A stretch of 56,613 nucleotides of DNA from a virus, in the IMG/VR virus record IMGVR_UViG_3300017769_000011, positions 1 to 56,613 of that record, one strand, 5' to 3'. The position numbers were made by a program, and so were the translations under genes. Below are positions 1 through 56,613 of the stretch, one piece after another; the first letter of the stretch is position 1, and the number at the start of each line of letters is the position of its first letter. Under the pieces are notes generated by a model that ran no database searches, had not been told where the DNA came from, and saw only the letters and a program-made list of their open reading frames with translations.

Positions 1-1
1 A

Positions 2-250
2 CCAAAGAAACATAAATGTCAGTTCTCTTGGTATTGTGATGGACTTTCAGATGAACCAAGAGTAGGAACGCCTTGGGAGAAGTCTAAGAAGGTTGCTGAG
101 AATTTACTTGCGAATGATACACATCGAGGATTGACTGAGGGTGCAACACATTACCATGCACACTATGTCAAACCATACTGGGCTGTTGATGATGGTATGC
201 ATCTTGTAGGAACGATTGGAGAACACATATTTTATAGGTGGGATAGATGA
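2..250 (+). CDS. Cell-wall hydrolase, SleB-like (5' truncated)
   Basis: The last 82 codons of a gene that begins before the window. The visible part contains CQFSWYCDG, then GATHYHAHYVKPYW, then IGEHIFYRW. This order of motifs is typical of the SleB/Hydrolase_2 cell-wall hydrolase domain, which cleaves peptidoglycan during lysis or entry. The stop codon overlaps the start of the next gene (ATGA), so the two are probably translated together. The N-terminus, and therefore any signal peptide, cannot be seen. Confidence 0.8.
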   Translation, partial: PKKHKCQFSWYCDGLSDEPRVGTPWEKSKKVAENLLANDTHRGLTEGATHYHAHYVKPYWAVDDGMHLVGTIGEHIFYRWDR

Positions 251-1665
251 TACTAAACAGAGAGATACTAAGACCAAATTTTATTTGTCGAACTAATCAG
301 TTTGACCACGTTCCTGATATGAATCGAAGAGAGTTCTGTGAACGCATTGACAAGTGGAAGTCTTTTCTTGTAAACGAAGGTAGACTAAGAAAAGGAGACA
401 TTGTTCTCAATTCATTTATCTTTGGAGATACTGACCATTATGCCTTGTTCTTTGCATGTGCGGAACTTGGTATTCAAACATGGTGTGGAAACTATCCTTA
501 CAATAATCCACTCCTTGATTGCACTACACTTGCGAAAGTTAAGTTTGATGCAATCTTTACGAATATCATGGCAAAGACCTTCTATGGTAATAGTGAGATT
601 TTTGATTTCACTGAGAAGATGATGGAAAGAAACAGAGGTAAGATATTCTTTCAAGAAGAGATTGACATTGCAAACTATGATAAAGAGTGTTTATACTCAC
701 CCTTTGTTCATCTAGACGATATATTACATGTCACACACACCTCTGGTTATTCGGGAGATGATTACAAGTTTTCATACTTGACTCACAGACAGGCAATGGG
801 TCTTGGATACAGAAACGCAGATGCACTTGGTATCAGAGATACACTTGCACTTCACACTAACAATATTCATCATGCTCGTGCATTGACGACATACTTCTTA
901 CCTGCAATCATGACTTGTGATGAACATCTGTTCTATAATCTACCAAACAATACCGACTACTGGCCTGAAGATATGGTCAAGTGTCTGGAGAAGGATTTGG
1001 CAAGGGAAGAGAGAAAAGTTGTTCTTGCACAGAGTGATTTGGTTTTAGATAAACTTCAGGATTTTACTTGTTCTAATACTAAGTTTTTACTTCATCGAGG
1101 AAAACAAAAACTTCGAAACGTTCCTGTAACGACAATCTTTGGTGAAACAGATGGCCCCCATGCGTTGTTTATCAATGGTCGTCTTGTTGATGATTATTAC
1201 AAGGTTCAGATTATGGATGATGGAACAACTCTGGTCAAGAGTCGAGATTGCAAATCATGGCATATGCTTGACGAGAAGTTTGAGGAACAAGATGGTGAGT
1301 ATCATATCATTGGAAGACAGTCAGAACATTCCGACACAGAGTATCTCAGAGATATATTAGGTCATGACGACTTTGAAATTGTAACCAAGTATGGACGAAA
1401 GTATCTGATTATACTAGATGACAATTGGGGAACACGATATGGGATTGATGATTTACCTGATGGTGTCTTTGATTTTGATTTCACAAGTATACACACTATA
1501 AATCCTAATGCCTATACATCTGATGAGACAAGACAGTGGTGGGCTCTCAAAGAACACTTGTATCGTTCTGGTTTTGATAATAAGTCTTTTGAGATGTTTG
1601 AAGAAAGTCGTATCAAGGGAACAGATAATCTTGATAAAATCATTGACAATACACGATATCTATGA
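247..1665 (+). CDS. ANL-superfamily adenylating enzyme (acyl-CoA synthetase/ligase-like), copy 1
   Basis: 472 aa. The N-terminal part resembles AMP-dependent synthetases: LRKGDIVLNS followed by FFACAELGIQTW. A Ser/Thr/Gly-rich loop (HTSGYSG, near residue 165) sits where the phosphate-binding A3 motif is expected but lacks its usual Pro-Lys. FGETD (near 300) corresponds to the YGxTE motif, and IIGRQSEHSDTEYL (near 355) to the GR hinge of the A8 motif. The C-terminal lid is short compared with typical ANL enzymes of 500 aa or more. Family members activate a carboxylate as an acyl-adenylate; the substrate here is unknown. A paralogue lies at 6662-7999 on the other strand; both share FACAELG and a [NR]N[IL]HHA motif. 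The ATGA overlap with the upstream hydrolase supports this start. Confidence 0.75.
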   Translation: MILNREILRPNFICRTNQFDHVPDMNRREFCERIDKWKSFLVNEGRLRKGDIVLNSFIFGDTDHYALFFACAELGIQTWCGNYPYNNPLLDCTTLAKVKFDAIFTNIMAKTFYGNSEIFDFTEKMMERNRGKIFFQEEIDIANYDKECLYSPFVHLDDILHVTHTSGYSGDDYKFSYLTHRQAMGLGYRNADALGIRDTLALHTNNIHHARALTTYFLPAIMTCDEHLFYNLPNNTDYWPEDMVKCLEKDLAREERKVVLAQSDLVLDKLQDFTCSNTKFLLHRGKQKLRNVPVTTIFGETDGPHALFINGRLVDDYYKVQIMDDGTTLVKSRDCKSWHMLDEKFEEQDGEYHIIGRQSEHSDTEYLRDILGHDDFEIVTKYGRKYLIILDDNWGTRYGIDDLPDGVFDFDFTSIHTINPNAYTSDETRQWWALKEHLYRSGFDNKSFEMFEESRIKGTDNLDKIIDNTRYL

Positions 1666-1671
1666 TATAAT
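1643..1671 (+). promoter_or_regulatory. sigma70-type early promoter
   Basis: TTGACA at 1643-1648 and TATAAT at 1666-1671, spaced exactly 17 bp: both hexamers match consensus. The promoter lies over the end of the ANL gene and 25 bp before the next start. It would drive the small genes from 1697. Confidence 0.75.
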
Positions 1672-1696
1672 ACACAGATATAAAATGGAGAATATT

Positions 1697-1978
1697 ATGA
1701 ATGCAGACTGGAAAACAATGTCAAAATATGAATATGATAAAGTAGTTAATACACTGAGAGAGAATATAGTCAAACTTTCTTTCGTCAAAGTCAAAGATGG
1801 TCAGGTTCGCAACATGCGGGCTACTTTGGACTCAAGGTTTATTCCAGAGGACAAACGACCAACTACCACACTTGAACCCAATGAAAAGAAAGAGACCGTT
1901 CGTGTCTATGACTTGGATGTGGAAGGTTGGCGTTCGTTTCGTGTGAATAGTCTACAGACATTTGACGCAATAGTCTAA
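1697..1978 (+). CDS. DUF2693-like small protein
   Basis: 93 aa. It contains KVKDGQVRNMRATL followed by VRVYDLDVEGWRSFRVNSL. This pattern is seen in DUF2693-type proteins of T4-like phages, where a small beta-rich domain ends in a GWRSFR motif. Function is not known. The start is chosen because GGAG lies 7 bases before this ATG; an in-frame ATG at 1685 overlaps that ribosome site. The stop overlaps the next ATG (TAATG). First gene after the promoter at 1643-1671. Confidence 0.65.
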   Translation: MNADWKTMSKYEYDKVVNTLRENIVKLSFVKVKDGQVRNMRATLDSRFIPEDKRPTTTLEPNEKKETVRVYDLDVEGWRSFRVNSLQTFDAIV

Positions 1979-2286
1979 TGAGTAAGATTGACTATAAGTA
2001 TAATGAGTTGAAACTCATCAAGGAATTAGTTGATTATGTCAACTCAACCTATGATGAACATTACTCTCAAAACAAGTATCAGGCGACTGAGTTCATCATT
2101 GATGCTGGTCATGGAGAGGGTTTCACTCTAGGAAACATTTTGAAATATACTCAACGATATGGTAAGAAGGCTGGAAAGAATCGTGCTGACTTACTCAAGG
2201 TTTTACACTATGCGTTGATTGCTTTACACGTTCACGATATGGAGAATGAAAATGGAATGGATTTCACGAGACAGCAGACGGACTGA
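1978..2286 (+). CDS. DUF3310-like protein
   Basis: 102 aa. The segment GNILKYTQRYGKKAG followed by ADLLKVLHYALIAL matches the core of DUF3310 (SaV-like) proteins, found in many phages and sometimes labelled nucleotide kinase without proof. The protein starts inside the upstream stop (TAATG) and its 3' end overlaps the next gene. Probably an early-expressed accessory protein. Confidence 0.6.
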   Translation: MSKIDYKYNELKLIKELVDYVNSTYDEHYSQNKYQATEFIIDAGHGEGFTLGNILKYTQRYGKKAGKNRADLLKVLHYALIALHVHDMENENGMDFTRQQTD

Positions 2287-2518
2287 GAAACTTGTAAGAC
2301 GAGGTTTGTCCTACATCATGGGAGAACTCACGATGTGGGGTGAAAAATATTCGGGTGGTGGTTCAGTTCCCAAGTCTGTCAAAAGACGAGTCAATCGTTT
2401 GATGAATGCGAGAAAGATTTATCTGGAACGCAAAGAAGTCAAGGACTCTATTCCCCAAAGCGAACTTGATAAAAAAATCGCAGAGTATGAGAATAAAGAC
2501 TTGACATCTACTGCATAG
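2252..2518 (+). CDS. Hypothetical protein, basic
   Basis: 88 aa, rich in Lys and Arg, with no family I recognise. The start at 2252 is preferred because GGAG lies 8 bases upstream; 2246 is too close to that site. It overlaps the end of the DUF3310-like gene by 35 bp. The second half (KIYLERKEVKDSIPQSELDK) looks helical. It belongs to the early operon from 1697. Confidence 0.55.
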   Translation: MEWISRDSRRTEKLVRRGLSYIMGELTMWGEKYSGGGSVPKSVKRRVNRLMNARKIYLERKEVKDSIPQSELDKKIAEYENKDLTSTA

Positions 2519-2529
2519 TATGATACTAT
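2501..2529 (+). promoter_or_regulatory. sigma70-type early promoter before the structured leader and tRNA
   Basis: TTGACA at 2501-2506, then TACTAT at 2524-2529 with 17 bp spacing. Transcription would begin near 2536, at the edge of the inverted repeat that opens at 2539. Confidence 0.6.
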
Positions 2530-2538
2530 AAAAATAAT

Positions 2539-2608
2539 GATGAAAATTTAGGTTGGTTGGCCTACAGTGAAGTTCTCAGTATGAGTGTAGGGATACAAGT
2601 TTTTCATC
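2539..2608 (+). ncRNA. Candidate structured RNA element (leader of tRNA-Gly transcript)
   Basis: The outer stem pairs GATGAAAA (2539-2546) with TTTTCATC (2601-2608). An inner stem pairs CCTACA (2561-2566) with TGTAGG (2586-2591), and a small hairpin pairs CTCA (2575-2578) with TGAG (2582-2585). The last two helices are contiguous on the 3' side and separated by 8 unpaired bases on the 5' side. The element starts a few bases after a predicted transcription start and ends 7 bases before tRNA-Gly. It does not fold as a tRNA and I do not recognise a riboswitch class. It could be a regulatory leader, a processing signal or a small RNA. Confidence 0.4.
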
Positions 2609-2615
2609 AATCAAT

Positions 2616-2689
2616 GCGGATGTAGCATAATGGTAATGCACTGGATTTCCAATCCATTGATGAAAGTTCGATTCTTTCCATCCGCTCCA
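2616..2689 (+). tRNA. tRNA-Gly (anticodon TCC)
   Basis: The acceptor stem GCGGATG (2616-2622) pairs perfectly with CATCCGC (2679-2685). It is followed by discriminator T and an encoded CCA (2687-2689). The anticodon loop TTTCCAA gives anticodon TCC, reading GGA (and GGG) glycine codons. The T-loop region is GTTCGATTC. GGA is one of the two glycine codons most used here, so the tRNA probably tunes decoding during infection. Confidence 0.9.
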
Positions 2690-2710
2690 TTATTTGAAAG
2701 GCAAAATGAT

Positions 2711-2935
2711 ATGGATAATTTTACAAAATCAACTCTTCTTATGTTTCTAATAATCGCTTTATTAATTGGTTATGTTTTTGGTTTTAAAATAGGAATAGAC
2801 AAAGGTGCTGAAGAAGCTTCTTCACTTTGTTATGAGGAGTCTCTCGATGCAGACCTTGAATTTCTCAAGATTGAACGCATGATAGATTTATTTTTCGATA
2901 AAGCAGTAGAGTTCAAAAATGCAACGGGTGGGTAA
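2711..2935 (+). CDS. Small membrane protein, one N-terminal TM segment
   Basis: 74 aa. After a short polar start, residues 8-25 (LLMFLIIALLIGYVFGF) form one membrane helix. The remainder is acidic and helical. The start is set at the ATG after AAAGG and downstream of tRNA-Gly; a longer frame would run through the tRNA. No family recognised. It overlaps the next gene by 17 bp. Confidence 0.6.
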   Translation: MDNFTKSTLLMFLIIALLIGYVFGFKIGIDKGAEEASSLCYEESLDADLEFLKIERMIDLFFDKAVEFKNATGG

Positions 2936-3125
2936 ATCACATAAAGCATCTGGTGCTGAAAACATGCAACAGATGAAGACTACGTTGTTCTTCAAGGCAT
3001 GTAAAGAAGTTCTTGAAGAATATGGTCATGAGGATGCGGCATTCTACTTCGAGCAAGTGGAGACACACATGCGAAGTGGTGGTAGTCTTGATGCTAACAA
3101 GGCTGGCAATATCCTTGGTGTATAA
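2919..3125 (+). CDS. Hypothetical protein
   Basis: 68 aa, not recognised. Its C-terminal half (QVETHMRSGGSLDANKAGNILGV) lies directly against a TATAAATA late promoter that overlaps the stop region. The gene follows the small membrane protein with a 17-bp overlap, so it is probably co-transcribed from the early side. Confidence 0.55.
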   Translation: MQRVGKSHKASGAENMQQMKTTLFFKACKEVLEEYGHEDAAFYFEQVETHMRSGGSLDANKAGNILGV

Positions 3126-3128
3126 ATA
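3121..3128 (+). promoter_or_regulatory. T4-type late promoter (TATAAATA) before tmRNA
   Basis: An exact TATAAATA, the T4 late promoter consensus, about 13 bases before the start of the tmRNA acceptor piece. Late expression of tmRNA would fit ribosome rescue during heavy virion synthesis. Confidence 0.65.
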
Positions 3129-3140
3129 AAAGTATTCGTT

Positions 3141-3375
3141 GAAGCAAACCAAAAGGTATACTGGACGTGGGTGCAATACCCACCGCCTCCACCAAACCCC
3201 CTCTGAGGGGGCGAAATAGGTTCGACAGGTATTGATTAGGAATGTGGAGAATAGGTGTGGAAGCGACCTTAATCGTAACAAACTCGTAAGTGCAAACGAT
3301 AATTACGCACATGAAGAGTATGCGCTAGCCGCATAGTTTTCGGGGTCAGGGGACGCCTAGCAACAGAAGTCCTCA
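3141..3375 (+). ncRNA. ssrA: tmRNA, circularly permuted two-piece form
   Basis: The acceptor piece comes first: T-arm GTGGG-TGCAATA-CCCAC (3167-3183), acceptor strand CGCCTCC (3184-3190), then ACCA (3191-3194). A short hairpin spacer (about 3197-3211) follows, and then the coding piece, opening with GGGGGCG (3207-3213), which pairs with CGCCTCC (one G-U). GGTTCGACAGG follows, as in tmRNA D-domains. The resume codon GCA at 3292 starts the tag ANDNYAHEEYALAA, with TAG stop at 3334-3336. The gene order is that of alphaproteobacterial and some cyanobacterial tmRNAs; the tag is of the alphaproteobacterial kind. With SmpB, tmRNA frees stalled ribosomes and marks the peptide for proteolysis. No smpB is seen here. 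Outer ends are approximate. Confidence 0.92.
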
Positions 3376-3381
3376 CTTTTT
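3349..3381 (+). terminator. Hairpin plus T-run at the tmRNA 3' end
   Basis: GGGGAC (3349-3354) pairs with GTCCTC (3369-3374, one G-U), followed by ACTTTTTATT. It looks like an intrinsic terminator, or the 3' hairpin of the tmRNA coding piece that also ends transcription. Read-through would carry on into the pseudoazurin-like gene 14 bp later. Confidence 0.5.
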
Positions 3382-3394
3382 ATTAGGAGATACT

Positions 3395-3832
3395 ATGATT
3401 AGATTTATTACATTATTTGTGGCGTTAGCATTCACTACGCCAGCATATGCAGAAGAAACAATTATTGAAATGTTGAATAAACGAGACGATGGCGCTCGTA
3501 TGGTATATTCAGAAGATGTCACATACATTAATGCAGGCGACACAATCAAATGGTTGCCTACCGCCAAAGGCCATAATGTTGAGTTTATTGCAGGGCCAGA
3601 AGGTTATGAATTACCCAAACGTTCTAAGTTCAATAAAGAAGTCTCATTGACATTCGATGTGCCTGGCGTATATTTGTATCAATGCACACCCCATAAAAGT
3701 ATGGGTATGATTGCACTTGTTGTTGTTGGTAATGATACATCAAATTTGACACAAGTTGCGGCGACTAAAGTATTTGGTGGTAGTAAGAAGAAGTTACAAA
3801 CTCTTGCCGCTGGAGTATCTTTAGGCAATTAA
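3395..3832 (+). CDS. Pseudoazurin-like secreted type-1 copper protein
   Basis: 145 aa with a clear signal peptide (residues 1-19, ending AYA). Type-1 copper ligands are visible as His60 (KGHNVEF), Cys97, His100 and Met105 (QCTPHKSMGM). The Cys-x2-His-x4-Met spacing is that of pseudoazurins. These small periplasmic blue copper proteins carry single electrons, for example to copper nitrite reductase or peroxidases. A Lys-rich tail of about 30 residues follows the cupredoxin core. GGAG lies 6 bases upstream of the start. The gene stands between tmRNA and small membrane proteins. It is an unusual phage cargo gene; cyanophages carry plastocyanin instead, and the ligand spacing and leader here fit pseudoazurin better. 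Confidence 0.85.
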   Translation: MIRFITLFVALAFTTPAYAEETIIEMLNKRDDGARMVYSEDVTYINAGDTIKWLPTAKGHNVEFIAGPEGYELPKRSKFNKEVSLTFDVPGVYLYQCTPHKSMGMIALVVVGNDTSNLTQVAATKVFGGSKKKLQTLAAGVSLGN

Positions 3833-3875
3833 TCCTCTATTCTCTGTGTTTTCTGTGGATAAACGAATCATTTCT

Positions 3876-3883
3876 TATAAATA
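3876..3883 (+). promoter_or_regulatory. T4-type late promoter (TATAAATA)
   Basis: Exact TATAAATA, 16 bases before the start at 3900. It would drive the cluster 3900-4754 late. Confidence 0.6.
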
Positions 3884-3899
3884 GGAATGAGAGAGTTAC

Positions 3900-4388
3900 A
3901 TGGAAGGCACAGGGATGGAGCCAATATCAACAGCGTTAACTGGTATAGCGTTGTTTCAAAAGTCAGTGGAATTTATAAAATCAAATTTAAATACAGCAAA
4001 CGACATTCGTGATATAGCATCCGCTGTTGACACGATGTTCGCTGGTGAGAAACAAATACAAAAAGAAAGATTTGGTAATAAATCCATTATAGGTCAAACC
4101 AAAGATGCGGCATCTTCAGTCATTGATGCCAAACTGGCTAAGGAACAAATGGACGAGTTAGCTATACTAATCGATAATCGCTTCGGTTATGGAACATGGC
4201 GCCAGATTGTAGACGAAAGAGCAAAACGTTTACAAGAAGAAAAGATGCGTGAAAAAGAGGAACGTGCAGCCGCTATTCGCAAGAGACAAAAGCTGATGAA
4301 AGATATTAAGACCATAGGGATTGTCAGTAGTATCATGTTTGGAGTTGTAATGGTTATAGTAATAGGATTAATCGTATGGATTGGGTAA
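3900..4388 (+). CDS. Conserved phage protein with C-terminal TM anchor
   Basis: 162 aa. The body is helical and charged (residues 100-135 are Lys/Glu/Arg-rich and likely coiled coil). Residues about 140-161 (IVSSIMFGVVMVIVIGLIVWIG) form a membrane helix ending at the C-terminus. An alternative start is the ATG at 3915. I do not recognise a function; a tail-anchored inner-membrane protein made late, perhaps in lysis or envelope remodelling, is possible. The next gene overlaps it by 13 bp. Confidence 0.6.
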   Translation: MEGTGMEPISTALTGIALFQKSVEFIKSNLNTANDIRDIASAVDTMFAGEKQIQKERFGNKSIIGQTKDAASSVIDAKLAKEQMDELAILIDNRFGYGTWRQIVDERAKRLQEEKMREKEERAAAIRKRQKLMKDIKTIGIVSSIMFGVVMVIVIGLIVWIG

Positions 4389-4501
4389 CAGCAGATTTAA
4401 TTGATGCTATGAACAACACAAGTTGGTTTGATGGTATCGGAACAATAGTCGTATTGTTACTTGCATATGCGGCATACAGATGGATAAAGAAAAATGTTTG
4501 A
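4376..4501 (+). CDS. Small single-TM protein
   Basis: 41 aa. A polar N-terminus is followed by a membrane helix (IGTIVVLLLAYAAYRW) and a Lys-rich end (IKKNV). It overlaps the genes on both sides by 8-13 bp, so it is translated as part of the 3900-4754 late cluster. No family recognised; its size and topology would suit a lysis accessory. Confidence 0.55.
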   Translation: MDWVTADLIDAMNNTSWFDGIGTIVVLLLAYAAYRWIKKNV

Positions 4502-4754
4502 AGGTCTTTTATTCGCTTCAACACTTAACATGATGACTTGCAATCTGAAAAGTGGTAAGATTGAAGATGTGGGAACAAGTCAGAATCCTATGTATCAGAG
4601 AGTTTGCGAATACATATGTCAGGACTTCTCAAAGGTATTTCAGAACACAAGCAAAGAATATCAGTGTCCACCTATTCTTCACGAGAGAGTAGAGAGACCT
4701 AAACCTAAATCTATCTACAAAGGTAGTGGCCCAAACTTTTGGCAAAAAAAGTAA
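4494..4754 (+). CDS. Hypothetical Cys-containing protein, possibly exported
   Basis: 86 aa with a weakly hydrophobic start (MFEGLLFASTLNMMTC) and four cysteines (Cys16, two in VCEYIC, one in YQCPP). The tail is rich in Pro and Lys. The cysteines would suit disulphides in an exported protein, but the leader is not a convincing signal peptide. Last gene of the late cluster. Function unknown. Confidence 0.5.
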   Translation: MFEGLLFASTLNMMTCNLKSGKIEDVGTSQNPMYQRVCEYICQDFSKVFQNTSKEYQCPPILHERVERPKPKSIYKGSGPNFWQKK

Positions 4755-4763
4755 AAATAATGC

Positions 4764-4792
4764 TTGACAATTCCTTCTTGTTATGATAATAT
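4764..4792 (+). promoter_or_regulatory. sigma70-type early promoter
   Basis: TTGACA at 4764-4769 and TAATAT at 4787-4792, spaced 17 bp, 37 bases before the start at 4829. It would drive the operon 4829-6708. Confidence 0.7.
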
Positions 4793-4828
4793 GATTATAT
4801 TGTTTGATAAATTGAAAGGAAAATGATT

Positions 4829-5086
4829 ATGATTTCATCAACATTAAAACAGGAACTCCTCTCCTTGTCTTCTTTTGAAGAACTAAATGAGGTAATGAAG
4901 TTTGCACAAGATGCACTCTCATTGAAAAACAAAGTCAACATCAATCTTGGTGACGAAGTTTATATCGTTCGTAAGAATGGAAAAACTCTTGGCACTGTTG
5001 AAAAAGTAAACCAGAAAAAAGCGATTATTAAAATCTATGATGGTCAACGTTACAGCGTTCCATTCACAATGTTGGAGGCTGCATAA
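4829..5086 (+). CDS. Small KOW/SH3-like protein
   Basis: 85 aa. A helical first half precedes a beta-rich segment (LGDEVYIVRKNGKTLGTVEK, then KAIIKIYDGQRYSVPF) resembling KOW- or SH3-like folds. That is only a fold guess. The start at 4829 is 9 bases after AAAGGAAA; the ATG at 4823 is too close to that site. The stop overlaps the next ATG (TAATG), which ties it to the DUF932 gene. Confidence 0.55.
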   Translation: MISSTLKQELLSLSSFEELNEVMKFAQDALSLKNKVNINLGDEVYIVRKNGKTLGTVEKVNQKKAIIKIYDGQRYSVPFTMLEAA

Positions 5087-6036
5087 TGGCTCATCAGGTA
5101 GAAACAATGGCATACGCAGGGGAAGTTCCGTGGCATGGCCTCGGTGTCCCTGTCTCAAATGACCTAACACCTCAACAGATGCAACAGAAGGCAGGTCTTG
5201 ACTGGACAGTCGAGAAACAAGACCTTGTGACTGCATCTGGTGCAAAGGTCGATGGTAAACAAGCACTGGTTCGCACATCTGATAACAAAGTTTTAGATGT
5301 TATTGGTAAAGGTTGGAATCCAGTTCAGAATGATGAGGCGTTTGACTTCTTCTCTGAGTATGTTCTTGCAGGTGATATGGAAATGAACACCGCAGGTTCA
5401 CTTAGGGATGGTAACATGGTCTGGGCTCTTGCGAAAGTAAAGGACTCCTTCACTATTCTTGGTGAAGACCAAGTTGACTCTTATCTCTTGTTTTCAAATC
5501 CACACCAATATGGTAAAGCAATTGATGTTCGGTTCACACCTATTCGTGTGGTCTGTAACAACACACTTTCTTTGTCACTTGGTCAAAAGGTAGAAAAGTC
5601 TGTATCTTTGAACCACCGCACACAGTTCAATCCTGACTCTGTAAAAGAGACATTGGGTATTGCGTCTGAAAAATTCCAACTATATAGAGAGACTGCCGAG
5701 TTTCTTTCAACCAAGAGGTTTACAGTGGAATCACTCGTTCAATACTACAATGAGGTCTTTCCTCGCACCTATCAAGGTAAGAAGGAAATCTCTGTCAAGG
5801 ACTTTACTGACTTGTCTTCTAATGGACAGAAAGCGTATGAAGTTCTGGATACTCAGCCAGGCGCACAGTTTGGTGAGGGAACATGGTGGCAAGCACTGAA
5901 TAGTGTCACCTATCTGACCGACCACCAACTTGGTCGTGAGGCAGACACACGTTTGACCTCTGCATGGTTCGGTGCAAACCAATCACGCAAAGTGAAAGCA
6001 GTTGAGAAAGCAGTGGAGTATGCGAACGCTGTTTAA
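5086..6036 (+). CDS. DUF932 / phage-plasmid-like protein
   Basis: 316 aa. It opens with VPWHGLGVPVS, continues with GLDWTVEKQ and LVRTSDNKVLDVIGKGWNPVQN, and later RFTPIRVVCNNTLSLSL. These are hallmarks of the DUF932 (TIGR03299) family found on phages and plasmids. The family is widespread but its biochemical role is not settled. An early promoter lies two genes upstream, so it is probably an early protein. Confidence 0.85.
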   Translation: MAHQVETMAYAGEVPWHGLGVPVSNDLTPQQMQQKAGLDWTVEKQDLVTASGAKVDGKQALVRTSDNKVLDVIGKGWNPVQNDEAFDFFSEYVLAGDMEMNTAGSLRDGNMVWALAKVKDSFTILGEDQVDSYLLFSNPHQYGKAIDVRFTPIRVVCNNTLSLSLGQKVEKSVSLNHRTQFNPDSVKETLGIASEKFQLYRETAEFLSTKRFTVESLVQYYNEVFPRTYQGKKEISVKDFTDLSSNGQKAYEVLDTQPGAQFGEGTWWQALNSVTYLTDHQLGREADTRLTSAWFGANQSRKVKAVEKAVEYANAV

Positions 6037-6172
6037 TCTCATAAATCGTTGGAGAGGGGTGTTCTTTGAACACCCTGACCCAATCGAAGAAAATATCGGA
6101 GAAGATGTAAGACCACATTGGGTTATGTCTACTCAAGATAAATATCGTTCGCAGGAAGAAGAAGAGTTCTAA
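6020..6172 (+). CDS. Hypothetical small protein
   Basis: 50 aa, starting inside the end of the DUF932 gene and ending in TAATG with the peroxiredoxin gene. It has an aromatic, basic first half (LFNLINRWRGVFFEHP) and an acidic, Gln/Glu-rich tail. The tight overlaps on both sides argue that it is translated. Not recognised. Confidence 0.5.
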   Translation: MRTLFNLINRWRGVFFEHPDPIEENIGEDVRPHWVMSTQDKYRSQEEEEF

Positions 6173-6708
6173 TGTTTAATCAAATACCAAATGTGACCTT
6201 CCAAACAAGAGTTCGAGACGACAGTTTGTTTGGAGATAATCCCTTTCGATGGGAAGAAGTAACAACCGATGAACTATGGGGAAAAGGACGACACATCGTC
6301 TTTAGTTTGCCTGGCGCATACACTCCAACCTGTTCCACCTATCAACTACCAGATTATGAAAAGATGACCGCCGATGGCGAGTTTGCGAAGTTTGGTATCG
6401 ATACAGTAAATTGTATTTCCGTCAATGATGCGTTTGTCATGAACTGTTGGGGACGTGACCAAGGTATCGAAAATATTCGATTGATTCCTGATGGCTCAGG
6501 CACATTTACTCGTCAGATGGGTATGCTTGTTGATAAAGATAATCTTGGTTTTGGAATGCGTTCATGGCGATATGCGATGATTATCGATAATGGTTTCATT
6601 GAAACATTCTTACCCGAAGAAGGATTTATTGACAATTGTCCTGAAGACCCTTATGGAGAATCTAGTCCTCAGAATGTATTGGATATTTTGTCGGAGAATA
6701 ATCTTTAG
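6172..6708 (+). CDS. Peroxiredoxin (Prx5-like)
   Basis: 178 aa. PGAYTPTCSTYQLPDYE (near residues 44-60) carries the peroxidatic Cys in the Pro-x3-Thr-x2-Cys pattern of peroxiredoxins. FVMNCWGRDQG and LVDKDNLGFGMRSWRYAMIIDNG follow as in AhpC/Prx5 types. It would reduce peroxides in the host cytoplasm. Its 3' end overlaps the tail of the convergent ANL gene by 47 bp. It ends the early operon that starts at 4829. Confidence 0.85.
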   Translation: MFNQIPNVTFQTRVRDDSLFGDNPFRWEEVTTDELWGKGRHIVFSLPGAYTPTCSTYQLPDYEKMTADGEFAKFGIDTVNCISVNDAFVMNCWGRDQGIENIRLIPDGSGTFTRQMGMLVDKDNLGFGMRSWRYAMIIDNGFIETFLPEEGFIDNCPEDPYGESSPQNVLDILSENNL

Positions 6709-7999
6709 ATAGAATAAATCGACTTGCATGGTTTGAGACCAATTGTAATATTGCGACTCTTTGGTGCAAGTCTTTTTCTATCTGTTGACACAACAACTCT
6801 GTTTCATGTCCTCGAAGTTGTTCCATATTGATTTTGGTGTCCTGCATAAATGGTGTTAGGTCAATGTCGTCTGGTAGATTTAACTTTCGAGGTTCGATAA
6901 AGAACTGGTCATCAATCATATATAAATCATCTTCGATATATCTTGGTTTGTCCCACAATTCACACATAATCTCTTTACCATCAAATTCATAGAAGTCATC
7001 TGGTAAGACTCCAAGACCATTCTCTTTGACCACACTATTCTCATCAACAAAGTTTACAAGTAAAGGAATGGCCGTATCGATTGAACCATAATGAGAATGA
7101 AACTTTACATTATATTCTCGTGTAAGGTCGGCAAAAGATTGGTCGAGTGCAAATCCACACATATTGATATTGACAGTTCGTTTGAATGGCCCTGAGAATG
7201 ATTCAAGAAAGTTCATCAGTTCTGCCTTGTTTGGTATCATAATGTGTGAGGGTGGATACTGAAGTAGGTCATGAAGTCCCTGCATCATATCTTCATTTTC
7301 TTCTTGACTGAGGTCATGACCTATTGCAAATGACCCGTGGACATGCGCTTTCATCAAGGCAGGTAAGAGTGATGTAAGTAAAGCAGATGCGTGATGTAAG
7401 TTTCTAGAATGAATGACCTTTGAATCGGACTTGAACTCAAATACATCTACATTGCGTTTCGATATTTCATATACCTCTTTGTGTGAAAACAAGATTGGTC
7501 GAGAGGGTTTTGTTGAACCACTAGTAGAAGATAAAAGAAATGGGTCAGTCGGTTCTATCGAGACATTGTAAGTCTGTTCAGGCCAGTGACCATTCTTATC
7601 TAGTTGAGGTGTCTTTCTTACATCAATTGATTTGCCACCATATAGTCTTATCATCTTATCGTGTAGACCATCATATATCCCTGACATGTCTAATGAGGAG
7701 TCGTAGATAAAATAATCAGATGGGCCGTGTAGTGCAAGTTTCGTATATGGAAGGGACAATTCAGTAGCAGGACTATCTAGAATAATTATTTTAAGACCAA
7801 GTTCTGCACATGCGAAGATAGATGCGACATGATAAGTTGAAACAGGTAAAATTGATATTGTAATGAGGTCACCTTTTTTTGCACCTCGGTCTGTGAGAAG
7901 TGCCTTGACCTTATCAATTTTTACACATATTTCAGATTTACTTTCGTTGTCAAAAATAATATCATCAACTATGATACTACGATTTAATGTGTTTTGCAT
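6662..7999 (-). CDS. ANL-superfamily adenylating enzyme, copy 2
   Basis: 445 aa. KKGDLITISILP and IFACAELGLKIIILDSPA match the N-terminal ANL fold. SSTSGSTKPSRPILFSHKEV (near residues 157-176) is a good phosphate-binding A3 motif, better preserved than in copy 1. HYGSIDTA stands at the YGxTE position. The A8 GR hinge is not evident and the C-terminal domain is reduced. It is therefore probably an adenylate former with an altered second half-reaction, or one needing a partner. Shared segments with the copy at 247-1665 (FACAELG, RNLHHASALLTSLLPA) show they are paralogues. It follows the GIY-YIG-like and carbamoyltransferase genes on the same strand, overlapping by 23 bp. Confidence 0.8.
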   Translation of the reverse strand: MQNTLNRSIIVDDIIFDNESKSEICVKIDKVKALLTDRGAKKGDLITISILPVSTYHVASIFACAELGLKIIILDSPATELSLPYTKLALHGPSDYFIYDSSLDMSGIYDGLHDKMIRLYGGKSIDVRKTPQLDKNGHWPEQTYNVSIEPTDPFLLSSTSGSTKPSRPILFSHKEVYEISKRNVDVFEFKSDSKVIHSRNLHHASALLTSLLPALMKAHVHGSFAIGHDLSQEENEDMMQGLHDLLQYPPSHIMIPNKAELMNFLESFSGPFKRTVNINMCGFALDQSFADLTREYNVKFHSHYGSIDTAIPLLVNFVDENSVVKENGLGVLPDDFYEFDGKEIMCELWDKPRYIEDDLYMIDDQFFIEPRKLNLPDDIDLTPFMQDTKINMEQLRGHETELLCQQIEKDLHQRVAILQLVSNHASRFILSKDYSPTKYPIHSED

Positions 8000-8387
8000 G
8001 AATCTTACATCCTATAAATTCATTATAATACATATCATTCAAAAGAACATCGTGTTCGAACTGGAGTTTGGCCTCGTAGTAAGAACACTCACCTTTGGTT
8101 TGACAAAGACGAAGTATCTCACGTTCAAATGATGCACCCTCTTCAATAAGAGTCTGAACAGTTTCACTTGAACCACAGTAGTCTCTCCAGTTAGATTCTA
8201 CTCGTGAAACTCTTTTTCTTTTTTTACCTTTAAGTGGTGGAAGTTTACGACTTGACCAAAAGAATTTTTTACCAATATATTTTTTACCATTTTTCAGATT
8301 CATCAAACAATAGACAAACCCTTGATAACTCTCTAATAACTCATCAGTCGGAAGAAACGTCTTCCCCTGATATGACCACTCGTGTAT
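7977..8387 (-). CDS. GIY-YIG-like nuclease
   Basis: About 136 aa. GFVYCLMNLKNGKKYIGKKF is a GIY-YIG pattern (first element FVY, second YIG, with the usual spacing). A basic stretch (LKGKKRKRVSRVESNW) and a YYEAK segment with the expected later Glu follow. Proteins of this kind are common in T4-like phages as homing or accessory nucleases. It overlaps the end of the carbamoyltransferase gene; an upstream ATG at 8420 would overlap by 77 bp, so I prefer 8387. No intron or split gene is visible beside it. Confidence 0.65.
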   Translation of the reverse strand: MHEWSYQGKTFLPTDELLESYQGFVYCLMNLKNGKKYIGKKFFWSSRKLPPLKGKKRKRVSRVESNWRDYCGSSETVQTLIEEGASFEREILRLCQTKGECSYYEAKLQFEHDVLLNDMYYNEFIGCKIHAKHIKS

Positions 8388-10113
8388 CATTTTTTTCAAT
8401 CCAGTAATATCTGTCTTCATGGTGTAACACTAGTGCATCAAGAGGTGTTCTCGCTAGCACTTTTAATGCACCTACTAGATTATTTATAATGGGTTCACCT
8501 CTACGATTAAATGACGTATTGAGAAGAACTCCATCAAACGCAGTGAGTATATCGTAGAATAATGGATTGGTATCTTGGTCTACAACGTGTAGACGAGTCG
8601 TGTTGTCTATGTGAGTGACGGCGTTTAGTTTGTTTTGATATCTTGGTTTTACCTTTGCGACATATGACATGTGTTCCATGTTATCAAGACTAGAGGACTC
8701 AAAATACTTGTTGCAATCTTCTTTGCGACAGGCAGCCGCATATGGTCTGAACCACTCTCTGAATTTTACAGTAGAATTTAGTTTTTCTTTTGCGGTTCTA
8801 ATAGATGCGTCACATATGATTGACCTGTGTCCAAGAGCTCTAGGCCCGACCTCAACATCACCTTGAATCAAACCAATGACTTTACCATCACGAAGTCTCT
8901 GTCCAATCTCTTCGATAGTAACTTCAGTATCAAAGAACTTAGGACGATTGTGTAGGTCTCTGTCATTCATCGAGAATGCAGGGCCTGCAAATCTAAGGTC
9001 ATAATCTGTTTTCTTGAGAAGATTTAGTCTACTCATTTCTCGGAACATCATACCTACAGACAATCCACCATCTTCAGGATTCGGTGGAACATACACATTT
9101 ATATCTGGAAATGTTTGTCTTACTTTCTCATTTGCTAGGACGTTCATTGCAGAACCACCAGTGAGAATGAGATTATTGTCATGGAGTTTGATGTCGTCTA
9201 TGAAGTGTTCTTTAATAATATCAATAAGTGTTTCTTCAAAAAAGGATTGAAGTGTAGCGGCAATCATATATTGAGATGCCCCATTGATTGATACTCTTCC
9301 TCTGTTTTCAGGAAACTTTTCAAGAAAGTGTGATGCAGTATATGCTCCAAATCTCTGGTCGTCTATACCAAACACCTCTTGTGCCATGGCCCGATAACCA
9401 TCACACGTTATAAGATTTTCACGATGTTTATGAAAGTCTCTATTTCTGTCAACAAGGGATTGAACATCTCTTGGTTTTGGACTAGCATATGCCGCCATTG
9501 CCATCACCTTACCAACCACACCTAAAGAATATCCATGAGATGTGTTAGCATAAACTTCGTTTAGTGGATATGAGTTTGATTGATAGAACCCTGATATATG
9601 ATATCCATAATTAGTTCCAGTTATCTGTTTCTTATTTCTAAATGTTGCTGTGCGAAAATGTGTATCGTCTCCACCATTATCGAATGATATCACAAAAGCA
9701 TTATCGAATCCAGACTGACCATATCCACACCAAGCATGTGCGTCATGATGATGAATGGAATCACTAGATTCGTAAGCGTCATAGGTTGTTATTATTTTAT
9801 CTTCAACGAAGACTTTGCCAGTAAAATCACCCAATGCACTAGTTCTCTCGACAACATGAGGTGTATCTGAAAATAGATTGGCACTATTAAACTTTATATA
9901 AACATTACTAAATTCTTTAGAACCATAGAGGTCTAATACACTATCTTGACAAAAAACAAAGTCTGAAGTTATCATGTTAGATTTTATGAATAATGAGTGT
10001 TTCACTCCTATGATGCGGTCAAACTCATACACAAACATCTTATCAGTGTCAGGTTCATATATGGTTATAGACGAGTCGTGAAAACCCATGTAGTATGTAA
10101 GTATCGGTTTCAT
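8344..10113 (-). CDS. Carbamoyltransferase (NodU/TobZ/CmcH family)
   Basis: 589 aa, normal family length. The N-terminal Kae1-like domain shows HHHDAHAW (metal-binding His), FVISFDNGGDDTH and ILTGGSAMN. The C-terminal YrdC-like part shows VEVGPRALGHRSIICD and VLLNTSFNRRGEPI. The family uses carbamoyl phosphate and ATP to make carbamoyl-adenylate and transfers the carbamoyl group to a hydroxyl, usually on a sugar or antibiotic. In phages the acceptor is uncertain; a modified base or a virion glycan are both possible. A TATAAATA-like element (GATAAATA on the coding strand, 10119-10126) lies only 5 bases before the ATG. Confidence 0.9.
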   Translation of the reverse strand: MKPILTYYMGFHDSSITIYEPDTDKMFVYEFDRIIGVKHSLFIKSNMITSDFVFCQDSVLDLYGSKEFSNVYIKFNSANLFSDTPHVVERTSALGDFTGKVFVEDKIITTYDAYESSDSIHHHDAHAWCGYGQSGFDNAFVISFDNGGDDTHFRTATFRNKKQITGTNYGYHISGFYQSNSYPLNEVYANTSHGYSLGVVGKVMAMAAYASPKPRDVQSLVDRNRDFHKHRENLITCDGYRAMAQEVFGIDDQRFGAYTASHFLEKFPENRGRVSINGASQYMIAATLQSFFEETLIDIIKEHFIDDIKLHDNNLILTGGSAMNVLANEKVRQTFPDINVYVPPNPEDGGLSVGMMFREMSRLNLLKKTDYDLRFAGPAFSMNDRDLHNRPKFFDTEVTIEEIGQRLRDGKVIGLIQGDVEVGPRALGHRSIICDASIRTAKEKLNSTVKFREWFRPYAAACRKEDCNKYFESSSLDNMEHMSYVAKVKPRYQNKLNAVTHIDNTTRLHVVDQDTNPLFYDILTAFDGVLLNTSFNRRGEPIINNLVGALKVLARTPLDALVLHHEDRYYWIEKNDTRVVISGEDVSSD

Positions 10114-10121
10114 ATCTCTAT

Positions 10122-10247
10122 TTATCCTATTTCAATCTCTGACCCACACATCGGACAATAAATTGGTTCTTCATCAGAGTCAACTACAGACACCTCTGTC
10201 TCTGTCTGGCATACAACACAGAATAATTCAAAGATGTCACCCTCCAT
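10122..10247 (-). CDS. Small zinc-ribbon protein
   Basis: 41 aa. Two Cys pairs, CVVC and CPMC, about 20 residues apart make a typical zinc ribbon. The acidic linker contains VDSDEEP. It starts within the stop of nrdB (TAATG) and ends just before the carbamoyltransferase. It may bind nucleic acid or a protein partner; nothing more can be said. Confidence 0.65.
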   Translation of the reverse strand: MEGDIFELFCVVCQTETEVSVVDSDEEPIYCPMCGSEIEIG

Positions 10248-11209
10248 TATGCCGCAACCTTATCCCAGCCCCAATCACCTTCCATACCATTTACGGAATA
10301 TTCTGTGACACGTTTCTCAAAGAAGTTGTCGTGGGATGCACCATTCAGAACCCAATCTAACCACGGCAGTGGATTGTCCTTGACACCGAACTTTGGTTTC
10401 ATACCAAGTTGTAGAAGTCTGCGGTCTGCAATGTGACGGATGTATTGTTTAACATCTTCCTCAGACAGACCTTCCATCTCCATACCATCAAAAGCAAGTT
10501 TGATGAAACGGTCTTCGAGTTTGACTACATCTTTTGCCATCTGATAGATTTTAGATTTGAGTTCATCATTGACGATACGAGGATGTTCCTCGCAGAACTC
10601 ACGGAAGAGTTTCGCATTACCCTGAACGTGAACAGTCTCGTCACGAATAGACCACTCAACAATTGTTCCCATACCCTTCATCTTACCATACCGTTGGAAG
10701 TTCAACAACATCACAAACGATGCGAACACTGACAGACCTTCGTTGAATACAGACTGTGCAAGTGCTAATGCAAGTCCTGTGTGACTGTTGATATCACCCT
10801 GTTTCATGAAGTCAATCTTGTCGGACATCTCTTTGTATTCGAGGAACATATGAAAATCCTCATCAGGTAAACCTAATGTGTCATTCAACAATGCATATGC
10901 ACGTTGGTGAACAGCCTCACGACCTGCAAACGATGATAACATATTACGGACTTCGTTGTTCTTAAACTTTGGTATCAGGAGTTCATGATAGTTCTCACCG
11001 ACTTGCACATCTGATTGTGTGAACAGACGAAGAACCTGTGTGATAAAGTTCTTTTCTGGTTCAGTCAGTTTGGTTTTCCAATCCTGAACATCTTCGGATA
11101 GTTCTGCTTCATCTTCTACCCAATGAATCTCTTCGTGTTTCTTTGATAAGTCTACTGCCCACGGATATAGAAATGGACGATATGTTTTTGAAAAATCTAG
11201 TAGTGACAT
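10247..11209 (-). CDS. nrdB: Ribonucleotide reductase, class I beta subunit
   Basis: 320 aa. Diiron ligands can be placed at Asp67 (TQSD), Glu98 and His101 (REAVHQRAY), Glu157 (FNEGLS), Glu191 and His194 (IRDETVH). Tyr105 is in the position of the radical tyrosine (EAVHQRAY), so a tyrosyl-radical enzyme is likely. Together with NrdA it reduces ribonucleoside diphosphates to deoxy forms for phage DNA. It lies 2 bp after nrdA, in one operon from the promoter at 13231-13259. Confidence 0.95.
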   Translation of the reverse strand: MSLLDFSKTYRPFLYPWAVDLSKKHEEIHWVEDEAELSEDVQDWKTKLTEPEKNFITQVLRLFTQSDVQVGENYHELLIPKFKNNEVRNMLSSFAGREAVHQRAYALLNDTLGLPDEDFHMFLEYKEMSDKIDFMKQGDINSHTGLALALAQSVFNEGLSVFASFVMLLNFQRYGKMKGMGTIVEWSIRDETVHVQGNAKLFREFCEEHPRIVNDELKSKIYQMAKDVVKLEDRFIKLAFDGMEMEGLSEEDVKQYIRHIADRRLLQLGMKPKFGVKDNPLPWLDWVLNGASHDNFFEKRVTEYSVNGMEGDWGWDKVAA

Positions 11210-11211
11210 GT

Positions 11212-13200
11212 TTACCCCTCACAAGCTCGGCATTCTTCGCCTTCTTCGGTTTCGATTGATTTGTTAAAATATTCCATAAGTTCGTCATAACCTCCGACAT
11301 ATTCACCTTGTAAATATATCTGAGGAACAGTTCTAACATCTCGACCTGTCACCTCACGAGCAGTTTTACCTACTTCTTTCAGGTCGATGTAATCAAAAGG
11401 AATACCACGCAAGCGAAGTTCTTCCTTTGCCATTGAACAGAATGGACAGTCTGACTTGCCATATACAATAGAACGCATATCACCTTGCAATGCAACACGT
11501 TCTACCTTCTCAGACACGTTCTCTGCCCTTTGTTTTGATTCAGTGCGTAGATAGTAAAGACCTTTCAATCCTTGTTTCCACGCATTAAAATGAACTTTAT
11601 TTACATAAGATTTATTCGCACCAGACGGAAAAAATAAATTTACAGATTGACCCTGACAAATAAAATCCTGACGTTCTGCGGCATGTTGCACTACCCACAT
11701 CTGGTCAAGTTCATCAGCAGTTTTGTAGATTGCCTTCTCACCCTCTGTGAGAAATGGCAAATGTTGGACTGACCCTTTCTTGGTAATGATAGATGTCCAA
11801 GTCGAGTCGTTGTTCTCACCTTTTTCTTCAAGCAGTTCTTGAAGGTATTTATTCTTTACAAGAAATGAACCAGCACGAGTTCGGTGAGTATACGCATTTG
11901 CCTTCATCGGTTCGATAGAAGGACTTGTGGATAGAATTATTCCACTGGAAGCGTTTGGTGCAATAGCAAGCAAATGAGAGTTTCTCCTTCCACTTCCTTC
12001 ACCGTCAAGATACTCACCACGTTCTTGGGCAAGGAGTTCTGTTTCTGCGACTGCTTCTGATTTGATGTGGTCAAATACTGTTTTGTTGATTTCTCTTGCG
12101 GCTTCTGATTCCCATGCGACTCCATGTTTTTGTAACAAACTGTGGAATCCCATTGCACCGAGTCCGAGAGACCTTTCTCTAACTGCGCTGTATTTAGCAC
12201 GCTCGATGGTATCGGGCGCCTCGTCAATGAAGAATTGCAGGACATTATCAAGCATCCGCACAAGGTCACGCACAATAGTCGTATCTTTCCATTCATCATA
12301 ATACTCTAAGTTTAAAGATGATAGGCAACAGACCGCAGTCCTATCATCAGATGTTGGTAAGTGGATTTCATTACATAGGTTTGACCCATGAATTTTAAGT
12401 CCTTTGTCTTTCAATGGTTGCGGTAATGCATTGTTTGCTGTATCAATAAAGTTTAGATATGGTTCACCTGTTCGAAAACGAATCTCAAGAAGACGTTCCC
12501 ATAACTTACGAGCATTGACTGTATCTCTTACACTATTGTCTTTCGGGTCACGAAGTTCAAAATCATCATCATTGACTACACATACCATAAATTCATCTGT
12601 GACATTTATTGCATTGTGAAGATTAAGTGCTTTGCGTTGCACGTCACCTGTGGGAATACGCATATTCATAAACTCAACAATGTCTGGATGTGAGATATCC
12701 ATGTATGCGGCATATGAACCCTTGCGTGTCTTACCCTGACGATAAGCAATCATGTCTGCATCTACTGTATGCAGAAATGGGATGGGGCCTGGAGCGATAT
12801 CTGAGACCGTTCGCACATCAGACCAATGTCCGCCAACACCGCCGCCATAAACACTGAGCCAACGAAGCTCAGAAGAATGGCTAATAAGACCCTCAAGAGT
12901 ATCGGGGACATATGTGAGAAAACACGAGATAGGCATCCCCTTTCCCTTTTTCTCTCCATTGGGAGCGTTCGATAATACTGGACTAGCAAACATAAAATAC
13001 TTGTTGCTAACATAATCATATAAACGTTGTGCAAGTGCATCATCCATTTCCTCTCTGTATCGTGACCATGCACCTGCGGCACGAGCAAACCCCTCTTGAG
13101 GACTCTTTTCATATTCATTCAGATAGAAATCTTTGAGCATACCTACGGCGTAGTCTGCTAATAGATTATCTTTCTTTTTATCAATTTTTAGGGTATGCAT
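11212..13200 (-). CDS. nrdA: Ribonucleotide reductase, class I alpha subunit with inserted glutaredoxin domain
   Basis: 662 aa. Active-site residues: Cys93 (PISCFLTY); Asn274, Cys276 and Glu278 (SNLCNEIHL); Cys291/292; and the YY pair in GLYYLRTES for radical transfer. The usual N-terminal ATP-cone is absent, so dATP feedback at that site is lost. After the barrel comes a glutaredoxin (SDCPFCSMA, Cys585/Cys588; TVPQIYLQGEYVGGYDEL). The protein ends EECRACEG with Cys657/Cys660, the redox pair normally at the NrdA C-terminus. The glutaredoxin thus sits between core and tail and could recharge the enzyme internally. Confidence 0.95.
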   Translation of the reverse strand: MHTLKIDKKKDNLLADYAVGMLKDFYLNEYEKSPQEGFARAAGAWSRYREEMDDALAQRLYDYVSNKYFMFASPVLSNAPNGEKKGKGMPISCFLTYVPDTLEGLISHSSELRWLSVYGGGVGGHWSDVRTVSDIAPGPIPFLHTVDADMIAYRQGKTRKGSYAAYMDISHPDIVEFMNMRIPTGDVQRKALNLHNAINVTDEFMVCVVNDDDFELRDPKDNSVRDTVNARKLWERLLEIRFRTGEPYLNFIDTANNALPQPLKDKGLKIHGSNLCNEIHLPTSDDRTAVCCLSSLNLEYYDEWKDTTIVRDLVRMLDNVLQFFIDEAPDTIERAKYSAVRERSLGLGAMGFHSLLQKHGVAWESEAAREINKTVFDHIKSEAVAETELLAQERGEYLDGEGSGRRNSHLLAIAPNASSGIILSTSPSIEPMKANAYTHRTRAGSFLVKNKYLQELLEEKGENNDSTWTSIITKKGSVQHLPFLTEGEKAIYKTADELDQMWVVQHAAERQDFICQGQSVNLFFPSGANKSYVNKVHFNAWKQGLKGLYYLRTESKQRAENVSEKVERVALQGDMRSIVYGKSDCPFCSMAKEELRLRGIPFDYIDLKEVGKTAREVTGRDVRTVPQIYLQGEYVGGYDELMEYFNKSIETEEGEECRACEG

Positions 13201-13230
13201 GGTTGTCCTCGGCTATAGATTTGAGTTGAA

Positions 13231-13259
13231 AGTATAACATAATATAGAGTAAAAGTCAA
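13231..13259 (-). promoter_or_regulatory. sigma70-type promoter for the nrdA-nrdB operon
   Basis: Read on the minus strand: TTGACT (13259-13254), 17 bp, TATACT (13236-13231), 31 bases before the nrdA start. It would give early expression of the RNR genes. Confidence 0.75.
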
Positions 13260-13260
13260 G

Positions 13261-13719
13261 TTACTTTCGCATTTTATCTATAGCACGAGAACCAAACCAA
13301 AACGAGATGATTGCAGCGAAGATTGCCTTGGTATCATCATCCCAAAGAATCTGAATGGCTTCTGAAAAGTCTGTGCCTTTTTCGAGCGCTTCCATCAAAA
13401 GTGTTATTTCAATAACAGCAAACAACCCAAAAAAGCAATATGTAATGACAGGTCTAACTGACTTCTGTAAACCAGCAATAAACCCTGTGCCTTGATTAAT
13501 AGAGATATCATGTTGAATTAACCTATCGTGTTCATTGTCTGCGGCCTGTGCTTCCCATGCTCTTAACTCATGGTCGAACCCTGCTTTACGCAGTTCAGCA
13601 AGAGTTTTCATTTTCTCAAGTTCAAACTTCTGTTGACCTTTTTGTTTGAAATGGTCTGTTATGGCAGGGACAACCGAACCACCAAAACCTAATAGACTAC
13701 CAAGAATACCACTAAGCAT
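13261..13719 (-). CDS. Holin, GTA three-TM type
   Basis: 152 aa. An N-terminal Gly-rich hydrophobic part (ILGSLLGFGGSVVPA) is followed by a charged helical region (ELRAWEAQAADNEHD). Two membrane segments follow, near residues 90-112 and 130-146, ending with AIISFWFGSRAIDKMRK. This arrangement and the FWFGSRA motif match the 'holin of 3TMs' family first described in gene-transfer agents of alphaproteobacteria. It would form holes in the inner membrane at lysis. It is the last gene of the long minus-strand late block. Confidence 0.75.
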   Translation of the reverse strand: MLSGILGSLLGFGGSVVPAITDHFKQKGQQKFELEKMKTLAELRKAGFDHELRAWEAQAADNEHDRLIQHDISINQGTGFIAGLQKSVRPVITYCFFGLFAVIEITLLMEALEKGTDFSEAIQILWDDDTKAIFAAIISFWFGSRAIDKMRK

Positions 13720-13728
13720 TATTCACTC

Positions 13729-14340
13729 CTATTTGTTTTTCTTTTGTTTAGTAATCTTCTTCATCTTTTCGATGTATGCACGATAGACATTTGCTTCTGC
13801 TGTCTTACCCATCACTCTTGCTCTTTGTTCCATAGCAATCGCTGCTTGTATTTTGTGTGCATGAGTTCTACTAGAAGATTCTATTTTATTTACACTTGCC
13901 TTTGCAGTTTCAACATCTTTGAAACCAAGACCATGAATAGTTCCTTTCGGATTTTCGTCCGTGTATAAATCTGAGTGTTTGTCTGACCCAGCTGGTTGAC
14001 CTTTTTTTCTAGGTATTCTAGATGCTTCGTATTTTGCTAGAATCCTTTCTCGCATCAGGTTTTCACTTTTTGTTCTATTTTCGATAAACCTACGAATAAC
14101 GTTCTCTCGGTCTTTTTTTCTTTTCTTCATATGAACAGGGACAATCTTTTCTGGATTGTCCCCTGCTCCTGCTACTGAGGATGTGCTTGTCATCTCCTCA
14201 TTAGCTTCTCCCTTTGCTCTTTTTAGTTGGTTTGGAGTCGGTGCGCCCTTCTCCCCCTTCTTTCTCATCTTCTCACCAGAACCTCTTTTGATTCTCTCTC
14301 TTTTCTTGTGAATGTTTGCCCAGAGACTTTCGTAATTCAT
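13729..14340 (-). CDS. Hypothetical basic protein
   Basis: 203 aa, strongly basic, with Lys/Arg-rich stretches (KKRERIKRGSGEK) and a helical C-terminal half ending EKMKKITKQKKNK. No family recognised. Overlap of 4 bp with the upstream gene and 9 bp spacing to the holin place it in the late operon. Its basic nature would allow DNA contact, for example as a head-internal or DNA-binding protein; this is a guess. Confidence 0.5.
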   Translation of the reverse strand: MNYESLWANIHKKRERIKRGSGEKMRKKGEKGAPTPNQLKRAKGEANEEMTSTSSVAGAGDNPEKIVPVHMKKRKKDRENVIRRFIENRTKSENLMRERILAKYEASRIPRKKGQPAGSDKHSDLYTDENPKGTIHGLGFKDVETAKASVNKIESSSRTHAHKIQAAIAMEQRARVMGKTAEANVYRAYIEKMKKITKQKKNK

Positions 14341-14930
14341 TTCGTGATTTCCGCAGTAGAGAAGTAGACATTCTGTCCTGAATTTAAATGTTGTCCTTTA
14401 TATATATTAATTCCAAGTTCTTCACCAATAGGAGAATTTTCAATAACTCTAATCTGGTCATTCTTATTCACAACTTCTTCAAGTTGTGTTGTAATTGTAT
14501 CATACTTCATACGATATATGCCAGGTGAGAGATTGTCTCCTTCTATCATAAACCACTGACTTTCTTCGGCAAGACAATCTAACAAGTCTATACCTGTCTG
14601 TTCGTGTATCTCATTTATTTGTTTATTGTTGAGTTCACCATGTTCTCGAATAAGAAGAAGTGCCGCACCATATCTGGCGAGAATAGATTGACCGCCAGGC
14701 GCCTTTGACATGATTCTTTTGAGGTTGACTACCAGACGAATAAAGGGTGTGTAGTGTTTGCGATATGCGGCTCGGTCATCTGCACTGTTGGTATTGAAGT
14801 CTGGATTTTTCTTACCTTCTTTGTCGATGATACCTGCTTCATATGCCCCTAACTTTTCGAATGGTGTTACGAGAAGTTTAAGAAATCGAATCGTATAAAC
14901 GAGGTCGGCTGCTGTCTTTAGAATACCCAT
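14337..14930 (-). CDS. Conserved protein of marine T4-like phages
   Basis: 197 aa. It opens MGILKTAADLVYTIRFLKLL, then LGAYEAGIIDKEGKK and AYRKHYTPFIRLVVNLKR, followed by a helical region and a beta-rich C-terminus (GINIYKGQHLNSGQNVYF). I recall similar sequences in marine T4-like phages, usually without assigned function or listed as structural. A TATAAATA (minus strand, 14943-14936) lies only 5 bases before the ATG, too close for a normal leader. Confidence 0.6.
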   Translation of the reverse strand: MGILKTAADLVYTIRFLKLLVTPFEKLGAYEAGIIDKEGKKNPDFNTNSADDRAAYRKHYTPFIRLVVNLKRIMSKAPGGQSILARYGAALLLIREHGELNNKQINEIHEQTGIDLLDCLAEESQWFMIEGDNLSPGIYRMKYDTITTQLEEVVNKNDQIRVIENSPIGEELGINIYKGQHLNSGQNVYFSTAEITK

Positions 14931-14938
14931 AGTCCTAT

Positions 14939-15295
14939 TTATATCTCCCGAAGTCTTTCAACAACAAATTTATCCATTTCAATGTTAGTGTATTCTGTAT
15001 TTTTTACTGCTTTGAGAAAGATAAGAAATGGTTTGAGTATTTCCCAATATTCTAATTCAATTTTGAGTTCAAGAATATTGAGACCTGCATCGTAACCAAA
15101 CACATTGAATATCACAATGAGATGATTAATGATGAGTCGTTCAGACAGTTCACCACTCTGTCGATAACGGTTCAACAGTCGTTTAACATATTTGAATTTT
15201 TTTAGGTCTTCGAAGAACTCTTCGCTGTCAATACACTTAGGATTATAATAATGTTTCGCAGCGTATACGACTAAATTCTCTTTTGTAAGTCTCAT
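14939..15295 (-). CDS. Conserved helical protein of T4-like phages
   Basis: 118 aa, almost entirely helical. Features include LVVYAAKHYYNPKCID near the start and RLIINHLIVIFNVFGYDAGL in the middle. Proteins with this pattern occur in T4-like marine phages next to virion genes; the function is not known to me. The 44-bp gap after the upstream gene contains no clear promoter. Confidence 0.55.
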   Translation of the reverse strand: MRLTKENLVVYAAKHYYNPKCIDSEEFFEDLKKFKYVKRLLNRYRQSGELSERLIINHLIVIFNVFGYDAGLNILELKIELEYWEILKPFLIFLKAVKNTEYTNIEMDKFVVERLREI

Positions 15296-15339
15296 AACAA
15301 TTCCAAATAAACGGTTTTACTCCGATTATTTAGGGATTA

Positions 15340-15675
15340 CTAAGAGTCCTCTTCAACTATCTCTTCTTTTAATTCCTGAAGAGATTTCGTGTAATGTTCC
15401 GCAGTTGCTTCGGCTTCTACCTCAGTCATATCCTCAACAGATTTATTTGCAACAGGTGCTTCTGTGAGAGTCGTAAACTGTTTTGGTTTACTTCTTTTCT
15501 TTGACTTAGTTACAACCTTGACGGATTCTCTTTTGATTGTTTTCACACCAAAAAATTCGTCAATGTCACTTTGTTTGAAACCACCAGATACATAAAGTTC
15601 ACCTGTATCTGGGTCTTCCCAACCACGATTAGTTGGAACTGCGTTACTACACCATGAAGGAGCTTTGATTGTCAT
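15340..15675 (-). CDS. Hypothetical protein, conserved N-terminal WEDPDTGE motif
   Basis: 111 aa. The first third (APSWCSNAVPTNRGWEDPDT) is Trp- and Pro-containing, ordered-looking, and resembles proteins of T4-like phages. The rest is Lys/Thr/Glu-rich and probably disordered. It starts 2 bp after the stop of the 391-aa gene upstream, so the two are co-translated. Possibly a minor virion protein. Confidence 0.5.
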   Translation of the reverse strand: MTIKAPSWCSNAVPTNRGWEDPDTGELYVSGGFKQSDIDEFFGVKTIKRESVKVVTKSKKRSKPKQFTTLTEAPVANKSVEDMTEVEAEATAEHYTKSLQELKEEIVEEDS

Positions 15676-15677
15676 AA

Positions 15678-16853
15678 TTATTTACCTCTACGATTATTCA
15701 TTCTTTCAAGAAATTCTTTTGCAGCCTTTGTGCGACCATCAAAAGGATTTTGATTTTCTGTATCTTTTCTATTTTCACCTGCAAGTTCACGGCGGGCAAG
15801 TTCAACCATTGATATAGAACCATCTTTAGTATCCATATCAATATCCTCTTTTACATTAGTGTCACCACTCTGATTATCTTGAGGACGTTTACCTGATTTG
15901 GGTTTCGTTCCATCTTTCTCAGCTTTGGTAGTTGTAGCAACACCATCCTCATAATTGTCTTCTATTTTCTTGTCAGACTTCTTATGAGCATTTTCAAATT
16001 CTTTAGACTTAGGAGACTCTTTATCATCATAGTCTTCACCATTGTTCTGGTCTTGCTTACGTTTTCCCTTATGCTCTGCTTCCCATAAACGTTCGAACAT
16101 AGAATTTAACTCGTCAATCTCTTCTCCGATTTTTGAGATTTCTGCTGTCTTATCGTCTGTTTTTGGGTTTCCATTTTTCTTTTTCTTTTTCTCATCATCT
16201 CCATTGGCGGTATCGGGTTTATCCTCACCATTCTCATCATCACCATGTTCGTCTTCCTTCGTTATTGCTTTACTGACCGCTTTTCTTCTCTTGTGAAGAT
16301 ACTCGTCAGATGAATCTACATCACCATCGTTATCGATGTCTTTGTCTTTACGGTCTTTGAACTTTTTCTTGACTGCTTTAGGTTGGACTTTATCCATACC
16401 ATCACCATCGTCAGACTTGTCGTTAGTGTTGTCTTCTTTTGAAAGTCTTGCTTCCTCTGCTTTCACATCATACTCTTTTCCACCAACTACAAATTTTTCA
16501 TCACCATTCTTTTTTGCAGCTTGTAGAGCCGCACCGAATGCATTACCTTCAGTTTTCTTTTTCTTCATATGATGGGCTTCTTCGATGACTTCCATGTCAG
16601 AGGCAGGAACTTTCTTCTCAAGACCATGCTTGAACTGAACGTCATACCACTCAACATTACCTTCATCATCAGGTATTGCGTGTGATTCATAGACAGGTTT
16701 ACCAAGACCCCATTCAGGGTGGTTGACTGTGATTGCACAGTTGTGGTCTTTGCTGTGACACAGTTCTTTTATTTCGTCATCCGTATAACCGATTTGTGGC
16801 GAAACTACGGATGCAAATGCCTCACCCAATCTTTTTATGTCAGAAGTTCTCAT
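15678..16853 (-). CDS. Low-complexity charged protein
   Basis: 391 aa. Residues 1-100 look folded (DIKRLGEAFASVVSPQIGY, HPEWGLGKPVYESHAI, WYDVQFKHGLEKKV, the last resembling an SH3-like beta segment). The rest is long, charged and repetitive (many DDGD, EKKKKK, DKDIDNDGDVDSSDE runs), with a possible calcium-binding Asp cluster. GGAG precedes the start. This composition suits a head-internal or scaffold-associated protein, but I cannot assign one. Confidence 0.5.
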   Translation of the reverse strand: MRTSDIKRLGEAFASVVSPQIGYTDDEIKELCHSKDHNCAITVNHPEWGLGKPVYESHAIPDDEGNVEWYDVQFKHGLEKKVPASDMEVIEEAHHMKKKKTEGNAFGAALQAAKKNGDEKFVVGGKEYDVKAEEARLSKEDNTNDKSDDGDGMDKVQPKAVKKKFKDRKDKDIDNDGDVDSSDEYLHKRRKAVSKAITKEDEHGDDENGEDKPDTANGDDEKKKKKNGNPKTDDKTAEISKIGEEIDELNSMFERLWEAEHKGKRKQDQNNGEDYDDKESPKSKEFENAHKKSDKKIEDNYEDGVATTTKAEKDGTKPKSGKRPQDNQSGDTNVKEDIDMDTKDGSISMVELARRELAGENRKDTENQNPFDGRTKAAKEFLERMNNRRGK

Positions 16854-16871
16854 TTTATTTTTTCTCCGTTG

Positions 16872-17174
16872 TTACATCCACTTGTTCACGCCAGTGGCGG
16901 CGACTATAGCTGCTAATAAAATCCAAAAGGCCTTTTGAATGAAACTAACGACTCGTGAGTTATCATTCACCTTATCGTTCAGTGCATCAAGTTTTGACGA
17001 GAACTTATTCATGCGTTCATGTTGATTCGCATTGTATTGTTCTATAGATATGAGTCTTTCCTCTGCCCGAGCAATAGAAATCATTGCGTCAGCAAGTTTA
17101 TCAATCTTTTCCTCAATACGGTCTAACCGTTGAGTTTGAGTCTGTCTCGCCACTTGTCTTACTTCCTGTTTCAT
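16872..17174 (-). CDS. Coiled-coil protein with C-terminal TM (holin accessory-like)
   Basis: 100 aa. Residues 15-75 form a heptad-rich coiled coil (RLDRIEEKIDKLADAMISIA, then MNKFSSKLDALNDKVND). A membrane helix follows at about 80-97 (AFWILLAAIVAATGV), then NKWM. The layout resembles haemolysin XhlA-like phage proteins and small spanin- or holin-accessory proteins. A late promoter lies 26 bp upstream on this strand. Confidence 0.55.
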   Translation of the reverse strand: MKQEVRQVARQTQTQRLDRIEEKIDKLADAMISIARAEERLISIEQYNANQHERMNKFSSKLDALNDKVNDNSRVVSFIQKAFWILLAAIVAATGVNKWM

Positions 17175-17199
17175 TTTTTTCCCATAGGATTTATAACTT

Positions 17200-17207
17200 T
17201 ATTTATA
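17200..17207 (-). promoter_or_regulatory. T4-type late promoter, minus strand
   Basis: TATTTATA on the plus strand, which is TATAAATA read on the minus strand, 26 bp before the start at 17174. Position and match are good. Confidence 0.6.
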
Positions 17208-17219
17208 TAAATTTAGTTT

Positions 17220-17498
17220 TTATTCCCACATTTTTATCACGAGATTACCATAACCCTTTATGATACGATGATACTCCATCGCCTTTATCTCGTAAACTAC
17301 ACCATGTTCCATGATAATAGGTTTCTCGTTGTCTTTCTGCAACTTCCATGCAGTTCCTTCGATAACCATAATTTGTCTATCATTTTGGTCACGATGCCAA
17401 ACCAAATCCTCTTCATCAACATATTTTGAAAAGACTCTAATGTCTTTATTTTGATAATAAGGTTGCATGTAATCACCAAAAGAAGTTTCCACCACCAC
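17220..17498 (-). CDS. Small cupin-fold protein
   Basis: 92 aa. LVWHRDQNDRQIMVIEGTAW, then HGVVYEIKAMEYHRIIKGYG make a compact cupin-like beta-barrel with two His-containing strands. Single-domain cupins of this size occur in T4-like phages. A metal site with His in the first motif and His in AMEYHRI is possible. It overlaps the end of the gene upstream by 26 bp. Role unknown. Confidence 0.55.
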   Translation of the reverse strand: MVVETSFGDYMQPYYQNKDIRVFSKYVDEEDLVWHRDQNDRQIMVIEGTAWKLQKDNEKPIIMEHGVVYEIKAMEYHRIIKGYGNLVIKMWE

Positions 17499-18006
17499 TT
17501 AATCCTAATTGTTTTGCATATCTTGGTAATCGACACGCCCAATATCCAGCCTTTGTTTTATCGTTTTGTTGGTCACATCTATGACGAGCGGCAAATGATT
17601 TACGAGCCTGCTTGTCATTTAGTTTGACCTTCAATCCTGTGGTGTCACCCCATGTAACCTTCTTCACGTTACCACTTGAAGGGTCACGAACATACACATA
17701 GTATTTCTTCGGCCCACCTCTCTTCGGTTGATTTAGAGGCATATCTTGTTTGTCTTCTTCAAAGATACAATCTAGTGCGACATTTTCTCCACGCCATTCT
17801 GCGAACTCGCCGAGGTCAGACTCCATGATATCTATATCTGCGACATCTAACTCAAGGTCACCTGCATAATACTTCTCTCTTGCTTCACGAAAGTATTCGA
17901 AATACTTCTCTGACCCAACACGAAAAATGTTGTTTTCAATAAGAGAAGAGCAAGTACCACAACACTCATCAGTTCCACAATCTGTGTGTTCAGTAAATGT
18001 TTTCAT
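17473..18006 (-). CDS. DUF5872-like protein
   Basis: 177 aa. The C-terminal part YYVYVRDPSSGNVKKVTWGD, then ARKSFAARHRCDQQND and AGYWACRLPRYAKQLGLSG match the DUF5872-type domain seen in many T4-like phages. An N-terminal Cys-rich stretch (CGTDECCGTCSSL) is unusual and could bind metal. The first residues MKTFTEH resemble the T4 capsid-targeting start but lack the L/I-x-E cleavage pattern. It begins at the stop of the 411-aa gene (shared base). Confidence 0.65.
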   Translation of the reverse strand: MKTFTEHTDCGTDECCGTCSSLIENNIFRVGSEKYFEYFREAREKYYAGDLELDVADIDIMESDLGEFAEWRGENVALDCIFEEDKQDMPLNQPKRGGPKKYYVYVRDPSSGNVKKVTWGDTTGLKVKLNDKQARKSFAARHRCDQQNDKTKAGYWACRLPRYAKQLGLSGGGNFFW

Positions 18007-19241
18007 TATCTACCTAAGATTTTCTTGATGTCTGCGAGAGACCTGATGCTCTTTTGGAATTTCTCTTTTTCATTCGGTTTTGAAAGGCCATCAAAACGAG
18101 CCAATGTCGCTTTCGCTTGGTCTCTAGAAACTTTTCCTTTTCCTCTGTTAAATACAACTTCTGCTCCTGTTGGTAAATCAGCCGCCTTACGCAACTGCAT
18201 GATAATATTTTTAGAAGCAGCCTTTCTATCGTCATCGGTTGCTTCAGTGTCTTTGTCTTTTTTGGTGAGTGCCATACCTTTGGTTGCACCACGAGACTTC
18301 ATCGCTCTTCTCGCATCAGCAGCGGCACTTGCCTCATTCTTTGGTTTCTCACCACGTTCTTTCTTTGAGATTGCAATCGCAGCTTGTTGAGCAGGAGAGA
18401 CTGCTTCACCTAAACCTTGTTTAAGTTTGATTTTAGGTAATGCTCTTTGAAGATTTTTGAACTGAGCATCAGATAAGATAATTTGGCCACCAATTTCGCT
18501 TGCGCTTGTGCCTTTTTTGACAGTTATCTCAACTCCTAGTTTTCCTTTACCAGCCGCAAACCTTACTATTTGTATACCACCTTTATTGTATAAATCGGTG
18601 GCTTCATTAAGTTCGACTTCTTCAGCAAGCAACCAACCCTTTGAGAGATACTCTTTCTGTTTCGATTTGTCGATAACGATAACCTTGTGTCGTTTACCTG
18701 ACATCATCTTGACAACCATAACTTCTTTCTTAGGGTCAATCAACTGACGAACAGATTTTTCCTCTGCAACACGTTTTGCCGTGGCGGTTGCAATTGCCAT
18801 CTTCTTGTCCATAGGCATGTCAGGTTCGTCCTTTTTCATTGCTTTCGCTATTTCATTTCTTTTCTTTATCTCAGCGGGAGTGAGTGTTTTCTCTTCAACA
18901 GACTTAGACTTCTTTACCAAGGAGGTAACTGTATCTATATGTCCTTGATGATAATCATGGTCATCAGCACTTAGTCCTGCATCTGCAATTTTCTTTTTCG
19001 CAACATCAACCATACCTTTCATTTTTTCAAGGTCAGTCTCATCAATATTACCATCAAGACCTTTTCTTTCAATTGCAAGATAGTCATCTACTGCTTGGGC
19101 TGCACTAAGAATTTCTTCTTTATTGTCTTTGGTCTCGTAATCTTTTTTAAACGCCTTTATTGCGCCAGGACATAATTCCATATCGTCAAAGGTTTTATTT
19201 CCTATTTTTGTTTCTTCAAATAAATATCTAAACTTTTTCAT
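18006..19241 (-). CDS. Virion-associated type protein with capsid-targeting-like N-terminus
   Basis: 411 aa, charged and mostly helical, no catalytic motif seen. The start MKKFRYLFEETK resembles the T4 capsid-targeting peptide (MKTYQEFIAEA), with LFE as a possible head-protease cleavage site. Later segments include EVMVVKMMSGKRHKVIVIDK and SPAQQAAIAISKKERGEKPK, which recur in marine T4-like phage proteins. It shares bases with the genes on both sides (stop/start overlaps), so it is translated within the late operon. Confidence 0.55.
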   Translation of the reverse strand: MKKFRYLFEETKIGNKTFDDMELCPGAIKAFKKDYETKDNKEEILSAAQAVDDYLAIERKGLDGNIDETDLEKMKGMVDVAKKKIADAGLSADDHDYHQGHIDTVTSLVKKSKSVEEKTLTPAEIKKRNEIAKAMKKDEPDMPMDKKMAIATATAKRVAEEKSVRQLIDPKKEVMVVKMMSGKRHKVIVIDKSKQKEYLSKGWLLAEEVELNEATDLYNKGGIQIVRFAAGKGKLGVEITVKKGTSASEIGGQIILSDAQFKNLQRALPKIKLKQGLGEAVSPAQQAAIAISKKERGEKPKNEASAAADARRAMKSRGATKGMALTKKDKDTEATDDDRKAASKNIIMQLRKAADLPTGAEVVFNRGKGKVSRDQAKATLARFDGLSKPNEKEKFQKSIRSLADIKKILGR

Positions 19242-19507
19242 TACGCTAAGTCCTTATCGTGATTTAAGTTGCCCTTTTTCTTTTTTACAATAAATGCATT
19301 AACTCGTGCATATCCCCACTGAGAAGGTGTTGTGCCAGGCCTGTGTCCAGTTCTCCATGCGGCAACACCACGGTCAAAGACTTTCTTGAGTGTTCCATAA
19401 GAGATACCAGACTTCGATGCTTTCTTTGCAAGTGCCTCATTTTTTTCCTGAAGAGACTCGTCCAGTCTCTCTGCATAAAATTTTCTAAAGGTTTTTCTGC
19501 CACTCAT
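19241..19507 (-). CDS. DUF5824-like protein
   Basis: 88 aa. ASKSGISYGTLKKVFDRGVA followed by AWRTGHRPGTTPSQWGYARV is a highly conserved phage motif (DUF5824-type). The N-terminus, FRKFYAERLDESLQE, resembles the capsid-targeting peptides of its neighbours. It overlaps the nucleotidyltransferase gene by 4 bp and joins the next gene end to end. Function not established. Confidence 0.75.
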   Translation of the reverse strand: MSGRKTFRKFYAERLDESLQEKNEALAKKASKSGISYGTLKKVFDRGVAAWRTGHRPGTTPSQWGYARVNAFIVKKKKGNLNHDKDLA

Positions 19508-21000
19508 GGTTGTGTCTCTCTGTTTTTTTGTTGTGCTTTTGCGAGTCGTCTTGCATCTCTTGCTTTATCAAGAGTTGCACGATATTGTTTTTTCAAGTCT
19601 TCTTTATCATCTTTATAATCAGTTCTTATTTTTATAACCTCTGGGTCAGTCTCAGCCTTCAACTCAAGATGTTTTGGAAGAAGACCTTTCTTTATCATCT
19701 GATTCATATACTGTAGAACTTGTCTTGGAGATTCGACACCAAGTTCATGTCTCAGAAAATCATACGCACCTGATTGTCCTGCCTTCGGATTCTTACGTCT
19801 CCAATCAAGATACAATCGAACCGCCTTCTGATATTTCTTTTTGTTTACAATTTTATCCAATGCTTTATCTAAGGCTGGACTCAACACTCCTGTCGCAGAC
19901 TTCGTGCCAAACGCACCAGTGCTACCTATCTTTTCATCAAACATCTTCTTATATGCTTTGGTATACTTTGATGGTTTGGTCTCTGCACCCTTATCGCCAG
20001 GCGCTGGTTTGTATGCAGATGGGTCATCATCATCCTTTGCAGTGCCTTTCTTGAAATGTGCGGCACGTTTCTTCTTGGTTGACTTTGACATGTCATCGCC
20101 TTCAGCATCCTTCGCATAATACTTTGCAGGCTGTGTTCCTTTTACATCCTTACCAATCTCTTTGTCCTGACGTGCTTTCTTCTCGACCAGTTCTACATCG
20201 TCTAACCACTTGCGATATCTTTTTTGATTCACTTCTACAATGACATAGTTCGCACCAAGCATAGAGACAATACCAACCTCTCCACTTTCTTTGATAATAA
20301 CATCATCACCGATTTCAAACAAATCACCTGAGACATATGCCTCACGAGTATCGTCTAATTTACCTAAATCGATATGACGTTTGAAAGAACGTTCTTCTTT
20401 GATACCAAGTCCTGCTCGAACTTTGTTAAAGAGTGTGCGAGTATCTTTGTCAGAAAATCCTTTGGGAACACCCTGTGCGAATGCCGCATAGTCATTATCC
20501 TTTGCTGACGCACGTTGCTTGGATGCAGACATTCCTTCAACACCCTCTGCATCAGGGTCACGTTGACCAGCAGATACAATATTGATTGTCTCGAAGTTAT
20601 AAAAACCATGTTTGGCTTTCTTACCATTGTATTTTTTCAATAGAGTTTCGAACTCATTCAAACGGTCTTGACCGACAACCATGTTGATTTTACGATATCC
20701 CAAATCATAAAGTTTTGCGGCTACGTCAAAAACATTACGAATCTTTTTATCGGCAATGATATTGCGACCATGTTTGGGAAACATCTTACGAAGAGTTTTG
20801 ATTTTATCAGAATAAGACAATGGGTCTTTCTCACCTGTTGTCTGAGATACAAAGATTTTATAATCTGCACCTCTCGCCTTTTTAACAATCGTATCGATAA
20901 CTTTACCATGACCAATTGTCGGAGGATTCATTCTACCAAATGTAAAGAATACCTCACGTTCCGACTCAACCAGATACGATTTAAAATTCTTAATTACCAC
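19504..21000 (-). CDS. Nucleotidyltransferase (HxGH cytidylyltransferase-like) with long tail
   Basis: About 498 aa from a GTG at 21000; the open frame extends to 21072, but an earlier start would overlap the upstream gene more. FFTFGRMNPPTIGHGKVIDT holds the TxGHG variant of the HxGH nucleotide-binding motif. INMVVGQDRLNEFETLL and a MSASKQR segment (like the ISSTxIR motif) follow, so an adenylyl- or cytidylyltransferase core is likely. The last 300 residues are charged; KSGISYGTL-type repeats are absent, but GQSGAYDFLRHELGVESPRQ looks folded. The start VIKNFKSYLVESE resembles the T4 capsid-targeting peptide with an LVE cleavage site. Confidence 0.75.
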   Translation of the reverse strand: MVIKNFKSYLVESEREVFFTFGRMNPPTIGHGKVIDTIVKKARGADYKIFVSQTTGEKDPLSYSDKIKTLRKMFPKHGRNIIADKKIRNVFDVAAKLYDLGYRKINMVVGQDRLNEFETLLKKYNGKKAKHGFYNFETINIVSAGQRDPDAEGVEGMSASKQRASAKDNDYAAFAQGVPKGFSDKDTRTLFNKVRAGLGIKEERSFKRHIDLGKLDDTREAYVSGDLFEIGDDVIIKESGEVGIVSMLGANYVIVEVNQKRYRKWLDDVELVEKKARQDKEIGKDVKGTQPAKYYAKDAEGDDMSKSTKKKRAAHFKKGTAKDDDDPSAYKPAPGDKGAETKPSKYTKAYKKMFDEKIGSTGAFGTKSATGVLSPALDKALDKIVNKKKYQKAVRLYLDWRRKNPKAGQSGAYDFLRHELGVESPRQVLQYMNQMIKKGLLPKHLELKAETDPEVIKIRTDYKDDKEDLKKQYRATLDKARDARRLAKAQQKNRETQP

Positions 21001-21436
21001 TACCGCCGCCTTTTTTCTTTTCAATCTCTTTCTTACGAATCTTCGGAAGCATCTTCCTCGCAAGTTTATCAATCTTTGGTTTCATCTTATCTAGACGTTT
21101 CTCAATATCTGTTCTTCGTGCTAATCCAAGGTCACTCTTATCTTGACCCTTTGTTATTTTCTTAGCAAAGAAGTTCCTTGCTTGTTTGGCAGCTCTTTTC
21201 TTGAGAACATCAACAGATGCAACTTTTCTCTCTGCTCTCTTACGACCAAGAGCAATTTTTGCTTTCATCTTTTTCATCTGACGAGATTTTGCCATGCGTT
21301 GTTGCACAGTGAGTGCCTCATAAGGGCCTTCACCATCATCACGTTTACGTCTTTTGGCATTGTATGCTAACTGACCATCACCTGTTTCAGTGTAGTCAAC
21401 GGTAAGAAAATCTTTAAAACCTAATGGTTTTGGCAT
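20990..21436 (-). CDS. Very basic conserved phage protein
   Basis: 148 aa. TVQQRMAKSRQMKKMKAKIA followed by GRKRAERKVASVDVLKKRAA and TKGQDKSDLGLARRTDIEKR make a highly positive helical protein that recurs in marine T4-like phages. It ends GGGSGN. It starts MPKPLGFKDFLTVD, a weaker version of the capsid-targeting pattern. Its charge would suit packing against DNA in the head. It overlaps the nucleotidyltransferase start. Confidence 0.6.
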   Translation of the reverse strand: MPKPLGFKDFLTVDYTETGDGQLAYNAKRRKRDDGEGPYEALTVQQRMAKSRQMKKMKAKIALGRKRAERKVASVDVLKKRAAKQARNFFAKKITKGQDKSDLGLARRTDIEKRLDKMKPKIDKLARKMLPKIRKKEIEKKKGGGSGN

Positions 21437-21441
21437 TTGGT

Positions 21442-22662
21442 CTACCTCTTTGGTTTATCCCATCCCTTCAGCACATCAGGACTGAAGTTGTTATACGAAA
21501 ATTCAAGGCGGTCAACCAACTTGACCGCATCACCACCTAATTTGTCAATCGCAACAAAACCTTCCGCACCTGTAGTCTTGTAACCAGTTTTGGTTTTTAC
21601 AAAAGCGTCATAGTTTTGTATACTATTAAGTTTATTTATAAGTTTTAATTTTGCTAATACAATATTTTTCTGTAGTTCAAACATATTGACGAGAGACTTC
21701 TTGTTCTTGTTTGAAAAAAAGGTGAGAATATCGTCTAATTTCTTTTGTTGAGTCGCTTTACCCTTCTCACTCTTTCGTTTTTCTATCTCTTTTGCGAACT
21801 TATTCTCAATCCATTTGATAAGACCTGTGACATGTCTACGACTATCAGGTATCATCTGTCCTTCACGCACATATGTATTGTTGTATTGTTCGATGAGTTG
21901 TGCAAGTTCTTGATTGTTCTCTAGTTCACGCAGTGTCGAACCTGCAATCTTATTGAATATCTTACCAGCCGTTGACAGGTTCTTGGTAACTTCGGCAGTC
22001 TCTTTGTCATCCATAGTTGCACCACCGACATCACGCAACATCGCATCTGCTGAGTAAACATTCTTAGATGACTTGAACTTAGATACATCAACACCATACT
22101 TTGCTTTCATCGACTCGAAGTCTTTACCTGTATAGGTTGTGTGCCAAACAATACCAATCTGTGCTTTGCGTATGGTATCTGCCTGTTCGTATGGAACAGC
22201 ATAGATAATTGTATTGGGGTGAAAGGTTGTGTATTTCTGTCCATCGATTTTCTTCGTCTCAACGTCTCCTTTTGAGAACAAGAAGTCTCCTTGAATAACA
22301 CCCTTGATATTAAGGTCTGGTAGATACTTCAACGCAGCCTTCATCTTATCTGCAAGGTCACCAGACATATCTGCATCAATCTCTGCATTGGTTTTATAGA
22401 CCTTTGGATTCTTAGCAAAGATACCTTTCTTTGCGACAAAGAACTCACCATCACGAGGGTCTTGACCACAAAAGATTGCAGGCGCACCATCCCACTTGGT
22501 AGATAGTTTACTTTTAGACTGACCACCTAACATATCACGCAACTCACGCAATGCATTGATTGCCTGTCGTGTTCCATTCACACCACCATAGAGAACCTTA
22601 TCCTCGATATGGGTCATGTGAGTGTTCTTCTGTTCTGTTATATAATTTCTAAAACCAACCAT
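21442..22662 (-). CDS. DUF6267 protein with nucleic-acid-ligase-like motifs
   Basis: 406 aa. STKWDGAPAIF (near residue 57) carries KxDG, the lysine-adenylation motif I of DNA/RNA ligases and capping enzymes. VIQGDFLF (near 141) resembles motif III, and TGAEGFVAID (near 368) resembles motif IV (EGxV). DRLEFSYNNFSPDVLKGW closes the protein. The N-terminus, FRNYITEQKNTHMTHIEDKV, matches the DUF6267 family of T4-like phages and includes a possible capsid-targeting peptide with ITE cleavage site. Ligase-type catalysis is inferred from the motifs only. Confidence 0.7.
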   Translation of the reverse strand: MVGFRNYITEQKNTHMTHIEDKVLYGGVNGTRQAINALRELRDMLGGQSKSKLSTKWDGAPAIFCGQDPRDGEFFVAKKGIFAKNPKVYKTNAEIDADMSGDLADKMKAALKYLPDLNIKGVIQGDFLFSKGDVETKKIDGQKYTTFHPNTIIYAVPYEQADTIRKAQIGIVWHTTYTGKDFESMKAKYGVDVSKFKSSKNVYSADAMLRDVGGATMDDKETAEVTKNLSTAGKIFNKIAGSTLRELENNQELAQLIEQYNNTYVREGQMIPDSRRHVTGLIKWIENKFAKEIEKRKSEKGKATQQKKLDDILTFFSNKNKKSLVNMFELQKNIVLAKLKLINKLNSIQNYDAFVKTKTGYKTTGAEGFVAIDKLGGDAVKLVDRLEFSYNNFSPDVLKGWDKPKR

Positions 22663-23236
22663 TGTCGTAATCTTCTTTATATATTTTTCTTATATCATCT
22701 ATCATCTTGAGTGATAAATCTTTCTCTTTCCAAATCGATTTTGATATTGTAGCCTTTACTCTATCAAGTTCACAATCAATCTCATTCTCAATAAATGTCA
22801 CACATTCCTCAAAGTTTTCAAAATCAAATACCTTATCATACTGACTTAGGTCACCCCCACATTCATATTGAGAACGAAACTCTGGTCTTAAAGGCCAGTA
22901 TTTTCCACCATTTATAATCTTTCCTATTTCCCATTTAGTCCAATCTGGAACTTTTTCATTATATCTTGCTTTCATAAAACCATAAAAGTTTATTGAAAAA
23001 TTCACTGCACTTAAATATCTTTTTATCGGGTCTCTCTTTATCGTTATTCTTTTTACATTCCGAAACTCATTTGAGACCATAGAATTTTGTAAAGTCAAGT
23101 CATACCAGTTTGAGGTAACTTGTTTACTCTCAATGCCATTTAGATGTGACCACATAATCTTGAGTGATGACGAACAATTTTTCGGTATCAAACAAACATC
23201 TAAAACATCATCAAAGTATAATACTTCACTAACCAA
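22649..23236 (-). CDS. Sulfotransferase-family protein
   Basis: 195 aa. LIPKNCSSSLK (residues 16-26) is a 5'-phosphosulfate-binding loop (PKxxSSS type). RITIKRDPIKRYLSAV (near 63) is the 3'-phosphate-binding strand with Arg-Asp-Pro. Such enzymes move sulfate from PAPS to a hydroxyl on a glycan, lipid or small molecule. It overlaps both neighbours by 8-14 bp. It is out of place among virion-type genes, far from the glycan island at 32.9-51.8 kb, but may act in the same chemistry. Confidence 0.7.
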   Translation of the reverse strand: MVSEVLYFDDVLDVCLIPKNCSSSLKIMWSHLNGIESKQVTSNWYDLTLQNSMVSNEFRNVKRITIKRDPIKRYLSAVNFSINFYGFMKARYNEKVPDWTKWEIGKIINGGKYWPLRPEFRSQYECGGDLSQYDKVFDFENFEECVTFIENEIDCELDRVKATISKSIWKEKDLSLKMIDDIRKIYKEDYDNGWF

Positions 23237-24539
23237 CTTTTAATCCATTATAAAGTGTTTTCAAACTCCATTGTTTAAGTTTACCACCTGAACTCGAACG
23301 AACCGACATTGCAAGCGTTACCTTCTCGTCTCCCGACCTCAATTCAATAAACCAGTTCTGTTTCGAACTCCGAGATGAATATGACTTCACGAATCTAACC
23401 TGTGGTAGAAATACTCCGAGTTGGTCTTTGTCTGTTATCTCTTCATATGTTCCACTCTTCTCTATTGCTTTAATAACAATAGTCGGAACATCAGGTGCAT
23501 CTCGAAGTATTGCCTCTTTGATATAGTTCAAAGTCGCATCTTTGTTCTGATTAAATCTTTCAACCAATCCCTGACGAACAATCTCCAGATATTCATCATA
23601 GAGTTTGTTTTGTTCTTTGGTCGGAAGTTTATTGATGGTTGCGATTGCTTTTGTTTTATCAGGGTGACGGCCGCCTTTGCCACCATCGTGATTACCATAC
23701 TTAGGAAAATCAGGTATCTTTGAATAAACCTTATCATATACTTTTTTTCGAAGGGCCTCTTTACCTTTAGCGTCATTAAAAGAAGGGCCACTTCTCTCGT
23801 TCACAAATACAGTATAATGATAAGTGTTGAGTTGAGGTTCTTTGGTTTTCTTACCACCAGACTTGAGTGATGCACCAAGCATCTTTCCATCTTGATATTC
23901 AATAAACATATCGCCTGGATGATTTTGTGGGACACCTTTTGGTTTTGCTCGATATCCCCAATACACTCTTCGTATTGGTTTATCTTTATTTTCATCAATC
24001 AAATAGTTGTAAATCGAAATTGCAGCCTTCATCTTTTCGAAATATTTGGATGATGAGTCTGCTCTCTGTAATGTATCTTTTGCGGCCGCTTGGTCTTTAG
24101 CACCTACACATTTAAGTTTGCGAGTATCAACTGAGAGTAATCTTTCCATTAATTTGTCAATGTCTTTGTCAGACATACCTGTCGGTTTGATTTGACGTTC
24201 AAACATAATACAGGGAAAGAGTTCGGTGATGCTTGCATTGAGTGTAGATTCTCCCATGCCGCCCTTTTTGGGTTTTACGAGAATTATAAATTTACGACCT
24301 TCATGTTCTCCGTAAATAGGGTCAACCGAAGATGCGCTTGTTTCTCTTTTTTCAGCACTAATACCTGCATTCTTCAGTCTACGAAGAATCTCATCTCGGT
24401 CAGTTTCACGGTCATCAGACGTAACACGAAATTCTATTCTCGATTTCTCACTTGCAGATTTCTGAGTATACTCAAATCCTGAAAACACATCTCCAGCGAG
24501 TTCAAAGTCTTCGACTAAGTAGTGATTAAAAGATTTCAT
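23229..24539 (-). CDS. Nuclease-like virion-associated protein
   Basis: 436 aa. GDMFIEYQDGKMLGASLKSG (near residue 215) looks like the Asp...Ser-x-Lys core of restriction-like nucleases, and RRVYWGYRAKPKG precedes it. The N-terminus MKSFNHYLVEDFE closely resembles the T4 capsid-targeting peptide, with LVE as a likely cleavage site. A late promoter stands 36 bp upstream. The nuclease call rests on one motif and is tentative; the family is present in other marine T4-like phages. Confidence 0.6.
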   Translation of the reverse strand: MKSFNHYLVEDFELAGDVFSGFEYTQKSASEKSRIEFRVTSDDRETDRDEILRRLKNAGISAEKRETSASSVDPIYGEHEGRKFIILVKPKKGGMGESTLNASITELFPCIMFERQIKPTGMSDKDIDKLMERLLSVDTRKLKCVGAKDQAAAKDTLQRADSSSKYFEKMKAAISIYNYLIDENKDKPIRRVYWGYRAKPKGVPQNHPGDMFIEYQDGKMLGASLKSGGKKTKEPQLNTYHYTVFVNERSGPSFNDAKGKEALRKKVYDKVYSKIPDFPKYGNHDGGKGGRHPDKTKAIATINKLPTKEQNKLYDEYLEIVRQGLVERFNQNKDATLNYIKEAILRDAPDVPTIVIKAIEKSGTYEEITDKDQLGVFLPQVRFVKSYSSRSSKQNWFIELRSGDEKVTLAMSVRSSSGGKLKQWSLKTLYNGLKVG

Positions 24540-24575
24540 CGATATCCCATTTGTTACAAAAGTGTATTATAACAC

Positions 24576-24583
24576 TATTTATA
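24576..24583 (-). promoter_or_regulatory. T4-type late promoter, minus strand
   Basis: TATTTATA on the plus strand (TATAAATA on the minus strand), 36 bp before the start at 24539. It overlaps the last codons of the upstream RecB-like gene. It would start the late block that runs down to the holin. Confidence 0.65.
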
Positions 24584-25259
24584 ATAAAACGGAAGTGTTA
24601 TTTTCTTTATTGTATTGTTCAATGGTATCTTTGAGACTATTGACCCAATTATCACGATGTTCGATAAAGACTTGAGGTTCATCCATACCATCAACAGAGA
24701 TAATTGTAACCAACTGAGTGATAGGCATATCTGTGCGTTCTTCCCACATGATTGCATAACCAGACTCTTGCATGAAGTAGTTCTTAATCATTGAGGGTGT
24801 TTTACGTTTACGACTTGTCTTGAAGTCAATGATAGATAACTTACCATCAAACTCTGCAACGCAGTCAACACGACCAGCAAGACCTAGATGTGTAGAATAA
24901 AGTGGGGCTTCCTGTGCATATACTTTTCCAATACGTTCATCAAGAGTTGGTTTCATAACAAGAAACGACTCAATGATATCAGGTGTATATCCATCTTTGA
25001 AGTTCGGGTCATTGTCAATATACTTCTCGATGATTTCGTGAACCTTTGTGCCTCGTGATGATGCACGATGAGAGATACGATTGGCTTCCTCTTCACCGAC
25101 ACGTTTACGCCATGCGGCGATACCTGCACGACTTAGAATGGATAAGACTGTCGTGATAGAAGGAAGGTTGACTCCTTCGGGTGTCACATACTTACGACCA
25201 CCATCAACATTAATGGTTTCCATTTCAGTGAGTTCTGTTTGTTCATGTATAAAGGTCAT
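24579..25259 (-). CDS. RecB-like PD-(D/E)XK exonuclease
   Basis: 226 aa. LAGRVDCVAEFDGKLSIIDF followed by KTSRK has the G-x-x-D ... D-F-K-T arrangement of the PD-(D/E)XK core. GTKVHEIIEKYI is the upstream helix usual in RecB/Cas4-type nucleases, and YFMQESGYAIMW is the Q-x3-Y motif. It would degrade or process DNA ends in the host cytoplasm. The start at 25259 makes an ATGA overlap with the upstream gene; an extended frame to 25358 has no support. Confidence 0.8.
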   Translation of the reverse strand: MTFIHEQTELTEMETINVDGGRKYVTPEGVNLPSITTVLSILSRAGIAAWRKRVGEEEANRISHRASSRGTKVHEIIEKYIDNDPNFKDGYTPDIIESFLVMKPTLDERIGKVYAQEAPLYSTHLGLAGRVDCVAEFDGKLSIIDFKTSRKRKTPSMIKNYFMQESGYAIMWEERTDMPITQLVTIISVDGMDEPQVFIEHRDNWVNSLKDTIEQYNKENNTSVLL

Positions 25260-25531
25260 GCTATTGCTTTCAGTAATCCAACGACTAGAATGATAAACAT
25301 CGTTGTGTTTAAAATAATCAGGGCTCGGTCTTGCCAAATCATAGACACCCATCCCCATAGTGCAGTTCCAACCACACCAAAGATAAGGTCATAGAGTGCA
25401 TACTCAGGGCCTGCTGACCTACAAATAACACCTGCAATAATAAAGGCTGTCGCTGCCCATTTGACATACCAATCAATAGTATATGAGGGTGTTACCTTCT
25501 CGATTAGATTTGTGTTATTTTTTTCTGCCAC
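25256..25531 (-). CDS. Small multi-TM membrane protein
   Basis: 91 aa with three membrane segments: about 24-40 (WAATAFIIAGVICRSAG), 45-65 (ALYDLIFGVVGTALWGWVSM) and 69-90 (ALIILNTTMFIILVVGLLKA). Proteins of this layout occur in T4-like marine phages, without assigned role. It overlaps both neighbours (16 bp and 4 bp). Confidence 0.6.
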   Translation of the reverse strand: MAEKNNTNLIEKVTPSYTIDWYVKWAATAFIIAGVICRSAGPEYALYDLIFGVVGTALWGWVSMIWQDRALIILNTTMFIILVVGLLKAIA

Positions 25532-26102
25532 GAATCCTCTCCATTTTTTTCTTCGATTCCAACCATTTCTCGTATGACAATGGTTTACTTTCTGCTCCGC
25601 ATTTGAGTTTGCGTTTGGTGAACTCTTTTTTCAACATCTTCTTGGCATCTACACCAATGAATGCACCGACTAGTTCTAACAACGCACGGCGGAAAGAACG
25701 ACCATGATGCATGTGACCCAAGCAATGTGCCAACTCATGCAACAGAACGTATTCGTCTAACCCTGCTTTACTGTCTAGGATTATTCCCCAACCATCAGTC
25801 CAACCTGCAAAACCTTTACCTGAGTTGCGTTCTTTGAGAACAATTGTGGGTTTTTTTATTGTGGCAGTCTTGCGACCTTCTAGTTTCCAAACCTTTTGCC
25901 ACTTCTTAGATGCATAGATTTGTTTTGCACGTTTCTGTGCTTCCTCGACAGTCTCGAAGTTTTTGATTTTGCCATATTTTTTCTGAAAAACAAATTCTGC
26001 TTGGTAGGTCTTAGACTGTTCAGAGTCCCGACCATTCAAACCTTTATTTTGTTTATCTCTATGTTTCAAAAGATACTCTTGATATTCAGCACTATGCGGC
26101 AT
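25515..26102 (-). CDS. Zinc metallopeptidase-like protein (HELAH)
   Basis: 195 aa. YVLLHELAHCLGHMHHGRSF (near residues 118-137) contains HExxH plus a later His, giving a complete zinc site of the HExxHxxGxxH type. The N-terminal half includes a beta-rich WKLEGRKTATIKKPTIVLKE segment, the rest is basic. SprT/WLM-like proteases are possible relatives. It is followed upstream by a second HExxH protein, so the pair may act together on host or phage proteins. Confidence 0.7.
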   Translation of the reverse strand: MPHSAEYQEYLLKHRDKQNKGLNGRDSEQSKTYQAEFVFQKKYGKIKNFETVEEAQKRAKQIYASKKWQKVWKLEGRKTATIKKPTIVLKERNSGKGFAGWTDGWGIILDSKAGLDEYVLLHELAHCLGHMHHGRSFRRALLELVGAFIGVDAKKMLKKEFTKRKLKCGAESKPLSYEKWLESKKKMERIRGRKK

Positions 26103-26559
26103 TCATCATCCCTTCAGCATTAATCGCAACTAAACTCTCACGAGCATACGCATCGATTTCCCAAGGCTGGTCATCATATTTAGTATTGGTGTAACACTCA
26201 CCATCCCACTCTGCAACTTTGACAAGACATCCATCAAGTATCTTAATGCCGTGGTCTTGTAACCGACCACTCATAATCTGTTGAGCATGAATCATTTCGT
26301 GTGCGATATTGATTTTGATTTGTCCAATATCAAGTGGTTCACCTTGAATATGAGTTGCAATTTCGATATCAATTTCTTCAGAGTCACCATAACAGAAGCC
26401 ACCTGCATCTGCATCAAGTTTTTTATTGAACTCAAAACAAATCGTTGTATCAAAACTACCCTCACCATAAAGTCCTAACTCATAGGCAACAGCATTGATA
26501 TAATCAACGAGATTGTTCTCCTTCGCAAAATCATCTTCAACAAAAATGTCAACTTTCAT
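26092..26559 (-). CDS. Second zinc metallopeptidase-like protein (HEMIH)
   Basis: 155 aa. IKINIAHEMIHAQQIMSGRL contains HExxH, followed by PWEIDAYARE, where Glu could be the third ligand (the ExxA-x3 pattern of SprT-like proteins). It starts 7 bp after AAAGGAAT on the minus strand; the ATG at 26565 is too near that site. It is first in the minus-strand block, behind the promoter at 26585-26613. Confidence 0.6.
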   Translation of the reverse strand: MKVDIFVEDDFAKENNLVDYINAVAYELGLYGEGSFDTTICFEFNKKLDADAGGFCYGDSEEIDIEIATHIQGEPLDIGQIKINIAHEMIHAQQIMSGRLQDHGIKILDGCLVKVAEWDGECYTNTKYDDQPWEIDAYARESLVAINAEGMMNAA

Positions 26560-26584
26560 AATCATTCCTTTCGACTATACTATT

Positions 26585-26613
26585 AAGTTATCAGGCCTGG
26601 CAGATAATGTCAA
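26585..26613 (-). promoter_or_regulatory. sigma70-type promoter, minus strand
   Basis: TTGACA (26613-26608 read on the minus strand), 17 bp, TAACTT (26590-26585), about 26 bp before the metallopeptidase start. It is back-to-back with the plus-strand promoter at 26667-26695. Confidence 0.6.
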
Positions 26614-26666
26614 CAGCTTTCTATGAAAAAAATGAAATTTATTTTGACTTATTTTGAAAATAATAC

Positions 26667-26695
26667 TTGACAAATTGTGATTTGTGTCGTATTAT
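26667..26695 (+). promoter_or_regulatory. sigma70-type early promoter, plus strand
   Basis: TTGACA at 26667-26672, 17 bp, TATTAT at 26690-26695. It drives the small early genes from 26728. Confidence 0.7.
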
Positions 26696-26727
26696 GTATA
26701 TGTAAGTTGAGAGAAAGGACTTCAAAA

Positions 26728-27021
26728 ATGAGTGTCGAAATTATGGAAATCACTAAGACTGAGTATGATGGGTTTGTTGATTACTGTGCAAAGTTTTATG
26801 GTGAAGGTCAGATGTATGCCCAACGGGACTTTGCTACTAAAGCACAGATTCGGGAAGCAACCAACATCTACTTGATGAGTAATCGGGAAGAGTTCTTTGT
26901 TGACTTGAGTGACATTGACCCTACTGAATATCGTAAGCATAAGTGGGGCGGTGGTGACACTGTTGACCGTGAGACTGTCGCTGGCATTCTTGTTAACGAA
27001 CTTGGTGTAGACCTTTACTAA
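26728..27021 (+). CDS. Hypothetical small early protein
   Basis: 97 aa, acidic, no family recognised. It holds VDLSDIDPTEYRKHKWGGGD in the middle. The start is the ATG after GAAAGGAC, 33 bp behind the promoter; the frame extends further upstream but would cross the promoter. First of a run of small early genes. Confidence 0.55.
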   Translation: MSVEIMEITKTEYDGFVDYCAKFYGEGQMYAQRDFATKAQIREATNIYLMSNREEFFVDLSDIDPTEYRKHKWGGGDTVDRETVAGILVNELGVDLY

Positions 27022-27037
27022 AGGAAAGGAAATAGTT

Positions 27038-27208
27038 ATGAATGAAAATGATGGAATCTTTGACTTCTTGGATAATTTGCGTGACGATGGTAGTATCAAT
27101 ATGTTTGGTGCAGCCCCTGTTATTCAAGAGGTCTTTGAATTGACTAAAACAGAATCAAGACAAATTCTTACTGAATGGTTGAAAAGACCTAAAAAAGATT
27201 TTGCTTGA
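27038..27208 (+). CDS. Hypothetical small early protein
   Basis: 56 aa. Acidic first half (NENDGIFDFLDNLRDDGSI), helical second half ending TEWLKRPKKDFA. AAAGGAAA lies 9 bp before the ATG. The stop codon lies inside the -35 hexamer of the next promoter. Not recognised. Confidence 0.5.
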   Translation: MNENDGIFDFLDNLRDDGSINMFGAAPVIQEVFELTKTESRQILTEWLKRPKKDFA

Positions 27209-27233
27209 CAAACTCTGTTAGATTTGGTAATAT
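27205..27233 (+). promoter_or_regulatory. sigma70-type early promoter
   Basis: TTGACA at 27205-27210, 17 bp, TAATAT at 27228-27233. Nearly identical over 29 bases to the promoter at 55021-55049, with differences only in the spacer and one -10 base. Confidence 0.75.
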
Positions 27234-27263
27234 AATATTATAGTTGAGAAAAGGAGAGAAACT

Positions 27264-27692
27264 ATGGCTTATGTAACACAAGAGATGAAAAAAGAGTTGG
27301 CGCCTGGCATTAAGGCGGTTCTCAAGAAGTATGGTATGAAAGGTTCTATTAGTATTAACAACTATAGTTCTTTGGTTGTGACTCTACAACAAGGGCCTTT
27401 GGACTTTAGAGGTGTTGACTATCGGGGTGACAATATTTACTACCCTGCTACTGATGGCAATATGCACAGTCAAGTCAATACATACCACGTTGATAAGTTC
27501 TATAGTGGAGTGACTGCTGACTTTTTGAATGAGTTGGTTGCCGCCATGAAAGGTGTAACGAGTCGGGGTGAGTGGTATGACAAGACCGATATCATGACTG
27601 ACTACTTTGATATCGCATACTATGTAAACGTTAATGTCGGTAAGTTTGATAAAGGTTATATATACACAGGAGAGGAGAAGTTAGCCGCATGA
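27264..27692 (+). CDS. Hypothetical early protein
   Basis: 142 aa. Possibly alpha/beta: a basic start (MAYVTQEMKKELAPGIKAVL), then SISINNYSSLVVTLQQG and YYPATDGNMHSQVNTYHVDK. The composition is Tyr- and Gly-rich. GGAG lies 9 bp before the start. A similar layout occurs in early proteins of T4-like and other phages, but I cannot name a function. The stop overlaps the next start (ATGA). Confidence 0.55.
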   Translation: MAYVTQEMKKELAPGIKAVLKKYGMKGSISINNYSSLVVTLQQGPLDFRGVDYRGDNIYYPATDGNMHSQVNTYHVDKFYSGVTADFLNELVAAMKGVTSRGEWYDKTDIMTDYFDIAYYVNVNVGKFDKGYIYTGEEKLAA

Positions 27693-27868
27693 TAAACAAA
27701 GAGGCTCAGTTGAGACAAAAACAAATTATCAAATTTCTCAGAGACGCAGAAGATGACCTCGCAAAAGCTCAAAAGGAGAAAAACCTTGAGAGCGTTGCGA
27801 CATATCAGTTTCTTGTGAATGAATATGAACAAATGTTAGAAGAATTTAACGACTATTACAAAGTCTAA
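27689..27868 (+). CDS. Hypothetical small helical protein
   Basis: 59 aa, one long predicted helix (EAQLRQKQIIKFLRDAEDDL, then AKAQKEKN). ATGA overlap with the gene before it supports translation. Likely a coiled-coil adaptor or regulator; function unknown. Confidence 0.55.
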   Translation: MINKEAQLRQKQIIKFLRDAEDDLAKAQKEKNLESVATYQFLVNEYEQMLEEFNDYYKV

Positions 27869-27871
27869 ATA
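27865..27871 (+). promoter_or_regulatory. Possible late promoter (CTAAATA)
   Basis: CTAAATA overlapping the preceding stop, 32 bp before the start at 27904. It is one base from the TATAAATA core and resembles the variant reported for T4-like cyanophages. Weak on its own. Confidence 0.3.
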
Positions 27872-27903
27872 CCTAAAACACTATATACTATTAAGAGGTT
27901 ATT

Positions 27904-28323
27904 ATGGAACTTGATGTATTTGAAATACTTCAAAAGTTTTCTGAACAGAAAACAAGAAAAGACAAGATAGAGTTCTTGAAGAAAAACAGTATCCCAGCCC
28001 TGCGAGACGTTTGTCGAGGGGCATATGATAAATCTATTGAATGGAGTTTACCAGCCGGTAAACCACCATACACGCCAAGTCGCCCCGAAAGCACCCCAAA
28101 CAGTCTAAGGAGACAACACTTAGAGTTCGGTTGGTTTGTAAAAGGTATGAAAGGCGACTCCATCACAAGTTATAAACGAGAGAATAAGTTCATTCAACTT
28201 TTGGAAAGTGTTCATCCAGAGGATGCACTCATTATTCTCAATATGGTGCAAAAGAAAGCACCCTTCAAAGGTTTGACTAAGAAGATAGTAGAGGAGGCGT
28301 TTCCTAATCTGCTAAAATCTTAA
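27904..28323 (+). CDS. DUF6433-like conserved phage protein
   Basis: 139 aa. IPALRDVCRGAYDKSIEWSL, then PPYTPSRPESTPNSLRRQHL and LLESVHPEDALIILNMVQKK with KGLTKKIVEEAFP at the end. These motifs define DUF6433 proteins, common in T4-like marine phages. Role unknown. The start has AGAGG about 8 bp upstream. Confidence 0.75.
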   Translation: MELDVFEILQKFSEQKTRKDKIEFLKKNSIPALRDVCRGAYDKSIEWSLPAGKPPYTPSRPESTPNSLRRQHLEFGWFVKGMKGDSITSYKRENKFIQLLESVHPEDALIILNMVQKKAPFKGLTKKIVEEAFPNLLKS

Positions 28324-28366
28324 TATTTTCGTTATGTTCTTTTAACTCTAACAACAAGGAGCGTCT

Positions 28367-28534
28367 ATGCCAAGAAACCAAATAGAGAGATTGAAGAACG
28401 ACAGTAGAGAACTCGATAACTATATTCACCGCCTGCGGAAGAAAGGCCGCACAGACCTTGCTCATAAGTTATTGGTGAAAAAAGAATTTCTTAATCAATC
28501 TATTGCAGAATACGAAAATTCACTTCTAGCATAA
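28367..28534 (+). CDS. Hypothetical small helical protein
   Basis: 55 aa, basic, helical (NQIERLKNDSRELDNYIHRL, then RKKGRTDLAHKLLVKKEFLN). AAGGAG lies 6 bp before the ATG, a strong ribosome site. Resembles small coiled-coil early proteins; not recognised. Confidence 0.55.
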   Translation: MPRNQIERLKNDSRELDNYIHRLRKKGRTDLAHKLLVKKEFLNQSIAEYENSLLA

Positions 28535-28554
28535 AGGTAGGTGGTCAGGTATCT

Positions 28555-28581
28555 CGTTGGGGGTGCAGGTCACTCCCAACG
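28555..28581 (+). promoter_or_regulatory. Strong 11-bp hairpin before a start codon
   Basis: CGTTGGGGGTG (28555-28565) pairs with CACTCCCAACG (28571-28581, one G-U) around a CAGGT loop. It ends 5 bases before the GGAG of the gene at 28596. There is no T-run, so it is not a simple terminator. It could control translation or protect an mRNA 5' end. Confidence 0.5.
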
Positions 28582-28595
28582 TTACTGGAGATAAT

Positions 28596-28829
28596 ATGCC
28601 AACATACATCATAGAAAATAAAAAGACCGAAGAACGAGAAGAAAGATTTTGTTCTTGGAGTGAAATCGAAAAATTCATTCAAGAAAATCCTGACTGGCAT
28701 ATCCCACCTTCAGCGCCAAGTCTTGTTACCCACACTGGAAACATTGTTAATAAAACAAGTGGTGATTGGAAAAATCATCTTGAGAATATTAAAAAGGGTT
28801 CGGGTTCTGGAAACTCCATCAAGGTATGA
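28596..28829 (+). CDS. FmdB-like small protein (no zinc cysteines)
   Basis: 77 aa. MPTYIIENKKTEEREERFCS, then IEKFIQENPDWHIPPSAPSL and VTHTGN resemble FmdB-type small proteins of T4-like phages, but the CxxC zinc knuckle of bacterial FmdB is missing. The ATG at 28596 follows GGAG by 5 bp and comes after the hairpin. The stop overlaps the next start (ATGA). Confidence 0.6.
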   Translation: MPTYIIENKKTEEREERFCSWSEIEKFIQENPDWHIPPSAPSLVTHTGNIVNKTSGDWKNHLENIKKGSGSGNSIKV

Positions 28830-29320
28830 ACGACTTCATAAAGGTCTATCCCATTGAAACACATGAGGAGAACTTTGACCAACTGATGACGATGATTGAA
28901 CACTGTATCGAACGTAGTCCCTGTGGATATGCGAACATGTCACATACAGACTACAAGATACACGACAATCAAAAGAAAAATCCTTTCCAACCATACAGAC
29001 AAATCTGGAGACAGATGGTCAATCCCTACATAAAACAGTATATGCAATCTTTTGGATGTAACAAACTAAGAGAACATAACACTTGGTATGCTCAATATTA
29101 TGATGGGGCTGATTTTGGTTGGCACACCCATACAGGAACAAATGTGTCATGTGTGTATCTACTTGAGGGAACACCAAAGGATGCGACTCAATTTTGGGGA
29201 TTTGACATTGAAGTAAAAGAAGGTGACCTTGTAATGTTTCCTGCTATGGTGAGACATAGGTCACCTCAAGTCAATCAGGGAAGAAAAACAATCATTGCAC
29301 AAAACATGGATATACTGTGA
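28826..29320 (+). CDS. 2OG-Fe(II)-oxygenase-like protein, copy 1
   Basis: 164 aa. GWHTHTGTNVSCVYLLEG (near residue 91) has the HxH version of the iron motif seen in the phage 2OG-FeII_Oxy_5 type. VKEGDLVMFPAMVRHRSP (near 130) supplies the last His and an Arg for 2-oxoglutarate. Such enzymes hydroxylate protein or small-molecule substrates; targets are unknown. Two further copies lie at 31075 and 31757. It overlaps phoH by 4 bp. Confidence 0.75.
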   Translation: MNDFIKVYPIETHEENFDQLMTMIEHCIERSPCGYANMSHTDYKIHDNQKKNPFQPYRQIWRQMVNPYIKQYMQSFGCNKLREHNTWYAQYYDGADFGWHTHTGTNVSCVYLLEGTPKDATQFWGFDIEVKEGDLVMFPAMVRHRSPQVNQGRKTIIAQNMDIL

Positions 29321-30000
29321 AAAAACTTAGAATGGATAATTTGTTATCCTATGAACCAATTACAAATAATCAAAAGATTGCTTACGAGGCTTGGGATGAG
29401 GGTGACAACCTAGTTCTATGCGGTAGTGCAGGAACAGGGAAAACATTTATCGGAATGTATCTTGGACTTGAGTCTGTCTTAGATAAGTCTTGGGAACAGA
29501 ATAAACTTGTTATCGTAAGAAGTGTTGTTCCAACACGAGAAATGGGTTACCTGCCTGGCTCTATTGAAGAAAAGGTAGATGCATACACTGCACCATATCG
29601 TTCTATCACAAATGAACTATTCAACGATAGAAACGCATTTGATATGTTAGAAAGTCAGGGTCAACTCTCTTTTATGTCAACGTCTTTTATTCGTGGTATC
29701 ACTCTGGATGATTGTGTTCTGTTAATTGATGAAATGCAGAATCTTACCTTTCATGAACTTGACTCAATCATTACACGAGTCGGACGTAATACCAAAGTCA
29801 TATTCAGTGGAGACTACTATCAGTCAGACCTTACAAAAGAAACAGATAAGAATGGTGTTCTGCACTTCATGAATATCATGGAACAACTAAAAGATTTTTC
29901 AATAATTGAATTTAACTGGACTGACATTGTAAGGTCAGGATTTGTTAGAGACTATATAATGACAAAAGAAATGTTGGAGAGAAAAAATGCAACTATCTAA
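29317..30000 (+). CDS. phoH: PhoH-like ATPase
   Basis: 227 aa. VLCGSAGTGKTFIGMYLGLE holds Walker A, VLLIDEMQNLT holds Walker B, VIFSGDYYQSDL the sensor-type motif, and VVPTREMGYLPG the conserved segment of PhoH proteins. PhoH is frequent in marine phages and is linked to RNA metabolism or phosphate stress in bacteria, with no proven phage role. Overlaps both neighbours. Confidence 0.92.
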   Translation: MKKLRMDNLLSYEPITNNQKIAYEAWDEGDNLVLCGSAGTGKTFIGMYLGLESVLDKSWEQNKLVIVRSVVPTREMGYLPGSIEEKVDAYTAPYRSITNELFNDRNAFDMLESQGQLSFMSTSFIRGITLDDCVLLIDEMQNLTFHELDSIITRVGRNTKVIFSGDYYQSDLTKETDKNGVLHFMNIMEQLKDFSIIEFNWTDIVRSGFVRDYIMTKEMLERKNATI

Positions 30001-30451
30001 AAACTTTACACTCAAAGAATTTACCAAGTCAATGACTGCAACTCGTTTGGATATCGACAATACACCTCAAGGAGAACATCTAGAGAACGCAGAGGCGTTG
30101 TTTAAAAATATTGTTCAACCTGTTCGTGACTACTTTGGGCCTACAAAAATCAATAGTGGATATCGTTCACCTGAACTCAATGAAGCAGTCGGAGGGTCAT
30201 CTCACTCTCAACATTGTAAGGGTGAGGCAGTAGATATCGAATGTATAGGAAATAGTAACTATGACGTTGCGGTGTGGATAAAGGATAATCTAGACTTTGA
30301 CCAACTCATCCTTGAGTTCTATACGCCCGGCGTTCCTGATTCTGGTTGGGTTCATGTATCATTCGCAAGAGTGACACTCAATCGTAGGTCAATTCTGACC
30401 GCCATGAAAGAGAATGGTAAGACAGTATATAAAGAGGGATTAATTGAGTAA
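29987..30451 (+). CDS. Peptidase M15-type endolysin (D,D-carboxypeptidase fold)
   Basis: 154 aa. INSGYRSPELNEAVGGSSHS, then QHCKGEAVDIECIG and GWVHVSF give the SxHxxGxAxD and WVH zinc motifs of the M15A family. It would cut peptide cross-links of peptidoglycan. No signal peptide is seen, so release needs a holin such as the one at 13261-13719. It starts within the last codons of phoH. Confidence 0.85.
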   Translation: MQLSKNFTLKEFTKSMTATRLDIDNTPQGEHLENAEALFKNIVQPVRDYFGPTKINSGYRSPELNEAVGGSSHSQHCKGEAVDIECIGNSNYDVAVWIKDNLDFDQLILEFYTPGVPDSGWVHVSFARVTLNRRSILTAMKENGKTVYKEGLIE

Positions 30452-30457
30452 AAAGAC

Positions 30458-30486
30458 TTGACATATCGTGTTTTATGTGGTATAAA
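30458..30486 (+). promoter_or_regulatory. sigma70-type early promoter
   Basis: TTGACA at 30458-30463, 17 bp, TATAAA at 30481-30486, 36 bp before the start at 30522. Confidence 0.7.
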
Positions 30487-30521
30487 GGTAGTATATAATG
30501 ATTAATAAGAAAGGAAATGAT

Positions 30522-31097
30522 ATGAATAAAGTGATTCTTACCGATTGTGATGGAGTTCTCCTGAACTGGGAATATGCGTTTCACGTCTGGATGGAACAGA
30601 TGGGATACGAAAAGCGTGAAGGTTGTTACGATGTCTATGATGTCGCTGACAAATACTACATTACCAAAGAAGAAGGTAAGAAACTTGTAAAGATGTTCAA
30701 CCAAAGTGCCGCAATGGGATTTCTTCCCCCTCTTCGGGATGCAGTTGAATATGTAAGAAAACTACACGAAAAAGGTTATGTCTTTCACCTCATCACAAGT
30801 ATGAGTAATGACCAAAATGCTCAACGGCTTCGGACAAAGAATATCAAGAAGTTGTTTGGCAAAACTGCTTTTGAAAAATTTATCTATCTCGACACTGGTG
30901 CAGATAAGGATGAAGAATTGTCTAAATACAAAGACAAAGAATACATCTGGATTGAAGACAAGGTTGAGAACGCAGAGTGCGGTGATAGTTTCGGTCTCGA
31001 ATCAATTCTGATGGAACACACGTTCAATATGGATAATGAAAAGTTTCCATTGATGAAGAATTGGAAAGAGATATATGAGTATATCACGGCCGAATGA
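30522..31097 (+). CDS. HAD-superfamily phosphatase
   Basis: 191 aa. VILTDCDGVLLNWEYAF has the DxDG nucleophile motif; FHLITSMSNDQN provides the Thr/Ser motif II; YIWIEDKVENAECG the acidic motif IV. This looks like a 5'-nucleotidase or sugar-phosphate phosphatase of the HAD family. The start follows AAAGGAAA at good spacing. Its end overlaps the next gene by 23 bp. Confidence 0.75.
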   Translation: MNKVILTDCDGVLLNWEYAFHVWMEQMGYEKREGCYDVYDVADKYYITKEEGKKLVKMFNQSAAMGFLPPLRDAVEYVRKLHEKGYVFHLITSMSNDQNAQRLRTKNIKKLFGKTAFEKFIYLDTGADKDEELSKYKDKEYIWIEDKVENAECGDSFGLESILMEHTFNMDNEKFPLMKNWKEIYEYITAE

Positions 31098-31764
31098 TGG
31101 TAATTTTGAAGTAGGAAAAGAACTCTCTGAAAAACCTAAGTTCCCAATTGAAGATGTAATTCAAGTCGTAAGATTTGAAGAACATGAAGAACATGCGGAA
31201 TCTTTTATGTGGGCGATTGACGAAATGATTGCCCTTGACCCTAAAATGACACTTACGCCTGACAAGCATTGGGGAGATTATCAAAATGCACCTAATCATA
31301 AAGATATGCAACTCTTCGATGGTAAGAATGAGAAAGGTTATGGCCACCCTTTCTCAAATCACTATGGTGAAAAGTATTCAGAAACAAATCGAATCTACGA
31401 AGACAAATTCAAAGAGTTTCTCAAACCATATTTACAGAGATATGCCGAGAAGTTTTATTGTAATATTGTTACCATAAATAGAGTTTGGTTTTCGAGATAT
31501 CGTCTCAAGAATGGATTTGGTTGGCACACTCACGCAGGTGTGAATATGTCAGGTGTATATCTACTAGATATGCCTGATTATTGTGTAACCGAGTTCAAGA
31601 TTGATATGGACATCCCAGCCAAAGAGGGTGACCTAATTCTATTTCCCTCAAGTTTTATTCATCGTTGTCCACCTGTTTACGAGGATGGAAAGACCGCAAT
31701 TGTATTTTCGTGGGATATGCACTATCTACCACCTGAGTTTGAAAAGAATTGGAAAAATGACTAA
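31075..31764 (+). CDS. 2OG-Fe(II)-oxygenase-like protein, copy 2
   Basis: 229 aa. WFSRYRLKNGFGWHTHAGVN then MSGVYLLDMPD (near residues 139-168) carry the HxH iron motif, and KEGDLILFPSSFIHRCPPVY the distal His and Arg. Same family as copies 1 and 3; copies 2 and 3 are closest (WFSR, GWHTH, NMSGVY, HxCPP). The long N-terminus is acidic. Overlaps both neighbours. Confidence 0.75.
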   Translation: MSISRPNDGNFEVGKELSEKPKFPIEDVIQVVRFEEHEEHAESFMWAIDEMIALDPKMTLTPDKHWGDYQNAPNHKDMQLFDGKNEKGYGHPFSNHYGEKYSETNRIYEDKFKEFLKPYLQRYAEKFYCNIVTINRVWFSRYRLKNGFGWHTHAGVNMSGVYLLDMPDYCVTEFKIDMDIPAKEGDLILFPSSFIHRCPPVYEDGKTAIVFSWDMHYLPPEFEKNWKND

Positions 31765-32356
31765 TCCTGTCAAATTATATAATCTAAAAGAACATGACGA
31801 ATATGCAGATGAGCTCATGCTGGCAATCGACCAGTTATGTGAAACAAGAGATGATATTGAAATACACAAGGGTATTCACTGGGCAGACCACCACCTCAAC
31901 GAGAAACTCTACGAAAAAAAGTTTCGACAACTGATACAACCATATCTCATCAATTGTGCAAAGGAACACTATGGATGCGACATGGCAGAGTTTCGTCAGT
32001 GTTGGTTTTCTCGTGTTCGAAACTCAAAGGGTAATGGATGGCATACTCATGGACAAACCAATATGTCGGGAGTCTACTATCTAGAGATGCCGAAGAAGAA
32101 ATATGTAACAAGTTTCTGGGACAAGTCTGTTGAGATAGATGCGAAAGAAGGTGACTTTATATTGTTTCCTTCTCATATGTTACATGCATGTCCACCAATC
32201 GATGAGGAAAAGAAAACAGTAATCTCTTTTGATTGGGATATATACTTATCAAATCATCTAGTCTCAGAGAAGTGGGACAGGTGGATAGTGGACTATGAAG
32301 AATCAATATATGCTAAAGGAACACCTATACATAAACTAGGAGATAAAAATGGCTGA
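31757..32356 (+). CDS. 2OG-Fe(II)-oxygenase-like protein, copy 3
   Basis: 199 aa. CWFSRVRNSKGNGWHTHGQT then NMSGVYYLEMP and FILFPSHMLHACPPIDEEK. The iron motif is HxH as in the other copies. The ATG at 31757 is chosen because it overlaps the previous stop by only 8 bp; a frame from 31685 would overlap by 80. It is a recent-looking duplicate of the gene before it. Confidence 0.75.
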   Translation: MTNPVKLYNLKEHDEYADELMLAIDQLCETRDDIEIHKGIHWADHHLNEKLYEKKFRQLIQPYLINCAKEHYGCDMAEFRQCWFSRVRNSKGNGWHTHGQTNMSGVYYLEMPKKKYVTSFWDKSVEIDAKEGDFILFPSHMLHACPPIDEEKKTVISFDWDIYLSNHLVSEKWDRWIVDYEESIYAKGTPIHKLGDKNG

Positions 32357-32702
32357 AATAAGCATACAAAAACAAAAAATAACAGTTGACAGTGATGGCA
32401 CTTTGGCTGGCGCAGACTTAAATGATGATGGTCATATAAGTGAGGCAGAACTAAATATGCACTTGGAGTTCAGACGCAAAGAACTCGAAGATGCAGATGC
32501 GATGCGTGACTCTCAAAGAAAGATGGCATGGTTCGCTCTCTTTGGAATGTTGTTGTATCCCTTCGCTGTTGTATTGGCAAATCTCATAGGACTTGATACA
32601 GCGGCAAACATATTAGGTGATATGGCTCCCACATACTTCGTATCTGTTGCTGCTATCGTTGCAGCATTCTACGCAAAAGATGCTATAACAAAAGGTAAGT
32701 AA
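32349..32702 (+). CDS. EF-hand-like membrane protein
   Basis: 117 aa. DLNDDGHISEAEL (near residues 24-36) is a good EF-hand calcium loop (D-x-N-D-x-G-x-I-x-x-x-E). After a charged helix come two membrane segments, about 57-79 (MAWFALFGMLLYPFAVVLAN) and 92-109 (PTYFVSVAAIVAAFYA). A calcium-binding two-TM protein beside lysis-type genes could be a regulated holin-like pore. That is inference. Confidence 0.6.
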   Translation: MAEISIQKQKITVDSDGTLAGADLNDDGHISEAELNMHLEFRRKELEDADAMRDSQRKMAWFALFGMLLYPFAVVLANLIGLDTAANILGDMAPTYFVSVAAIVAAFYAKDAITKGK

Positions 32703-32917
32703 TGTCAGGAACAATATGTGCGCTTGTTTGGGTTGGTGTCACTCATGCTTACATGGATGGAGTCTCTGGTGTATTAGTGAAACGATGTAAATATAAATGT
32801 GGCGAACAATATGAGAGACACCAAATATATTATGAAGACCAATGTCCAAACAAATTTGTCATGGGTGGCAAAACAAAAAGTTTATATAATATAATGAGAC
32901 AACAAAGAAGAAGATAA
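32702..32917 (+). CDS. Cys-containing small protein, possibly exported
   Basis: 71 aa. The N-terminus is hydrophobic (SGTICALVWVGVTHAYMDG) and four further residues include CKYKC and Cys at DQCPNKF. Its start joins the EF-hand gene (stop/start overlap) and its stop joins the next one. A leader-plus-disulphide design is suggested but not proven. Confidence 0.5.
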   Translation: MSGTICALVWVGVTHAYMDGVSGVLVKRCKYKCGEQYERHQIYYEDQCPNKFVMGGKTKSLYNIMRQQRRR

Positions 32918-33717
32918 TGGAACGTATACAATGGCGTGGCACATGGGGTATAGGTGACTCCATGCGTGGTTTGAACACAGCACATCAACATGCTCACGAT
33001 ACTAATCAAGAAGTTCATCTTGAGATGCACTGGCCTCATGGTGAGGACTATCTAACACATCCTAAAGACCCTGAAACAATTGTTCAAAGAACAGATTGGA
33101 TACACTCTCGTTATCATAACCATGAAAGAGTGAAGTTGACGCATGTCTTTGATTCTGATTTGTTTTGTTCTGATAACAAGAATCCTGATAATAACAAAGC
33201 TCGTTTTTACTTCGAGTCAAATACATATGAACCAGATGGTTGGCCGTCATGTCACTGGATATTCTCCAAAGACCAATTTGTCCCTTCAAAGAAGAAAATA
33301 GTAGTCTGGACACCGACTCATAATAGTGAACCCCCAAGAAAATGGAAAAGAGTCTTGACAAATGAGGATTGGTATGATATAATTAAGATGCTTTCTTGGG
33401 AGGGTTGGATAACTGTAGAATTAACTTACAGGACTCCGATTCGTGATGCATATAAACAAATCCAAGAAGCAAACTTTATTCTGTGTTATGATGGAATGTG
33501 GCACTACATTGCAAGAAACTTTGCAAAACCAATGCTCATTCCTTCATGGGAAGGTGTAACTACTTATAACACTCCTAACGCAGTGAAGAAACATAGTAGT
33601 TGGAGATATAAGAAGGCTATCGGTGATGGCTCTCCAGATGTCTTTGCACCTACTCTTGGTATGATGAAAACAACAGCAAACCAATATCTAAAGAGAATAA
33701 AGAAATATTATGATTGA
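32917..33717 (+). CDS. Putative glycosyltransferase (GT-B/heptosyltransferase-like)
   Basis: 266 aa. It opens RGTWGIGDSMRGLNTAHQHA, a start like GT9/heptosyltransferase folds (GxGD). ANFILCYDGMWHYIARNFAK then PMLIPSWEG resembles the nucleotide-sugar site (DSGxxHxAxxxxKP) of that family. It starts the glycan island and overlaps DUF6165. Similar to 50394-51167 in layout. Confidence 0.6.
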   Translation: MERIQWRGTWGIGDSMRGLNTAHQHAHDTNQEVHLEMHWPHGEDYLTHPKDPETIVQRTDWIHSRYHNHERVKLTHVFDSDLFCSDNKNPDNNKARFYFESNTYEPDGWPSCHWIFSKDQFVPSKKKIVVWTPTHNSEPPRKWKRVLTNEDWYDIIKMLSWEGWITVELTYRTPIRDAYKQIQEANFILCYDGMWHYIARNFAKPMLIPSWEGVTTYNTPNAVKKHSSWRYKKAIGDGSPDVFAPTLGMMKTTANQYLKRIKKYYD

Positions 33718-34063
33718 GATACAAGTCAGTATGGGTGAGTTGATTGACAAACTCACTATTCTAGAAATAAAACTAGATAAGGGTCTACCTGTTCAGTCTG
33801 AGTTTGAGATACTAAACGAAGCATATATTCCAGACTTTAAGATTGAGCATCTAAAGAATATTCTCAAATCAATCAATGCACAACTATGGGAGATTGAGGA
33901 CGAGAAGAGATTGTGTGAAAAGACTAAATCATTTACATCTGATTTTGTTACTCTTGCAAGACTAGTGTATATGTTAAATGATGAAAGGGCTCGTATTAAG
34001 AAACTCATAGATAAACTAAGTGATTCTAAAATAACAGAGCATAAAAGTCACCATGAATATTGA
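33710..34063 (+). CDS. DUF6165 family protein
   Basis: 117 aa. IQVSMGELIDKLTILEIKLD followed by a helical NILKSINAQLWEIEDEKR matches DUF6165, small proteins usually encoded next to glycosyltransferases. Function unknown; a partner or regulator of a glycosyltransferase fits the setting. Overlaps both neighbours by 8-11 bp. Confidence 0.75.
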   Translation: MIEIQVSMGELIDKLTILEIKLDKGLPVQSEFEILNEAYIPDFKIEHLKNILKSINAQLWEIEDEKRLCEKTKSFTSDFVTLARLVYMLNDERARIKKLIDKLSDSKITEHKSHHEY

Positions 34064-35009
34064 TAGAGCAGTCATCGAGATAAATGGTGGGTGTAATTAT
34101 TCTTGTCAGATGTGTCCTCAACAAAGAGGTGCGGATGGTAAGCCAGGCAGACATAAAGACTTTCTGAGAAAGATGTCTCTTGATGAGTTCGAGGACAATA
34201 TTGCGGATTGTGCAGAACATGGACTTCGTGTTGTGAATCTAGATGGTTCAGGTGAAGCAACACTTAATTCTAATCTACCAAATTATCTTGAGATAGTGAG
34301 AAAGTATGGATGTGAGTCTGTAATCTTTTCAAACGGATTCAGAATGCAGGGTCAGTTCATGAAAGATTGTGTTGATGCAGGACTCAACTTCTTTCGTTTT
34401 TCAATCATAGGAAGTAACAACGAAGAATATCAAAAGTGGATGAGTTCCCCTAATTTTGAGAAGGTCATTCAGAACGCAAAGGATATGAACGAATATGCAA
34501 CCGATAAAGATTGTAAGGTCGGAACATATCATCTTATTACCGACACTAAATATCAAGAGGAACAATTAGAACGATACAAAGGTATTGTAGAACACATTGG
34601 TTGTGTAACCGAAATCTGGAGAATGCACAACTGGTCTGGTATGTATCAACCTTTGTATAATAGAGAAGGGGAGAAAAAAACCTGTGGTAGACCTTTTAGT
34701 CCTGATATCGTTATTCGTGCTGGGGGGCTTGATGGTAAATTTGGGGCAGTGGCTCCTTGCTGTCAAGTTCTGGGAAGAGATGAAGAAGCCGTGCTTGGTT
34801 ACACGTCTGAGAATACTATTGAAGAAATTTGGTATGGTAAAGAATACACTAACCTACGAGAAGGTCACATTAATGGAGACTATCCTGATTATTGTCGTGA
34901 TTGTGATTTTCTCATTGATGACACTGAGGTTTTAGTTTATACAAATCACGGCCGTTCTCGTTATCATATGTATGGAACTGAGTTTACATTAAATGACTAT
35001 CGAAAATAA
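34053..35009 (+). CDS. Radical SAM protein with SPASM-like C-terminus
   Basis: 318 aa. CNYSCQMC (near residues 14-21) is the CxxxCxxC motif for the [4Fe-4S] cluster. VVNLDGSGEATLNSNLP is the SAM-binding GGE-like region. C-terminal cysteines (KTCGRPF, APCCQVLG, YCRDCDF) form a SPASM-type auxiliary cluster site. Such proteins do difficult radical modifications of peptides or sugars. It lies between DUF6165 and a glycosyltransferase-like gene, so a glycan or a precursor sugar is a likely target. Confidence 0.85.
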   Translation: MNIDRAVIEINGGCNYSCQMCPQQRGADGKPGRHKDFLRKMSLDEFEDNIADCAEHGLRVVNLDGSGEATLNSNLPNYLEIVRKYGCESVIFSNGFRMQGQFMKDCVDAGLNFFRFSIIGSNNEEYQKWMSSPNFEKVIQNAKDMNEYATDKDCKVGTYHLITDTKYQEEQLERYKGIVEHIGCVTEIWRMHNWSGMYQPLYNREGEKKTCGRPFSPDIVIRAGGLDGKFGAVAPCCQVLGRDEEAVLGYTSENTIEEIWYGKEYTNLREGHINGDYPDYCRDCDFLIDDTEVLVYTNHGRSRYHMYGTEFTLNDYRK

Positions 35010-35817
35010 AACCGCAGTATTGGTCACAGGCATATATCCATCTCAACTTCAACGATTCATGTTACAATCCTGTCTGGATAAAATAAAGGAAAAGTTTGAA
35101 GGTTGTGACTTTTATTATCAGTGTTGGGATACACCTCAAAATCGATATATTATGAAAAAGGTGAATGAAGATATATTATGGATGACCCAACCTGTGAGTA
35201 ACTACAATCCTTATCGTGTTGCAATTCAAGACGAATACATTAGTGAAAATCAACAGATAAAATTTAAAATAAAGAAACCTCAACGACAAATGCAGTTGAT
35301 TGGATTTCATTATCTTTTCGAGTCAATTGAGAAATCATATGATTACTATTTTCGAACTCGATGGGATGCGGTCATAAGTGATAACTTTGACTTGAACAAA
35401 GCACAGGAGATGGTAGATGAAAATGTTGTTGGATATAACTTTCTGACTCGACATGAATTTCATCATGGAAAGACTGGCCATTATAGATTGAGGTATGACA
35501 GGTATCGAGAGAGACGATTACTTAACAAATATTATTTTGAAAACAACAAACCTCAAGGATATCAAGAGGAATCTGAATTAGTTTGTTATAATAATTTTCT
35601 TTTTGATTTTATGATTGGATTTAAAAAAGAAGACTATAATGGAAAGGCCAATAGTCTGTTGGCAAGTAAAAAACTTTATCCTGCTGAATGGGGTTGGCAT
35701 CAACTGTTGACAAATCAACGAAAACATGTTAATATAGATGGTCTTGTATCAATCGTGAGAAATCTTGAAGGTGATTATGAGACTTGGGAAAAACTAAGTA
35801 AGGCAAAATTATTATGA
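34993..35817 (+). CDS. WavE-like putative glycosyltransferase, copy A1
   Basis: 274 aa. AVLVTGIYPSQLQRFM at the start, then YDYYFRTRWDAVISDNFD (near 115), and PAEWGWHQLLT near the end. The RTRWD motif, an Asp next to an Arg-x-Arg, matches two tandem paralogues at 44969 and 45691 (RARYD, RTRFD) that also end with an xAExGWWQILSE element. I read these as glycosyltransferases of the WavE-like or related type. Overlaps the gene before it by 17 bp. Confidence 0.55.
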   Translation: MTIENKTAVLVTGIYPSQLQRFMLQSCLDKIKEKFEGCDFYYQCWDTPQNRYIMKKVNEDILWMTQPVSNYNPYRVAIQDEYISENQQIKFKIKKPQRQMQLIGFHYLFESIEKSYDYYFRTRWDAVISDNFDLNKAQEMVDENVVGYNFLTRHEFHHGKTGHYRLRYDRYRERRLLNKYYFENNKPQGYQEESELVCYNNFLFDFMIGFKKEDYNGKANSLLASKKLYPAEWGWHQLLTNQRKHVNIDGLVSIVRNLEGDYETWEKLSKAKLL

Positions 35818-36557
35818 TTACAGAGAGTCAATATAGACCTCCTGTATTGATGATTAGAATGAAGGGTCACGAAAAAAGTGAAGAGTATGCAGAGGAAAGT
35901 AGAAAAACTTGGGAGAAACGAGGTTACAGTGTAACTTATATGGATGCAATCACACCTGAGACCATACACACATTCGAAGACCCACAAATCAGATTTGCTT
36001 ACAAAATTACTATTCGTTCAGTTGAAAAAAGAAGACAGGAGTTACAAAAAGACAAAGGATTTAAATTCGAGGGTATATTTTCTGATACGGAGAAAGCAGT
36101 TTGGTATAGTCACGTCAAAGCATGGAGACAAGTTGCTTCGGGGGATGAACCAACGATTATATGTGAACATGACGCAAAACTAAGACGTAAGTATATACCA
36201 TGTATGAATCATGACTTTTATATGATGACTAGAAATATACTTGGTGCAGCTTTTTTTCATCCTGCACTTTTACGAAGATTTTTAAAGGGTCACTTGCAGT
36301 ATGATGACAATCCGTTTGTTGTAAGACTAAATCCCGATGCACATATGTATGATTATATAATGAAACATTGTGACAGTCAAAGGGGTGATATAAGAACACG
36401 CACACATTTTGTGAGAAAAGAAGCTAAAAAGAGAAAGAGTTATTGGCCTGTGAATGCTGATTGGGCAGATTCTACGATTGAACACAGACTATTCTATGAT
36501 GAAGAAGTAGATGAAACAATTCAGTGGTATAGTAATAAAAGAAGGAAGAGAAAATGA
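35814..36557 (+). CDS. GT25-like glycosyltransferase, copy B1
   Basis: 247 aa. VLMIRMKGHEKSEEYAEESR, TWEKRGYSVTYMDAITP, then AVWYSHVKAWRQVASGDEPT and IICEHDAKLR. The sequence SHxKAW...EPxIxxEHDA is the GT25 (LPS core / collagen galactosyltransferase-like) signature with the Asp for metal. Two other copies occur at 46391 and 47104. Overlaps its neighbours by 4 bp each. Confidence 0.75.
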   Translation: MITESQYRPPVLMIRMKGHEKSEEYAEESRKTWEKRGYSVTYMDAITPETIHTFEDPQIRFAYKITIRSVEKRRQELQKDKGFKFEGIFSDTEKAVWYSHVKAWRQVASGDEPTIICEHDAKLRRKYIPCMNHDFYMMTRNILGAAFFHPALLRRFLKGHLQYDDNPFVVRLNPDAHMYDYIMKHCDSQRGDIRTRTHFVRKEAKKRKSYWPVNADWADSTIEHRLFYDEEVDETIQWYSNKRRKRK

Positions 36558-37348
36558 AGAGAATGATATTTCAAGTTGCGGTAGGTAAACCGTCCAAACT
36601 GTATGAACATTGTATTGAATCAGTCTCAAACTATTGTGAGAAGTATGATATCAAACACATTGTATTGACTGAACCTAAGTTGCGTATCAAACCCGATATC
36701 TTTTCGACTAATCGTAGTGAAGAGTCATATATGAAGTATGGTGGATATCTACCTATCTATGAGAAAGAGAATGCATTTGAATATCTAGACAACTACGACC
36801 AGATTGCAATCGTGGATGCAGACATCTATATTCGCACCGATGCACCAAATATATTCGATGACTTTTTGACAGAACATGCATTCGGTGCGGTATGCGAACG
36901 TGAAATGAAAATCACGGATTGGTATAAAAACAAAATTATTAATTACTCTCATATGCAGTATGGTAATCTACATGGTCGAAGTTCACTTGACTTCAAACCA
37001 AATGAGTTTGGATTTGAGTTCTTCAATATGGGTCTGATTCTGCTGAATTGTAAATCATTCAAACCTTATCTCAAAGGACAGAAACCATATGACTTTCTAA
37101 TGCGTATGGAGTTCAAAGACTTTGTTGATGGTCAAGGTGTATGGAAGTGGTCTACCGACCAGACATTGTTGAACTACTTTCTCAAGAGATACAACATTCC
37201 AACCAAACACATGAGTAACAAATGGAATGGACTTTATAGTGCAGTTCGCAATATAGACGAATGTCACTTTGTTCATTTCTTTCTCAAAGACAAGTTACCC
37301 AATTCGGGTGAGAACGTTGAAGAACTGATGAAACAAATCAATGGATAA
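36554..37348 (+). CDS. GT8-like nucleotide-sugar transferase, copy C1
   Basis: 264 aa. YDQIAIVDADIYIRTDAPNI (near residue 85) has the DxD metal motif (VDADIYI). FNMGLILLNCKSF and STDQTLLNYF follow, as in GT8 or related glycosyltransferases. The last part (WNGLYSAVRNIDECHFVHFF) carries the product-site His. Similar genes at 47747, 48378 and 49049. Confidence 0.75.
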   Translation: MKRMIFQVAVGKPSKLYEHCIESVSNYCEKYDIKHIVLTEPKLRIKPDIFSTNRSEESYMKYGGYLPIYEKENAFEYLDNYDQIAIVDADIYIRTDAPNIFDDFLTEHAFGAVCEREMKITDWYKNKIINYSHMQYGNLHGRSSLDFKPNEFGFEFFNMGLILLNCKSFKPYLKGQKPYDFLMRMEFKDFVDGQGVWKWSTDQTLLNYFLKRYNIPTKHMSNKWNGLYSAVRNIDECHFVHFFLKDKLPNSGENVEELMKQING

Positions 37349-38120
37349 ACCAAAGATACGAATGGGTATGTGTGGTGTCTCTGGCACATCACTGATGTTT
37401 CTAAGTGAACTACTAGATGGAAGTGGTGAGTGGGAAACAAATCCCGGCTGTGTAAGTTCTCCAAAGTCAAACGAGTATATGGGTTCACCTCATCTTGTAT
37501 ACTGTGAAGAAGGGTCAGAGATATCTTCTCAATATTACAACGAGAAAAGTATTATGTTTGCAAAATCATACATCTGTCGTTTTCTACCTCATGTAGAGTG
37601 TCCCGAAGTTTATCAGATAGACATATCCGAGAATGAGGCCTACGACTATGTATTTGATTTGAGATTTTATAAGAAGTATCTCAATGGTGACTACGCACAT
37701 CCTGATATCGTAAAACGAATTGATGAATCTAACTTAGATTTATCTGACTTTCCTTATCTGAGTAAATACAGTTCTCCTGTGGTTCACTGGGTCACTAATA
37801 ATGTCAAACCAAGTCATGACTATGTTCGAAATCAATATCTTCGCATGTATGATAATTGTCAACTGTATAAGGAAGGTATCAATACGGTGAAGGATGTCAA
37901 AGACCTGACTAACATTGATGAGGTTGATAAACTTGATTGTTCTTATGACCTTGAGAATATGAAAAGGTATACACAGGTTCATGTAATACAATATGAAAAG
38001 TTGTTTATCAAAGGCATAGATACTAATACAATCTTTGATGAATATAAAGAAGAAATAAAAGAATATACAAAAAGAAACGATAATTTACTTAGTTCTTTTT
38101 TTGATAGGATAGAAATATGA
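37341..38120 (+). CDS. Sulfotransferase-like protein (weak)
   Basis: 259 aa. RMGMCGVSGTSLMFLSELLD at the start has the place and form of a 5'-phosphosulfate loop, and QVHVIQYEKLFIKGIDTNTI resembles the later YExL segment of sulfotransferases. The middle has no clear motif. It lies in the run of overlapping island genes. Call is tentative; an unrelated P-loop-like protein is possible. Confidence 0.4.
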   Translation: MDKPKIRMGMCGVSGTSLMFLSELLDGSGEWETNPGCVSSPKSNEYMGSPHLVYCEEGSEISSQYYNEKSIMFAKSYICRFLPHVECPEVYQIDISENEAYDYVFDLRFYKKYLNGDYAHPDIVKRIDESNLDLSDFPYLSKYSSPVVHWVTNNVKPSHDYVRNQYLRMYDNCQLYKEGINTVKDVKDLTNIDEVDKLDCSYDLENMKRYTQVHVIQYEKLFIKGIDTNTIFDEYKEEIKEYTKRNDNLLSSFFDRIEI

Positions 38121-38725
38121 AATCAATTAGTTATCTTTATATATTTTTTGTTGTTATGTTTATTGCGATTGCGTTATTCAGTTGTAATCCAGCCTACGCA
38201 TTGGATAATTTTAGTCAACATAATGTGAAAGCTAAATTTGGTAATGCGTCCATTGCATATCGAGGTCATAAGAATCTTGATAAATGGATGACTCAAATTG
38301 ATTACAAGCCAGGCAAGGTTGGATATGCCTATCGTTATCAGGAGAATAAGGGAAATGTTGAACATCGTCTTCGTTTGAACTCACCTTCTCTTATCACACT
38401 TGGAAATTTAAAATTTGTGCCTCGTCTCGAATATCGTTATTTCGAGAAGAAAGGAAAAGATGATTTTCTGAGTCTCTGGGTGAGATGGCAATATAAACAA
38501 AAAATCACTAACAATCTAAGTGGTTATATTTGGGTTGCTCCAAAACTATCATTTGACCAAGATGGTCGAGATAATGGAGACTTCTCAGGTTCTCAGAATC
38601 GTCTCGGTTGTGAGTATAAACTTACTGATAATGTATCGTTTGGTATCTTCGGTGAAAAGAATTTTGATGATGATTGGAATACAAAATCAGTTTTCCTTGG
38701 AACTGAATTAACCTTTAAGTTCTAA
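38117..38725 (+). CDS. Outer-membrane beta-barrel protein with signal peptide
   Basis: 202 aa. Residues 1-28 form a signal peptide (YIFFVVMFIAIALFSCNPAYA, truncated here), with AYA-A-type cleavage; a Cys just before it could make a lipoprotein instead. The mature part alternates polar and hydrophobic residues (LEYRYFEKKG, LWVRWQYKQK, VFLGTELTFKF) and ends in Phe, the mark of outer-membrane barrels. About eight strands are likely. A phage-made outer-membrane protein may block superinfection or change host uptake. Two late promoters follow it, not precede it. Confidence 0.7.
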   Translation: MKSISYLYIFFVVMFIAIALFSCNPAYALDNFSQHNVKAKFGNASIAYRGHKNLDKWMTQIDYKPGKVGYAYRYQENKGNVEHRLRLNSPSLITLGNLKFVPRLEYRYFEKKGKDDFLSLWVRWQYKQKITNNLSGYIWVAPKLSFDQDGRDNGDFSGSQNRLGCEYKLTDNVSFGIFGEKNFDDDWNTKSVFLGTELTFKF

Positions 38726-38728
38726 TAG

Positions 38729-38744
38729 TATAAATATATAAATA
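38729..38744 (+). promoter_or_regulatory. Tandem T4-type late promoters (two TATAAATA)
   Basis: TATAAATA at 38729-38736 and again at 38737-38744, end to end, 20 bp before the start at 38764. Two exact copies suggest strong late expression of the diiron protein. Confidence 0.65.
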
Positions 38745-38763
38745 GATTGAACAGGAGAAAATA

Positions 38764-39462
38764 ATGTTGAAACCTCAAGATTTTGTGAAGAAAATTCGCA
38801 ACGAAAACCAAGCATTGTTCGAAGCATCCAAGATGAATGTCAAGGCATACTTCGAAGGTGACCTTTCTAAAGAAGAAATGGTTGACCACTTCATTGGTCG
38901 TATGGTCAATGAACGTATGAACATGTCTGAAATCTCTGCACAGATTGCTAGTGCAGACGATGATGCAGACCCAAGAGAATTAGAATTGCTTTCAAAACAA
39001 GCAGCCGATGAAGCAAAGCACTATCGTATGGTCAAGGAAGTTATCGAACATATCACTGGTGAGGAAGTAGATGCGGCGCAAGCAATTCGGAAAGAACGTG
39101 AGATGGACACCGCAAAGGGTGCGTCTCTGTTAGAGAAGTATGACGCAGAGAATGACGAAGCAGTCCTTGCCGCATATCAATTGGTTGCGGAAGGTCGTGC
39201 AGAGGCAGTCTGGAATCAGATGGCAGACACTATCGAAGATAGTTTCATCTCTGGTCGTTATCGTGAGATTGCAAAGGATGAGGGTTTCCATAGTGGTATT
39301 GGTGGATACAAACTACGCAAAGTTGCAACCGATAAGAAAACACAGAGTCGTGTTCTTCGTATCGTAGAAGCCATGCGTAAAGACCTATTTGAAATCTCAT
39401 GTGCGAATACAGTCGAAGCAAAAGGTTCACGAGAACTCGTAAACGCAGCCTACGGTTGGTAA
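38764..39462 (+). CDS. Ferritin-like diiron protein
   Basis: 232 aa, nearly all helix. Carboxylate/His ligand pairs of a ferritin-like diiron site appear as ADEAKHYRMV (ExxH, near residue 86), AEGRAEAVW and AKDEGFHSGIG (ExxH, near 176). The order fits diiron oxygenases or rubrerythrin-like proteins. CAN near the end holds one Cys. GGAG precedes the start. It is followed at once by a GATase-like and a cupin gene, which suggests a common pathway. Confidence 0.65.
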   Translation: MLKPQDFVKKIRNENQALFEASKMNVKAYFEGDLSKEEMVDHFIGRMVNERMNMSEISAQIASADDDADPRELELLSKQAADEAKHYRMVKEVIEHITGEEVDAAQAIRKEREMDTAKGASLLEKYDAENDEAVLAAYQLVAEGRAEAVWNQMADTIEDSFISGRYREIAKDEGFHSGIGGYKLRKVATDKKTQSRVLRIVEAMRKDLFEISCANTVEAKGSRELVNAAYGW

Positions 39463-40017
39463 ATGAAAGTAGGACTCACTCAACGAGTTCTCACGCACAA
39501 TGGACAAGTTTATGACTCTCTAGAGCATGGTTGGTATCGACTTTTACAGGGTCATGAACTTATTCCCATTCCAAATCGTGAAGACTTAGATTATGAATCC
39601 CTTGCGAAGTCTCTCGACCTTCTCATAATTACAGGTGGAGGTAACGAAGAGATTCGCATCACCACAGAAGTATCACTTGCAACCGAAATGTCTAAAATGA
39701 ACAAGCCTATTTTAGGTGTTTGTCATGGTGCGTTTCTACTTACAGAGATACTTGGTGGTAGCACAAAGGAATGTGAGGGTCATCTTAATGTTGAACATCT
39801 CGTATATGGAGATGCACCAACTCATGTAAGAGTCAATAGTTTTCATAATATTTGTATTGACAAACAGCCCCCAAATAGTGTATACTTATATCTTGATGAA
39901 AGTGGTAACATTGAGTCTTGGATGAAGGACAATATATGTGCTATTGTTTGGCATCCTGAAAGAATGTCGATGCCATTTATACCTAACAAAATTAAAGAAG
40001 TGATAGGATTGTTATGA
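39463..40017 (+). CDS. Class I glutamine-amidotransferase / gamma-glutamyl hydrolase-like
   Basis: 184 aa. LLIITGGGNEE, then KPILGVCHGAFLLTEILGGS (near residue 82-101) with the nucleophile Cys, and AIVWHPERMS (near 165) with His and Glu: a full Cys-His-Glu triad. Single-domain, so either a subunit of an amidotransferase or a gamma-glutamyl hydrolase. In Campylobacter a related hydrolase makes phosphoramidate precursors for capsule; the island setting makes such a sugar-decoration role worth testing. It starts directly at the stop of the diiron gene. Confidence 0.75.
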   Translation: MKVGLTQRVLTHNGQVYDSLEHGWYRLLQGHELIPIPNREDLDYESLAKSLDLLIITGGGNEEIRITTEVSLATEMSKMNKPILGVCHGAFLLTEILGGSTKECEGHLNVEHLVYGDAPTHVRVNSFHNICIDKQPPNSVYLYLDESGNIESWMKDNICAIVWHPERMSMPFIPNKIKEVIGLL

Positions 40018-40691
40018 AACAGATTGAAAATGCAGAAACATATAGAGTTCGTGACATATGGAATTATGATATTCAAGTTGCGAAAGGTAAAGGCACTACT
40101 TATATTAATAATGACGAGTTTTTAGGAACAAGTTATTTGATGGGTAAAGGTTGTAGTATCAATGTAAATAATGGTTGGTCAATCAATAGTAATGACTTTG
40201 CTGGACAAACAGGTAAAGAATTTGTTGTTGAGACACATGATGATAATTCTATGTTTGCTCACATAAAATTTTATGGTTTATCCATGAACGATGAACGCAT
40301 GTTTATACCACACGATAATGGAGAAGGCAATCTGTCATACATGGATGGTGGAACTAATTCTACCGCAGTAAATCCAGGCCGACTAGGATTACCTGTAATC
40401 AACTATGTTCATTTCCCTGCTGGTATGCAACAAACTCTACATACTCATCCAAGTCAACGCATAGGTCTCGTGCTTTCGGGTAGAGGTTTGATTGAACTTG
40501 ACCATGACAGAAAGTTTGCTATCAAGGCAGGGGATTGTTGGGTTATGGAGAGAAATGTATTACACAACTTTATGTGTAATCGAGGTGAAGATGTAACATT
40601 ATTTGTATTCAGTCCTGACTCTGGAACAGGGCCGACAGACGAGATAAATCCATTGAAGGTGAGAACCTATGTCGGACAACAAAGAGTCTAA
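40014..40691 (+). CDS. Cupin-domain protein
   Basis: 225 aa. HFPAGMQQTLHTHPSQRIGL then VLSGRGLIELDHDRKFAIKA and GDCWVMERNVLHNFMCN make a typical cupin with HxH, Glu/Asp and late His (residues about 140-190). The N-terminal 100 residues may be a second, degenerate cupin. It overlaps GATase (ATGA) and the P-loop gene. May be a metal-dependent isomerase or dioxygenase. Confidence 0.7.
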   Translation: MKQIENAETYRVRDIWNYDIQVAKGKGTTYINNDEFLGTSYLMGKGCSINVNNGWSINSNDFAGQTGKEFVVETHDDNSMFAHIKFYGLSMNDERMFIPHDNGEGNLSYMDGGTNSTAVNPGRLGLPVINYVHFPAGMQQTLHTHPSQRIGLVLSGRGLIELDHDRKFAIKAGDCWVMERNVLHNFMCNRGEDVTLFVFSPDSGTGPTDEINPLKVRTYVGQQRV

Positions 40692-41328
40692 GAAACTTAT
40701 TATTATAACAGGGCCGCAGGGGTCAGGTAATCATCTGTTCAGTAAGATGTTTAGTTATCATCCTGACGTAAAAGGATGGGACTTTGGTAACAAGTATTGG
40801 ATACCAAGTGATGAAGAACCTTTTGCTGATTGTTGGATTGACCCACTTAAAACAAAAGATATGTTGACTCATCCACTCATGGTTGCAAATGTGAGTGTCC
40901 CCTTTGTTTACGATGGAATGAGACAAGTTCCAAAGATACAGGGTGTTACGAATCAAGCAAAAGAAGCAGGATATGATGTAAAGGTTTGTATCGTAGTGAG
41001 AGACCGCAACATCAATAAACAACAACAACTTAGAGTTCGAAAAGACATTACTTTACCGATTGCACTAAACTATTACCATGATTTAGATGTAGATTTAAAC
41101 TTTCTGTCAACCGAGTCAGTCTTTCTTTATGGGGGTGCATATCTGAAGTGGTTGTCAAAGACTCTGGATTTTCCTGTCGCATATAATGATGAACGAATAT
41201 TCAAAGATATCGCAGAAGACCAGAATACAAAGTATATAAAATATCACATTGAGATGGAACATCAATGGCTAGACGAACAAGTATGGCAAGGTATAAGACC
41301 TAAAAAAGATAGAAAAAATATTTCTTGA
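40669..41328 (+). CDS. P-loop sulfotransferase/kinase-like protein
   Basis: 219 aa. KLIIITGPQGSGNHLFSKMF (residues 8-27) is a phosphate-binding loop. VKVCIVVRDRNINKQQQLRV (near 106) has the V-R-D element of sulfotransferases' 3'-phosphate site. WQGIRPKKDRK at the end is basic. It could be a sulfotransferase or a nucleoside/sugar kinase. It ends the cupin-GATase cluster; a promoter overlaps its last codons. Confidence 0.55.
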   Translation: MSDNKESKKLIIITGPQGSGNHLFSKMFSYHPDVKGWDFGNKYWIPSDEEPFADCWIDPLKTKDMLTHPLMVANVSVPFVYDGMRQVPKIQGVTNQAKEAGYDVKVCIVVRDRNINKQQQLRVRKDITLPIALNYYHDLDVDLNFLSTESVFLYGGAYLKWLSKTLDFPVAYNDERIFKDIAEDQNTKYIKYHIEMEHQWLDEQVWQGIRPKKDRKNIS

Positions 41329-41353
41329 CAATACCAGTTATATAAGTTATAAT
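41325..41353 (+). promoter_or_regulatory. sigma70-type promoter (consensus)
   Basis: TTGACA at 41325-41330, 17 bp, TATAAT at 41348-41353: full consensus on both hexamers. It precedes the start at 41387. Confidence 0.8.
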
Positions 41354-41386
41354 CAAAGATATTATCTAAACGTAAGGAGATTTATT

Positions 41387-41704
41387 ATGCGTAAATGGGT
41401 ATTTGACTGTTGGAATACTGTGTTTGACCACAGGTTCAGTCCACTAAAGAACATTCCTGATGTTCATGTGAGACACATGATACTACAGGTTCTTGCATAC
41501 ATGTGGGTTATTGCTTTCAGTGTTGCGATTGGTAGTTGGTCAGGATTTATATGGTCTATGTTAGGTCACATTGCATTGCTTACTGCTATTACTGTTACTG
41601 TTGCAACATATAAAGTGGCTGAGAAAAAGCCTCAGATTTTTCTGGAGTGGGGATATACTCCTAATCAGAATCCTGGCCGTAGACTTGATGGGGAGCATGA
41701 ATAA
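41387..41704 (+). CDS. Small two-TM membrane protein
   Basis: 105 aa. Two membrane helices at about 30-53 (MILQVLAYMWVIAFSVAIGS) and 57-75 (FIWSMLGHIALLTAITVTVA), with a polar C-terminus (GRRLDGEHE). Clear ribosome site (AAGGAG). The stop overlaps the next tiny gene (TAATG). Function unknown. Confidence 0.6.
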   Translation: MRKWVFDCWNTVFDHRFSPLKNIPDVHVRHMILQVLAYMWVIAFSVAIGSWSGFIWSMLGHIALLTAITVTVATYKVAEKKPQIFLEWGYTPNQNPGRRLDGEHE

Positions 41705-41790
41705 TGTATCAATATAATTGGAAACATATCATAGTCGCAGTTGTAACCTTTATAGTTGGTTATATCATAGGTATAGGAAATGTAGGTTGA
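41704..41790 (+). CDS. Tiny single-TM protein
   Basis: 28 aa. HIIVAVVTFIVGYIIGIGN is a near-ideal membrane helix. It starts in the stop of the gene before it and ends over the TTGA start of the gene after it, so it is probably translated. Too short for the usual gene callers. Confidence 0.45.
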   Translation: MYQYNWKHIIVAVVTFIVGYIIGIGNVG

Positions 41791-42323
41791 CAGATTATAT
41801 TCTTGTAACAGGTGCGCCAGGCAGTAGATGGTCAGGGTGGGTAGAGGAAAATCTCTACTCACTTGAAGGCATAGATGGTGTCAACACCACAGATAGGTCA
41901 CCTGAGAGAGAATACTGGAATGGTCGAAAACTCATGCACAGAGGTGTATACTTTGACCCTGAAATGGAATTTAATAATAATCGTGATAGTTGGGATTTAC
42001 CTTTCACTGGTAAAGGCACACGAGTTATAAAATCACACACCTTTGCATACTCACTAAATATACTGAAAGATTATGGATATCCAATATACATGGTCTTGAG
42101 AAATTCAATTGATTGTTTTGACTGGTGGCATGAGGCCGGTGGTTGGAATATAACATATCCTAACTATGCATGGTATGGTGACGATAGAAATATGATGAAT
42201 CAGATTGCATCACAGAATGAAGCAATTTGGAGATTTTTGATAGAACATAAAGACAAGGTGGAACTTATAGATGGTTCATTACATGACAACTCGGATAGAC
42301 TCGTCTATAGATATCAATCCTGA
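41787..42323 (+). CDS. Sulfotransferase-like protein (TTG start)
   Basis: 178 aa. DYILVTGAPGSRWSGWVEEN is a 5'-phosphosulfate/P-loop; KSHTFAYSLNIL then YMVLRNSIDCFDWW has the R-x-x-x-D of the 3' site. The TTG at 41787 overlaps the upstream TGA (TTGA), the best start; an ATG at 41718 would overlap the tiny gene. It overlaps the methyltransferase that follows by 53 bp. Confidence 0.55.
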   Translation: MTDYILVTGAPGSRWSGWVEENLYSLEGIDGVNTTDRSPEREYWNGRKLMHRGVYFDPEMEFNNNRDSWDLPFTGKGTRVIKSHTFAYSLNILKDYGYPIYMVLRNSIDCFDWWHEAGGWNITYPNYAWYGDDRNMMNQIASQNEAIWRFLIEHKDKVELIDGSLHDNSDRLVYRYQS

Positions 42324-42888
42324 TAAAGAACTTTTGCGTGAATATTTTGGTGAATACTGGCCTAAACAACGTATCTCTAACTGGATGGATTTGTATGAAT
42401 GGACAGGAAAAAGATTAATCGATGAAGTCGAAGACCACGAACATGTTCTAGACGTAGGATGCGGTTCAAATCCATTCAAGGGGAAAATCAAAAATCTTTA
42501 TGGTATTGATATCACGGATATCGGTGCGGATGAAGTTGTTGCTATTGAGGATTTCAAAACCGAAAAGAAATACGATGTCGCATTTGTTCTTGGTAGTATC
42601 AACTTCGGAGATTGGAATCTAATAAACAAACAAGTTATATCACTCGTCAATGCACTCAAACCAAAAGCGAGAATATACTGGAGATGTAATACTGGACAAC
42701 CTCACGAGAATAGTGGGTTTGGAACGCAACTTCCATTCTGGAAATGGAATCTCAATCATCATATTATGTTGACTCAGACAAATCGATTTGAGGTCACTGA
42801 GTTCATGCCTGATAATTGGTCAACCGAACTACCGAATGGTGATAAAATAAGTCTGCAAAGACAATACTGTAAGTGGGAAGCAAAATGA
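42271..42888 (+). CDS. SAM-dependent methyltransferase (class I)
   Basis: 205 aa. HVLDVGCGSNPFKGKI (motif I), NLYGIDITDIGADEVVAIED (acidic loop) and DVAFVLGSINFGD (motif IV region). WRCNTGQPHENSG follows. A class I methyltransferase of small-molecule type. Start may be 42283 instead; 42271 has AAGGTGG at good spacing. Stop overlaps the next gene's ATGA. Confidence 0.75.
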   Translation: MVHYMTTRIDSSIDINPDKELLREYFGEYWPKQRISNWMDLYEWTGKRLIDEVEDHEHVLDVGCGSNPFKGKIKNLYGIDITDIGADEVVAIEDFKTEKKYDVAFVLGSINFGDWNLINKQVISLVNALKPKARIYWRCNTGQPHENSGFGTQLPFWKWNLNHHIMLTQTNRFEVTEFMPDNWSTELPNGDKISLQRQYCKWEAK

Positions 42889-43523
42889 GTAACAGAAAAC
42901 CACTAAAAGAATTATTTGATTGGCATGATTGTGACAAGAGTCAAGCCCACAAGTATTACAAGATATATGAAAAGTATTTTGAAGAACTCAGAGACGAACC
43001 TATAAACTTATTAGAGATAGGTATCTTTCGAGGTGCATCAACAAAAGCATGGTTAGATTACTTTCCGAATGCAAAAGTTTATACCATAGATACTTTCGAA
43101 AGAGTTCCACCTAGAAAAATCGGAGTCTTGAAAAGTAGTAGAGTTCGATGGTTGAAAGGTGACTCAACTCACGCAGGAGTTGGCAAAAGGTTAATTGATA
43201 ATTGGGGAATGATAAAGTTTGATTTTATTATTGATGATGGAGCCCACTGGCCTGAAGCACAGAAAAACACATTTAAAAACTTCTTTCCATTTCTCAAAGA
43301 AGGTGGGACTTACTTTTGTGAGGATGTTTTTCCGATGCATATCATGAACAAAGATGAACTAGATTATTACTGGTTTAAGAAACATCCTGAAAGATACGAT
43401 ATGTTGAAACACATGGATTTCATCAATACTATTGATATGAGAGATGGAAAGACATCATATCATGACCAAAGAAATGAGAGTAAATATAAACATGACTCAT
43501 TTATTATTTCAATCCAAAAGTAA
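42885..43523 (+). CDS. SAM-dependent methyltransferase (CmcI/MycE-like)
   Basis: 212 aa. NLLEIGIFRGASTKAWLDYF (motif I), AKVYTIDTFERVP (acidic end), FDFIIDDGAHWPEAQKNTFK (DDGxH metal motif) and EGGTYFCEDVF. The DDGAH motif is that of Mg-dependent O-methyltransferases acting on sugars or macrolides. Likely methylates a glycan here. It starts with ATGA overlap. Confidence 0.8.
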   Translation: MSNRKPLKELFDWHDCDKSQAHKYYKIYEKYFEELRDEPINLLEIGIFRGASTKAWLDYFPNAKVYTIDTFERVPPRKIGVLKSSRVRWLKGDSTHAGVGKRLIDNWGMIKFDFIIDDGAHWPEAQKNTFKNFFPFLKEGGTYFCEDVFPMHIMNKDELDYYWFKKHPERYDMLKHMDFINTIDMRDGKTSYHDQRNESKYKHDSFIISIQK

Positions 43524-43535
43524 AGGAGAATAGGT

Positions 43536-43619
43536 ATGCCTATATTTGATAAAAAGTCTGCATGGGCTATGGCAATCCTGATAGCATATGTTACTATTTT
43601 ATTTCTTGTAGCACCATAG
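43536..43619 (+). CDS. Tiny single-TM protein
   Basis: 27 aa. AWAMAILIAYVTILFLVAP forms one membrane helix. AAAGGAGA lies 7 bp before the ATG, a strong ribosome site, and its TAG abuts the next ATG. It is too short to be in gene tables. It may be a membrane regulator or lysis helper. Confidence 0.45.
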   Translation: MPIFDKKSAWAMAILIAYVTILFLVAP

Positions 43620-44972
43620 ATGATAAAACTTGTTCTCTTTGACTTAGATGGTGTTTTGATTGATGCTAAGAAGATACACTATGTTGCTTTGAATGAAGCA
43701 CTTGGTGATGAGTATGCAATCAGTGAGAAAGAACATATATCAATATATGATGGCCTCAAGACAACTCAGAAACTTGAAATGCTTACAAAGCATAAGGGAC
43801 TACCTGTTGAGAAACATCAAGAGATAAGTGATAGAAAACAACAAATCACTCGAACCTTATTATCAAAACTAGAACCCATTGAAGAGATTCGTAGGTTGTT
43901 TGAAGAACTTGAAGAGAAGGGATATTCGATTGGTGTTTGTTCTAACTCGATTCGTAGGTCTGTTCTCACATCACTATCCAAGACAAAACTTATTCAACAT
44001 TGTTCGGTTATTCTATCGAACGAGGACGTGAAGAATAGTAAACCTCATCCAGAGATGTATTGGAAAGCAATGTCAGTCATGGGTGTGTTACCCGAAGAGA
44101 CAATGATTGTCGAGGACTCACCGCCAGGCCTTCTTGCGGCACAACGTTCAAGAGCGAACTATATAAGAGTAGACAATCCTTATGATGTCACACGAGATAA
44201 GATATTCAGTAATCTAAAGGGACGACCAATGAATAAGAAATGGAAGAATGATAAGTTGAATGTGTTGATTCCAATGGCAGGAGCAGGAAGTCGTTTTCAA
44301 CAAGCAGGATACACATTTCCCAAACCACTGATTGATGTCAATGGTAAACCGATGATACAGGTTGTTGTTGAGAATCTTGGACTTGATGCTAACTATCACT
44401 TCGTGGTTCAGAAAGAACATCGAGAGAAATACAATCTTGATTCTATGTTGTCATTGATTACACCTAAGTGTAAAGTGATTGAGGTCGATGGTATTACAGA
44501 GGGTGCAGCCTGCACCGCATTACTTGCCAAAGAGTTTATTGATAATGATGACCCATTGTTCTTCGCAAACTCTGACCAGTTCGTTGAGTGGGATGTGATG
44601 GAGTTTATGTATGCAATGAATGAGAAAGATGCTGATGGTGGTATTGTGACATTTGACGCAACTCATCCCAAGTGGTCTTATGCAAAGACTGACGAGAGTG
44701 GAGTTGTTACAGAGGTCGCAGAGAAGAATCCTATCAGCACACATGCAACTGTTGGATACTACTATTGGAAACATGGTTCGGATTTTGTTCGTTTTGCGGA
44801 ACAGATGATTGAGAAAGATGTTCGGGTCAACAATGAGTTCTATGTCTGTCCTGTTTACAATCAGGCCATTGAATCGAATCTTCGCATCTATACACACGAT
44901 GCGTCAAAGATGTGGGGTCTAGGAACACCCGAAGACCTGAGATATTATTTGGAAAACTATGAAGCATTATGA
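43620..44972 (+). CDS. HAD phosphatase - sugar nucleotidyltransferase fusion
   Basis: 450 aa. Residues 1-205: HAD phosphatase (LVLFDLDGVLIDAKKIHYVA; VCSNSIRRSVL; NSKPHPEMYWKA; VEDSPPGLLAA), as in beta-phosphoglucomutase-like enzymes. Residues 215-450: nucleotidyltransferase (LNVLIPMAGAGSRFQQAGYT, PKPLIDVNGKPMIQ; FFANSDQFVEWD; GYYYWKHGSDF). Together they could make an NDP-sugar or a CDP-linked group from a phosphate precursor. Both motifs sets are intact, so both activities are expected. It begins right at the preceding stop. Confidence 0.85.
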   Translation: MIKLVLFDLDGVLIDAKKIHYVALNEALGDEYAISEKEHISIYDGLKTTQKLEMLTKHKGLPVEKHQEISDRKQQITRTLLSKLEPIEEIRRLFEELEEKGYSIGVCSNSIRRSVLTSLSKTKLIQHCSVILSNEDVKNSKPHPEMYWKAMSVMGVLPEETMIVEDSPPGLLAAQRSRANYIRVDNPYDVTRDKIFSNLKGRPMNKKWKNDKLNVLIPMAGAGSRFQQAGYTFPKPLIDVNGKPMIQVVVENLGLDANYHFVVQKEHREKYNLDSMLSLITPKCKVIEVDGITEGAACTALLAKEFIDNDDPLFFANSDQFVEWDVMEFMYAMNEKDADGGIVTFDATHPKWSYAKTDESGVVTEVAEKNPISTHATVGYYYWKHGSDFVRFAEQMIEKDVRVNNEFYVCPVYNQAIESNLRIYTHDASKMWGLGTPEDLRYYLENYEAL

Positions 44973-45694
44973 GAATCGCAGTTGTTTTATCAGGAGCATT
45001 TGTAATTCGTCATCCTATGGGTGATATCAATTATGGTAATCTAAGACAAAGACAACTCTTCACTGGTGCTGACTTTTACTATTCGACATGGGATAGTTTT
45101 CAATCAGAGTTTGAAGAAAAGTTTCCAACCTACGAATGTTCTTACTTCGAAGAACCTGAACCGAAATATCATCCATATGAGATGAAACATATTGCGTCTC
45201 CATTTTATGAAGAGACCAGACAATTTATAGCAAGTCAGGCTGGACGCATGAGATGGGCTCGTCATCACACCAAACAACATCTTGCCTATGCTATGATACT
45301 TGACAAAATAGACCTTTCGTGTTATGATGTAATCGTTCGGGCTCGTTATGATAACTGGTTCACACGAGATGCGAACTTTACACCATATGTTGAGGATTGT
45401 TTTGAGAACAAGAGAGCAGTAGGATTTGCAGTCACAATCAAAGAGAACTTTGAAAAGATATATGAGAGTAATAAACCCAAACATAAGAACTGGATGCTCG
45501 ACCAGTTGATTATACATCGAGCCGATATGATTGACACAAGTCATATTTACTCTTTGTATGAGAATGAGAAACTACATGCCGCAGAGATGGGATGGTGGCA
45601 GATATTGAGTGAACCTTGGGGAAACAATCACCGAAACATTCATGGAATGGTAAACCATGATAAGAATGTTCTCGATAGGTTTATGATTCGATGA
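44969..45694 (+). CDS. WavE-like putative glycosyltransferase, copy A2
   Basis: 241 aa. RIAVVLSGAFVIRHPMGD, GADFYYSTWDS, then YDVIVRARYDNWFTRDANFT (near 118) and LHAAEMGWWQILSEPWGNNH. Tandem with copy A3 at 45691; together they look like a recent duplication that diverged. Start overlaps the previous stop (ATGA). Confidence 0.6.
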   Translation: MRIAVVLSGAFVIRHPMGDINYGNLRQRQLFTGADFYYSTWDSFQSEFEEKFPTYECSYFEEPEPKYHPYEMKHIASPFYEETRQFIASQAGRMRWARHHTKQHLAYAMILDKIDLSCYDVIVRARYDNWFTRDANFTPYVEDCFENKRAVGFAVTIKENFEKIYESNKPKHKNWMLDQLIIHRADMIDTSHIYSLYENEKLHAAEMGWWQILSEPWGNNHRNIHGMVNHDKNVLDRFMIR

Positions 45695-46425
45695 AGATTG
45701 CGCTTTGTATTTCGGGTCTCTGTGATAATGACGAGAGTGAAAAGTTTGTAGAAAGACACAAGTCTATCTTTCCATATGATACGTTCACGGCTGCTTGGGA
45801 CAGAGATGACCTCACGATGGATGTGGATTATCTGTTTGACGAACCTGTAATAAATTATCATCCAGTTACAGATGTTATTCAACTTGAAACTACTCATACC
45901 AAACTTCGTAGTCAGGGTGTAAAAAAAGAAAATCAAGGCGAGAAGTGGATGGAAATAACAAAACATTGGACTAAACAGATACTCATTCATGATTATCTAC
46001 TCAAGAAGATACCGAGTGATTATGATATGATTATACGAACAAGGTTTGACACGATTGTATCAAAGGAGATTAATTTTGTAGAGTTTATTGAGGGTTCGTA
46101 TTACGAGAATTATGCGATTGGTTTCAATACTAGATATGAGAAAGTCTGGTTGAGACACAATGAGTTATTAGAGTTTGTTCCACACTTCAACGTAGGTCAT
46201 GTGAATGATGCTCTTATCTTGCATCCTAGAAATCTCTGGAACTCACAGTTAGTAGAGACACTACATAATAGTAAAGAACTTCAGGCGGCTGAAACAGGAT
46301 GGTGGCAAATCCTGTCAGAACCCTATGGAGATAATCATCAAAATTTTCATGGTGGAGTTTATATAGATAAACACAAAGGTAATGTATTAGATGTTGACGA
46401 AAAGTTTCATAATTACTTTAATTAA
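45691..46425 (+). CDS. WavE-like putative glycosyltransferase, copy A3
   Basis: 244 aa. IALCISGLCDNDESEKFVER, then YDMIIRTRFDTIVSKEINFV (near 109) and LQAAETGWWQILSEPYGDNH, ending with FHGGVYIDKHKG. Same family as A1 and A2. ATGA overlap with A2. The next gene starts 34 bp inside its end. Confidence 0.6.
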   Translation: MKIALCISGLCDNDESEKFVERHKSIFPYDTFTAAWDRDDLTMDVDYLFDEPVINYHPVTDVIQLETTHTKLRSQGVKKENQGEKWMEITKHWTKQILIHDYLLKKIPSDYDMIIRTRFDTIVSKEINFVEFIEGSYYENYAIGFNTRYEKVWLRHNELLEFVPHFNVGHVNDALILHPRNLWNSQLVETLHNSKELQAAETGWWQILSEPYGDNHQNFHGGVYIDKHKGNVLDVDEKFHNYFN

Positions 46426-47107
46426 TAATCACGATGCTACAATTGCGGCTAGAAATTTAGTTAATTCAATCAAACAAAGTAAATCAGAACTTGACCCGAT
46501 TGTATTTCCTGCTACGACACCCGACACTGTTGACGAGAGTCTGAAGATACTTGGTATGGAGAACATTCAGTATACATATCCAATCGAACCAGAGCAAGAT
46601 GGACTTGACCTCAAATCAGGTTTGTTTCTTCAACACTATCCAACGGCCAATATCAAGAATCGTATCGCATGTATGGTATCTCACATGAGACTTTGGAAAG
46701 AGTGTATTGACCGAGATGAACCGATTGTCATATTAGAACACGATGCACTTTTTACAAGACAATTTAAGATTTCTGACTTGACAAAAGATTTCAAAGGTGG
46801 TATACTAGGACTTAATGACCCTCGTGGTGCAACTCGTAAATCTGCTGAGTTTCACTCAAAGGTCAGTTCGTATAAGGGATTACAATCTGTTCCTGACCTT
46901 GGTGACAACTATCCTCAAGGTCTTGCAGGAAACTCTGCATATTTGATTACACCTCATGCCGCAAAAAAACTGATGCGTAAGGTGAAAGAAATAGGAATGT
47001 GGCCCAATGATGCGATTATGAATAGACAGTTCTTCCCTTGGATGCAAGTTGTCTATCCATACTATACAACGATACAGAGGGGGTTGAAATCAACCACAAC
47101 ACAATGA
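46391..47107 (+). CDS. GT25-like glycosyltransferase, copy B2
   Basis: 238 aa. SFIITLINNHDATIAARNLV, then RIACMVSHMRLWKECIDRDE, PIVILEHDALFTRQF (near 107-121) and QGLAGNSAYLITPHAAKKLM. Signature SHxxLWxxC...EHDA is that of GT25. Tandem with B3. The start overlaps A3 by 35 bp. Confidence 0.75.
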   Translation: MLTKSFIITLINNHDATIAARNLVNSIKQSKSELDPIVFPATTPDTVDESLKILGMENIQYTYPIEPEQDGLDLKSGLFLQHYPTANIKNRIACMVSHMRLWKECIDRDEPIVILEHDALFTRQFKISDLTKDFKGGILGLNDPRGATRKSAEFHSKVSSYKGLQSVPDLGDNYPQGLAGNSAYLITPHAAKKLMRKVKEIGMWPNDAIMNRQFFPWMQVVYPYYTTIQRGLKSTTTQ

Positions 47108-47754
47108 AAGCATTTGTCATAACGATAGGTCACAATACTAAGTCTCTTGAGGTTGCAGAACGTTGCATTGCGTCAGGTAAAAAGCATGGTATTGATATAA
47201 AAATGTTTAGTGCGATTACACCAGAGAATGACCCTTTGATGTTGGCTGAGACAGAGAGCATATCACCGATGGGATTCGAGGAAAAGTATTCTCGCAATCT
47301 AAATTGTATATCTGCATTTCTTTCTCACTATAATATTTGGAAATGGTCTGCAATGAATAATGAACAGGTCGTGATATTTGAACACGATGCTGTTGTGTTT
47401 GATAAGATACCGACTCATGCAAACTATCTGCACGTCATGAACATTGGAAAACCTTCCTATGGAAAGTTCAAAATTCCGACACAACTAGGTGTCAATCCTT
47501 TGACAACCAAAGAGTATTTTCCAGGCGCACATGCATATATGGTAAAACCTTCAGGTGCAAATCTTCTGATGAATCAAGCACAGAAGTTTGGAAGACCGAC
47601 AGATATTTTTCTAAACAAATCAACCTTTCCGTGGTTACAAGAATACTATCCATTTGTTGCTGAGGCCAGAGATAGTTTTACCACAATACAAAACGAAACT
47701 GGTTGTGTTGCAAAACACAACTATGGTGATGACTATGAGGTAATCGATGCGTGA
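47104..47754 (+). CDS. GT25-like glycosyltransferase, copy B3
   Basis: 216 aa. KAFVITIGHNTKSLEVAERC, then SAFLSHYNIWKWSAMNNEQV, VIFEHDAVVFDKIP and FPGAHAYMVKPSGANLL. The order matches GT25 and copy B2. The ATG at 47104 overlaps the B2 stop (ATGA); a frame from 47038 would overlap by 70 bp. Confidence 0.75.
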   Translation: MKAFVITIGHNTKSLEVAERCIASGKKHGIDIKMFSAITPENDPLMLAETESISPMGFEEKYSRNLNCISAFLSHYNIWKWSAMNNEQVVIFEHDAVVFDKIPTHANYLHVMNIGKPSYGKFKIPTQLGVNPLTTKEYFPGAHAYMVKPSGANLLMNQAQKFGRPTDIFLNKSTFPWLQEYYPFVAEARDSFTTIQNETGCVAKHNYGDDYEVIDA

Positions 47755-48388
47755 GATTTTTATTACAGGGTGTGATAGTAACACAGAGTGGCAACTTTCT
47801 TGGTTTATTCGTAACTTTCAAAAACACAATCCCAATGCAGAGTTAGTATTCTGTGACTTTGGTGCGAATAACAAACCTGACCTTGAGACAATCAAGATTG
47901 AATCAGATGCAAAAGGATGGTTCAAAAAACCTCGTGCTTTACTTGATGCGTCTCGTTTACCAAATGTAGGTAAGGTATGTTGGATAGACACAGATTGTGA
48001 AGTAACTGCAAACATAGAAGAGATATTTGACCTATCAGAAAAGAATATGTTAGGAATGGTCGAGGATAGGCCGTGGTCTAGTCGTAGAAACGAATATGGT
48101 AAATGGTATAACTCTGGTGTTGTTTTGATTGAGGAAACACCACATATTCTAGGTGAGTGGGCAAGAGAGTGTGTCTCTAATCCTGTTCAGGGTGACCAAG
48201 AGGTATTGCATGGTATGATGGGTGGAGATGAGATAACAAAACTGATGTATATCAATCGTCTACCTCACACATACAACACTCTACGATTAGACTTTTTGGA
48301 TGAGATTGCTGTGAAGAATCCTAAGATTATTCATCACACAGGTCGTAAGGGTAATGACGAAATAAGAAAGCAAATAAGTGAAGTATAA
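47747..48388 (+). CDS. GT8-like transferase, copy C2
   Basis: 213 aa. IFITGCDSNTEWQLSWFIRN, KVCWIDTDCEVTANIEEIFD (DTD metal motif, near 78-84), WYNSGVVLIEETPHILGEWA and HTGRKGND. Glycosyltransferase of the GT8-like/nucleotide-sugar family. ATG overlaps the B3 stop region by 8 bp. Confidence 0.7.
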   Translation: MREIFITGCDSNTEWQLSWFIRNFQKHNPNAELVFCDFGANNKPDLETIKIESDAKGWFKKPRALLDASRLPNVGKVCWIDTDCEVTANIEEIFDLSEKNMLGMVEDRPWSSRRNEYGKWYNSGVVLIEETPHILGEWARECVSNPVQGDQEVLHGMMGGDEITKLMYINRLPHTYNTLRLDFLDEIAVKNPKIIHHTGRKGNDEIRKQISEV

Positions 48389-49052
48389 AATATTACAACA
48401 TTGGACAGGTGAACTGAGAGAACTCGAAGAACTCAGCCGAGACACATTCCAAGAATATGCTGATTGGTGTGGTGCTGACTATGAGTTGGTGTTAGGTAAT
48501 CAGGTGTCTGACCAACTTGCTCCTCAATCACAAAAGATGATTGCATTAGATGAAAGATATGATGACTATGATGTTGTGGTGATGGTTGACCTTGATATGT
48601 TCATTCGTAAGGACATGAATACCAACATCTTCACACAGGAAACAGGTATTGGACGACACTTTGGTATTCAGAAGAAACTGGTAAGAAAACTCAAGGCGCA
48701 ACATCCACTTCTCGGTGACACCAACTATCCATATTGGGGTGGGTCGTGTTATCGATTAGAGAGATGCGTCAGAAGAAAACTGAGACGACACTTCAATCTT
48801 ATTGAGGCCATTCAGTTCAATAAAACTTTTCACGATGAGGGTATCATGCATCGTCTTGCAGTTCTCGCAGGAATGCCTATTGAAACGAATACATACTTTG
48901 AGGATGACCGATGGAACAAGGGTAGTAGTGAAGATGGTTTGGAGAAAGCAAACTTTATTCACATTCGACCTCGTATCAGAATCGATTCCAATGAGGAACG
49001 ACCAAAAATTGAAACATATAGAATATTGAAAGAGAAAGAGATTATTTCATGA
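48378..49052 (+). CDS. GT8-like transferase, copy C3 (GTG start)
   Basis: 224 aa. The start is GTG at 48378, 11 bp inside the previous stop. DYDVVVMVDLDMFIRKDMNT has the DxD motif (DLD). WGGSCYRLERCVRRKLRRHF is basic and FNKTFHDEGIMHRLAVLAGM follows. KANFIHIRPRIR holds the late His. GT-A fold expected. Confidence 0.65.
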   Translation: MKYKILQHWTGELRELEELSRDTFQEYADWCGADYELVLGNQVSDQLAPQSQKMIALDERYDDYDVVVMVDLDMFIRKDMNTNIFTQETGIGRHFGIQKKLVRKLKAQHPLLGDTNYPYWGGSCYRLERCVRRKLRRHFNLIEAIQFNKTFHDEGIMHRLAVLAGMPIETNTYFEDDRWNKGSSEDGLEKANFIHIRPRIRIDSNEERPKIETYRILKEKEIIS

Positions 49053-49864
49053 AAAATGTAATTTATCAATATTGGGATGGAAATGTAAAAGAATCTTGTC
49101 TTGCAGGTTCAAGAAATATGAAGTCATATGCAAAAAGGATTGGAACAGACTATATCTTCGAAGATAATCCACAATTCTTGAAGTCTCGTTTTGGTCTTGA
49201 CTTTGGAAGTTATAGTCCTCACTATGGTGCATTCAAACCAATCTATGACGAATCTTTTTGGGAATATGATAATGTCTTATTCACTGATACAGATGTATTC
49301 ACGACTGATGGTTTGACTGAAAACATCTTTGATAGTTTTGATGCAGACATTGGTATCTGCACAGAACCATCTCAACCTAAACGAAGACAAATCACATTGG
49401 GTAAAATCACAACAGAGGCCGATGAGAAATGGGCATCTGTTGTAGAAAAAGAATATGGTATTCAAGTTCCTCGAACCGATGAGGGACTGATGAAGGTATA
49501 TAATACTGGTATGGTCTTGTATTCAAAAGAAGGATTACAAAAAGCAAGAGAACGATTTGTGCCGTTTCAGGATTATGTCAATCTGATAAGACCTCATGGA
49601 CTTCCGAGTTTCTACAATTGCGACCAACCATATTTACATGCGATGATGTTGGCATGTGATATGAACTGGATTGAGATGGACAATAATTGGAATAGTTATG
49701 TTTTCACAACAAGAGACAAAAAACATGATGGTAGATATAATGTAGATGAGAGAACACCTGATACAAAATTTGTCCATGTTCAACTGAGAGGCGCAGATGA
49801 TTGGGGTGAAAGAGAACACTGGAATGTCGTAAATCTACCAAGAGGTCAATGGGGAGTAGAATGA
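49049..49864 (+). CDS. GT8-like transferase, copy C4
   Basis: 271 aa. YDNVLFTDTDVFTTDGLTEN (DTD motif, near 72-79), KVYNTGMVLYSKEGLQKARE and TKFVHVQLRGADDWGEREHW. Longest of the C set. It overlaps C3 by 4 bp and the sulfotransferase by 4 bp. Confidence 0.7.
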   Translation: MKNVIYQYWDGNVKESCLAGSRNMKSYAKRIGTDYIFEDNPQFLKSRFGLDFGSYSPHYGAFKPIYDESFWEYDNVLFTDTDVFTTDGLTENIFDSFDADIGICTEPSQPKRRQITLGKITTEADEKWASVVEKEYGIQVPRTDEGLMKVYNTGMVLYSKEGLQKARERFVPFQDYVNLIRPHGLPSFYNCDQPYLHAMMLACDMNWIEMDNNWNSYVFTTRDKKHDGRYNVDERTPDTKFVHVQLRGADDWGEREHWNVVNLPRGQWGVE

Positions 49865-50397
49865 GGTCTAAGATTATAGGTATTGGATTGTCTCGAACAG
49901 GAACACAATCTCTTACTGATGTTTTAGTTGATGCAGGATTGAATATCATACACTATCCAAACGAGCAAGAAATATACTCAATGGGTAATGATGGTTTTAC
50001 TGATGTTCAGGGTGCAGCCCGTTATCGAGAGTTGGACATGAGATTTCCCAACTCAAAGTTCATCTATACCATACGAGATAAAAAGACTTGGTTAGAATCA
50101 TGTCAGGTTTATTTTACAAAGAAGAGTTCTCAGTATTTGTCTGATAGAGCAAGCACATATCGAAAAGCATTGTATGGAACTGTGGTGTGGGACAAAGAAT
50201 ACTTCGACCATGCATATGATGAACACGATAAAGGTATAAAAGAATATTTTGCAAAGAGACCCAAAGACCTACTCACACTTGATTTGTTCAATGGTGACAA
50301 ACCAGATAAACTTTTTGAGTTTCTAGATTTACCGAATCCACCTGATGAGTTCCCACATGCTAATAAACTTGCAGATAAGGATTGGGCAAGAGAATGA
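49861..50397 (+). CDS. Sulfotransferase-family protein
   Basis: 178 aa. KIIGIGLSRTGTQSLTDVLV (5'-phosphosulfate loop, GLSRTGTxSL type) and FPNSKFIYTIRDKKTWLESC (3'-phosphate site, IRDxxxWxxS). A complete small sulfotransferase of the kind seen beside phage and eukaryotic glycan genes. ATG overlaps the C4 stop (ATGA), with GGAG before it. Confidence 0.8.
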   Translation: MRSKIIGIGLSRTGTQSLTDVLVDAGLNIIHYPNEQEIYSMGNDGFTDVQGAARYRELDMRFPNSKFIYTIRDKKTWLESCQVYFTKKSSQYLSDRASTYRKALYGTVVWDKEYFDHAYDEHDKGIKEYFAKRPKDLLTLDLFNGDKPDKLFEFLDLPNPPDEFPHANKLADKDWARE

Positions 50398-51167
50398 TAC
50401 ATTTTGCAATTCGTTCTAAGAGTATGAGAAGTGGAGACCGACCATTTACAACGCCCGGCCTTGGTGATAGAGTTCATAGTGCGTTACTTGCGTATCTCTA
50501 TGGAAAGAAAAACAACGATAAGGTAACAATACACATTACCAGAGATAAGTTTGATAAACCTCATAAGAAACAATCTTGGCCTGAGATACTTAATTTGTTT
50601 GGAGACACACTATCCTTAGAGGTTCATGATTGCGAAAACCTTTATGAACACAAGTGGATTGCATATCTCAACGAGAAGGGATATGATGCGATTACATACT
50701 ATTACAAAGATACGATGGACATGCATCCCAATGACCCACCGATACCTCAACGTTGTGAAATGGTTGACATTAGTGAGTATCTGAACGATTACGAACGATT
50801 GAGTTATTATGGAGATGCAAAACTTCTTCTACCCGAAAAGTTTGTCACTGCTCAATTTGAGGGTGGAAACGATAGAGTTCTCAATCAGGATAAGGTTGTT
50901 CAAATACTCAACGAATATAGAATGCAAGGTCTTGAGGTTATTCATATCGGAAAAAATGCAGAGCATCCAGACCTCAAAGAGATACCATACATTGCGTATG
51001 CGATGTCAAAGGCAAAGTATCATGTAGGTATTGACTCTGGAATGTTACATATTGCTGCACTATATAAACAGAACGAGGATATTCATTTATATCATAATGG
51101 AAGATTTAGAAGTCATCATTTTGTGAGAGGTGTGAGAAACGGAATGAAAGTGAATATGTATGTCTAG
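50394..51167 (+). CDS. Heptosyltransferase-like (GT-B) protein
   Basis: 257 aa. HFAIRSKSMRSGDRPFTTPG then LGDRVHSALLAYLYG at the start, and KAKYHVGIDSGMLHIAALYK (near 207-226), a match to the DSGxxHxAA site of GT9. The basic first part is unusual. ATGA overlap with the sulfotransferase. Layout like 32917-33717. Confidence 0.65.
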   Translation: MIHFAIRSKSMRSGDRPFTTPGLGDRVHSALLAYLYGKKNNDKVTIHITRDKFDKPHKKQSWPEILNLFGDTLSLEVHDCENLYEHKWIAYLNEKGYDAITYYYKDTMDMHPNDPPIPQRCEMVDISEYLNDYERLSYYGDAKLLLPEKFVTAQFEGGNDRVLNQDKVVQILNEYRMQGLEVIHIGKNAEHPDLKEIPYIAYAMSKAKYHVGIDSGMLHIAALYKQNEDIHLYHNGRFRSHHFVRGVRNGMKVNMYV

Positions 51168-51801
51168 AGTAAATGTTTTAGGAAATGGGCCGAGTAGTGG
51201 CACAGTGTTCAAACGAGGGACGCCAGGCAAACTTCTGATTTGTAATATGCCACCTTTTGAAATTCCTAGAAGAGAGGTTCATGCGACTTGTATGGTGGAC
51301 TTCAAGATGATGAAGGCACTTCAAGAAGGTCATATTCAACTTGATATGTATGATTGGGTTCTAGGTAATCGTCCAAAAATTTGGATGGAACAAAGCGGAA
51401 CATTCTATATGAAATACTCACATCTCATCAAGGGGTTTCATTTAGATATTCCACAGTATGCTGTCAACCTTGCAGGTGGTAATGGTGGTCAGGCTGCAAC
51501 AGACTGGAGTTGTGGTCACATGGCAGTTCACTATGCATGTCGAAGAATGAAAGCAGAAGAAGTTCACATCTATGGATTTGATTCTATATTTGATTTAGAC
51601 TTAACAAGTTTCACTGACCTGATTTTAGAATCAGACAGAGGGACACTCAATACTCATCGTTTGGCAAACAACTGGAGACCTCTGTGGCCCGAGTTGTTCA
51701 AAGAGTTTCCAACCACAACTTTTCATTTGTATCACATTCATGATAATATAAAGATACCAACAACTGATAATGTAAAAATACATGTGATTCGAAAAAAGTA
51801 A
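51160..51801 (+). CDS. DUF115/GT42-like putative transferase
   Basis: 213 aa. VNVLGNGPSSGTVFKRGTPG is the NGPS start of the DUF115 / Maf / sialyltransferase-like fold, VHATCMVDFKMM follows, then SCGHMAVHYACRRMKAEEVH and IYGFDSIFD. Such proteins transfer sialic-acid-like sugars or pterin phosphates. Its role in the island would be a nonulosonate or similar transfer. Last gene before the early cluster. Confidence 0.6.
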   Translation: MSRVNVLGNGPSSGTVFKRGTPGKLLICNMPPFEIPRREVHATCMVDFKMMKALQEGHIQLDMYDWVLGNRPKIWMEQSGTFYMKYSHLIKGFHLDIPQYAVNLAGGNGGQAATDWSCGHMAVHYACRRMKAEEVHIYGFDSIFDLDLTSFTDLILESDRGTLNTHRLANNWRPLWPELFKEFPTTTFHLYHIHDNIKIPTTDNVKIHVIRKK

Positions 51802-51830
51802 TTGACTTATAGGTTGATTGATGATATAAT
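51802..51830 (+). promoter_or_regulatory. sigma70-type early promoter
   Basis: TTGACT at 51802-51807, 17 bp, TATAAT at 51825-51830, directly after the island's last stop. Confidence 0.75.
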
Positions 51831-51856
51831 AGATGTATTATTAACAGGAGCATATT

Positions 51857-52018
51857 ATGGATGTAGATTTCAATTACCAAGTTCTTCGCATGAACGAAGG
51901 ATTCACTTTTAGTCAACTCTCTGAGACTGATATTAAATACTATAAAAAGACCATGTGTGAAGAAGGTCAGAAGTTAGCCATCGTTGAGAACATGGAGTTT
52001 GTCTATGTCGAAGAATGA
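51857..52018 (+). CDS. Hypothetical small early protein
   Basis: 53 aa, acidic. VDFNYQVLRMNEGFTFSQLS then ETDIKYYKKTMCEEGQK. ACAGGAG lies 8 bp before the ATG. It is the first gene after the promoter and overlaps the next by 14 bp. Not recognised. Confidence 0.55.
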   Translation: MDVDFNYQVLRMNEGFTFSQLSETDIKYYKKTMCEEGQKLAIVENMEFVYVEE

Positions 52019-52181
52019 CAGACCTCGTTCGGTTCTTGCACCTAACGACATACCATATATTAGAAAGGCTGTAGAGATATATCTTTATAATTACAAGGAT
52101 AGTCTAAGTGAAGAGGATGTAAGAAATCTATCTAATCTAAAACATCGACTTGGAAGGATTGAAAACGATGGCAAAGCGTGA
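52005..52181 (+). CDS. Hypothetical small early protein
   Basis: 58 aa, basic and helical (AVEIYLYNYKDSLSEEDVRN). The start at 52005 falls inside the previous gene's last codons; a frame from 51984 is less likely. No family recognised. Overlaps the next by 14 bp. Confidence 0.5.
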   Translation: MSKNDRPRSVLAPNDIPYIRKAVEIYLYNYKDSLSEEDVRNLSNLKHRLGRIENDGKA

Positions 52182-52389
52182 AGGATACTATGACTCTGTA
52201 TTGAGAACATATAAAGAAGATAGACAGAAGTATGAAGAAAGAAAAAAAGAAATCGATGACAAAAACTTTCAGATTCGAAATCTAAAAAGTCGAGTCACGG
52301 CACTTGAAGATGCTGTAGCGAAACTTGAGGAAAAATCAGAAATGTGGATTGACTCTGACGAGGATATCTCTATGTTTGGTGAAGTGTAA
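52168..52389 (+). CDS. Coiled-coil small protein
   Basis: 73 aa. EDRQKYEERKKEIDDKNFQI then RNLKSRVTALEDAVAKLEEK form a coiled coil with heptads, ending acidic (DSDEDISMFGEV). The ATG at 52168 is preferred over 52150. The stop overlaps the tiny TM gene (TAATG). Confidence 0.6.
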   Translation: MAKREGYYDSVLRTYKEDRQKYEERKKEIDDKNFQIRNLKSRVTALEDAVAKLEEKSEMWIDSDEDISMFGEV

Positions 52390-52466
52390 TGGATATTGGT
52401 TGGCACGTTATTGGTTGGTTTTTTGCCTTTGGATTTGTTGCACTCATAATATTAATGAATAGATAA
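52389..52466 (+). CDS. Tiny single-TM protein
   Basis: 25 aa. HVIGWFFAFGFVALIILMN is a membrane helix. It starts within the previous stop and ends 2 bp before the convergent kinase stop. It is the third such 25-28-residue TM gene in this window. Confidence 0.45.
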   Translation: MDIGWHVIGWFFAFGFVALIILMNR

Positions 52467-52467
52467 C

Positions 52468-53148
52468 TTAACTTCTTTTCTTCTTCTCACGTTCCTGTTT
52501 AATCCACTTCTTTGCAAGTGCATTGTCAGGTTCTCTATCAATAAACTTTTTAGCATCACGATATGCACGAACAGTTTCTTTTTCGGTATTTTTTATATCC
52601 GTGTTGTCAACTATAGTAAACTTCTTCTTACCAAATATCTGTTGTAGAGTTCCAATATTCTTTTGAACAGTTGTCCAGTATTTTGTAACCTCTTTGTCAC
52701 CCAGAGTTCTATCTCTACCTTTATCTCTATCAATCGCAACTTCGAGAGTGGTATTCACAAGAATCATCATGGTATCATATCCGAGGTCTTGTAATGCTTT
52801 TGCTTGTTTCTTAATCTTGTTGGGGTCTTTACCAGTTCCATCGATAACCAAACCTAAACGACCTGAGATATACATCTCTTGTTTCTTTGCTGTTAATCTT
52901 TTGGAGCGGTCACGAATTGTTTGACCTTCGTCAGAGAAGATTTCATCCGATGTCATCTTCTTGCCAGCCTTTTTCATTGCGGTTTCAAATGCATCGTCAG
53001 AGTTTACGACTTTCATACCCAACGCAGGAAGACCAGTCTTACCTACAATGAATGACTTTCCAGAGCCAGGCCCGCCTGCAAGGAATATCGCCTTGAAGAT
53101 TGCAGGGTCGTCCACACCCTCTTGAATGAAATTTCTAAACTTTAACAT
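52468..53148 (-). CDS. P-loop kinase (zeta-toxin/polynucleotide-kinase-like) with capsid-targeting-like start
   Basis: 226 aa. IFLAGGPGSGKSFIVGKTG (near 20-38) is Walker A; KVVNSDDAFETA and LGLVIDGTGKDPNKIKKQAK give the acceptor-side Asp motifs; DRDKGRDRTLG is the lid with Arg residues. The protein fits P-loop kinases related to zeta toxins and polynucleotide kinases. The start MLKFRNFIQEGVDD resembles the T4 capsid-targeting peptide with IQE as cleavage site. It shares one base with the gene before it on this strand. Confidence 0.7.
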   Translation of the reverse strand: MLKFRNFIQEGVDDPAIFKAIFLAGGPGSGKSFIVGKTGLPALGMKVVNSDDAFETAMKKAGKKMTSDEIFSDEGQTIRDRSKRLTAKKQEMYISGRLGLVIDGTGKDPNKIKKQAKALQDLGYDTMMILVNTTLEVAIDRDKGRDRTLGDKEVTKYWTTVQKNIGTLQQIFGKKKFTIVDNTDIKNTEKETVRAYRDAKKFIDREPDNALAKKWIKQEREKKKRS

Positions 53149-53942
53149 TAATATACTCTCATTAGATTATTGTGTAGTTTATCAAATCTTTGATACACAT
53201 TAGACTTTCGAGCCATGTCTTCGGTTTCGACCACAGTTTTTAAATTAGATAACAACTTATATTTATCATTTATCTCATCTCCAACAATTCTTTCGTTGTC
53301 ATCAAGATAAAAATCTATCAGATGAAAATCTCCATTAGTAAATTGAACAAAGTCATTCTTTAGGTCATTGATATTGAAAACACCATTTGAATAGTTATGT
53401 ATACCTGTAAGTTGAATTAAGTCGTAGTTAGGATTATCGATTGTAAAAGTTACATCCTCATCCCCTAATCTATACTGACGACTCATCTCAATCGTGGGTA
53501 TATTATAGTGGTCTATAATTCTTTGAGCAACAACATCTCTATAATTTGTTGGAACACAGACTGTAAAGTTAACATGATAGTTTATAACTTTTGCAAGAAC
53601 GGCTGGCAGGATTCCGACAAGAGTTGCATCTCCATGATAGAAGTTTTGTCCATCAACATTGTAGGTTCTGTAAAAAGACTCTGAGGTGAACTCTGGAATT
53701 ACAAGAACATTTGTTCTCTGTAAAAACGCAGGAATAGATATGAGAGAGGCGGCCGCTATGAGACCATTTAGAAAAAAAGTGGACTTATCAGGGTGAGAGA
53801 AGTTATCATCTATGATATTTGTATCGTCAAATAGATAATATAAATCCTCTGATAAATCTACAAAAAAATCATTTGGTATCAATTGAGATTTGAACTCATT
53901 TTGACTCAGAATGACTGTTGGAACTTTTCTATTTCGAGACAT
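53148..53942 (-). CDS. Conserved hypothetical protein, possibly virion
   Basis: 264 aa, likely alpha/beta. FFLNGLIAAASLISIPAFLQ, then FYHGDATLVGILPAVLAKVI, and KVINYHVNFTVCVPTNYRDV. Shares ends with its neighbours (base overlaps), so it is co-translated with 53942-54712. I do not recognise a family; a baseplate- or head-associated protein is possible. Confidence 0.5.
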   Translation of the reverse strand: MSRNRKVPTVILSQNEFKSQLIPNDFFVDLSEDLYYLFDDTNIIDDNFSHPDKSTFFLNGLIAAASLISIPAFLQRTNVLVIPEFTSESFYRTYNVDGQNFYHGDATLVGILPAVLAKVINYHVNFTVCVPTNYRDVVAQRIIDHYNIPTIEMSRQYRLGDEDVTFTIDNPNYDLIQLTGIHNYSNGVFNINDLKNDFVQFTNGDFHLIDFYLDDNERIVGDEINDKYKLLSNLKTVVETEDMARKSNVYQRFDKLHNNLMRVY

Positions 53943-54712
53943 TAGTAAACCTTATAAATCTCGTTTGAACGAACTTGTTCAATTGTTTTTCTAAAATTAT
54001 GATATGGTTTTGTTCTATCAGCCGAGAGAGTCCAATTTAAATCCAACATAATCGAGGACATTCTATTGAAACTGGATTTTGATGATTTACTACGACCTGT
54101 GATTATACGACTGTTTCCTCGATACACGTCAATCAAATCAAATGTATCTGTGCAATATTTAGAAAACTTTTCTTTTACTGCATTGATAGAGTGTTTACCC
54201 TTTGCTTCAGAGCCAAGAATAACCACAGCATCAAACTTAATGTCTGTGTTCAGTTTGAATGGTTGGTCAAGTCGAAATACACTCTCTGAACGAATACCTT
54301 GAATACCATATGCATCATATAGTTTTTGATATACACTATTAGAATTTTTAACCTGAGTGACATATATGTTACCATCTGATTCATTTAACTTATGAATGAT
54401 TGGAAACATATGGTCACCAGAACTTATTGTTGGACTTTCATCTGTGATAAGTCTAGGGTATAATGAGTCCTCAAATGATGTCACAACAAGAATATTCTGA
54501 TATCCATTGACTGATACTACTCCATCAATAATCGAACCATCACTCATGAGAGATGCAATACCATTGAAACCATAATCTCTTTTGGTAATCTCTTTGAGAT
54601 TTTCTCTCATTTTAATAAAAATATCTATCTTAGAAGCAACTGAATAGAAAGACCCAAAGGTAGTTTTAGTGTTTGAGTCATACCCTCGTGGCTGTTGTTT
54701 GACTAGAAACAT
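53942..54712 (-). CDS. Conserved hypothetical protein
   Basis: 256 aa. YDSNTKTTFGSFYSVASKID near the start, VAVNGY-like segments (GVVSVNGYQNILVVTSFEDS) and a basic middle (GNSRIITGRSKSSKSSFNRM) and C-terminus. No catalytic motif. It follows the small late protein at 54717 by 4 bp, in the late minus-strand operon. Confidence 0.5.
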   Translation of the reverse strand: MFLVKQQPRGYDSNTKTTFGSFYSVASKIDIFIKMRENLKEITKRDYGFNGIASLMSDGSIIDGVVSVNGYQNILVVTSFEDSLYPRLITDESPTISSGDHMFPIIHKLNESDGNIYVTQVKNSNSVYQKLYDAYGIQGIRSESVFRLDQPFKLNTDIKFDAVVILGSEAKGKHSINAVKEKFSKYCTDTFDLIDVYRGNSRIITGRSKSSKSSFNRMSSIMLDLNWTLSADRTKPYHNFRKTIEQVRSNEIYKVY

Positions 54713-54716
54713 TTAA

Positions 54717-54980
54717 TTATCCTAAGTAAATTGATTGAATGTGGTCTTCGAACTTTTCAATCTTTTCTGTTCGATTAGGCCACTTTATATATTCTTTTTC
54801 TGGATTTGCTTTCAGATTATTCAATAGTGGTTGAATCGCATTATATAGTTTATCGAGTTTATCTTGAGTTTCTTCAACTGTGGAAGATGCACTTGTTGCA
54901 CTCGCAACCGCCGTTTGAACAGCATCAAGTTCGTTCTCATCAACTAAAGTAAACCCAAAATCAAATAAATCGTCTGCCAT
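54717..54980 (-). CDS. Conserved T4-like small protein (MADDLFDFGF)
   Basis: 87 aa. ADDLFDFGFTLVDENELDAV then TQDKLDKLYNAIQPLLNNLK and EYIKWPNRTEKIEKFEDHIQ. This sequence pattern is conserved in marine T4-like phages near head genes; its role is not clear to me. The ATG at 54980 has GGAGAT before it; the longer frame (54992) is not needed. Late promoter 20 bp upstream. Confidence 0.7.
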   Translation of the reverse strand: MADDLFDFGFTLVDENELDAVQTAVASATSASSTVEETQDKLDKLYNAIQPLLNNLKANPEKEYIKWPNRTEKIEKFEDHIQSIYLG

Positions 54981-54999
54981 ATTAATCTCCATTTTATTC

Positions 55000-55007
55000 T
55001 ATTTATA
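55000..55007 (-). promoter_or_regulatory. T4-type late promoter, minus strand
   Basis: TATTTATA on the plus strand = TATAAATA on the minus strand, 20 bp before the start at 54980. It lies back-to-back with the early promoter at 55021. Confidence 0.7.
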
Positions 55008-55020
55008 TGAAAAAAAACCC

Positions 55021-55049
55021 TTGACAAACTGTGTTAGATTTGGTAATGT
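55021..55049 (+). promoter_or_regulatory. sigma70-type early promoter
   Basis: TTGACA at 55021-55026, 17 bp, TAATGT at 55044-55049. The sequence repeats that at 27205-27233 almost base for base. Confidence 0.75.
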
Positions 55050-55078
55050 AAAGTATAGTCAAGAGAAAGGAACTTACT

Positions 55079-55240
55079 ATGGACGAATTTGATTTTGATT
55101 ACGGAGAGTGTGATTTCTGTGGTGAAGAGAATGACATCAGTGGTCACTGTATCGATAGTTTTTGTGAGTATTATGCAGGAACTCCTGAACATGATGCTTT
55201 GATTGAAGAATTTGGAGAGGATGCGGTCACTGGCCGGTAA
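55079..55240 (+). CDS. Small acidic Cys/His-rich protein
   Basis: 53 aa. DYGECDFCGEENDISGHCID followed by SFCEYYAG: cysteines and a His arranged as CxxC...HC...C, a possible single zinc site. Acidic overall. AAAGGAA before the ATG. First early gene after the promoter. Not recognised further. Confidence 0.55.
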   Translation: MDEFDFDYGECDFCGEENDISGHCIDSFCEYYAGTPEHDALIEEFGEDAVTGR

Positions 55241-55490
55241 TGATATAATGTTTAAGATTTCTGATTACTATAAAATGGATATGTCTTGGGATGATGCGGT
55301 TGCGCTCATTACGGGTTGTGGTTGTGGCGACCTTCTTAAAGGTCTGGAAAACATGAACATAATTTGGGAAGATGTCTTGGATGATTATATGACTGAAGAC
55401 GATTTCTATGACCAATACATTTATGAAGTAAACGCTTTCAATATTGTGTATGAAGGTATGAGTAAGTTATTTATTAAGGAAGCCGCTTAA
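55221..55490 (+). CDS. Hypothetical early protein
   Basis: 89 aa, acidic. SWDDAVALITGCGCGDLLKG with a CGCG pair, then DVLDDYMTEDDFYDQYIYEV. The start is uncertain: ATG at 55221 is preferred; 55248 has no ribosome site and 55203 is TTG. Overlaps the previous gene by 20 bp. The stop overlaps the next ATG (TAATG). Confidence 0.5.
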   Translation: MRSLAGNDIMFKISDYYKMDMSWDDAVALITGCGCGDLLKGLENMNIIWEDVLDDYMTEDDFYDQYIYEVNAFNIVYEGMSKLFIKEAA

Positions 55491-55687
55491 TGTGTGGTTG
55501 GATTGATGATGCAGTAATGGAGAGTAAAATGCATAACGAAACTATGGCAGAATTTTTGGGTAAGACTAAAGGTGGCCTGTATGAGGTCAAGGTTTATCCA
55601 TCTGGACAAGAACCTTATATCGAAGGGTTCATACAATTGCGTGACGCAGAGATGTTTCTCTATCAATTTCGGGAGTTGAAAATATGA
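55490..55687 (+). CDS. Hypothetical small early protein
   Basis: 65 aa. CGWIDDAVMESKMHNETMAE then GLYEVKVYPSGQEPYIEGFI. A beta-rich second half. Overlaps on both sides. Not recognised. Confidence 0.5.
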   Translation: MCGWIDDAVMESKMHNETMAEFLGKTKGGLYEVKVYPSGQEPYIEGFIQLRDAEMFLYQFRELKI

Positions 55688-55845
55688 GTAGAGAATCTAA
55701 ATTTAATGACTTTTGTCTTGAAATGTATTATAGAAACTGTCAAGAGCGTGAGGCATTTAAAGATGCGTCTATTTCGTTTCAAGATTATTTTCGAGTAAAT
55801 CAGCAGTTTTTGCTTGACAAATTCGAAGAATTATGTAATAATTAG
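55684..55845 (+). CDS. Hypothetical small early protein
   Basis: 53 aa. RESKFNDFCLEMYYRNCQER then a helical C-terminus QQFLLDKFEELCNN. ATGA overlap with the gene before. A further early promoter lies across its last codons. Not recognised. Confidence 0.5.
   Translation: MSRESKFNDFCLEMYYRNCQEREAFKDASISFQDYFRVNQQFLLDKFEELCNN
55814..55842 (+). promoter_or_regulatory. sigma70-type early promoter
   Basis: TTGACA at 55814-55819, 17 bp, AATAAT at 55837-55842; it drives the gene at 55869 from inside the previous reading frame. Confidence 0.6.
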
Positions 55846-55868
55846 TATAGTTGATAAGGAGATTTGTT

Positions 55869-56090
55869 ATGACTTTTATGTATGTTTCTGATTTAGAAGT
55901 TCGTTATGCTGATGGTTCTATTGGAGCCAAACGTTTCGAAGGTTTGACTATGGATGCCGCCCAAAAACAGGCAGAAGACAAACTTGCTGAAGTTATTGAT
56001 ACTTCTAAATTAGTAAAAGAAATGGATGGTGACACAACTTTTGTAGTTGTTGGTCACAAGATTAAAACTTTTAAAGAAGAGTATGCATAA
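55869..56090 (+). CDS. Hypothetical small early protein
   Basis: 73 aa. YVSDLEVRYADGSIGAKRFE then DAAQKQAEDKLAEVIDTSKL. AAGGAGA lies 8 bp upstream of the ATG at 55869. The stop overlaps the next start (TAATG). Not recognised. Confidence 0.55.
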   Translation: MTFMYVSDLEVRYADGSIGAKRFEGLTMDAAQKQAEDKLAEVIDTSKLVKEMDGDTTFVVVGHKIKTFKEEYA

Positions 56091-56344
56091 TGTCAAAGAC
56101 ATTACTTACATTCGCAACACAAGAACGCATTGACGTTCTCAAAGAGAAGTTTGATGTTCTCACCGATGGTATGTCCAACTGGAAAGACCCGATTGATACA
56201 GTCATTCTTGTAAACGAACTGAATGATATGCGTGATGCATGTGCGTGGTTCACTGGTTCTGAACTTTATATCGTGTCACAACTTGAGAACAAACCAATGT
56301 TTCGTGTCAAGGCTGAGGGTTACTACAATGCAGTTGGAGCGTGA
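56090..56344 (+). CDS. Hypothetical early protein
   Basis: 84 aa. TFATQERIDVLKEKFDVLTD then ELNDMRDACAWFTGSELYIV. Helical first half, beta second. Overlaps its neighbours by 1-17 bp. Not recognised. Confidence 0.5.
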   Translation: MSKTLLTFATQERIDVLKEKFDVLTDGMSNWKDPIDTVILVNELNDMRDACAWFTGSELYIVSQLENKPMFRVKAEGYYNAVGA

Positions 56345-56561
56345 TAATAATTACAAAACCGTCTTTAAGTTTCGAAACGGATATAGTGCGTCTGTAGTTT
56401 GTAATCTCACAACTTATGGATTCGATAGGGGACTTTTCGAAGTTGCTGTGCTTGACAAAGATGGTAAACTGTGTTATGATACACCTATCACTGATGATGT
56501 TGTGGGATATCTTACTTTTCAAGGTGTCGCTGACATTCTCACACAAATTGAGAGTTTATAA
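56328..56561 (+). CDS. Hypothetical early protein
   Basis: 77 aa. FKFRNGYSASVVCNLTTYGF then DRGLFEVAVLDKDGKLCYDT, likely all-beta. The ATG at 56328 is chosen; a longer frame would overlap the gene before almost completely. A consensus promoter lies inside it. The stop overlaps the next ATG. Confidence 0.55.
   Translation: MQLERDNNYKTVFKFRNGYSASVVCNLTTYGFDRGLFEVAVLDKDGKLCYDTPITDDVVGYLTFQGVADILTQIESL
56452..56480 (+). promoter_or_regulatory. sigma70-type early promoter inside a gene
   Basis: TTGACA at 56452-56457, 17 bp, TATGAT at 56475-56480. It would start transcription of the gene at 56561. Confidence 0.6.
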
Positions 56562-56613
56562 TGAATATCTTCCATTTAGACAATGACCCTCGCAAGGCTG
56601 CAGAAATGATGTG
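56561..56613 (+). CDS. Conserved T4-like phage protein (3' truncated by the window)
   Basis: Only 17 codons are visible: MNIFHLDNDPRKAAEMM. This start resembles a family common in marine T4-like phages that begins with YLDxDPxxAA and continues with a His/Lys-rich motif; that part lies outside the window. It begins over the previous stop (TAATG), behind the promoter at 56452-56480. Confidence 0.5.
   Translation, partial: MNIFHLDNDPRKAAEMM

Follow-up and report, generated by a model that had tools for sequence, protein, structure and literature searches.

The locus described here raises the question of why a series of phage proteins with dissimilar bodies, several of them enzyme-like, should open with nearly the same short peptide ending in glutamate. 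The window (the whole stretch of 56,613 nucleotides that was analysed, a 56.6 kb fragment of one IMG/VR virus record) has as its nearest annotated relatives Phage C48C1 and the Melnitz methylotroph phages, both Kyanoviridae, and its remaining matches are mostly to T4-like cyanophages. The tagged genes form a minus-strand cassette that reads from 24539 to approximately 15.7 kb, with ribonucleotide reductase genes further downstream; in the relatives that were checked, a gp41-type helicase, a gp61-type primase and ribonucleotide reductase are close by. A tagged kinase gene (52468-53148) lies elsewhere, and it and all cassette features given below are on the minus strand. An extended run of plus-strand genes (33710-51801) encodes products of ~180-450 residues, one of which (34053-35009) opens with a radical-SAM-like motif, CNYSCQMC.

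Every open reading frame to which the earlier note had attributed a shared N-terminal peptide is present at the coordinates given there, and a scan of the first 18 residues of ~90 non-overlapping open reading frames with the expression [FYL]xx[FYLHM][LIVMYF]xE found matches only in genes that it had named. When gene starts in the window were scored with a profile of the leader (constructed from relatives as described below), seven tagged genes stood far above the best unrelated gene start (score 2.9). The highest scores belong to the leaders of the kinase (MLKFRNFIQE, 53119-53148, score 24.6), of the first cassette protein or slot-1 protein (MKSFNHYLVE, 24510-24539, score 20.4) and of the DUF6267 protein (MVGFRNYITE, 22633-22662, score 19.6, with FRNYITE at residue 4 counted from the first ATG of 21442-22662). 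Lower scores were obtained for MKKFRYLFEE (19212-19241, score 7.6 for gene 18006-19241, also a match to the expression), for MKTFTEH...SSLIE before the RVGSEKY body (17935-18006, score 6.4), which makes 17473-18006 a degenerate member of the set, and for the DUF5824 leader MSGRKTFRKFYAERLDESLQE (19445-19507, score 5.2). Most leaders fit the L/I-x-E cleavage rule that had been proposed for them, but the tag of 19241-19507 reads FRKFYAE and its SLQE is a second, later site, giving two candidate cleavage sites (YAE and LQE). The gene 20990-21436, previously counted as a weaker member, has a variant leader, MPKPLGFKDFLTVD (21395-21436, score 11.6), that retains both targeting aromatics but is missing the cleavage Glu. 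The same variant, FKDF[IL]xVDY, recurs in this family among IMG/VR loci; such proteins are perhaps packaged with no cut at that point. In the AlphaFold2 models of the slot-1 and DUF6267 proteins, both leaders are of low confidence (pLDDT 37 for residues 1-10 of the former).

The cytidylyltransferase gene 19504-21000 was missed by the profile scan because its longest open reading frame carries 24 extra residues; read from its nearer start, its leader is (V)VIKNFKSYLVE (20965-21000). The C48C1 counterpart begins MIKNFSQYLLE from a GTG start that was overlooked in the database record: the annotated start of this cytidyltransferase (23449-24858) passes over the GTG, so that the leader is lost. Misannotation of this kind may hide tags in other records.

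The bodies behind these leaders are diverse. The slot-1 protein (23229-24539, phrog_2496, 436 aa), which fills the cassette's most variable position, has no Pfam match, and its AlphaFold2 model has no significant PDB match by Foldseek; it contains a GDMFIEY..LGASLK motif like that of PD-(D/E)xK nucleases, and the expression D..SLK is found in 9/32 tagged slot proteins versus 4/333 others, which is only suggestive of a nuclease. The DUF6267 protein (21442-22662, PF19782, Pfam E = 6e-107) has in alignment an invariant KWDG motif, as in nucleotidyltransferase/ligase families; a Foldseek search of the PDB with its AlphaFold2 model gave no significant match, and a profile search against PDB sequences gave nothing usable. 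Because the fold searches ended without a significant match, the nuclease and ligase labels stay tentative. Of the cargo labels given earlier, "ligase-like" and "nuclease-like" derive from short motifs only, and Foldseek found nothing significant.

The DUF6267 gene is nearly always followed directly by that of a small basic protein (20990-21436; the +1 gene in 58 loci), and then come a cytidylyltransferase/NMNAT-like protein with extra C-terminal modules (19504-21000, PHROG E = 7e-65), a DUF5824 protein (19241-19507, Pfam E = 2.5e-18) that has its own gene in the window but in some relatives forms one protein with the cytidylyltransferase, a modular, linker-rich protein with an internal EEVELNE site in its translation (18006-19241, no match in PHROG and Pfam searches), and the last tagged protein of the cassette (17473-18006, phrog_7595 E = 4e-12). 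The translation of 15678-16853 is an acidic protein with a DIDNDGDVDSSDEYLHKRRK module, and a similar module is present in ORF92 of cyanophage S-SCSM1, which was detected in virions. A galactose-3-O-sulfotransferase-like gene (22649-23236) is inserted within the cassette, and the expression scan found no tag in it. The unlinked gene 52468-53148 encodes a P-loop kinase (AAA_33 / zeta-toxin / polynucleotide-kinase-like by PHROG/Pfam). Ten cargo proteins had no match in PADLOC. In Melnitz (accession MZ577097), a RimK-like ATP-grasp protein (82-1131) carries the leader TQKFSQFITEEP, suggesting another packaged enzyme.

Among 80 relatives collected around DUF6267 (879 open reading frames), the strict motif is found within the first 30 residues of 149/879, whereas randomly placed internal windows give 5.3 (maximum 11). 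Its carriers belong to at least 24 families that share no detectable similarity beyond the leader, in which four positions are fixed. Over 66 loci, the gene preceding DUF6267 is drawn from 27 families, roughly half of them with the tag. The helicase, ribonucleotide reductase and other neighbouring genes of the 80 relatives have no tag; the motif scan that the earlier note had called for marks cassette genes and not early genes, in the window as in its relatives.

The profile (12 columns) was constructed from 140 distinct leaders of 24 unrelated families of metagenomic relatives, with T4 and S-CREM2 data excluded from training. Applied to T4, it ranks gp61.1, IPIII, IPII and IPI at the top of 283 open reading frames, and this result persists when whole training families, including the large ones, are omitted. 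Amber suppression of the IPIII leader by Black's group showed targeting to depend on residues 4 and 7 and processing on residues 8 and 10, with the gp21 cut falling after L/I-x-E (PMC9026906). The information peaks of the profile, Met1 aside, are at these same targeting and processing residues (F4, 4.19 bits; F/Y7, 2.94; L/I8, 2.56; E10, 3.97), and because the expression that collected the leaders had fixed the core positions in advance, the weight of the comparison rests on the recovery of the T4 internal proteins. The best tag score in T4, exceeding those of the known internal proteins, is that of gp61.1 (18966-19130, MKTFKEFIKEDM, 54 aa), whose gene lies between genes 61 and 41, the same place as the cassette in S-CRM01; 1,343 phage records contain a homologue of it. 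By its leader, gp61.1 is a candidate overlooked internal head protein.

The virion proteomes of cyanophages allow the tag to be compared with what is actually packed. For S-CREM2 (accession OR473000), 52 virion proteins have been listed with gene coordinates (PMC10665884), and the best six profile matches among its 219 proteins are all on this published list of proteins detected by mass spectrometry, none of them known structural proteins (hypergeometric p = 2.6e-6). They are a cytidylyltransferase (gp154, MKNFSSFLTEA), gp136, a kinase (gp14), a SAM hydrolase (gp6, a SAM lyase by Pfam), gp13 and gp12, two of the six being unknowns; the "Cas9" label of gp12 is unsupported, for Pfam gave no match. 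Untagged genes adjoining the tagged ones are mostly absent from the same list. A profile trained on small variable families alone gave noisier results in S-CREM2 (3 of the top 6 and 5 of the top 8 were detected by mass spectrometry), and a rank test on all of its non-structural virion proteins was only weakly significant (p = 0.03), as one would anticipate from the fact that most virion proteins carry no tag; the virion mass spectrometry sets contain untagged proteins as well. The S-CREM2 authors allow that some virion enzymes are co-purifying contaminants (PMC10665884).

Cassette ORFs 89-93 of S-SCSM1, including an NMNAT-like enzyme (MKSFLQFLKEA) and a slot-1 type protein, are annotated in its record (MK867354) as virion proteins detected by mass spectrometry, and the kinase of S-CRM01, detected in virions (cited in PMC10665884), has the leader MISFDQFLSEK and tagged neighbours in a cassette of g127-g130. 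Homologues of 19504-21000 were detected in the virions of both S-CREM2 and S-SCSM1. The earlier expectation that tagged proteins would be found in purified virions is borne out in homologues (S-CREM2, the NMNAT-like enzyme of S-SCSM1, the kinase of S-CRM01), rather than in the window phage itself. Tag-like sequences also occur away from the N-terminus: gp12 of S-CREM2 (7704-10313) and g128 of S-CRM01 (6702-7253) each have a W-rich start followed by an internal tag (RFASFMAEA and LDSFIKEA, respectively), and the 69-residue virion protein ORF93 of S-SCSM1 (41627-41836) has RTFKEFLEYIE at its C-terminus.

The predicted cleavage sites are conserved where the leader meets the body. In 69/70 distinct DUF6267 leaders, [LIV]xE stands directly ahead of the conserved body; in relatives of the P-loop kinase, E is found just before the body in 20/20 and [LI]xE in 15/20, and this extends to kinases that form the end of a chain exceeding 400 residues. 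In most contigs DUF5824 has a gene of its own (tagged in 50/67), and in 30 it is fused behind another protein; of these fusions, 21/30 have [LI]xE in the same register, versus a background of 27%, and 28/30 have [LIMV]xE. Melnitz joins in one chain three products that the window encodes separately, and the joints contain FQLDE and SSLIE; there the module of 17473-18006 makes up the C-terminal portion of the cytidylyltransferase polyprotein, and SSLIE is at its joint. Such a pattern of sites would be expected of a polyprotein processed by the head protease. Two cleavage sites are present in several leaders, as in propeptides of giant phages (PMC9026906). Internal E-x-[ED]-[LIV]-x-E motifs in the cassette were too sparse to be informative (6 versus 5 matches).

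A gp21-type protease (Peptidase_S77), which the earlier note had wished to see together with a core scaffold, is encoded in cassette-bearing genomes: it is present in 8/8 IMG/VR records of more than 120 kb that carry the cassette or a tagged kinase, as well as in the two cyanophages with studied proteomes (S-CREM2 and S-SCSM1), and is absent from three records that are all fragments of less than 104 kb. An annotated scaffold or core protein is present in C48C1 and Melnitz. The gp21 of the window phage lies outside the 56.6 kb fragment. The prohead protease of Melnitz (125945-126592) has a scoring YITE site at its own N-terminus, in keeping with the self-processing that has been suggested for T4 gp21.

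T4-type late promoter boxes on the minus strand precede both tagged loci of the window, one (TATAAATA, 24576-24583) 36 bp ahead of the first cassette gene and the other (55000-55007) just before the operon that holds the tagged kinase. In 37/76 loci the first tagged gene has such a box no more than 90 bp away, compared to 50/817 other genes (p = 6e-21; since the sequences are related to one another, the p-values given here overstate independence). CTAAATA was considered as an alternative late promoter box and was rejected, its frequency being no higher than chance.

Of the other explanations, the best-surviving, itself unlikely, is that the tagged proteins belong to the prohead core (scaffold) and serve head assembly alone, being packaged and cut but not delivered to the host as effectors. 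ORFs 89 and 92 of S-SCSM1 are linker-rich and consist of repeated modules, resembling core material, and the T4 core proteins gp22, gp67 and gp68 are likewise cut by gp21; where a domain can be recognised, however, the tagged bodies mostly resemble enzymes (NMNAT-like, kinase, RimK ATP-grasp, SAM lyase), and the turnover in slot 1, with its 27 families in 66 loci, is unlike that of a structural part. It is very improbable that the leaders, short and amphipathic as they are, serve some other N-terminal function (binding to the membrane or RNA polymerase, or a bias in translation start) and that virion detection reflects contamination by abundant late proteins, the concern raised by the S-CREM2 authors (PMC10665884): a profile made without T4 recovers the T4 internal proteins, the E at the body boundary is conserved even in fusions, distant from translation starts, and the untagged neighbours in S-CREM2 are mostly absent from its listed virion proteins. 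Hardly credible is a resemblance due to common gene ancestry with no present sorting role, which the side-by-side position of the genes and the modules repeated between some cassette proteins might favour, and which was rejected because the carriers' bodies fall into unrelated clusters (at least 24 dissimilar families with four leader positions fixed) and the unlinked kinase bears the same tag, in agreement with the earlier preference for a sorting tag.

A T4-type capsid-targeting sequence that frees and delivers a mixed cargo is, as a complete explanation, held with high confidence. The matches of the profile to T4 internal proteins and S-CREM2 virion proteins, the key residues, the conserved sites, the protease and the late promoters make it very likely that the tag is a working one and that tagged proteins are packaged. 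T4-type late promoters would drive late transcription of the cassette genes; the leader (F4, F/Y7, L/I8, E10) would bind the prohead core, and the shell would close around core and cargo. The gp21-type protease would then cut after L/I-x-E, freeing the cargo inside the head; this predicted cleavage of the leader is likely. At infection the cargo would exit with the DNA and act ahead of phage gene expression. From comparison with T4, we infer its injection into the host; the binding to the core and the individual enzyme roles are likewise inferred. The cargo would comprise the cytidylyltransferase/NMNAT-like enzyme, the DUF6267 and DUF5824 proteins and the P-loop kinase, together with rapidly replaced proteins in the first slot, many with a nuclease-like motif. 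In some relatives several cargoes are fused in one chain, which keeps a cleavage site at each joint and could thus be processed as a polyprotein.

The principle is that of T4; the presence of the tag outside the T-even group and in marine phages, the late cassette with its hypervariable first slot, and the tags kept in fusions appear to be new. We are inclined to think, with some reservation, that marine T4-like phages have a head-import code readable from sequence, that the late cassette encodes hypervariable injected enzymes, some derived from polyproteins, and that the same code flags overlooked internal proteins such as T4 gp61.1. That the first cargo is replaced so quickly points to an arms race as a possible cause. 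A short code that predicts the packed proteins of very abundant ocean viruses as well as T4 would allow candidate injected effectors to be listed from genomes and their roles in early takeover or counter-defence to be tested, and the tag may be usable for loading foreign proteins into marine phage heads. NMNAT-like proteins and kinases recur in cyanophage virions, where packaging could not be separated from contamination by the authors; the tag offers a mechanism for these puzzling enzymes.

The NMNAT-like proteins and kinases in the virions of S-CREM2, S-SCSM1 and S-CRM01 are among the closest known counterparts of this system, with a homologous cytidylyltransferase and the same N-terminal tag; the available text of PMC10665884 and PMC9602691 describes enzymes in cyanophage virions and reports no packaging mechanism or tag, and a literature search covering few subscription journals found no such targeting sequence reported for cyanophages. 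The inner-body or ejection proteins of the giant phages phiKZ and SPN3US also have leaders that are cleaved by a head protease and probably target the head (PMC5694885, PMC9026906), but these leaders are often far longer and their cleavage motif is S/A-x-E or A-x-E. The ADP-ribosyltransferase Alt of T4 is likewise a head-packaged enzyme that gp21 cleaves and that is injected; unlike the marine proteins, it is missed by the profile, is processed at both ends and is a different enzyme. There is also a close likeness to the capsid-targeting sequence of T4 IPI, IPII and IPIII (Mullaney and Black 1996, reviewed in PMC9026906), in leader length, the four key residues, the L/I-x-E cut site, the gp21-type protease and the placement of one leader before unrelated bodies. 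The T4 internal proteins are small, whereas the marine cargo includes large enzymes in a different, Kyanoviridae-like phage family, encoded in a cassette whose genes are ordered, whose first slot varies and whose fusions retain their internal sites.

Follow-up and report, generated by a model that had tools for sequence, protein, structure and literature searches.

A predicted ligase-type protein family linked to a kinase and a nucleotidyltransferase in T4-like marine phages, and its possible role in the repair of nucleic-acid ends

Introduction

Do some marine phages carry into the cell, along with their DNA, a set of enzymes that mends broken nucleic-acid ends? The question is raised by IMGVR_UViG_3300017769_000011, a virus record, incomplete at 56,613 bases, that we analyzed whole (the window) and whose closest relatives are T4-like marine phages. 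An earlier note on this DNA had proposed that a P-loop kinase and a KxDG/EGxV protein are the two halves of an end-healing and sealing system like that formed by T4 Pnkp and Rnl1, and that both, together with an HxGH nucleotidyltransferase and a nuclease-like protein, carry a capsid-targeting-like peptide and are delivered in the phage head. The features concerned are listed in Table 1.

Table 1. Features of the window discussed in the text. A slash marks the Glu-X junction at the end of the peptide.
Feature	Position	Strand	Remarks
Kinase, 226 aa, P-loop GGPGSGKS	52468..53148	(-)	polynucleotide-kinase/zeta superfamily; catalytic-Asp candidate D51; lid arginines R141, R145, R147
Kinase N-terminal peptide, capsid-targeting-like, MLKFRNFIQE/G	53119..53148	(-)	E10 invariant in 18 relatives
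DUF6267 protein, 406 aa, predicted covalent nucleotidyltransferase (ligase-type)	21442..22662	(-)	helical insertion between motifs IIIa and IV
DUF6267 capsid-targeting-like peptide MVGFRNYITE/Q	22633..22662	(-)	residues 1-14 pLDDT <50
DUF6267 motif I, K56-W-D-G, candidate adenylated lysine	22486..22497	(-)	K56, D58 invariant in 49 sequences
DUF6267 motifs IV (E367-G-F-V370) and V (V380-K381-L-V383)	21514..21564	(-)	E367, G368, V370, K381, V383 invariant
Basic protein, 148 aa, between DUF6267 and nucleotidyltransferase	20990..21436	(-)	homologues hold the same position
HIGH-superfamily nucleotidyltransferase ("cytidyltransferase"), FGRMNPPTIGH, tag NFKSYLVE	19504..21000 (~21000)	(-)	internal start at 21000
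436-aa tagged protein MKSFNHYLVE, slot upstream of DUF6267	23229..24539	(-)	PD-(D/E)XK-like motif E106...GD210...S224LK226
Gene pair (264 and 256 aa) immediately upstream of kinase	53148..54712	(-)	adjoin kinase in most close relatives

ARAGORN placed a tmRNA gene with the tag ANDNYAHEEYALAA at 3100-3427 of the window and a tRNA-Gly gene at 2616-2689, and PADLOC returned no defence match. A sulfotransferase-like gene (PF03567, 8e-5) lies at 22649-23236, between the genes for the 436-residue protein and DUF6267; it is not a general member of the gene set described below.

Results

DUF6267 Has a Predicted Ligase-Type Fold

The KxDG/EGxV protein of the earlier note is 406 residues long; its KWDG occupies residues 56-59 and its EGFV residues 367-370. 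It belongs to DUF6267 (PF19782, 6e-107), a family present in 468 phage records, mostly of cyanophages, to which no function has been assigned; the literature that we searched held no paper on it, and we found no plasmid members. A full Pfam scan of the protein returned DUF6267 alone, with no ligase model (PF01068, PF09414, PF09511) up to E 1. Comparison of the DUF6267 profile with single T4 ligases by hhalign gave nothing significant, although motif IV of T4 Rnl2 did align with EGFV, and a search of PDB sequences with the profile yielded coiled-coil and PPR noise only.

We found that K56, D58, K79, Q124-G-D126, E367-G-x-V370, K381, and R385 are invariant in an alignment of 49 DUF6267 sequences (relatives 32-81% identical). 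Within motif I, K56 and D58 are present in 49/49 sequences and G59 in 48/49, the remaining sequence having X. The candidate for motif III, Q124-G-D126 (49/49), lies on the strand that follows motif I/Ia and has Asp in place of the catalytic Glu. E367, G368, V370, and K381 of motifs IV and V are likewise kept in 49/49 sequences, at a spacing of 14 residues and on strands 368-372 and 379-382; motif V has one Lys only. A compact homologue of 295 residues, S-CREM2 gp87, keeps KIDG, QGDF, EGFV, and IKLVDR.

An AlphaFold2 model made with the 49 sequences had a pLDDT of 86.7 and a pTM of 0.81, with residues 1-14 disordered and a helical insertion of ~150 residues between motifs IIIa and IV. The earlier note had named structural comparison with ligases as a test that might refute its proposal. 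When the model was compared with known structures using VIA-align, rows 1-17 were all Rnl2-type RNA ligases, with Z scores of 7.1-8.0 over 165-192 residues at 3.7-4.2 A (Naegleria Rnl, Z 8.0, 185 residues, 3.7 A; TbREL1, 7.7; T4 Rnl2, 7.4), and such values of 7-8 are modest and support the fold level only. These rows were followed by DnaK helices, which are helix-on-helix matches, and then by DNA ligases. Matches in Foldseek were weak (best ligase E 0.037), the top two rows being DNA ligases. In contrast to known DNA and RNA ligases, the model has no OB fold or other domain after motif V; it continues with one helix (385-393) and 13 further residues and ends ~25 residues past the motif. Judged from this model, DUF6267 very probably has a ligase-type fold. 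By predicted fold and motifs we call it a member of the covalent nucleotidyltransferase superfamily, and a member of neither the DNA ligase nor the Rnl families; it is predicted to be a previously unrecognized ligase-type enzyme.

The Kinase, DUF6267, and the 436-Residue Protein Carry a T4-Type Capsid-Targeting-Like Peptide

The capsid-targeting sequence of T4 acts in targeting mainly through residues 4 and 7 and in processing through residues 8 and 10 (PMC9026906); IPII and IPIII both begin MKTYQEFIAE. All four of these positions are matched in the window kinase (F4/F7/I8/E10), the DUF6267 protein (F4/Y7/I8/E10), and the 436-residue protein (F4/Y7/L8/E10). Of the 86 window ORFs of at least 100 residues, 3 match [FY]xx[FY][ILVM]xE exactly close to their start, compared with a mean of 0.12 in shuffled sequences, and none of 2000 shuffles reached 3. 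The peptide that had been noticed on the kinase and the KxDG protein is confirmed, as is that at the start of the 436-residue protein; the nucleotidyltransferase has it only from an internal start, close behind which NFKSYLVE lies.

Across 80 related loci, the tag is present on 70/80 DUF6267 genes, 51/81 nucleotidyltransferase genes, 7/12 genes of PHROG 2496, and 23/44 copies of a small neighboring gene. Among other ORFs of these loci it is found in 30 of 1295, most of these being further long proteins from the slot that precedes DUF6267. An S77 prohead protease is encoded in 15/15 related phage records and was not seen in the incomplete 56.6 kb window record.

In the window, the slot upstream of DUF6267 holds the 436-residue protein, a member of PHROG 2496, a family of unknown function. 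Its E106, GD210, and S224LK226 are invariant, with Ser where the PD-(D/E)XK motif has Asp/Glu. The matches listed in a fold search cover only a small N-terminal domain (residues 2-92; Pol-beta-like sheet, Z 7-9, ~85 residues) that is missing from shorter relatives. The description of this protein as nuclease-like is a label by motif only, and the fold search neither shows nor excludes a nuclease. Unrelated tagged proteins swap between phages in the slot (window 23229-24539; L014, L029, L042, L053, L066, L073, L030), with PHROGs 2496, 8438, 1462, 3060, and 22045 represented, as if this were a variable place for cargo; Pfam gave no function for the other proteins found there.

Tagged Relatives Are Found in Virions

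The annotation of S-CREM2 has 219 gene numbers, and 52 of its proteins were detected in virions (PMC10665884). Six S-CREM2 proteins start with the tag pattern: gp6 (SAM hydrolase), gp13, gp14 (kinase), gp136, gp154 (cytidylyltransferase), and gp175. Five of them (gp6, gp13, gp14, gp136, and gp154) are in the virion (P 0.003; starts were checked by hand and the P value is approximate). The tag rule selects the SAM hydrolase, kinase, and cytidylyltransferase of S-CREM2, all of them virion proteins, and, by a later tag, a Cas9-like protein: gp12 (OR473000, 7704-10313; locus L384) has 869 residues, is reported in the virion, has FASFMAE at residues 19-25, and may be head-targeted too.

The cytidylyltransferase of S-SZBM1, which begins MRFRQFIIEA, is also in the virion (PMC9146016); in both phages this tagged enzyme was identified in virions by mass spectrometry in the published work. 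Two other tagged S-SZBM1 proteins were undetected there, and S-SZBM1 by itself shows no significant link between tag and virion (1/3, P 0.36). A cytidylyltransferase has been found in S-SM1 virions (PMC3037559) and an NMNAT-like protein in those of S-SCSM1 (PMC9602691); the authors of PMC10665884 and PMC9602691 state that carry-over during purification is possible. The DUF6267 proteins of S-SZBM1 and S-CREM2 are untagged, their start being that of the domain, and are missing from the published virion lists.

The peptide might instead be some other conserved docking or structural element. Glu10-Gly11 is retained even in fusions that have the kinase in their interior, and the kinase fold itself may therefore account for part of the pattern; the two undetected S-SZBM1 proteins also fit this reading. 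Against it stand the exact match at the four T4 positions, the low model confidence of DUF6267 residues 1-14, the loss of the tag from cyanophage DUF6267 proteins that keep the domain, and the correlation of tag with virion in S-CREM2, and we consider it quite improbable. Head delivery of the tagged proteins is, in our assessment, probable, and the tag would then be a sequence rule for predicting the proteins that are brought into the cell by marine T4-like phages. For DUF6267 itself, we infer head delivery in the tagged clade only, because the protein is untagged and undetected in the two cyanophage virion proteomes; untagged cyanophage DUF6267 would act inside the cell. The earlier idea of a head-delivered set is narrowed in this respect, and is strengthened by the T4-type tag and the virion location of related tagged proteins.

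The Kinase Resembles Both T4 Pnk and Zeta Toxins

The kinase matched AAA_33 (8e-12) and Zeta_toxin (PF06414; 2e-10, 40.9 bits with a cut-off of 22.3), both of which pass the cut-off, and PHROG 505 "polynucleotide kinase" (1.6e-6), in agreement with its previous reading as a polynucleotide-kinase/zeta-like protein. No match to AAA_28, which we take to be the Pfam family containing the NadR kinase, was obtained up to E 1. In a profile search of PDB, the best match was the zeta toxin 1gvn (3.8e-8), which is partial and stops at residue 130, whereas the match to T4 Pnk (7e-5) covers the whole domain (19-184). An alignment of 18 sequences shows no variation at K31, D51, R141, R145, and R147. D51 and R141/R145/R147 line up with NRDD and RNSKR of T4 Pnk, D51 corresponding to the catalytic Asp, T4 D35, and E55 (17/18) occupies the position of the substrate-phosphate residue R38. 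A HAD 3'-phosphatase domain is absent from the kinase, and the ORF finishes after the kinase domain. The substrate may be either a polynucleotide 5'-OH or a zeta-like small molecule, as the profile matches both zeta toxin and T4 Pnk, and we put the chance of a nucleic-acid substrate at about one in two.

Gene Order and Fusions Link the Kinase, DUF6267, and the Nucleotidyltransferase

In the window, the kinase lies ~30 kb from the genes for DUF6267, the nucleotidyltransferase, and the 436-residue protein, and in Melnitz it is likewise apart from the others. Pelagibacter phage HTVC008M has, in succession, DUF6267, a small protein, the kinase, and the nucleotidyltransferase. A nucleotidyltransferase-kinase fusion begins at the end of DUF6267 in one locus (L147), and four others (L125, L127, L128, L130) encode proteins of >1100 residues with a kinase domain beside DUF6267; the two that were scanned (L127 and L130) also contain the nucleotidyltransferase. 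DUF6267 is itself fused to the nucleotidyltransferase in PHROG 455 (phrog_455) and in a 591-residue protein of S-PM2. A functional tie among the three proteins is supported by this gene order and these fusions.

Several arrangements in other phages involve the same domains. The 1143-residue protein of L127 (3593-7021) combines the nucleotidyltransferase, an HExxH metalloprotease-like stretch, the kinase, and DUF6321. In another phage group (L132-L145), the kinase directly follows the gene of a PD-(D/E)XK-type exonuclease (PHROG 298). Agrobacterium phage Atu_ph07 (locus L007, 411-6590) has five consecutive genes whose products start with M(R/K)W(E/N)(Q/D)L(T/N)E and contain YRGM motifs, STS being present in one or more of them. 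These products have the look of ADP-ribosyltransferases. The last of the five is a fusion to the kinase, and its internal LTELFDT/LNELFDT repeats are similar to the beginning of T4 Alt (MELITELFDE).

A further possibility is that each tagged protein is injected as an effector in its own right, that the kinase acts like zeta on some small molecule (UDP-GlcNAc, for instance), and that the appearance of a repair kit is a coincidence of tags. The Zeta_toxin score, the zeta toxin as best PDB profile match, the tags on unrelated proteins, and the fusion of the Atu_ph07 kinase to an ART-like domain all favor it. We nevertheless find it unlikely: it is the T4 Pnk match that spans the domain, and fusions join the kinase to the nucleotidyltransferase and place it by DUF6267.

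The nucleotidyltransferase matches a PHROG cytidyltransferase (4e-65), its motif FGRMNPPTIGH being the TxGH form of the HxGH that had been described. The match to CTP_transf_like is weak for the window protein (0.12) and better for L147 (1.9e-7). A search of PDB with its profile found no NMNAT at E 0.1 and nothing useful.

This enzyme could alternatively be an NMN adenylyltransferase that serves NAD or nucleotide metabolism, with NadR-like fusions to the kinase and with DUF6267 as an unrelated neighbor. The fusion order recalls NadR, the authors of cyanophage proteomes proposed NMNAT for the virion protein (PMC9602691, PMC10665884), and jumbo phages have HIGH nucleotidyltransferase-kinase fusions for NAD synthesis (PMC7824862). 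However, neither the AAA_28 search with the kinase nor the PDB search with the nucleotidyltransferase bore this out, and the presence of a ligase fold within this cassette would go unexplained. We judge this assignment decidedly doubtful.

DUF6267 Occurs Where Canonical Ligases Are Missing

A canonical ATP-dependent DNA ligase (PF01068) was found in 1 of 26 distinct DUF6267 records, that of DLP_6; some of the records are fragments. No NAD-type ligase was found in the 12 DUF6267 records tested further (0/12), and in these records the two RNA ligase families gave nothing above cut-off, with one partial sub-threshold match (G001). The gene g30 has been reported absent from cyanomyoviruses (PMC2984593), in which DUF6267 is near-universal. 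We had considered that an annotated ligase might explain a lack of DUF6267 in S-CREM2, and dropped this idea: the compact DUF6267 protein gp87 is present, and the "DNA ligase" gp190 has no PF01068 match. In P-HM2, HTVC008M, Melnitz, and S-SZBM1, DUF6267 adjoins UvsX and primase-helicase genes. Ligase-type activity of DUF6267, if true, would account for the missing DNA ligase in abundant ocean phages.

DUF6267 might be a plain replacement for the DNA ligase gp30 that seals nicks in replication and recombination inside infected cells; the tag and the kinase would then be incidental. Its company of UvsX and primase-helicase genes, its near-universality in cyanomyoviruses, the lack of a canonical ligase in 25/26 records, and its untagged state and absence from the virion in two cyanophages all agree with such a role. 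Other observations fit it poorly: DUF6267 has no OB fold, its best structural matches are RNA ligases and not DNA ligases, it is fused with and adjacent to the nucleotidyltransferase, most of its genes in this clade bear the capsid tag, and DLP_6 has both DUF6267 and a canonical ligase. We regard plain replacement as somewhat unlikely.

Discussion

We propose that T4-like marine phages share a single conserved cassette, made up of DUF6267, the HIGH-type nucleotidyltransferase, and the kinase, that would process and seal nucleic-acid ends, be they of RNA or of DNA. In this proposal, the kinase would turn a 5'-OH end into a 5'-phosphate, and K56 of DUF6267 would take AMP from ATP and hand it to the 5'-phosphate end, which would then be sealed. 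The nucleotidyltransferase, which is fused to each of the other enzymes in some phages, may have these same ends as its substrate or may provide an intermediate that is adenylated or cytidylated. The tag would be cut after Glu by the phage prohead protease and the tagged proteins packed in the head; injected with the DNA, they could act before phage genes are expressed. The window phage may in this way inject a nucleic-acid end-repair kit with its DNA.

An end-healing and sealing set that is head-delivered in the tagged clade is the likeliest of the readings considered, and for this proposal as a whole we see the chances as evenly balanced. A bolder form, which we offer tentatively as possible though not probable, is that T4-like marine phages pack and inject a complete end-healing and sealing machine (the kinase, a new OB-less ligase family, the nucleotidyltransferase, and a variable tagged partner) that, before phage gene expression, repairs the breaks left by host nucleases or by defences that cut tRNA, and that untagged DUF6267 is the long-missing ligase of cyanomyoviruses.

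A close functional parallel would be the repair of tRNA by T4 Pnkp (pseT) and RNA ligase 1 (rnlA), which likewise pairs a 5'-end kinase with an ATP-dependent ligase fold. The window kinase shares with T4 Pnkp the Asp of NRDD and the lid RNxxR but is without the phosphatase domain, and DUF6267 contains a helical insertion and ends without a C-terminal domain. The reading first proposed for this locus is supported in part, by the predicted ligase-type fold, the gene order, and the fusions; its analogy with T4 is incomplete, these two domains being absent. The window set also adds a HIGH nucleotidyltransferase, and its tags suggest head delivery. Rnl2-type RNA ligases (T4 Rnl2, TbREL1, Naegleria Rnl) are the best structural matches to DUF6267 and share with it KxxG in motif I, EGxV in motif IV, and the Lys of motif V; DUF6267 differs from them in having QGD for (x)GE in motif III, a single motif V Lys, and the IIIa-IV insertion, and in giving no match at the sequence level. 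With T4 DNA ligase gp30, DUF6267 has in common the ligase superfamily and a complementary occurrence, but not the OB fold or a match to PF01068.

T4 IPI-III and Alt have the same kind of N-terminal peptide, with aromatic residues at positions 4 and 7, an aliphatic residue at 8, and Glu at 10. The predicted cargo of the window phage consists, in contrast, of repair-type enzymes, and its packaging is a prediction from the tags. NadR and the NAD synthesis systems of phages resemble the cassette in the fusion of a HIGH nucleotidyltransferase to a P-loop kinase, whereas the cassette kinase is of the AAA_33/zeta/PNK family and is linked to a ligase-type protein. Another close comparison is the virion cytidylyltransferase of cyanophages (T4-GC190; S-SM1, S-SZBM1, S-CREM2), a homologue of the window nucleotidyltransferase that is found in virions and is tagged in S-SZBM1 and S-CREM2; its authors read T4-GC190 as an NMNAT or a cell-wall enzyme, and the DUF6267 gene beside it is untagged.
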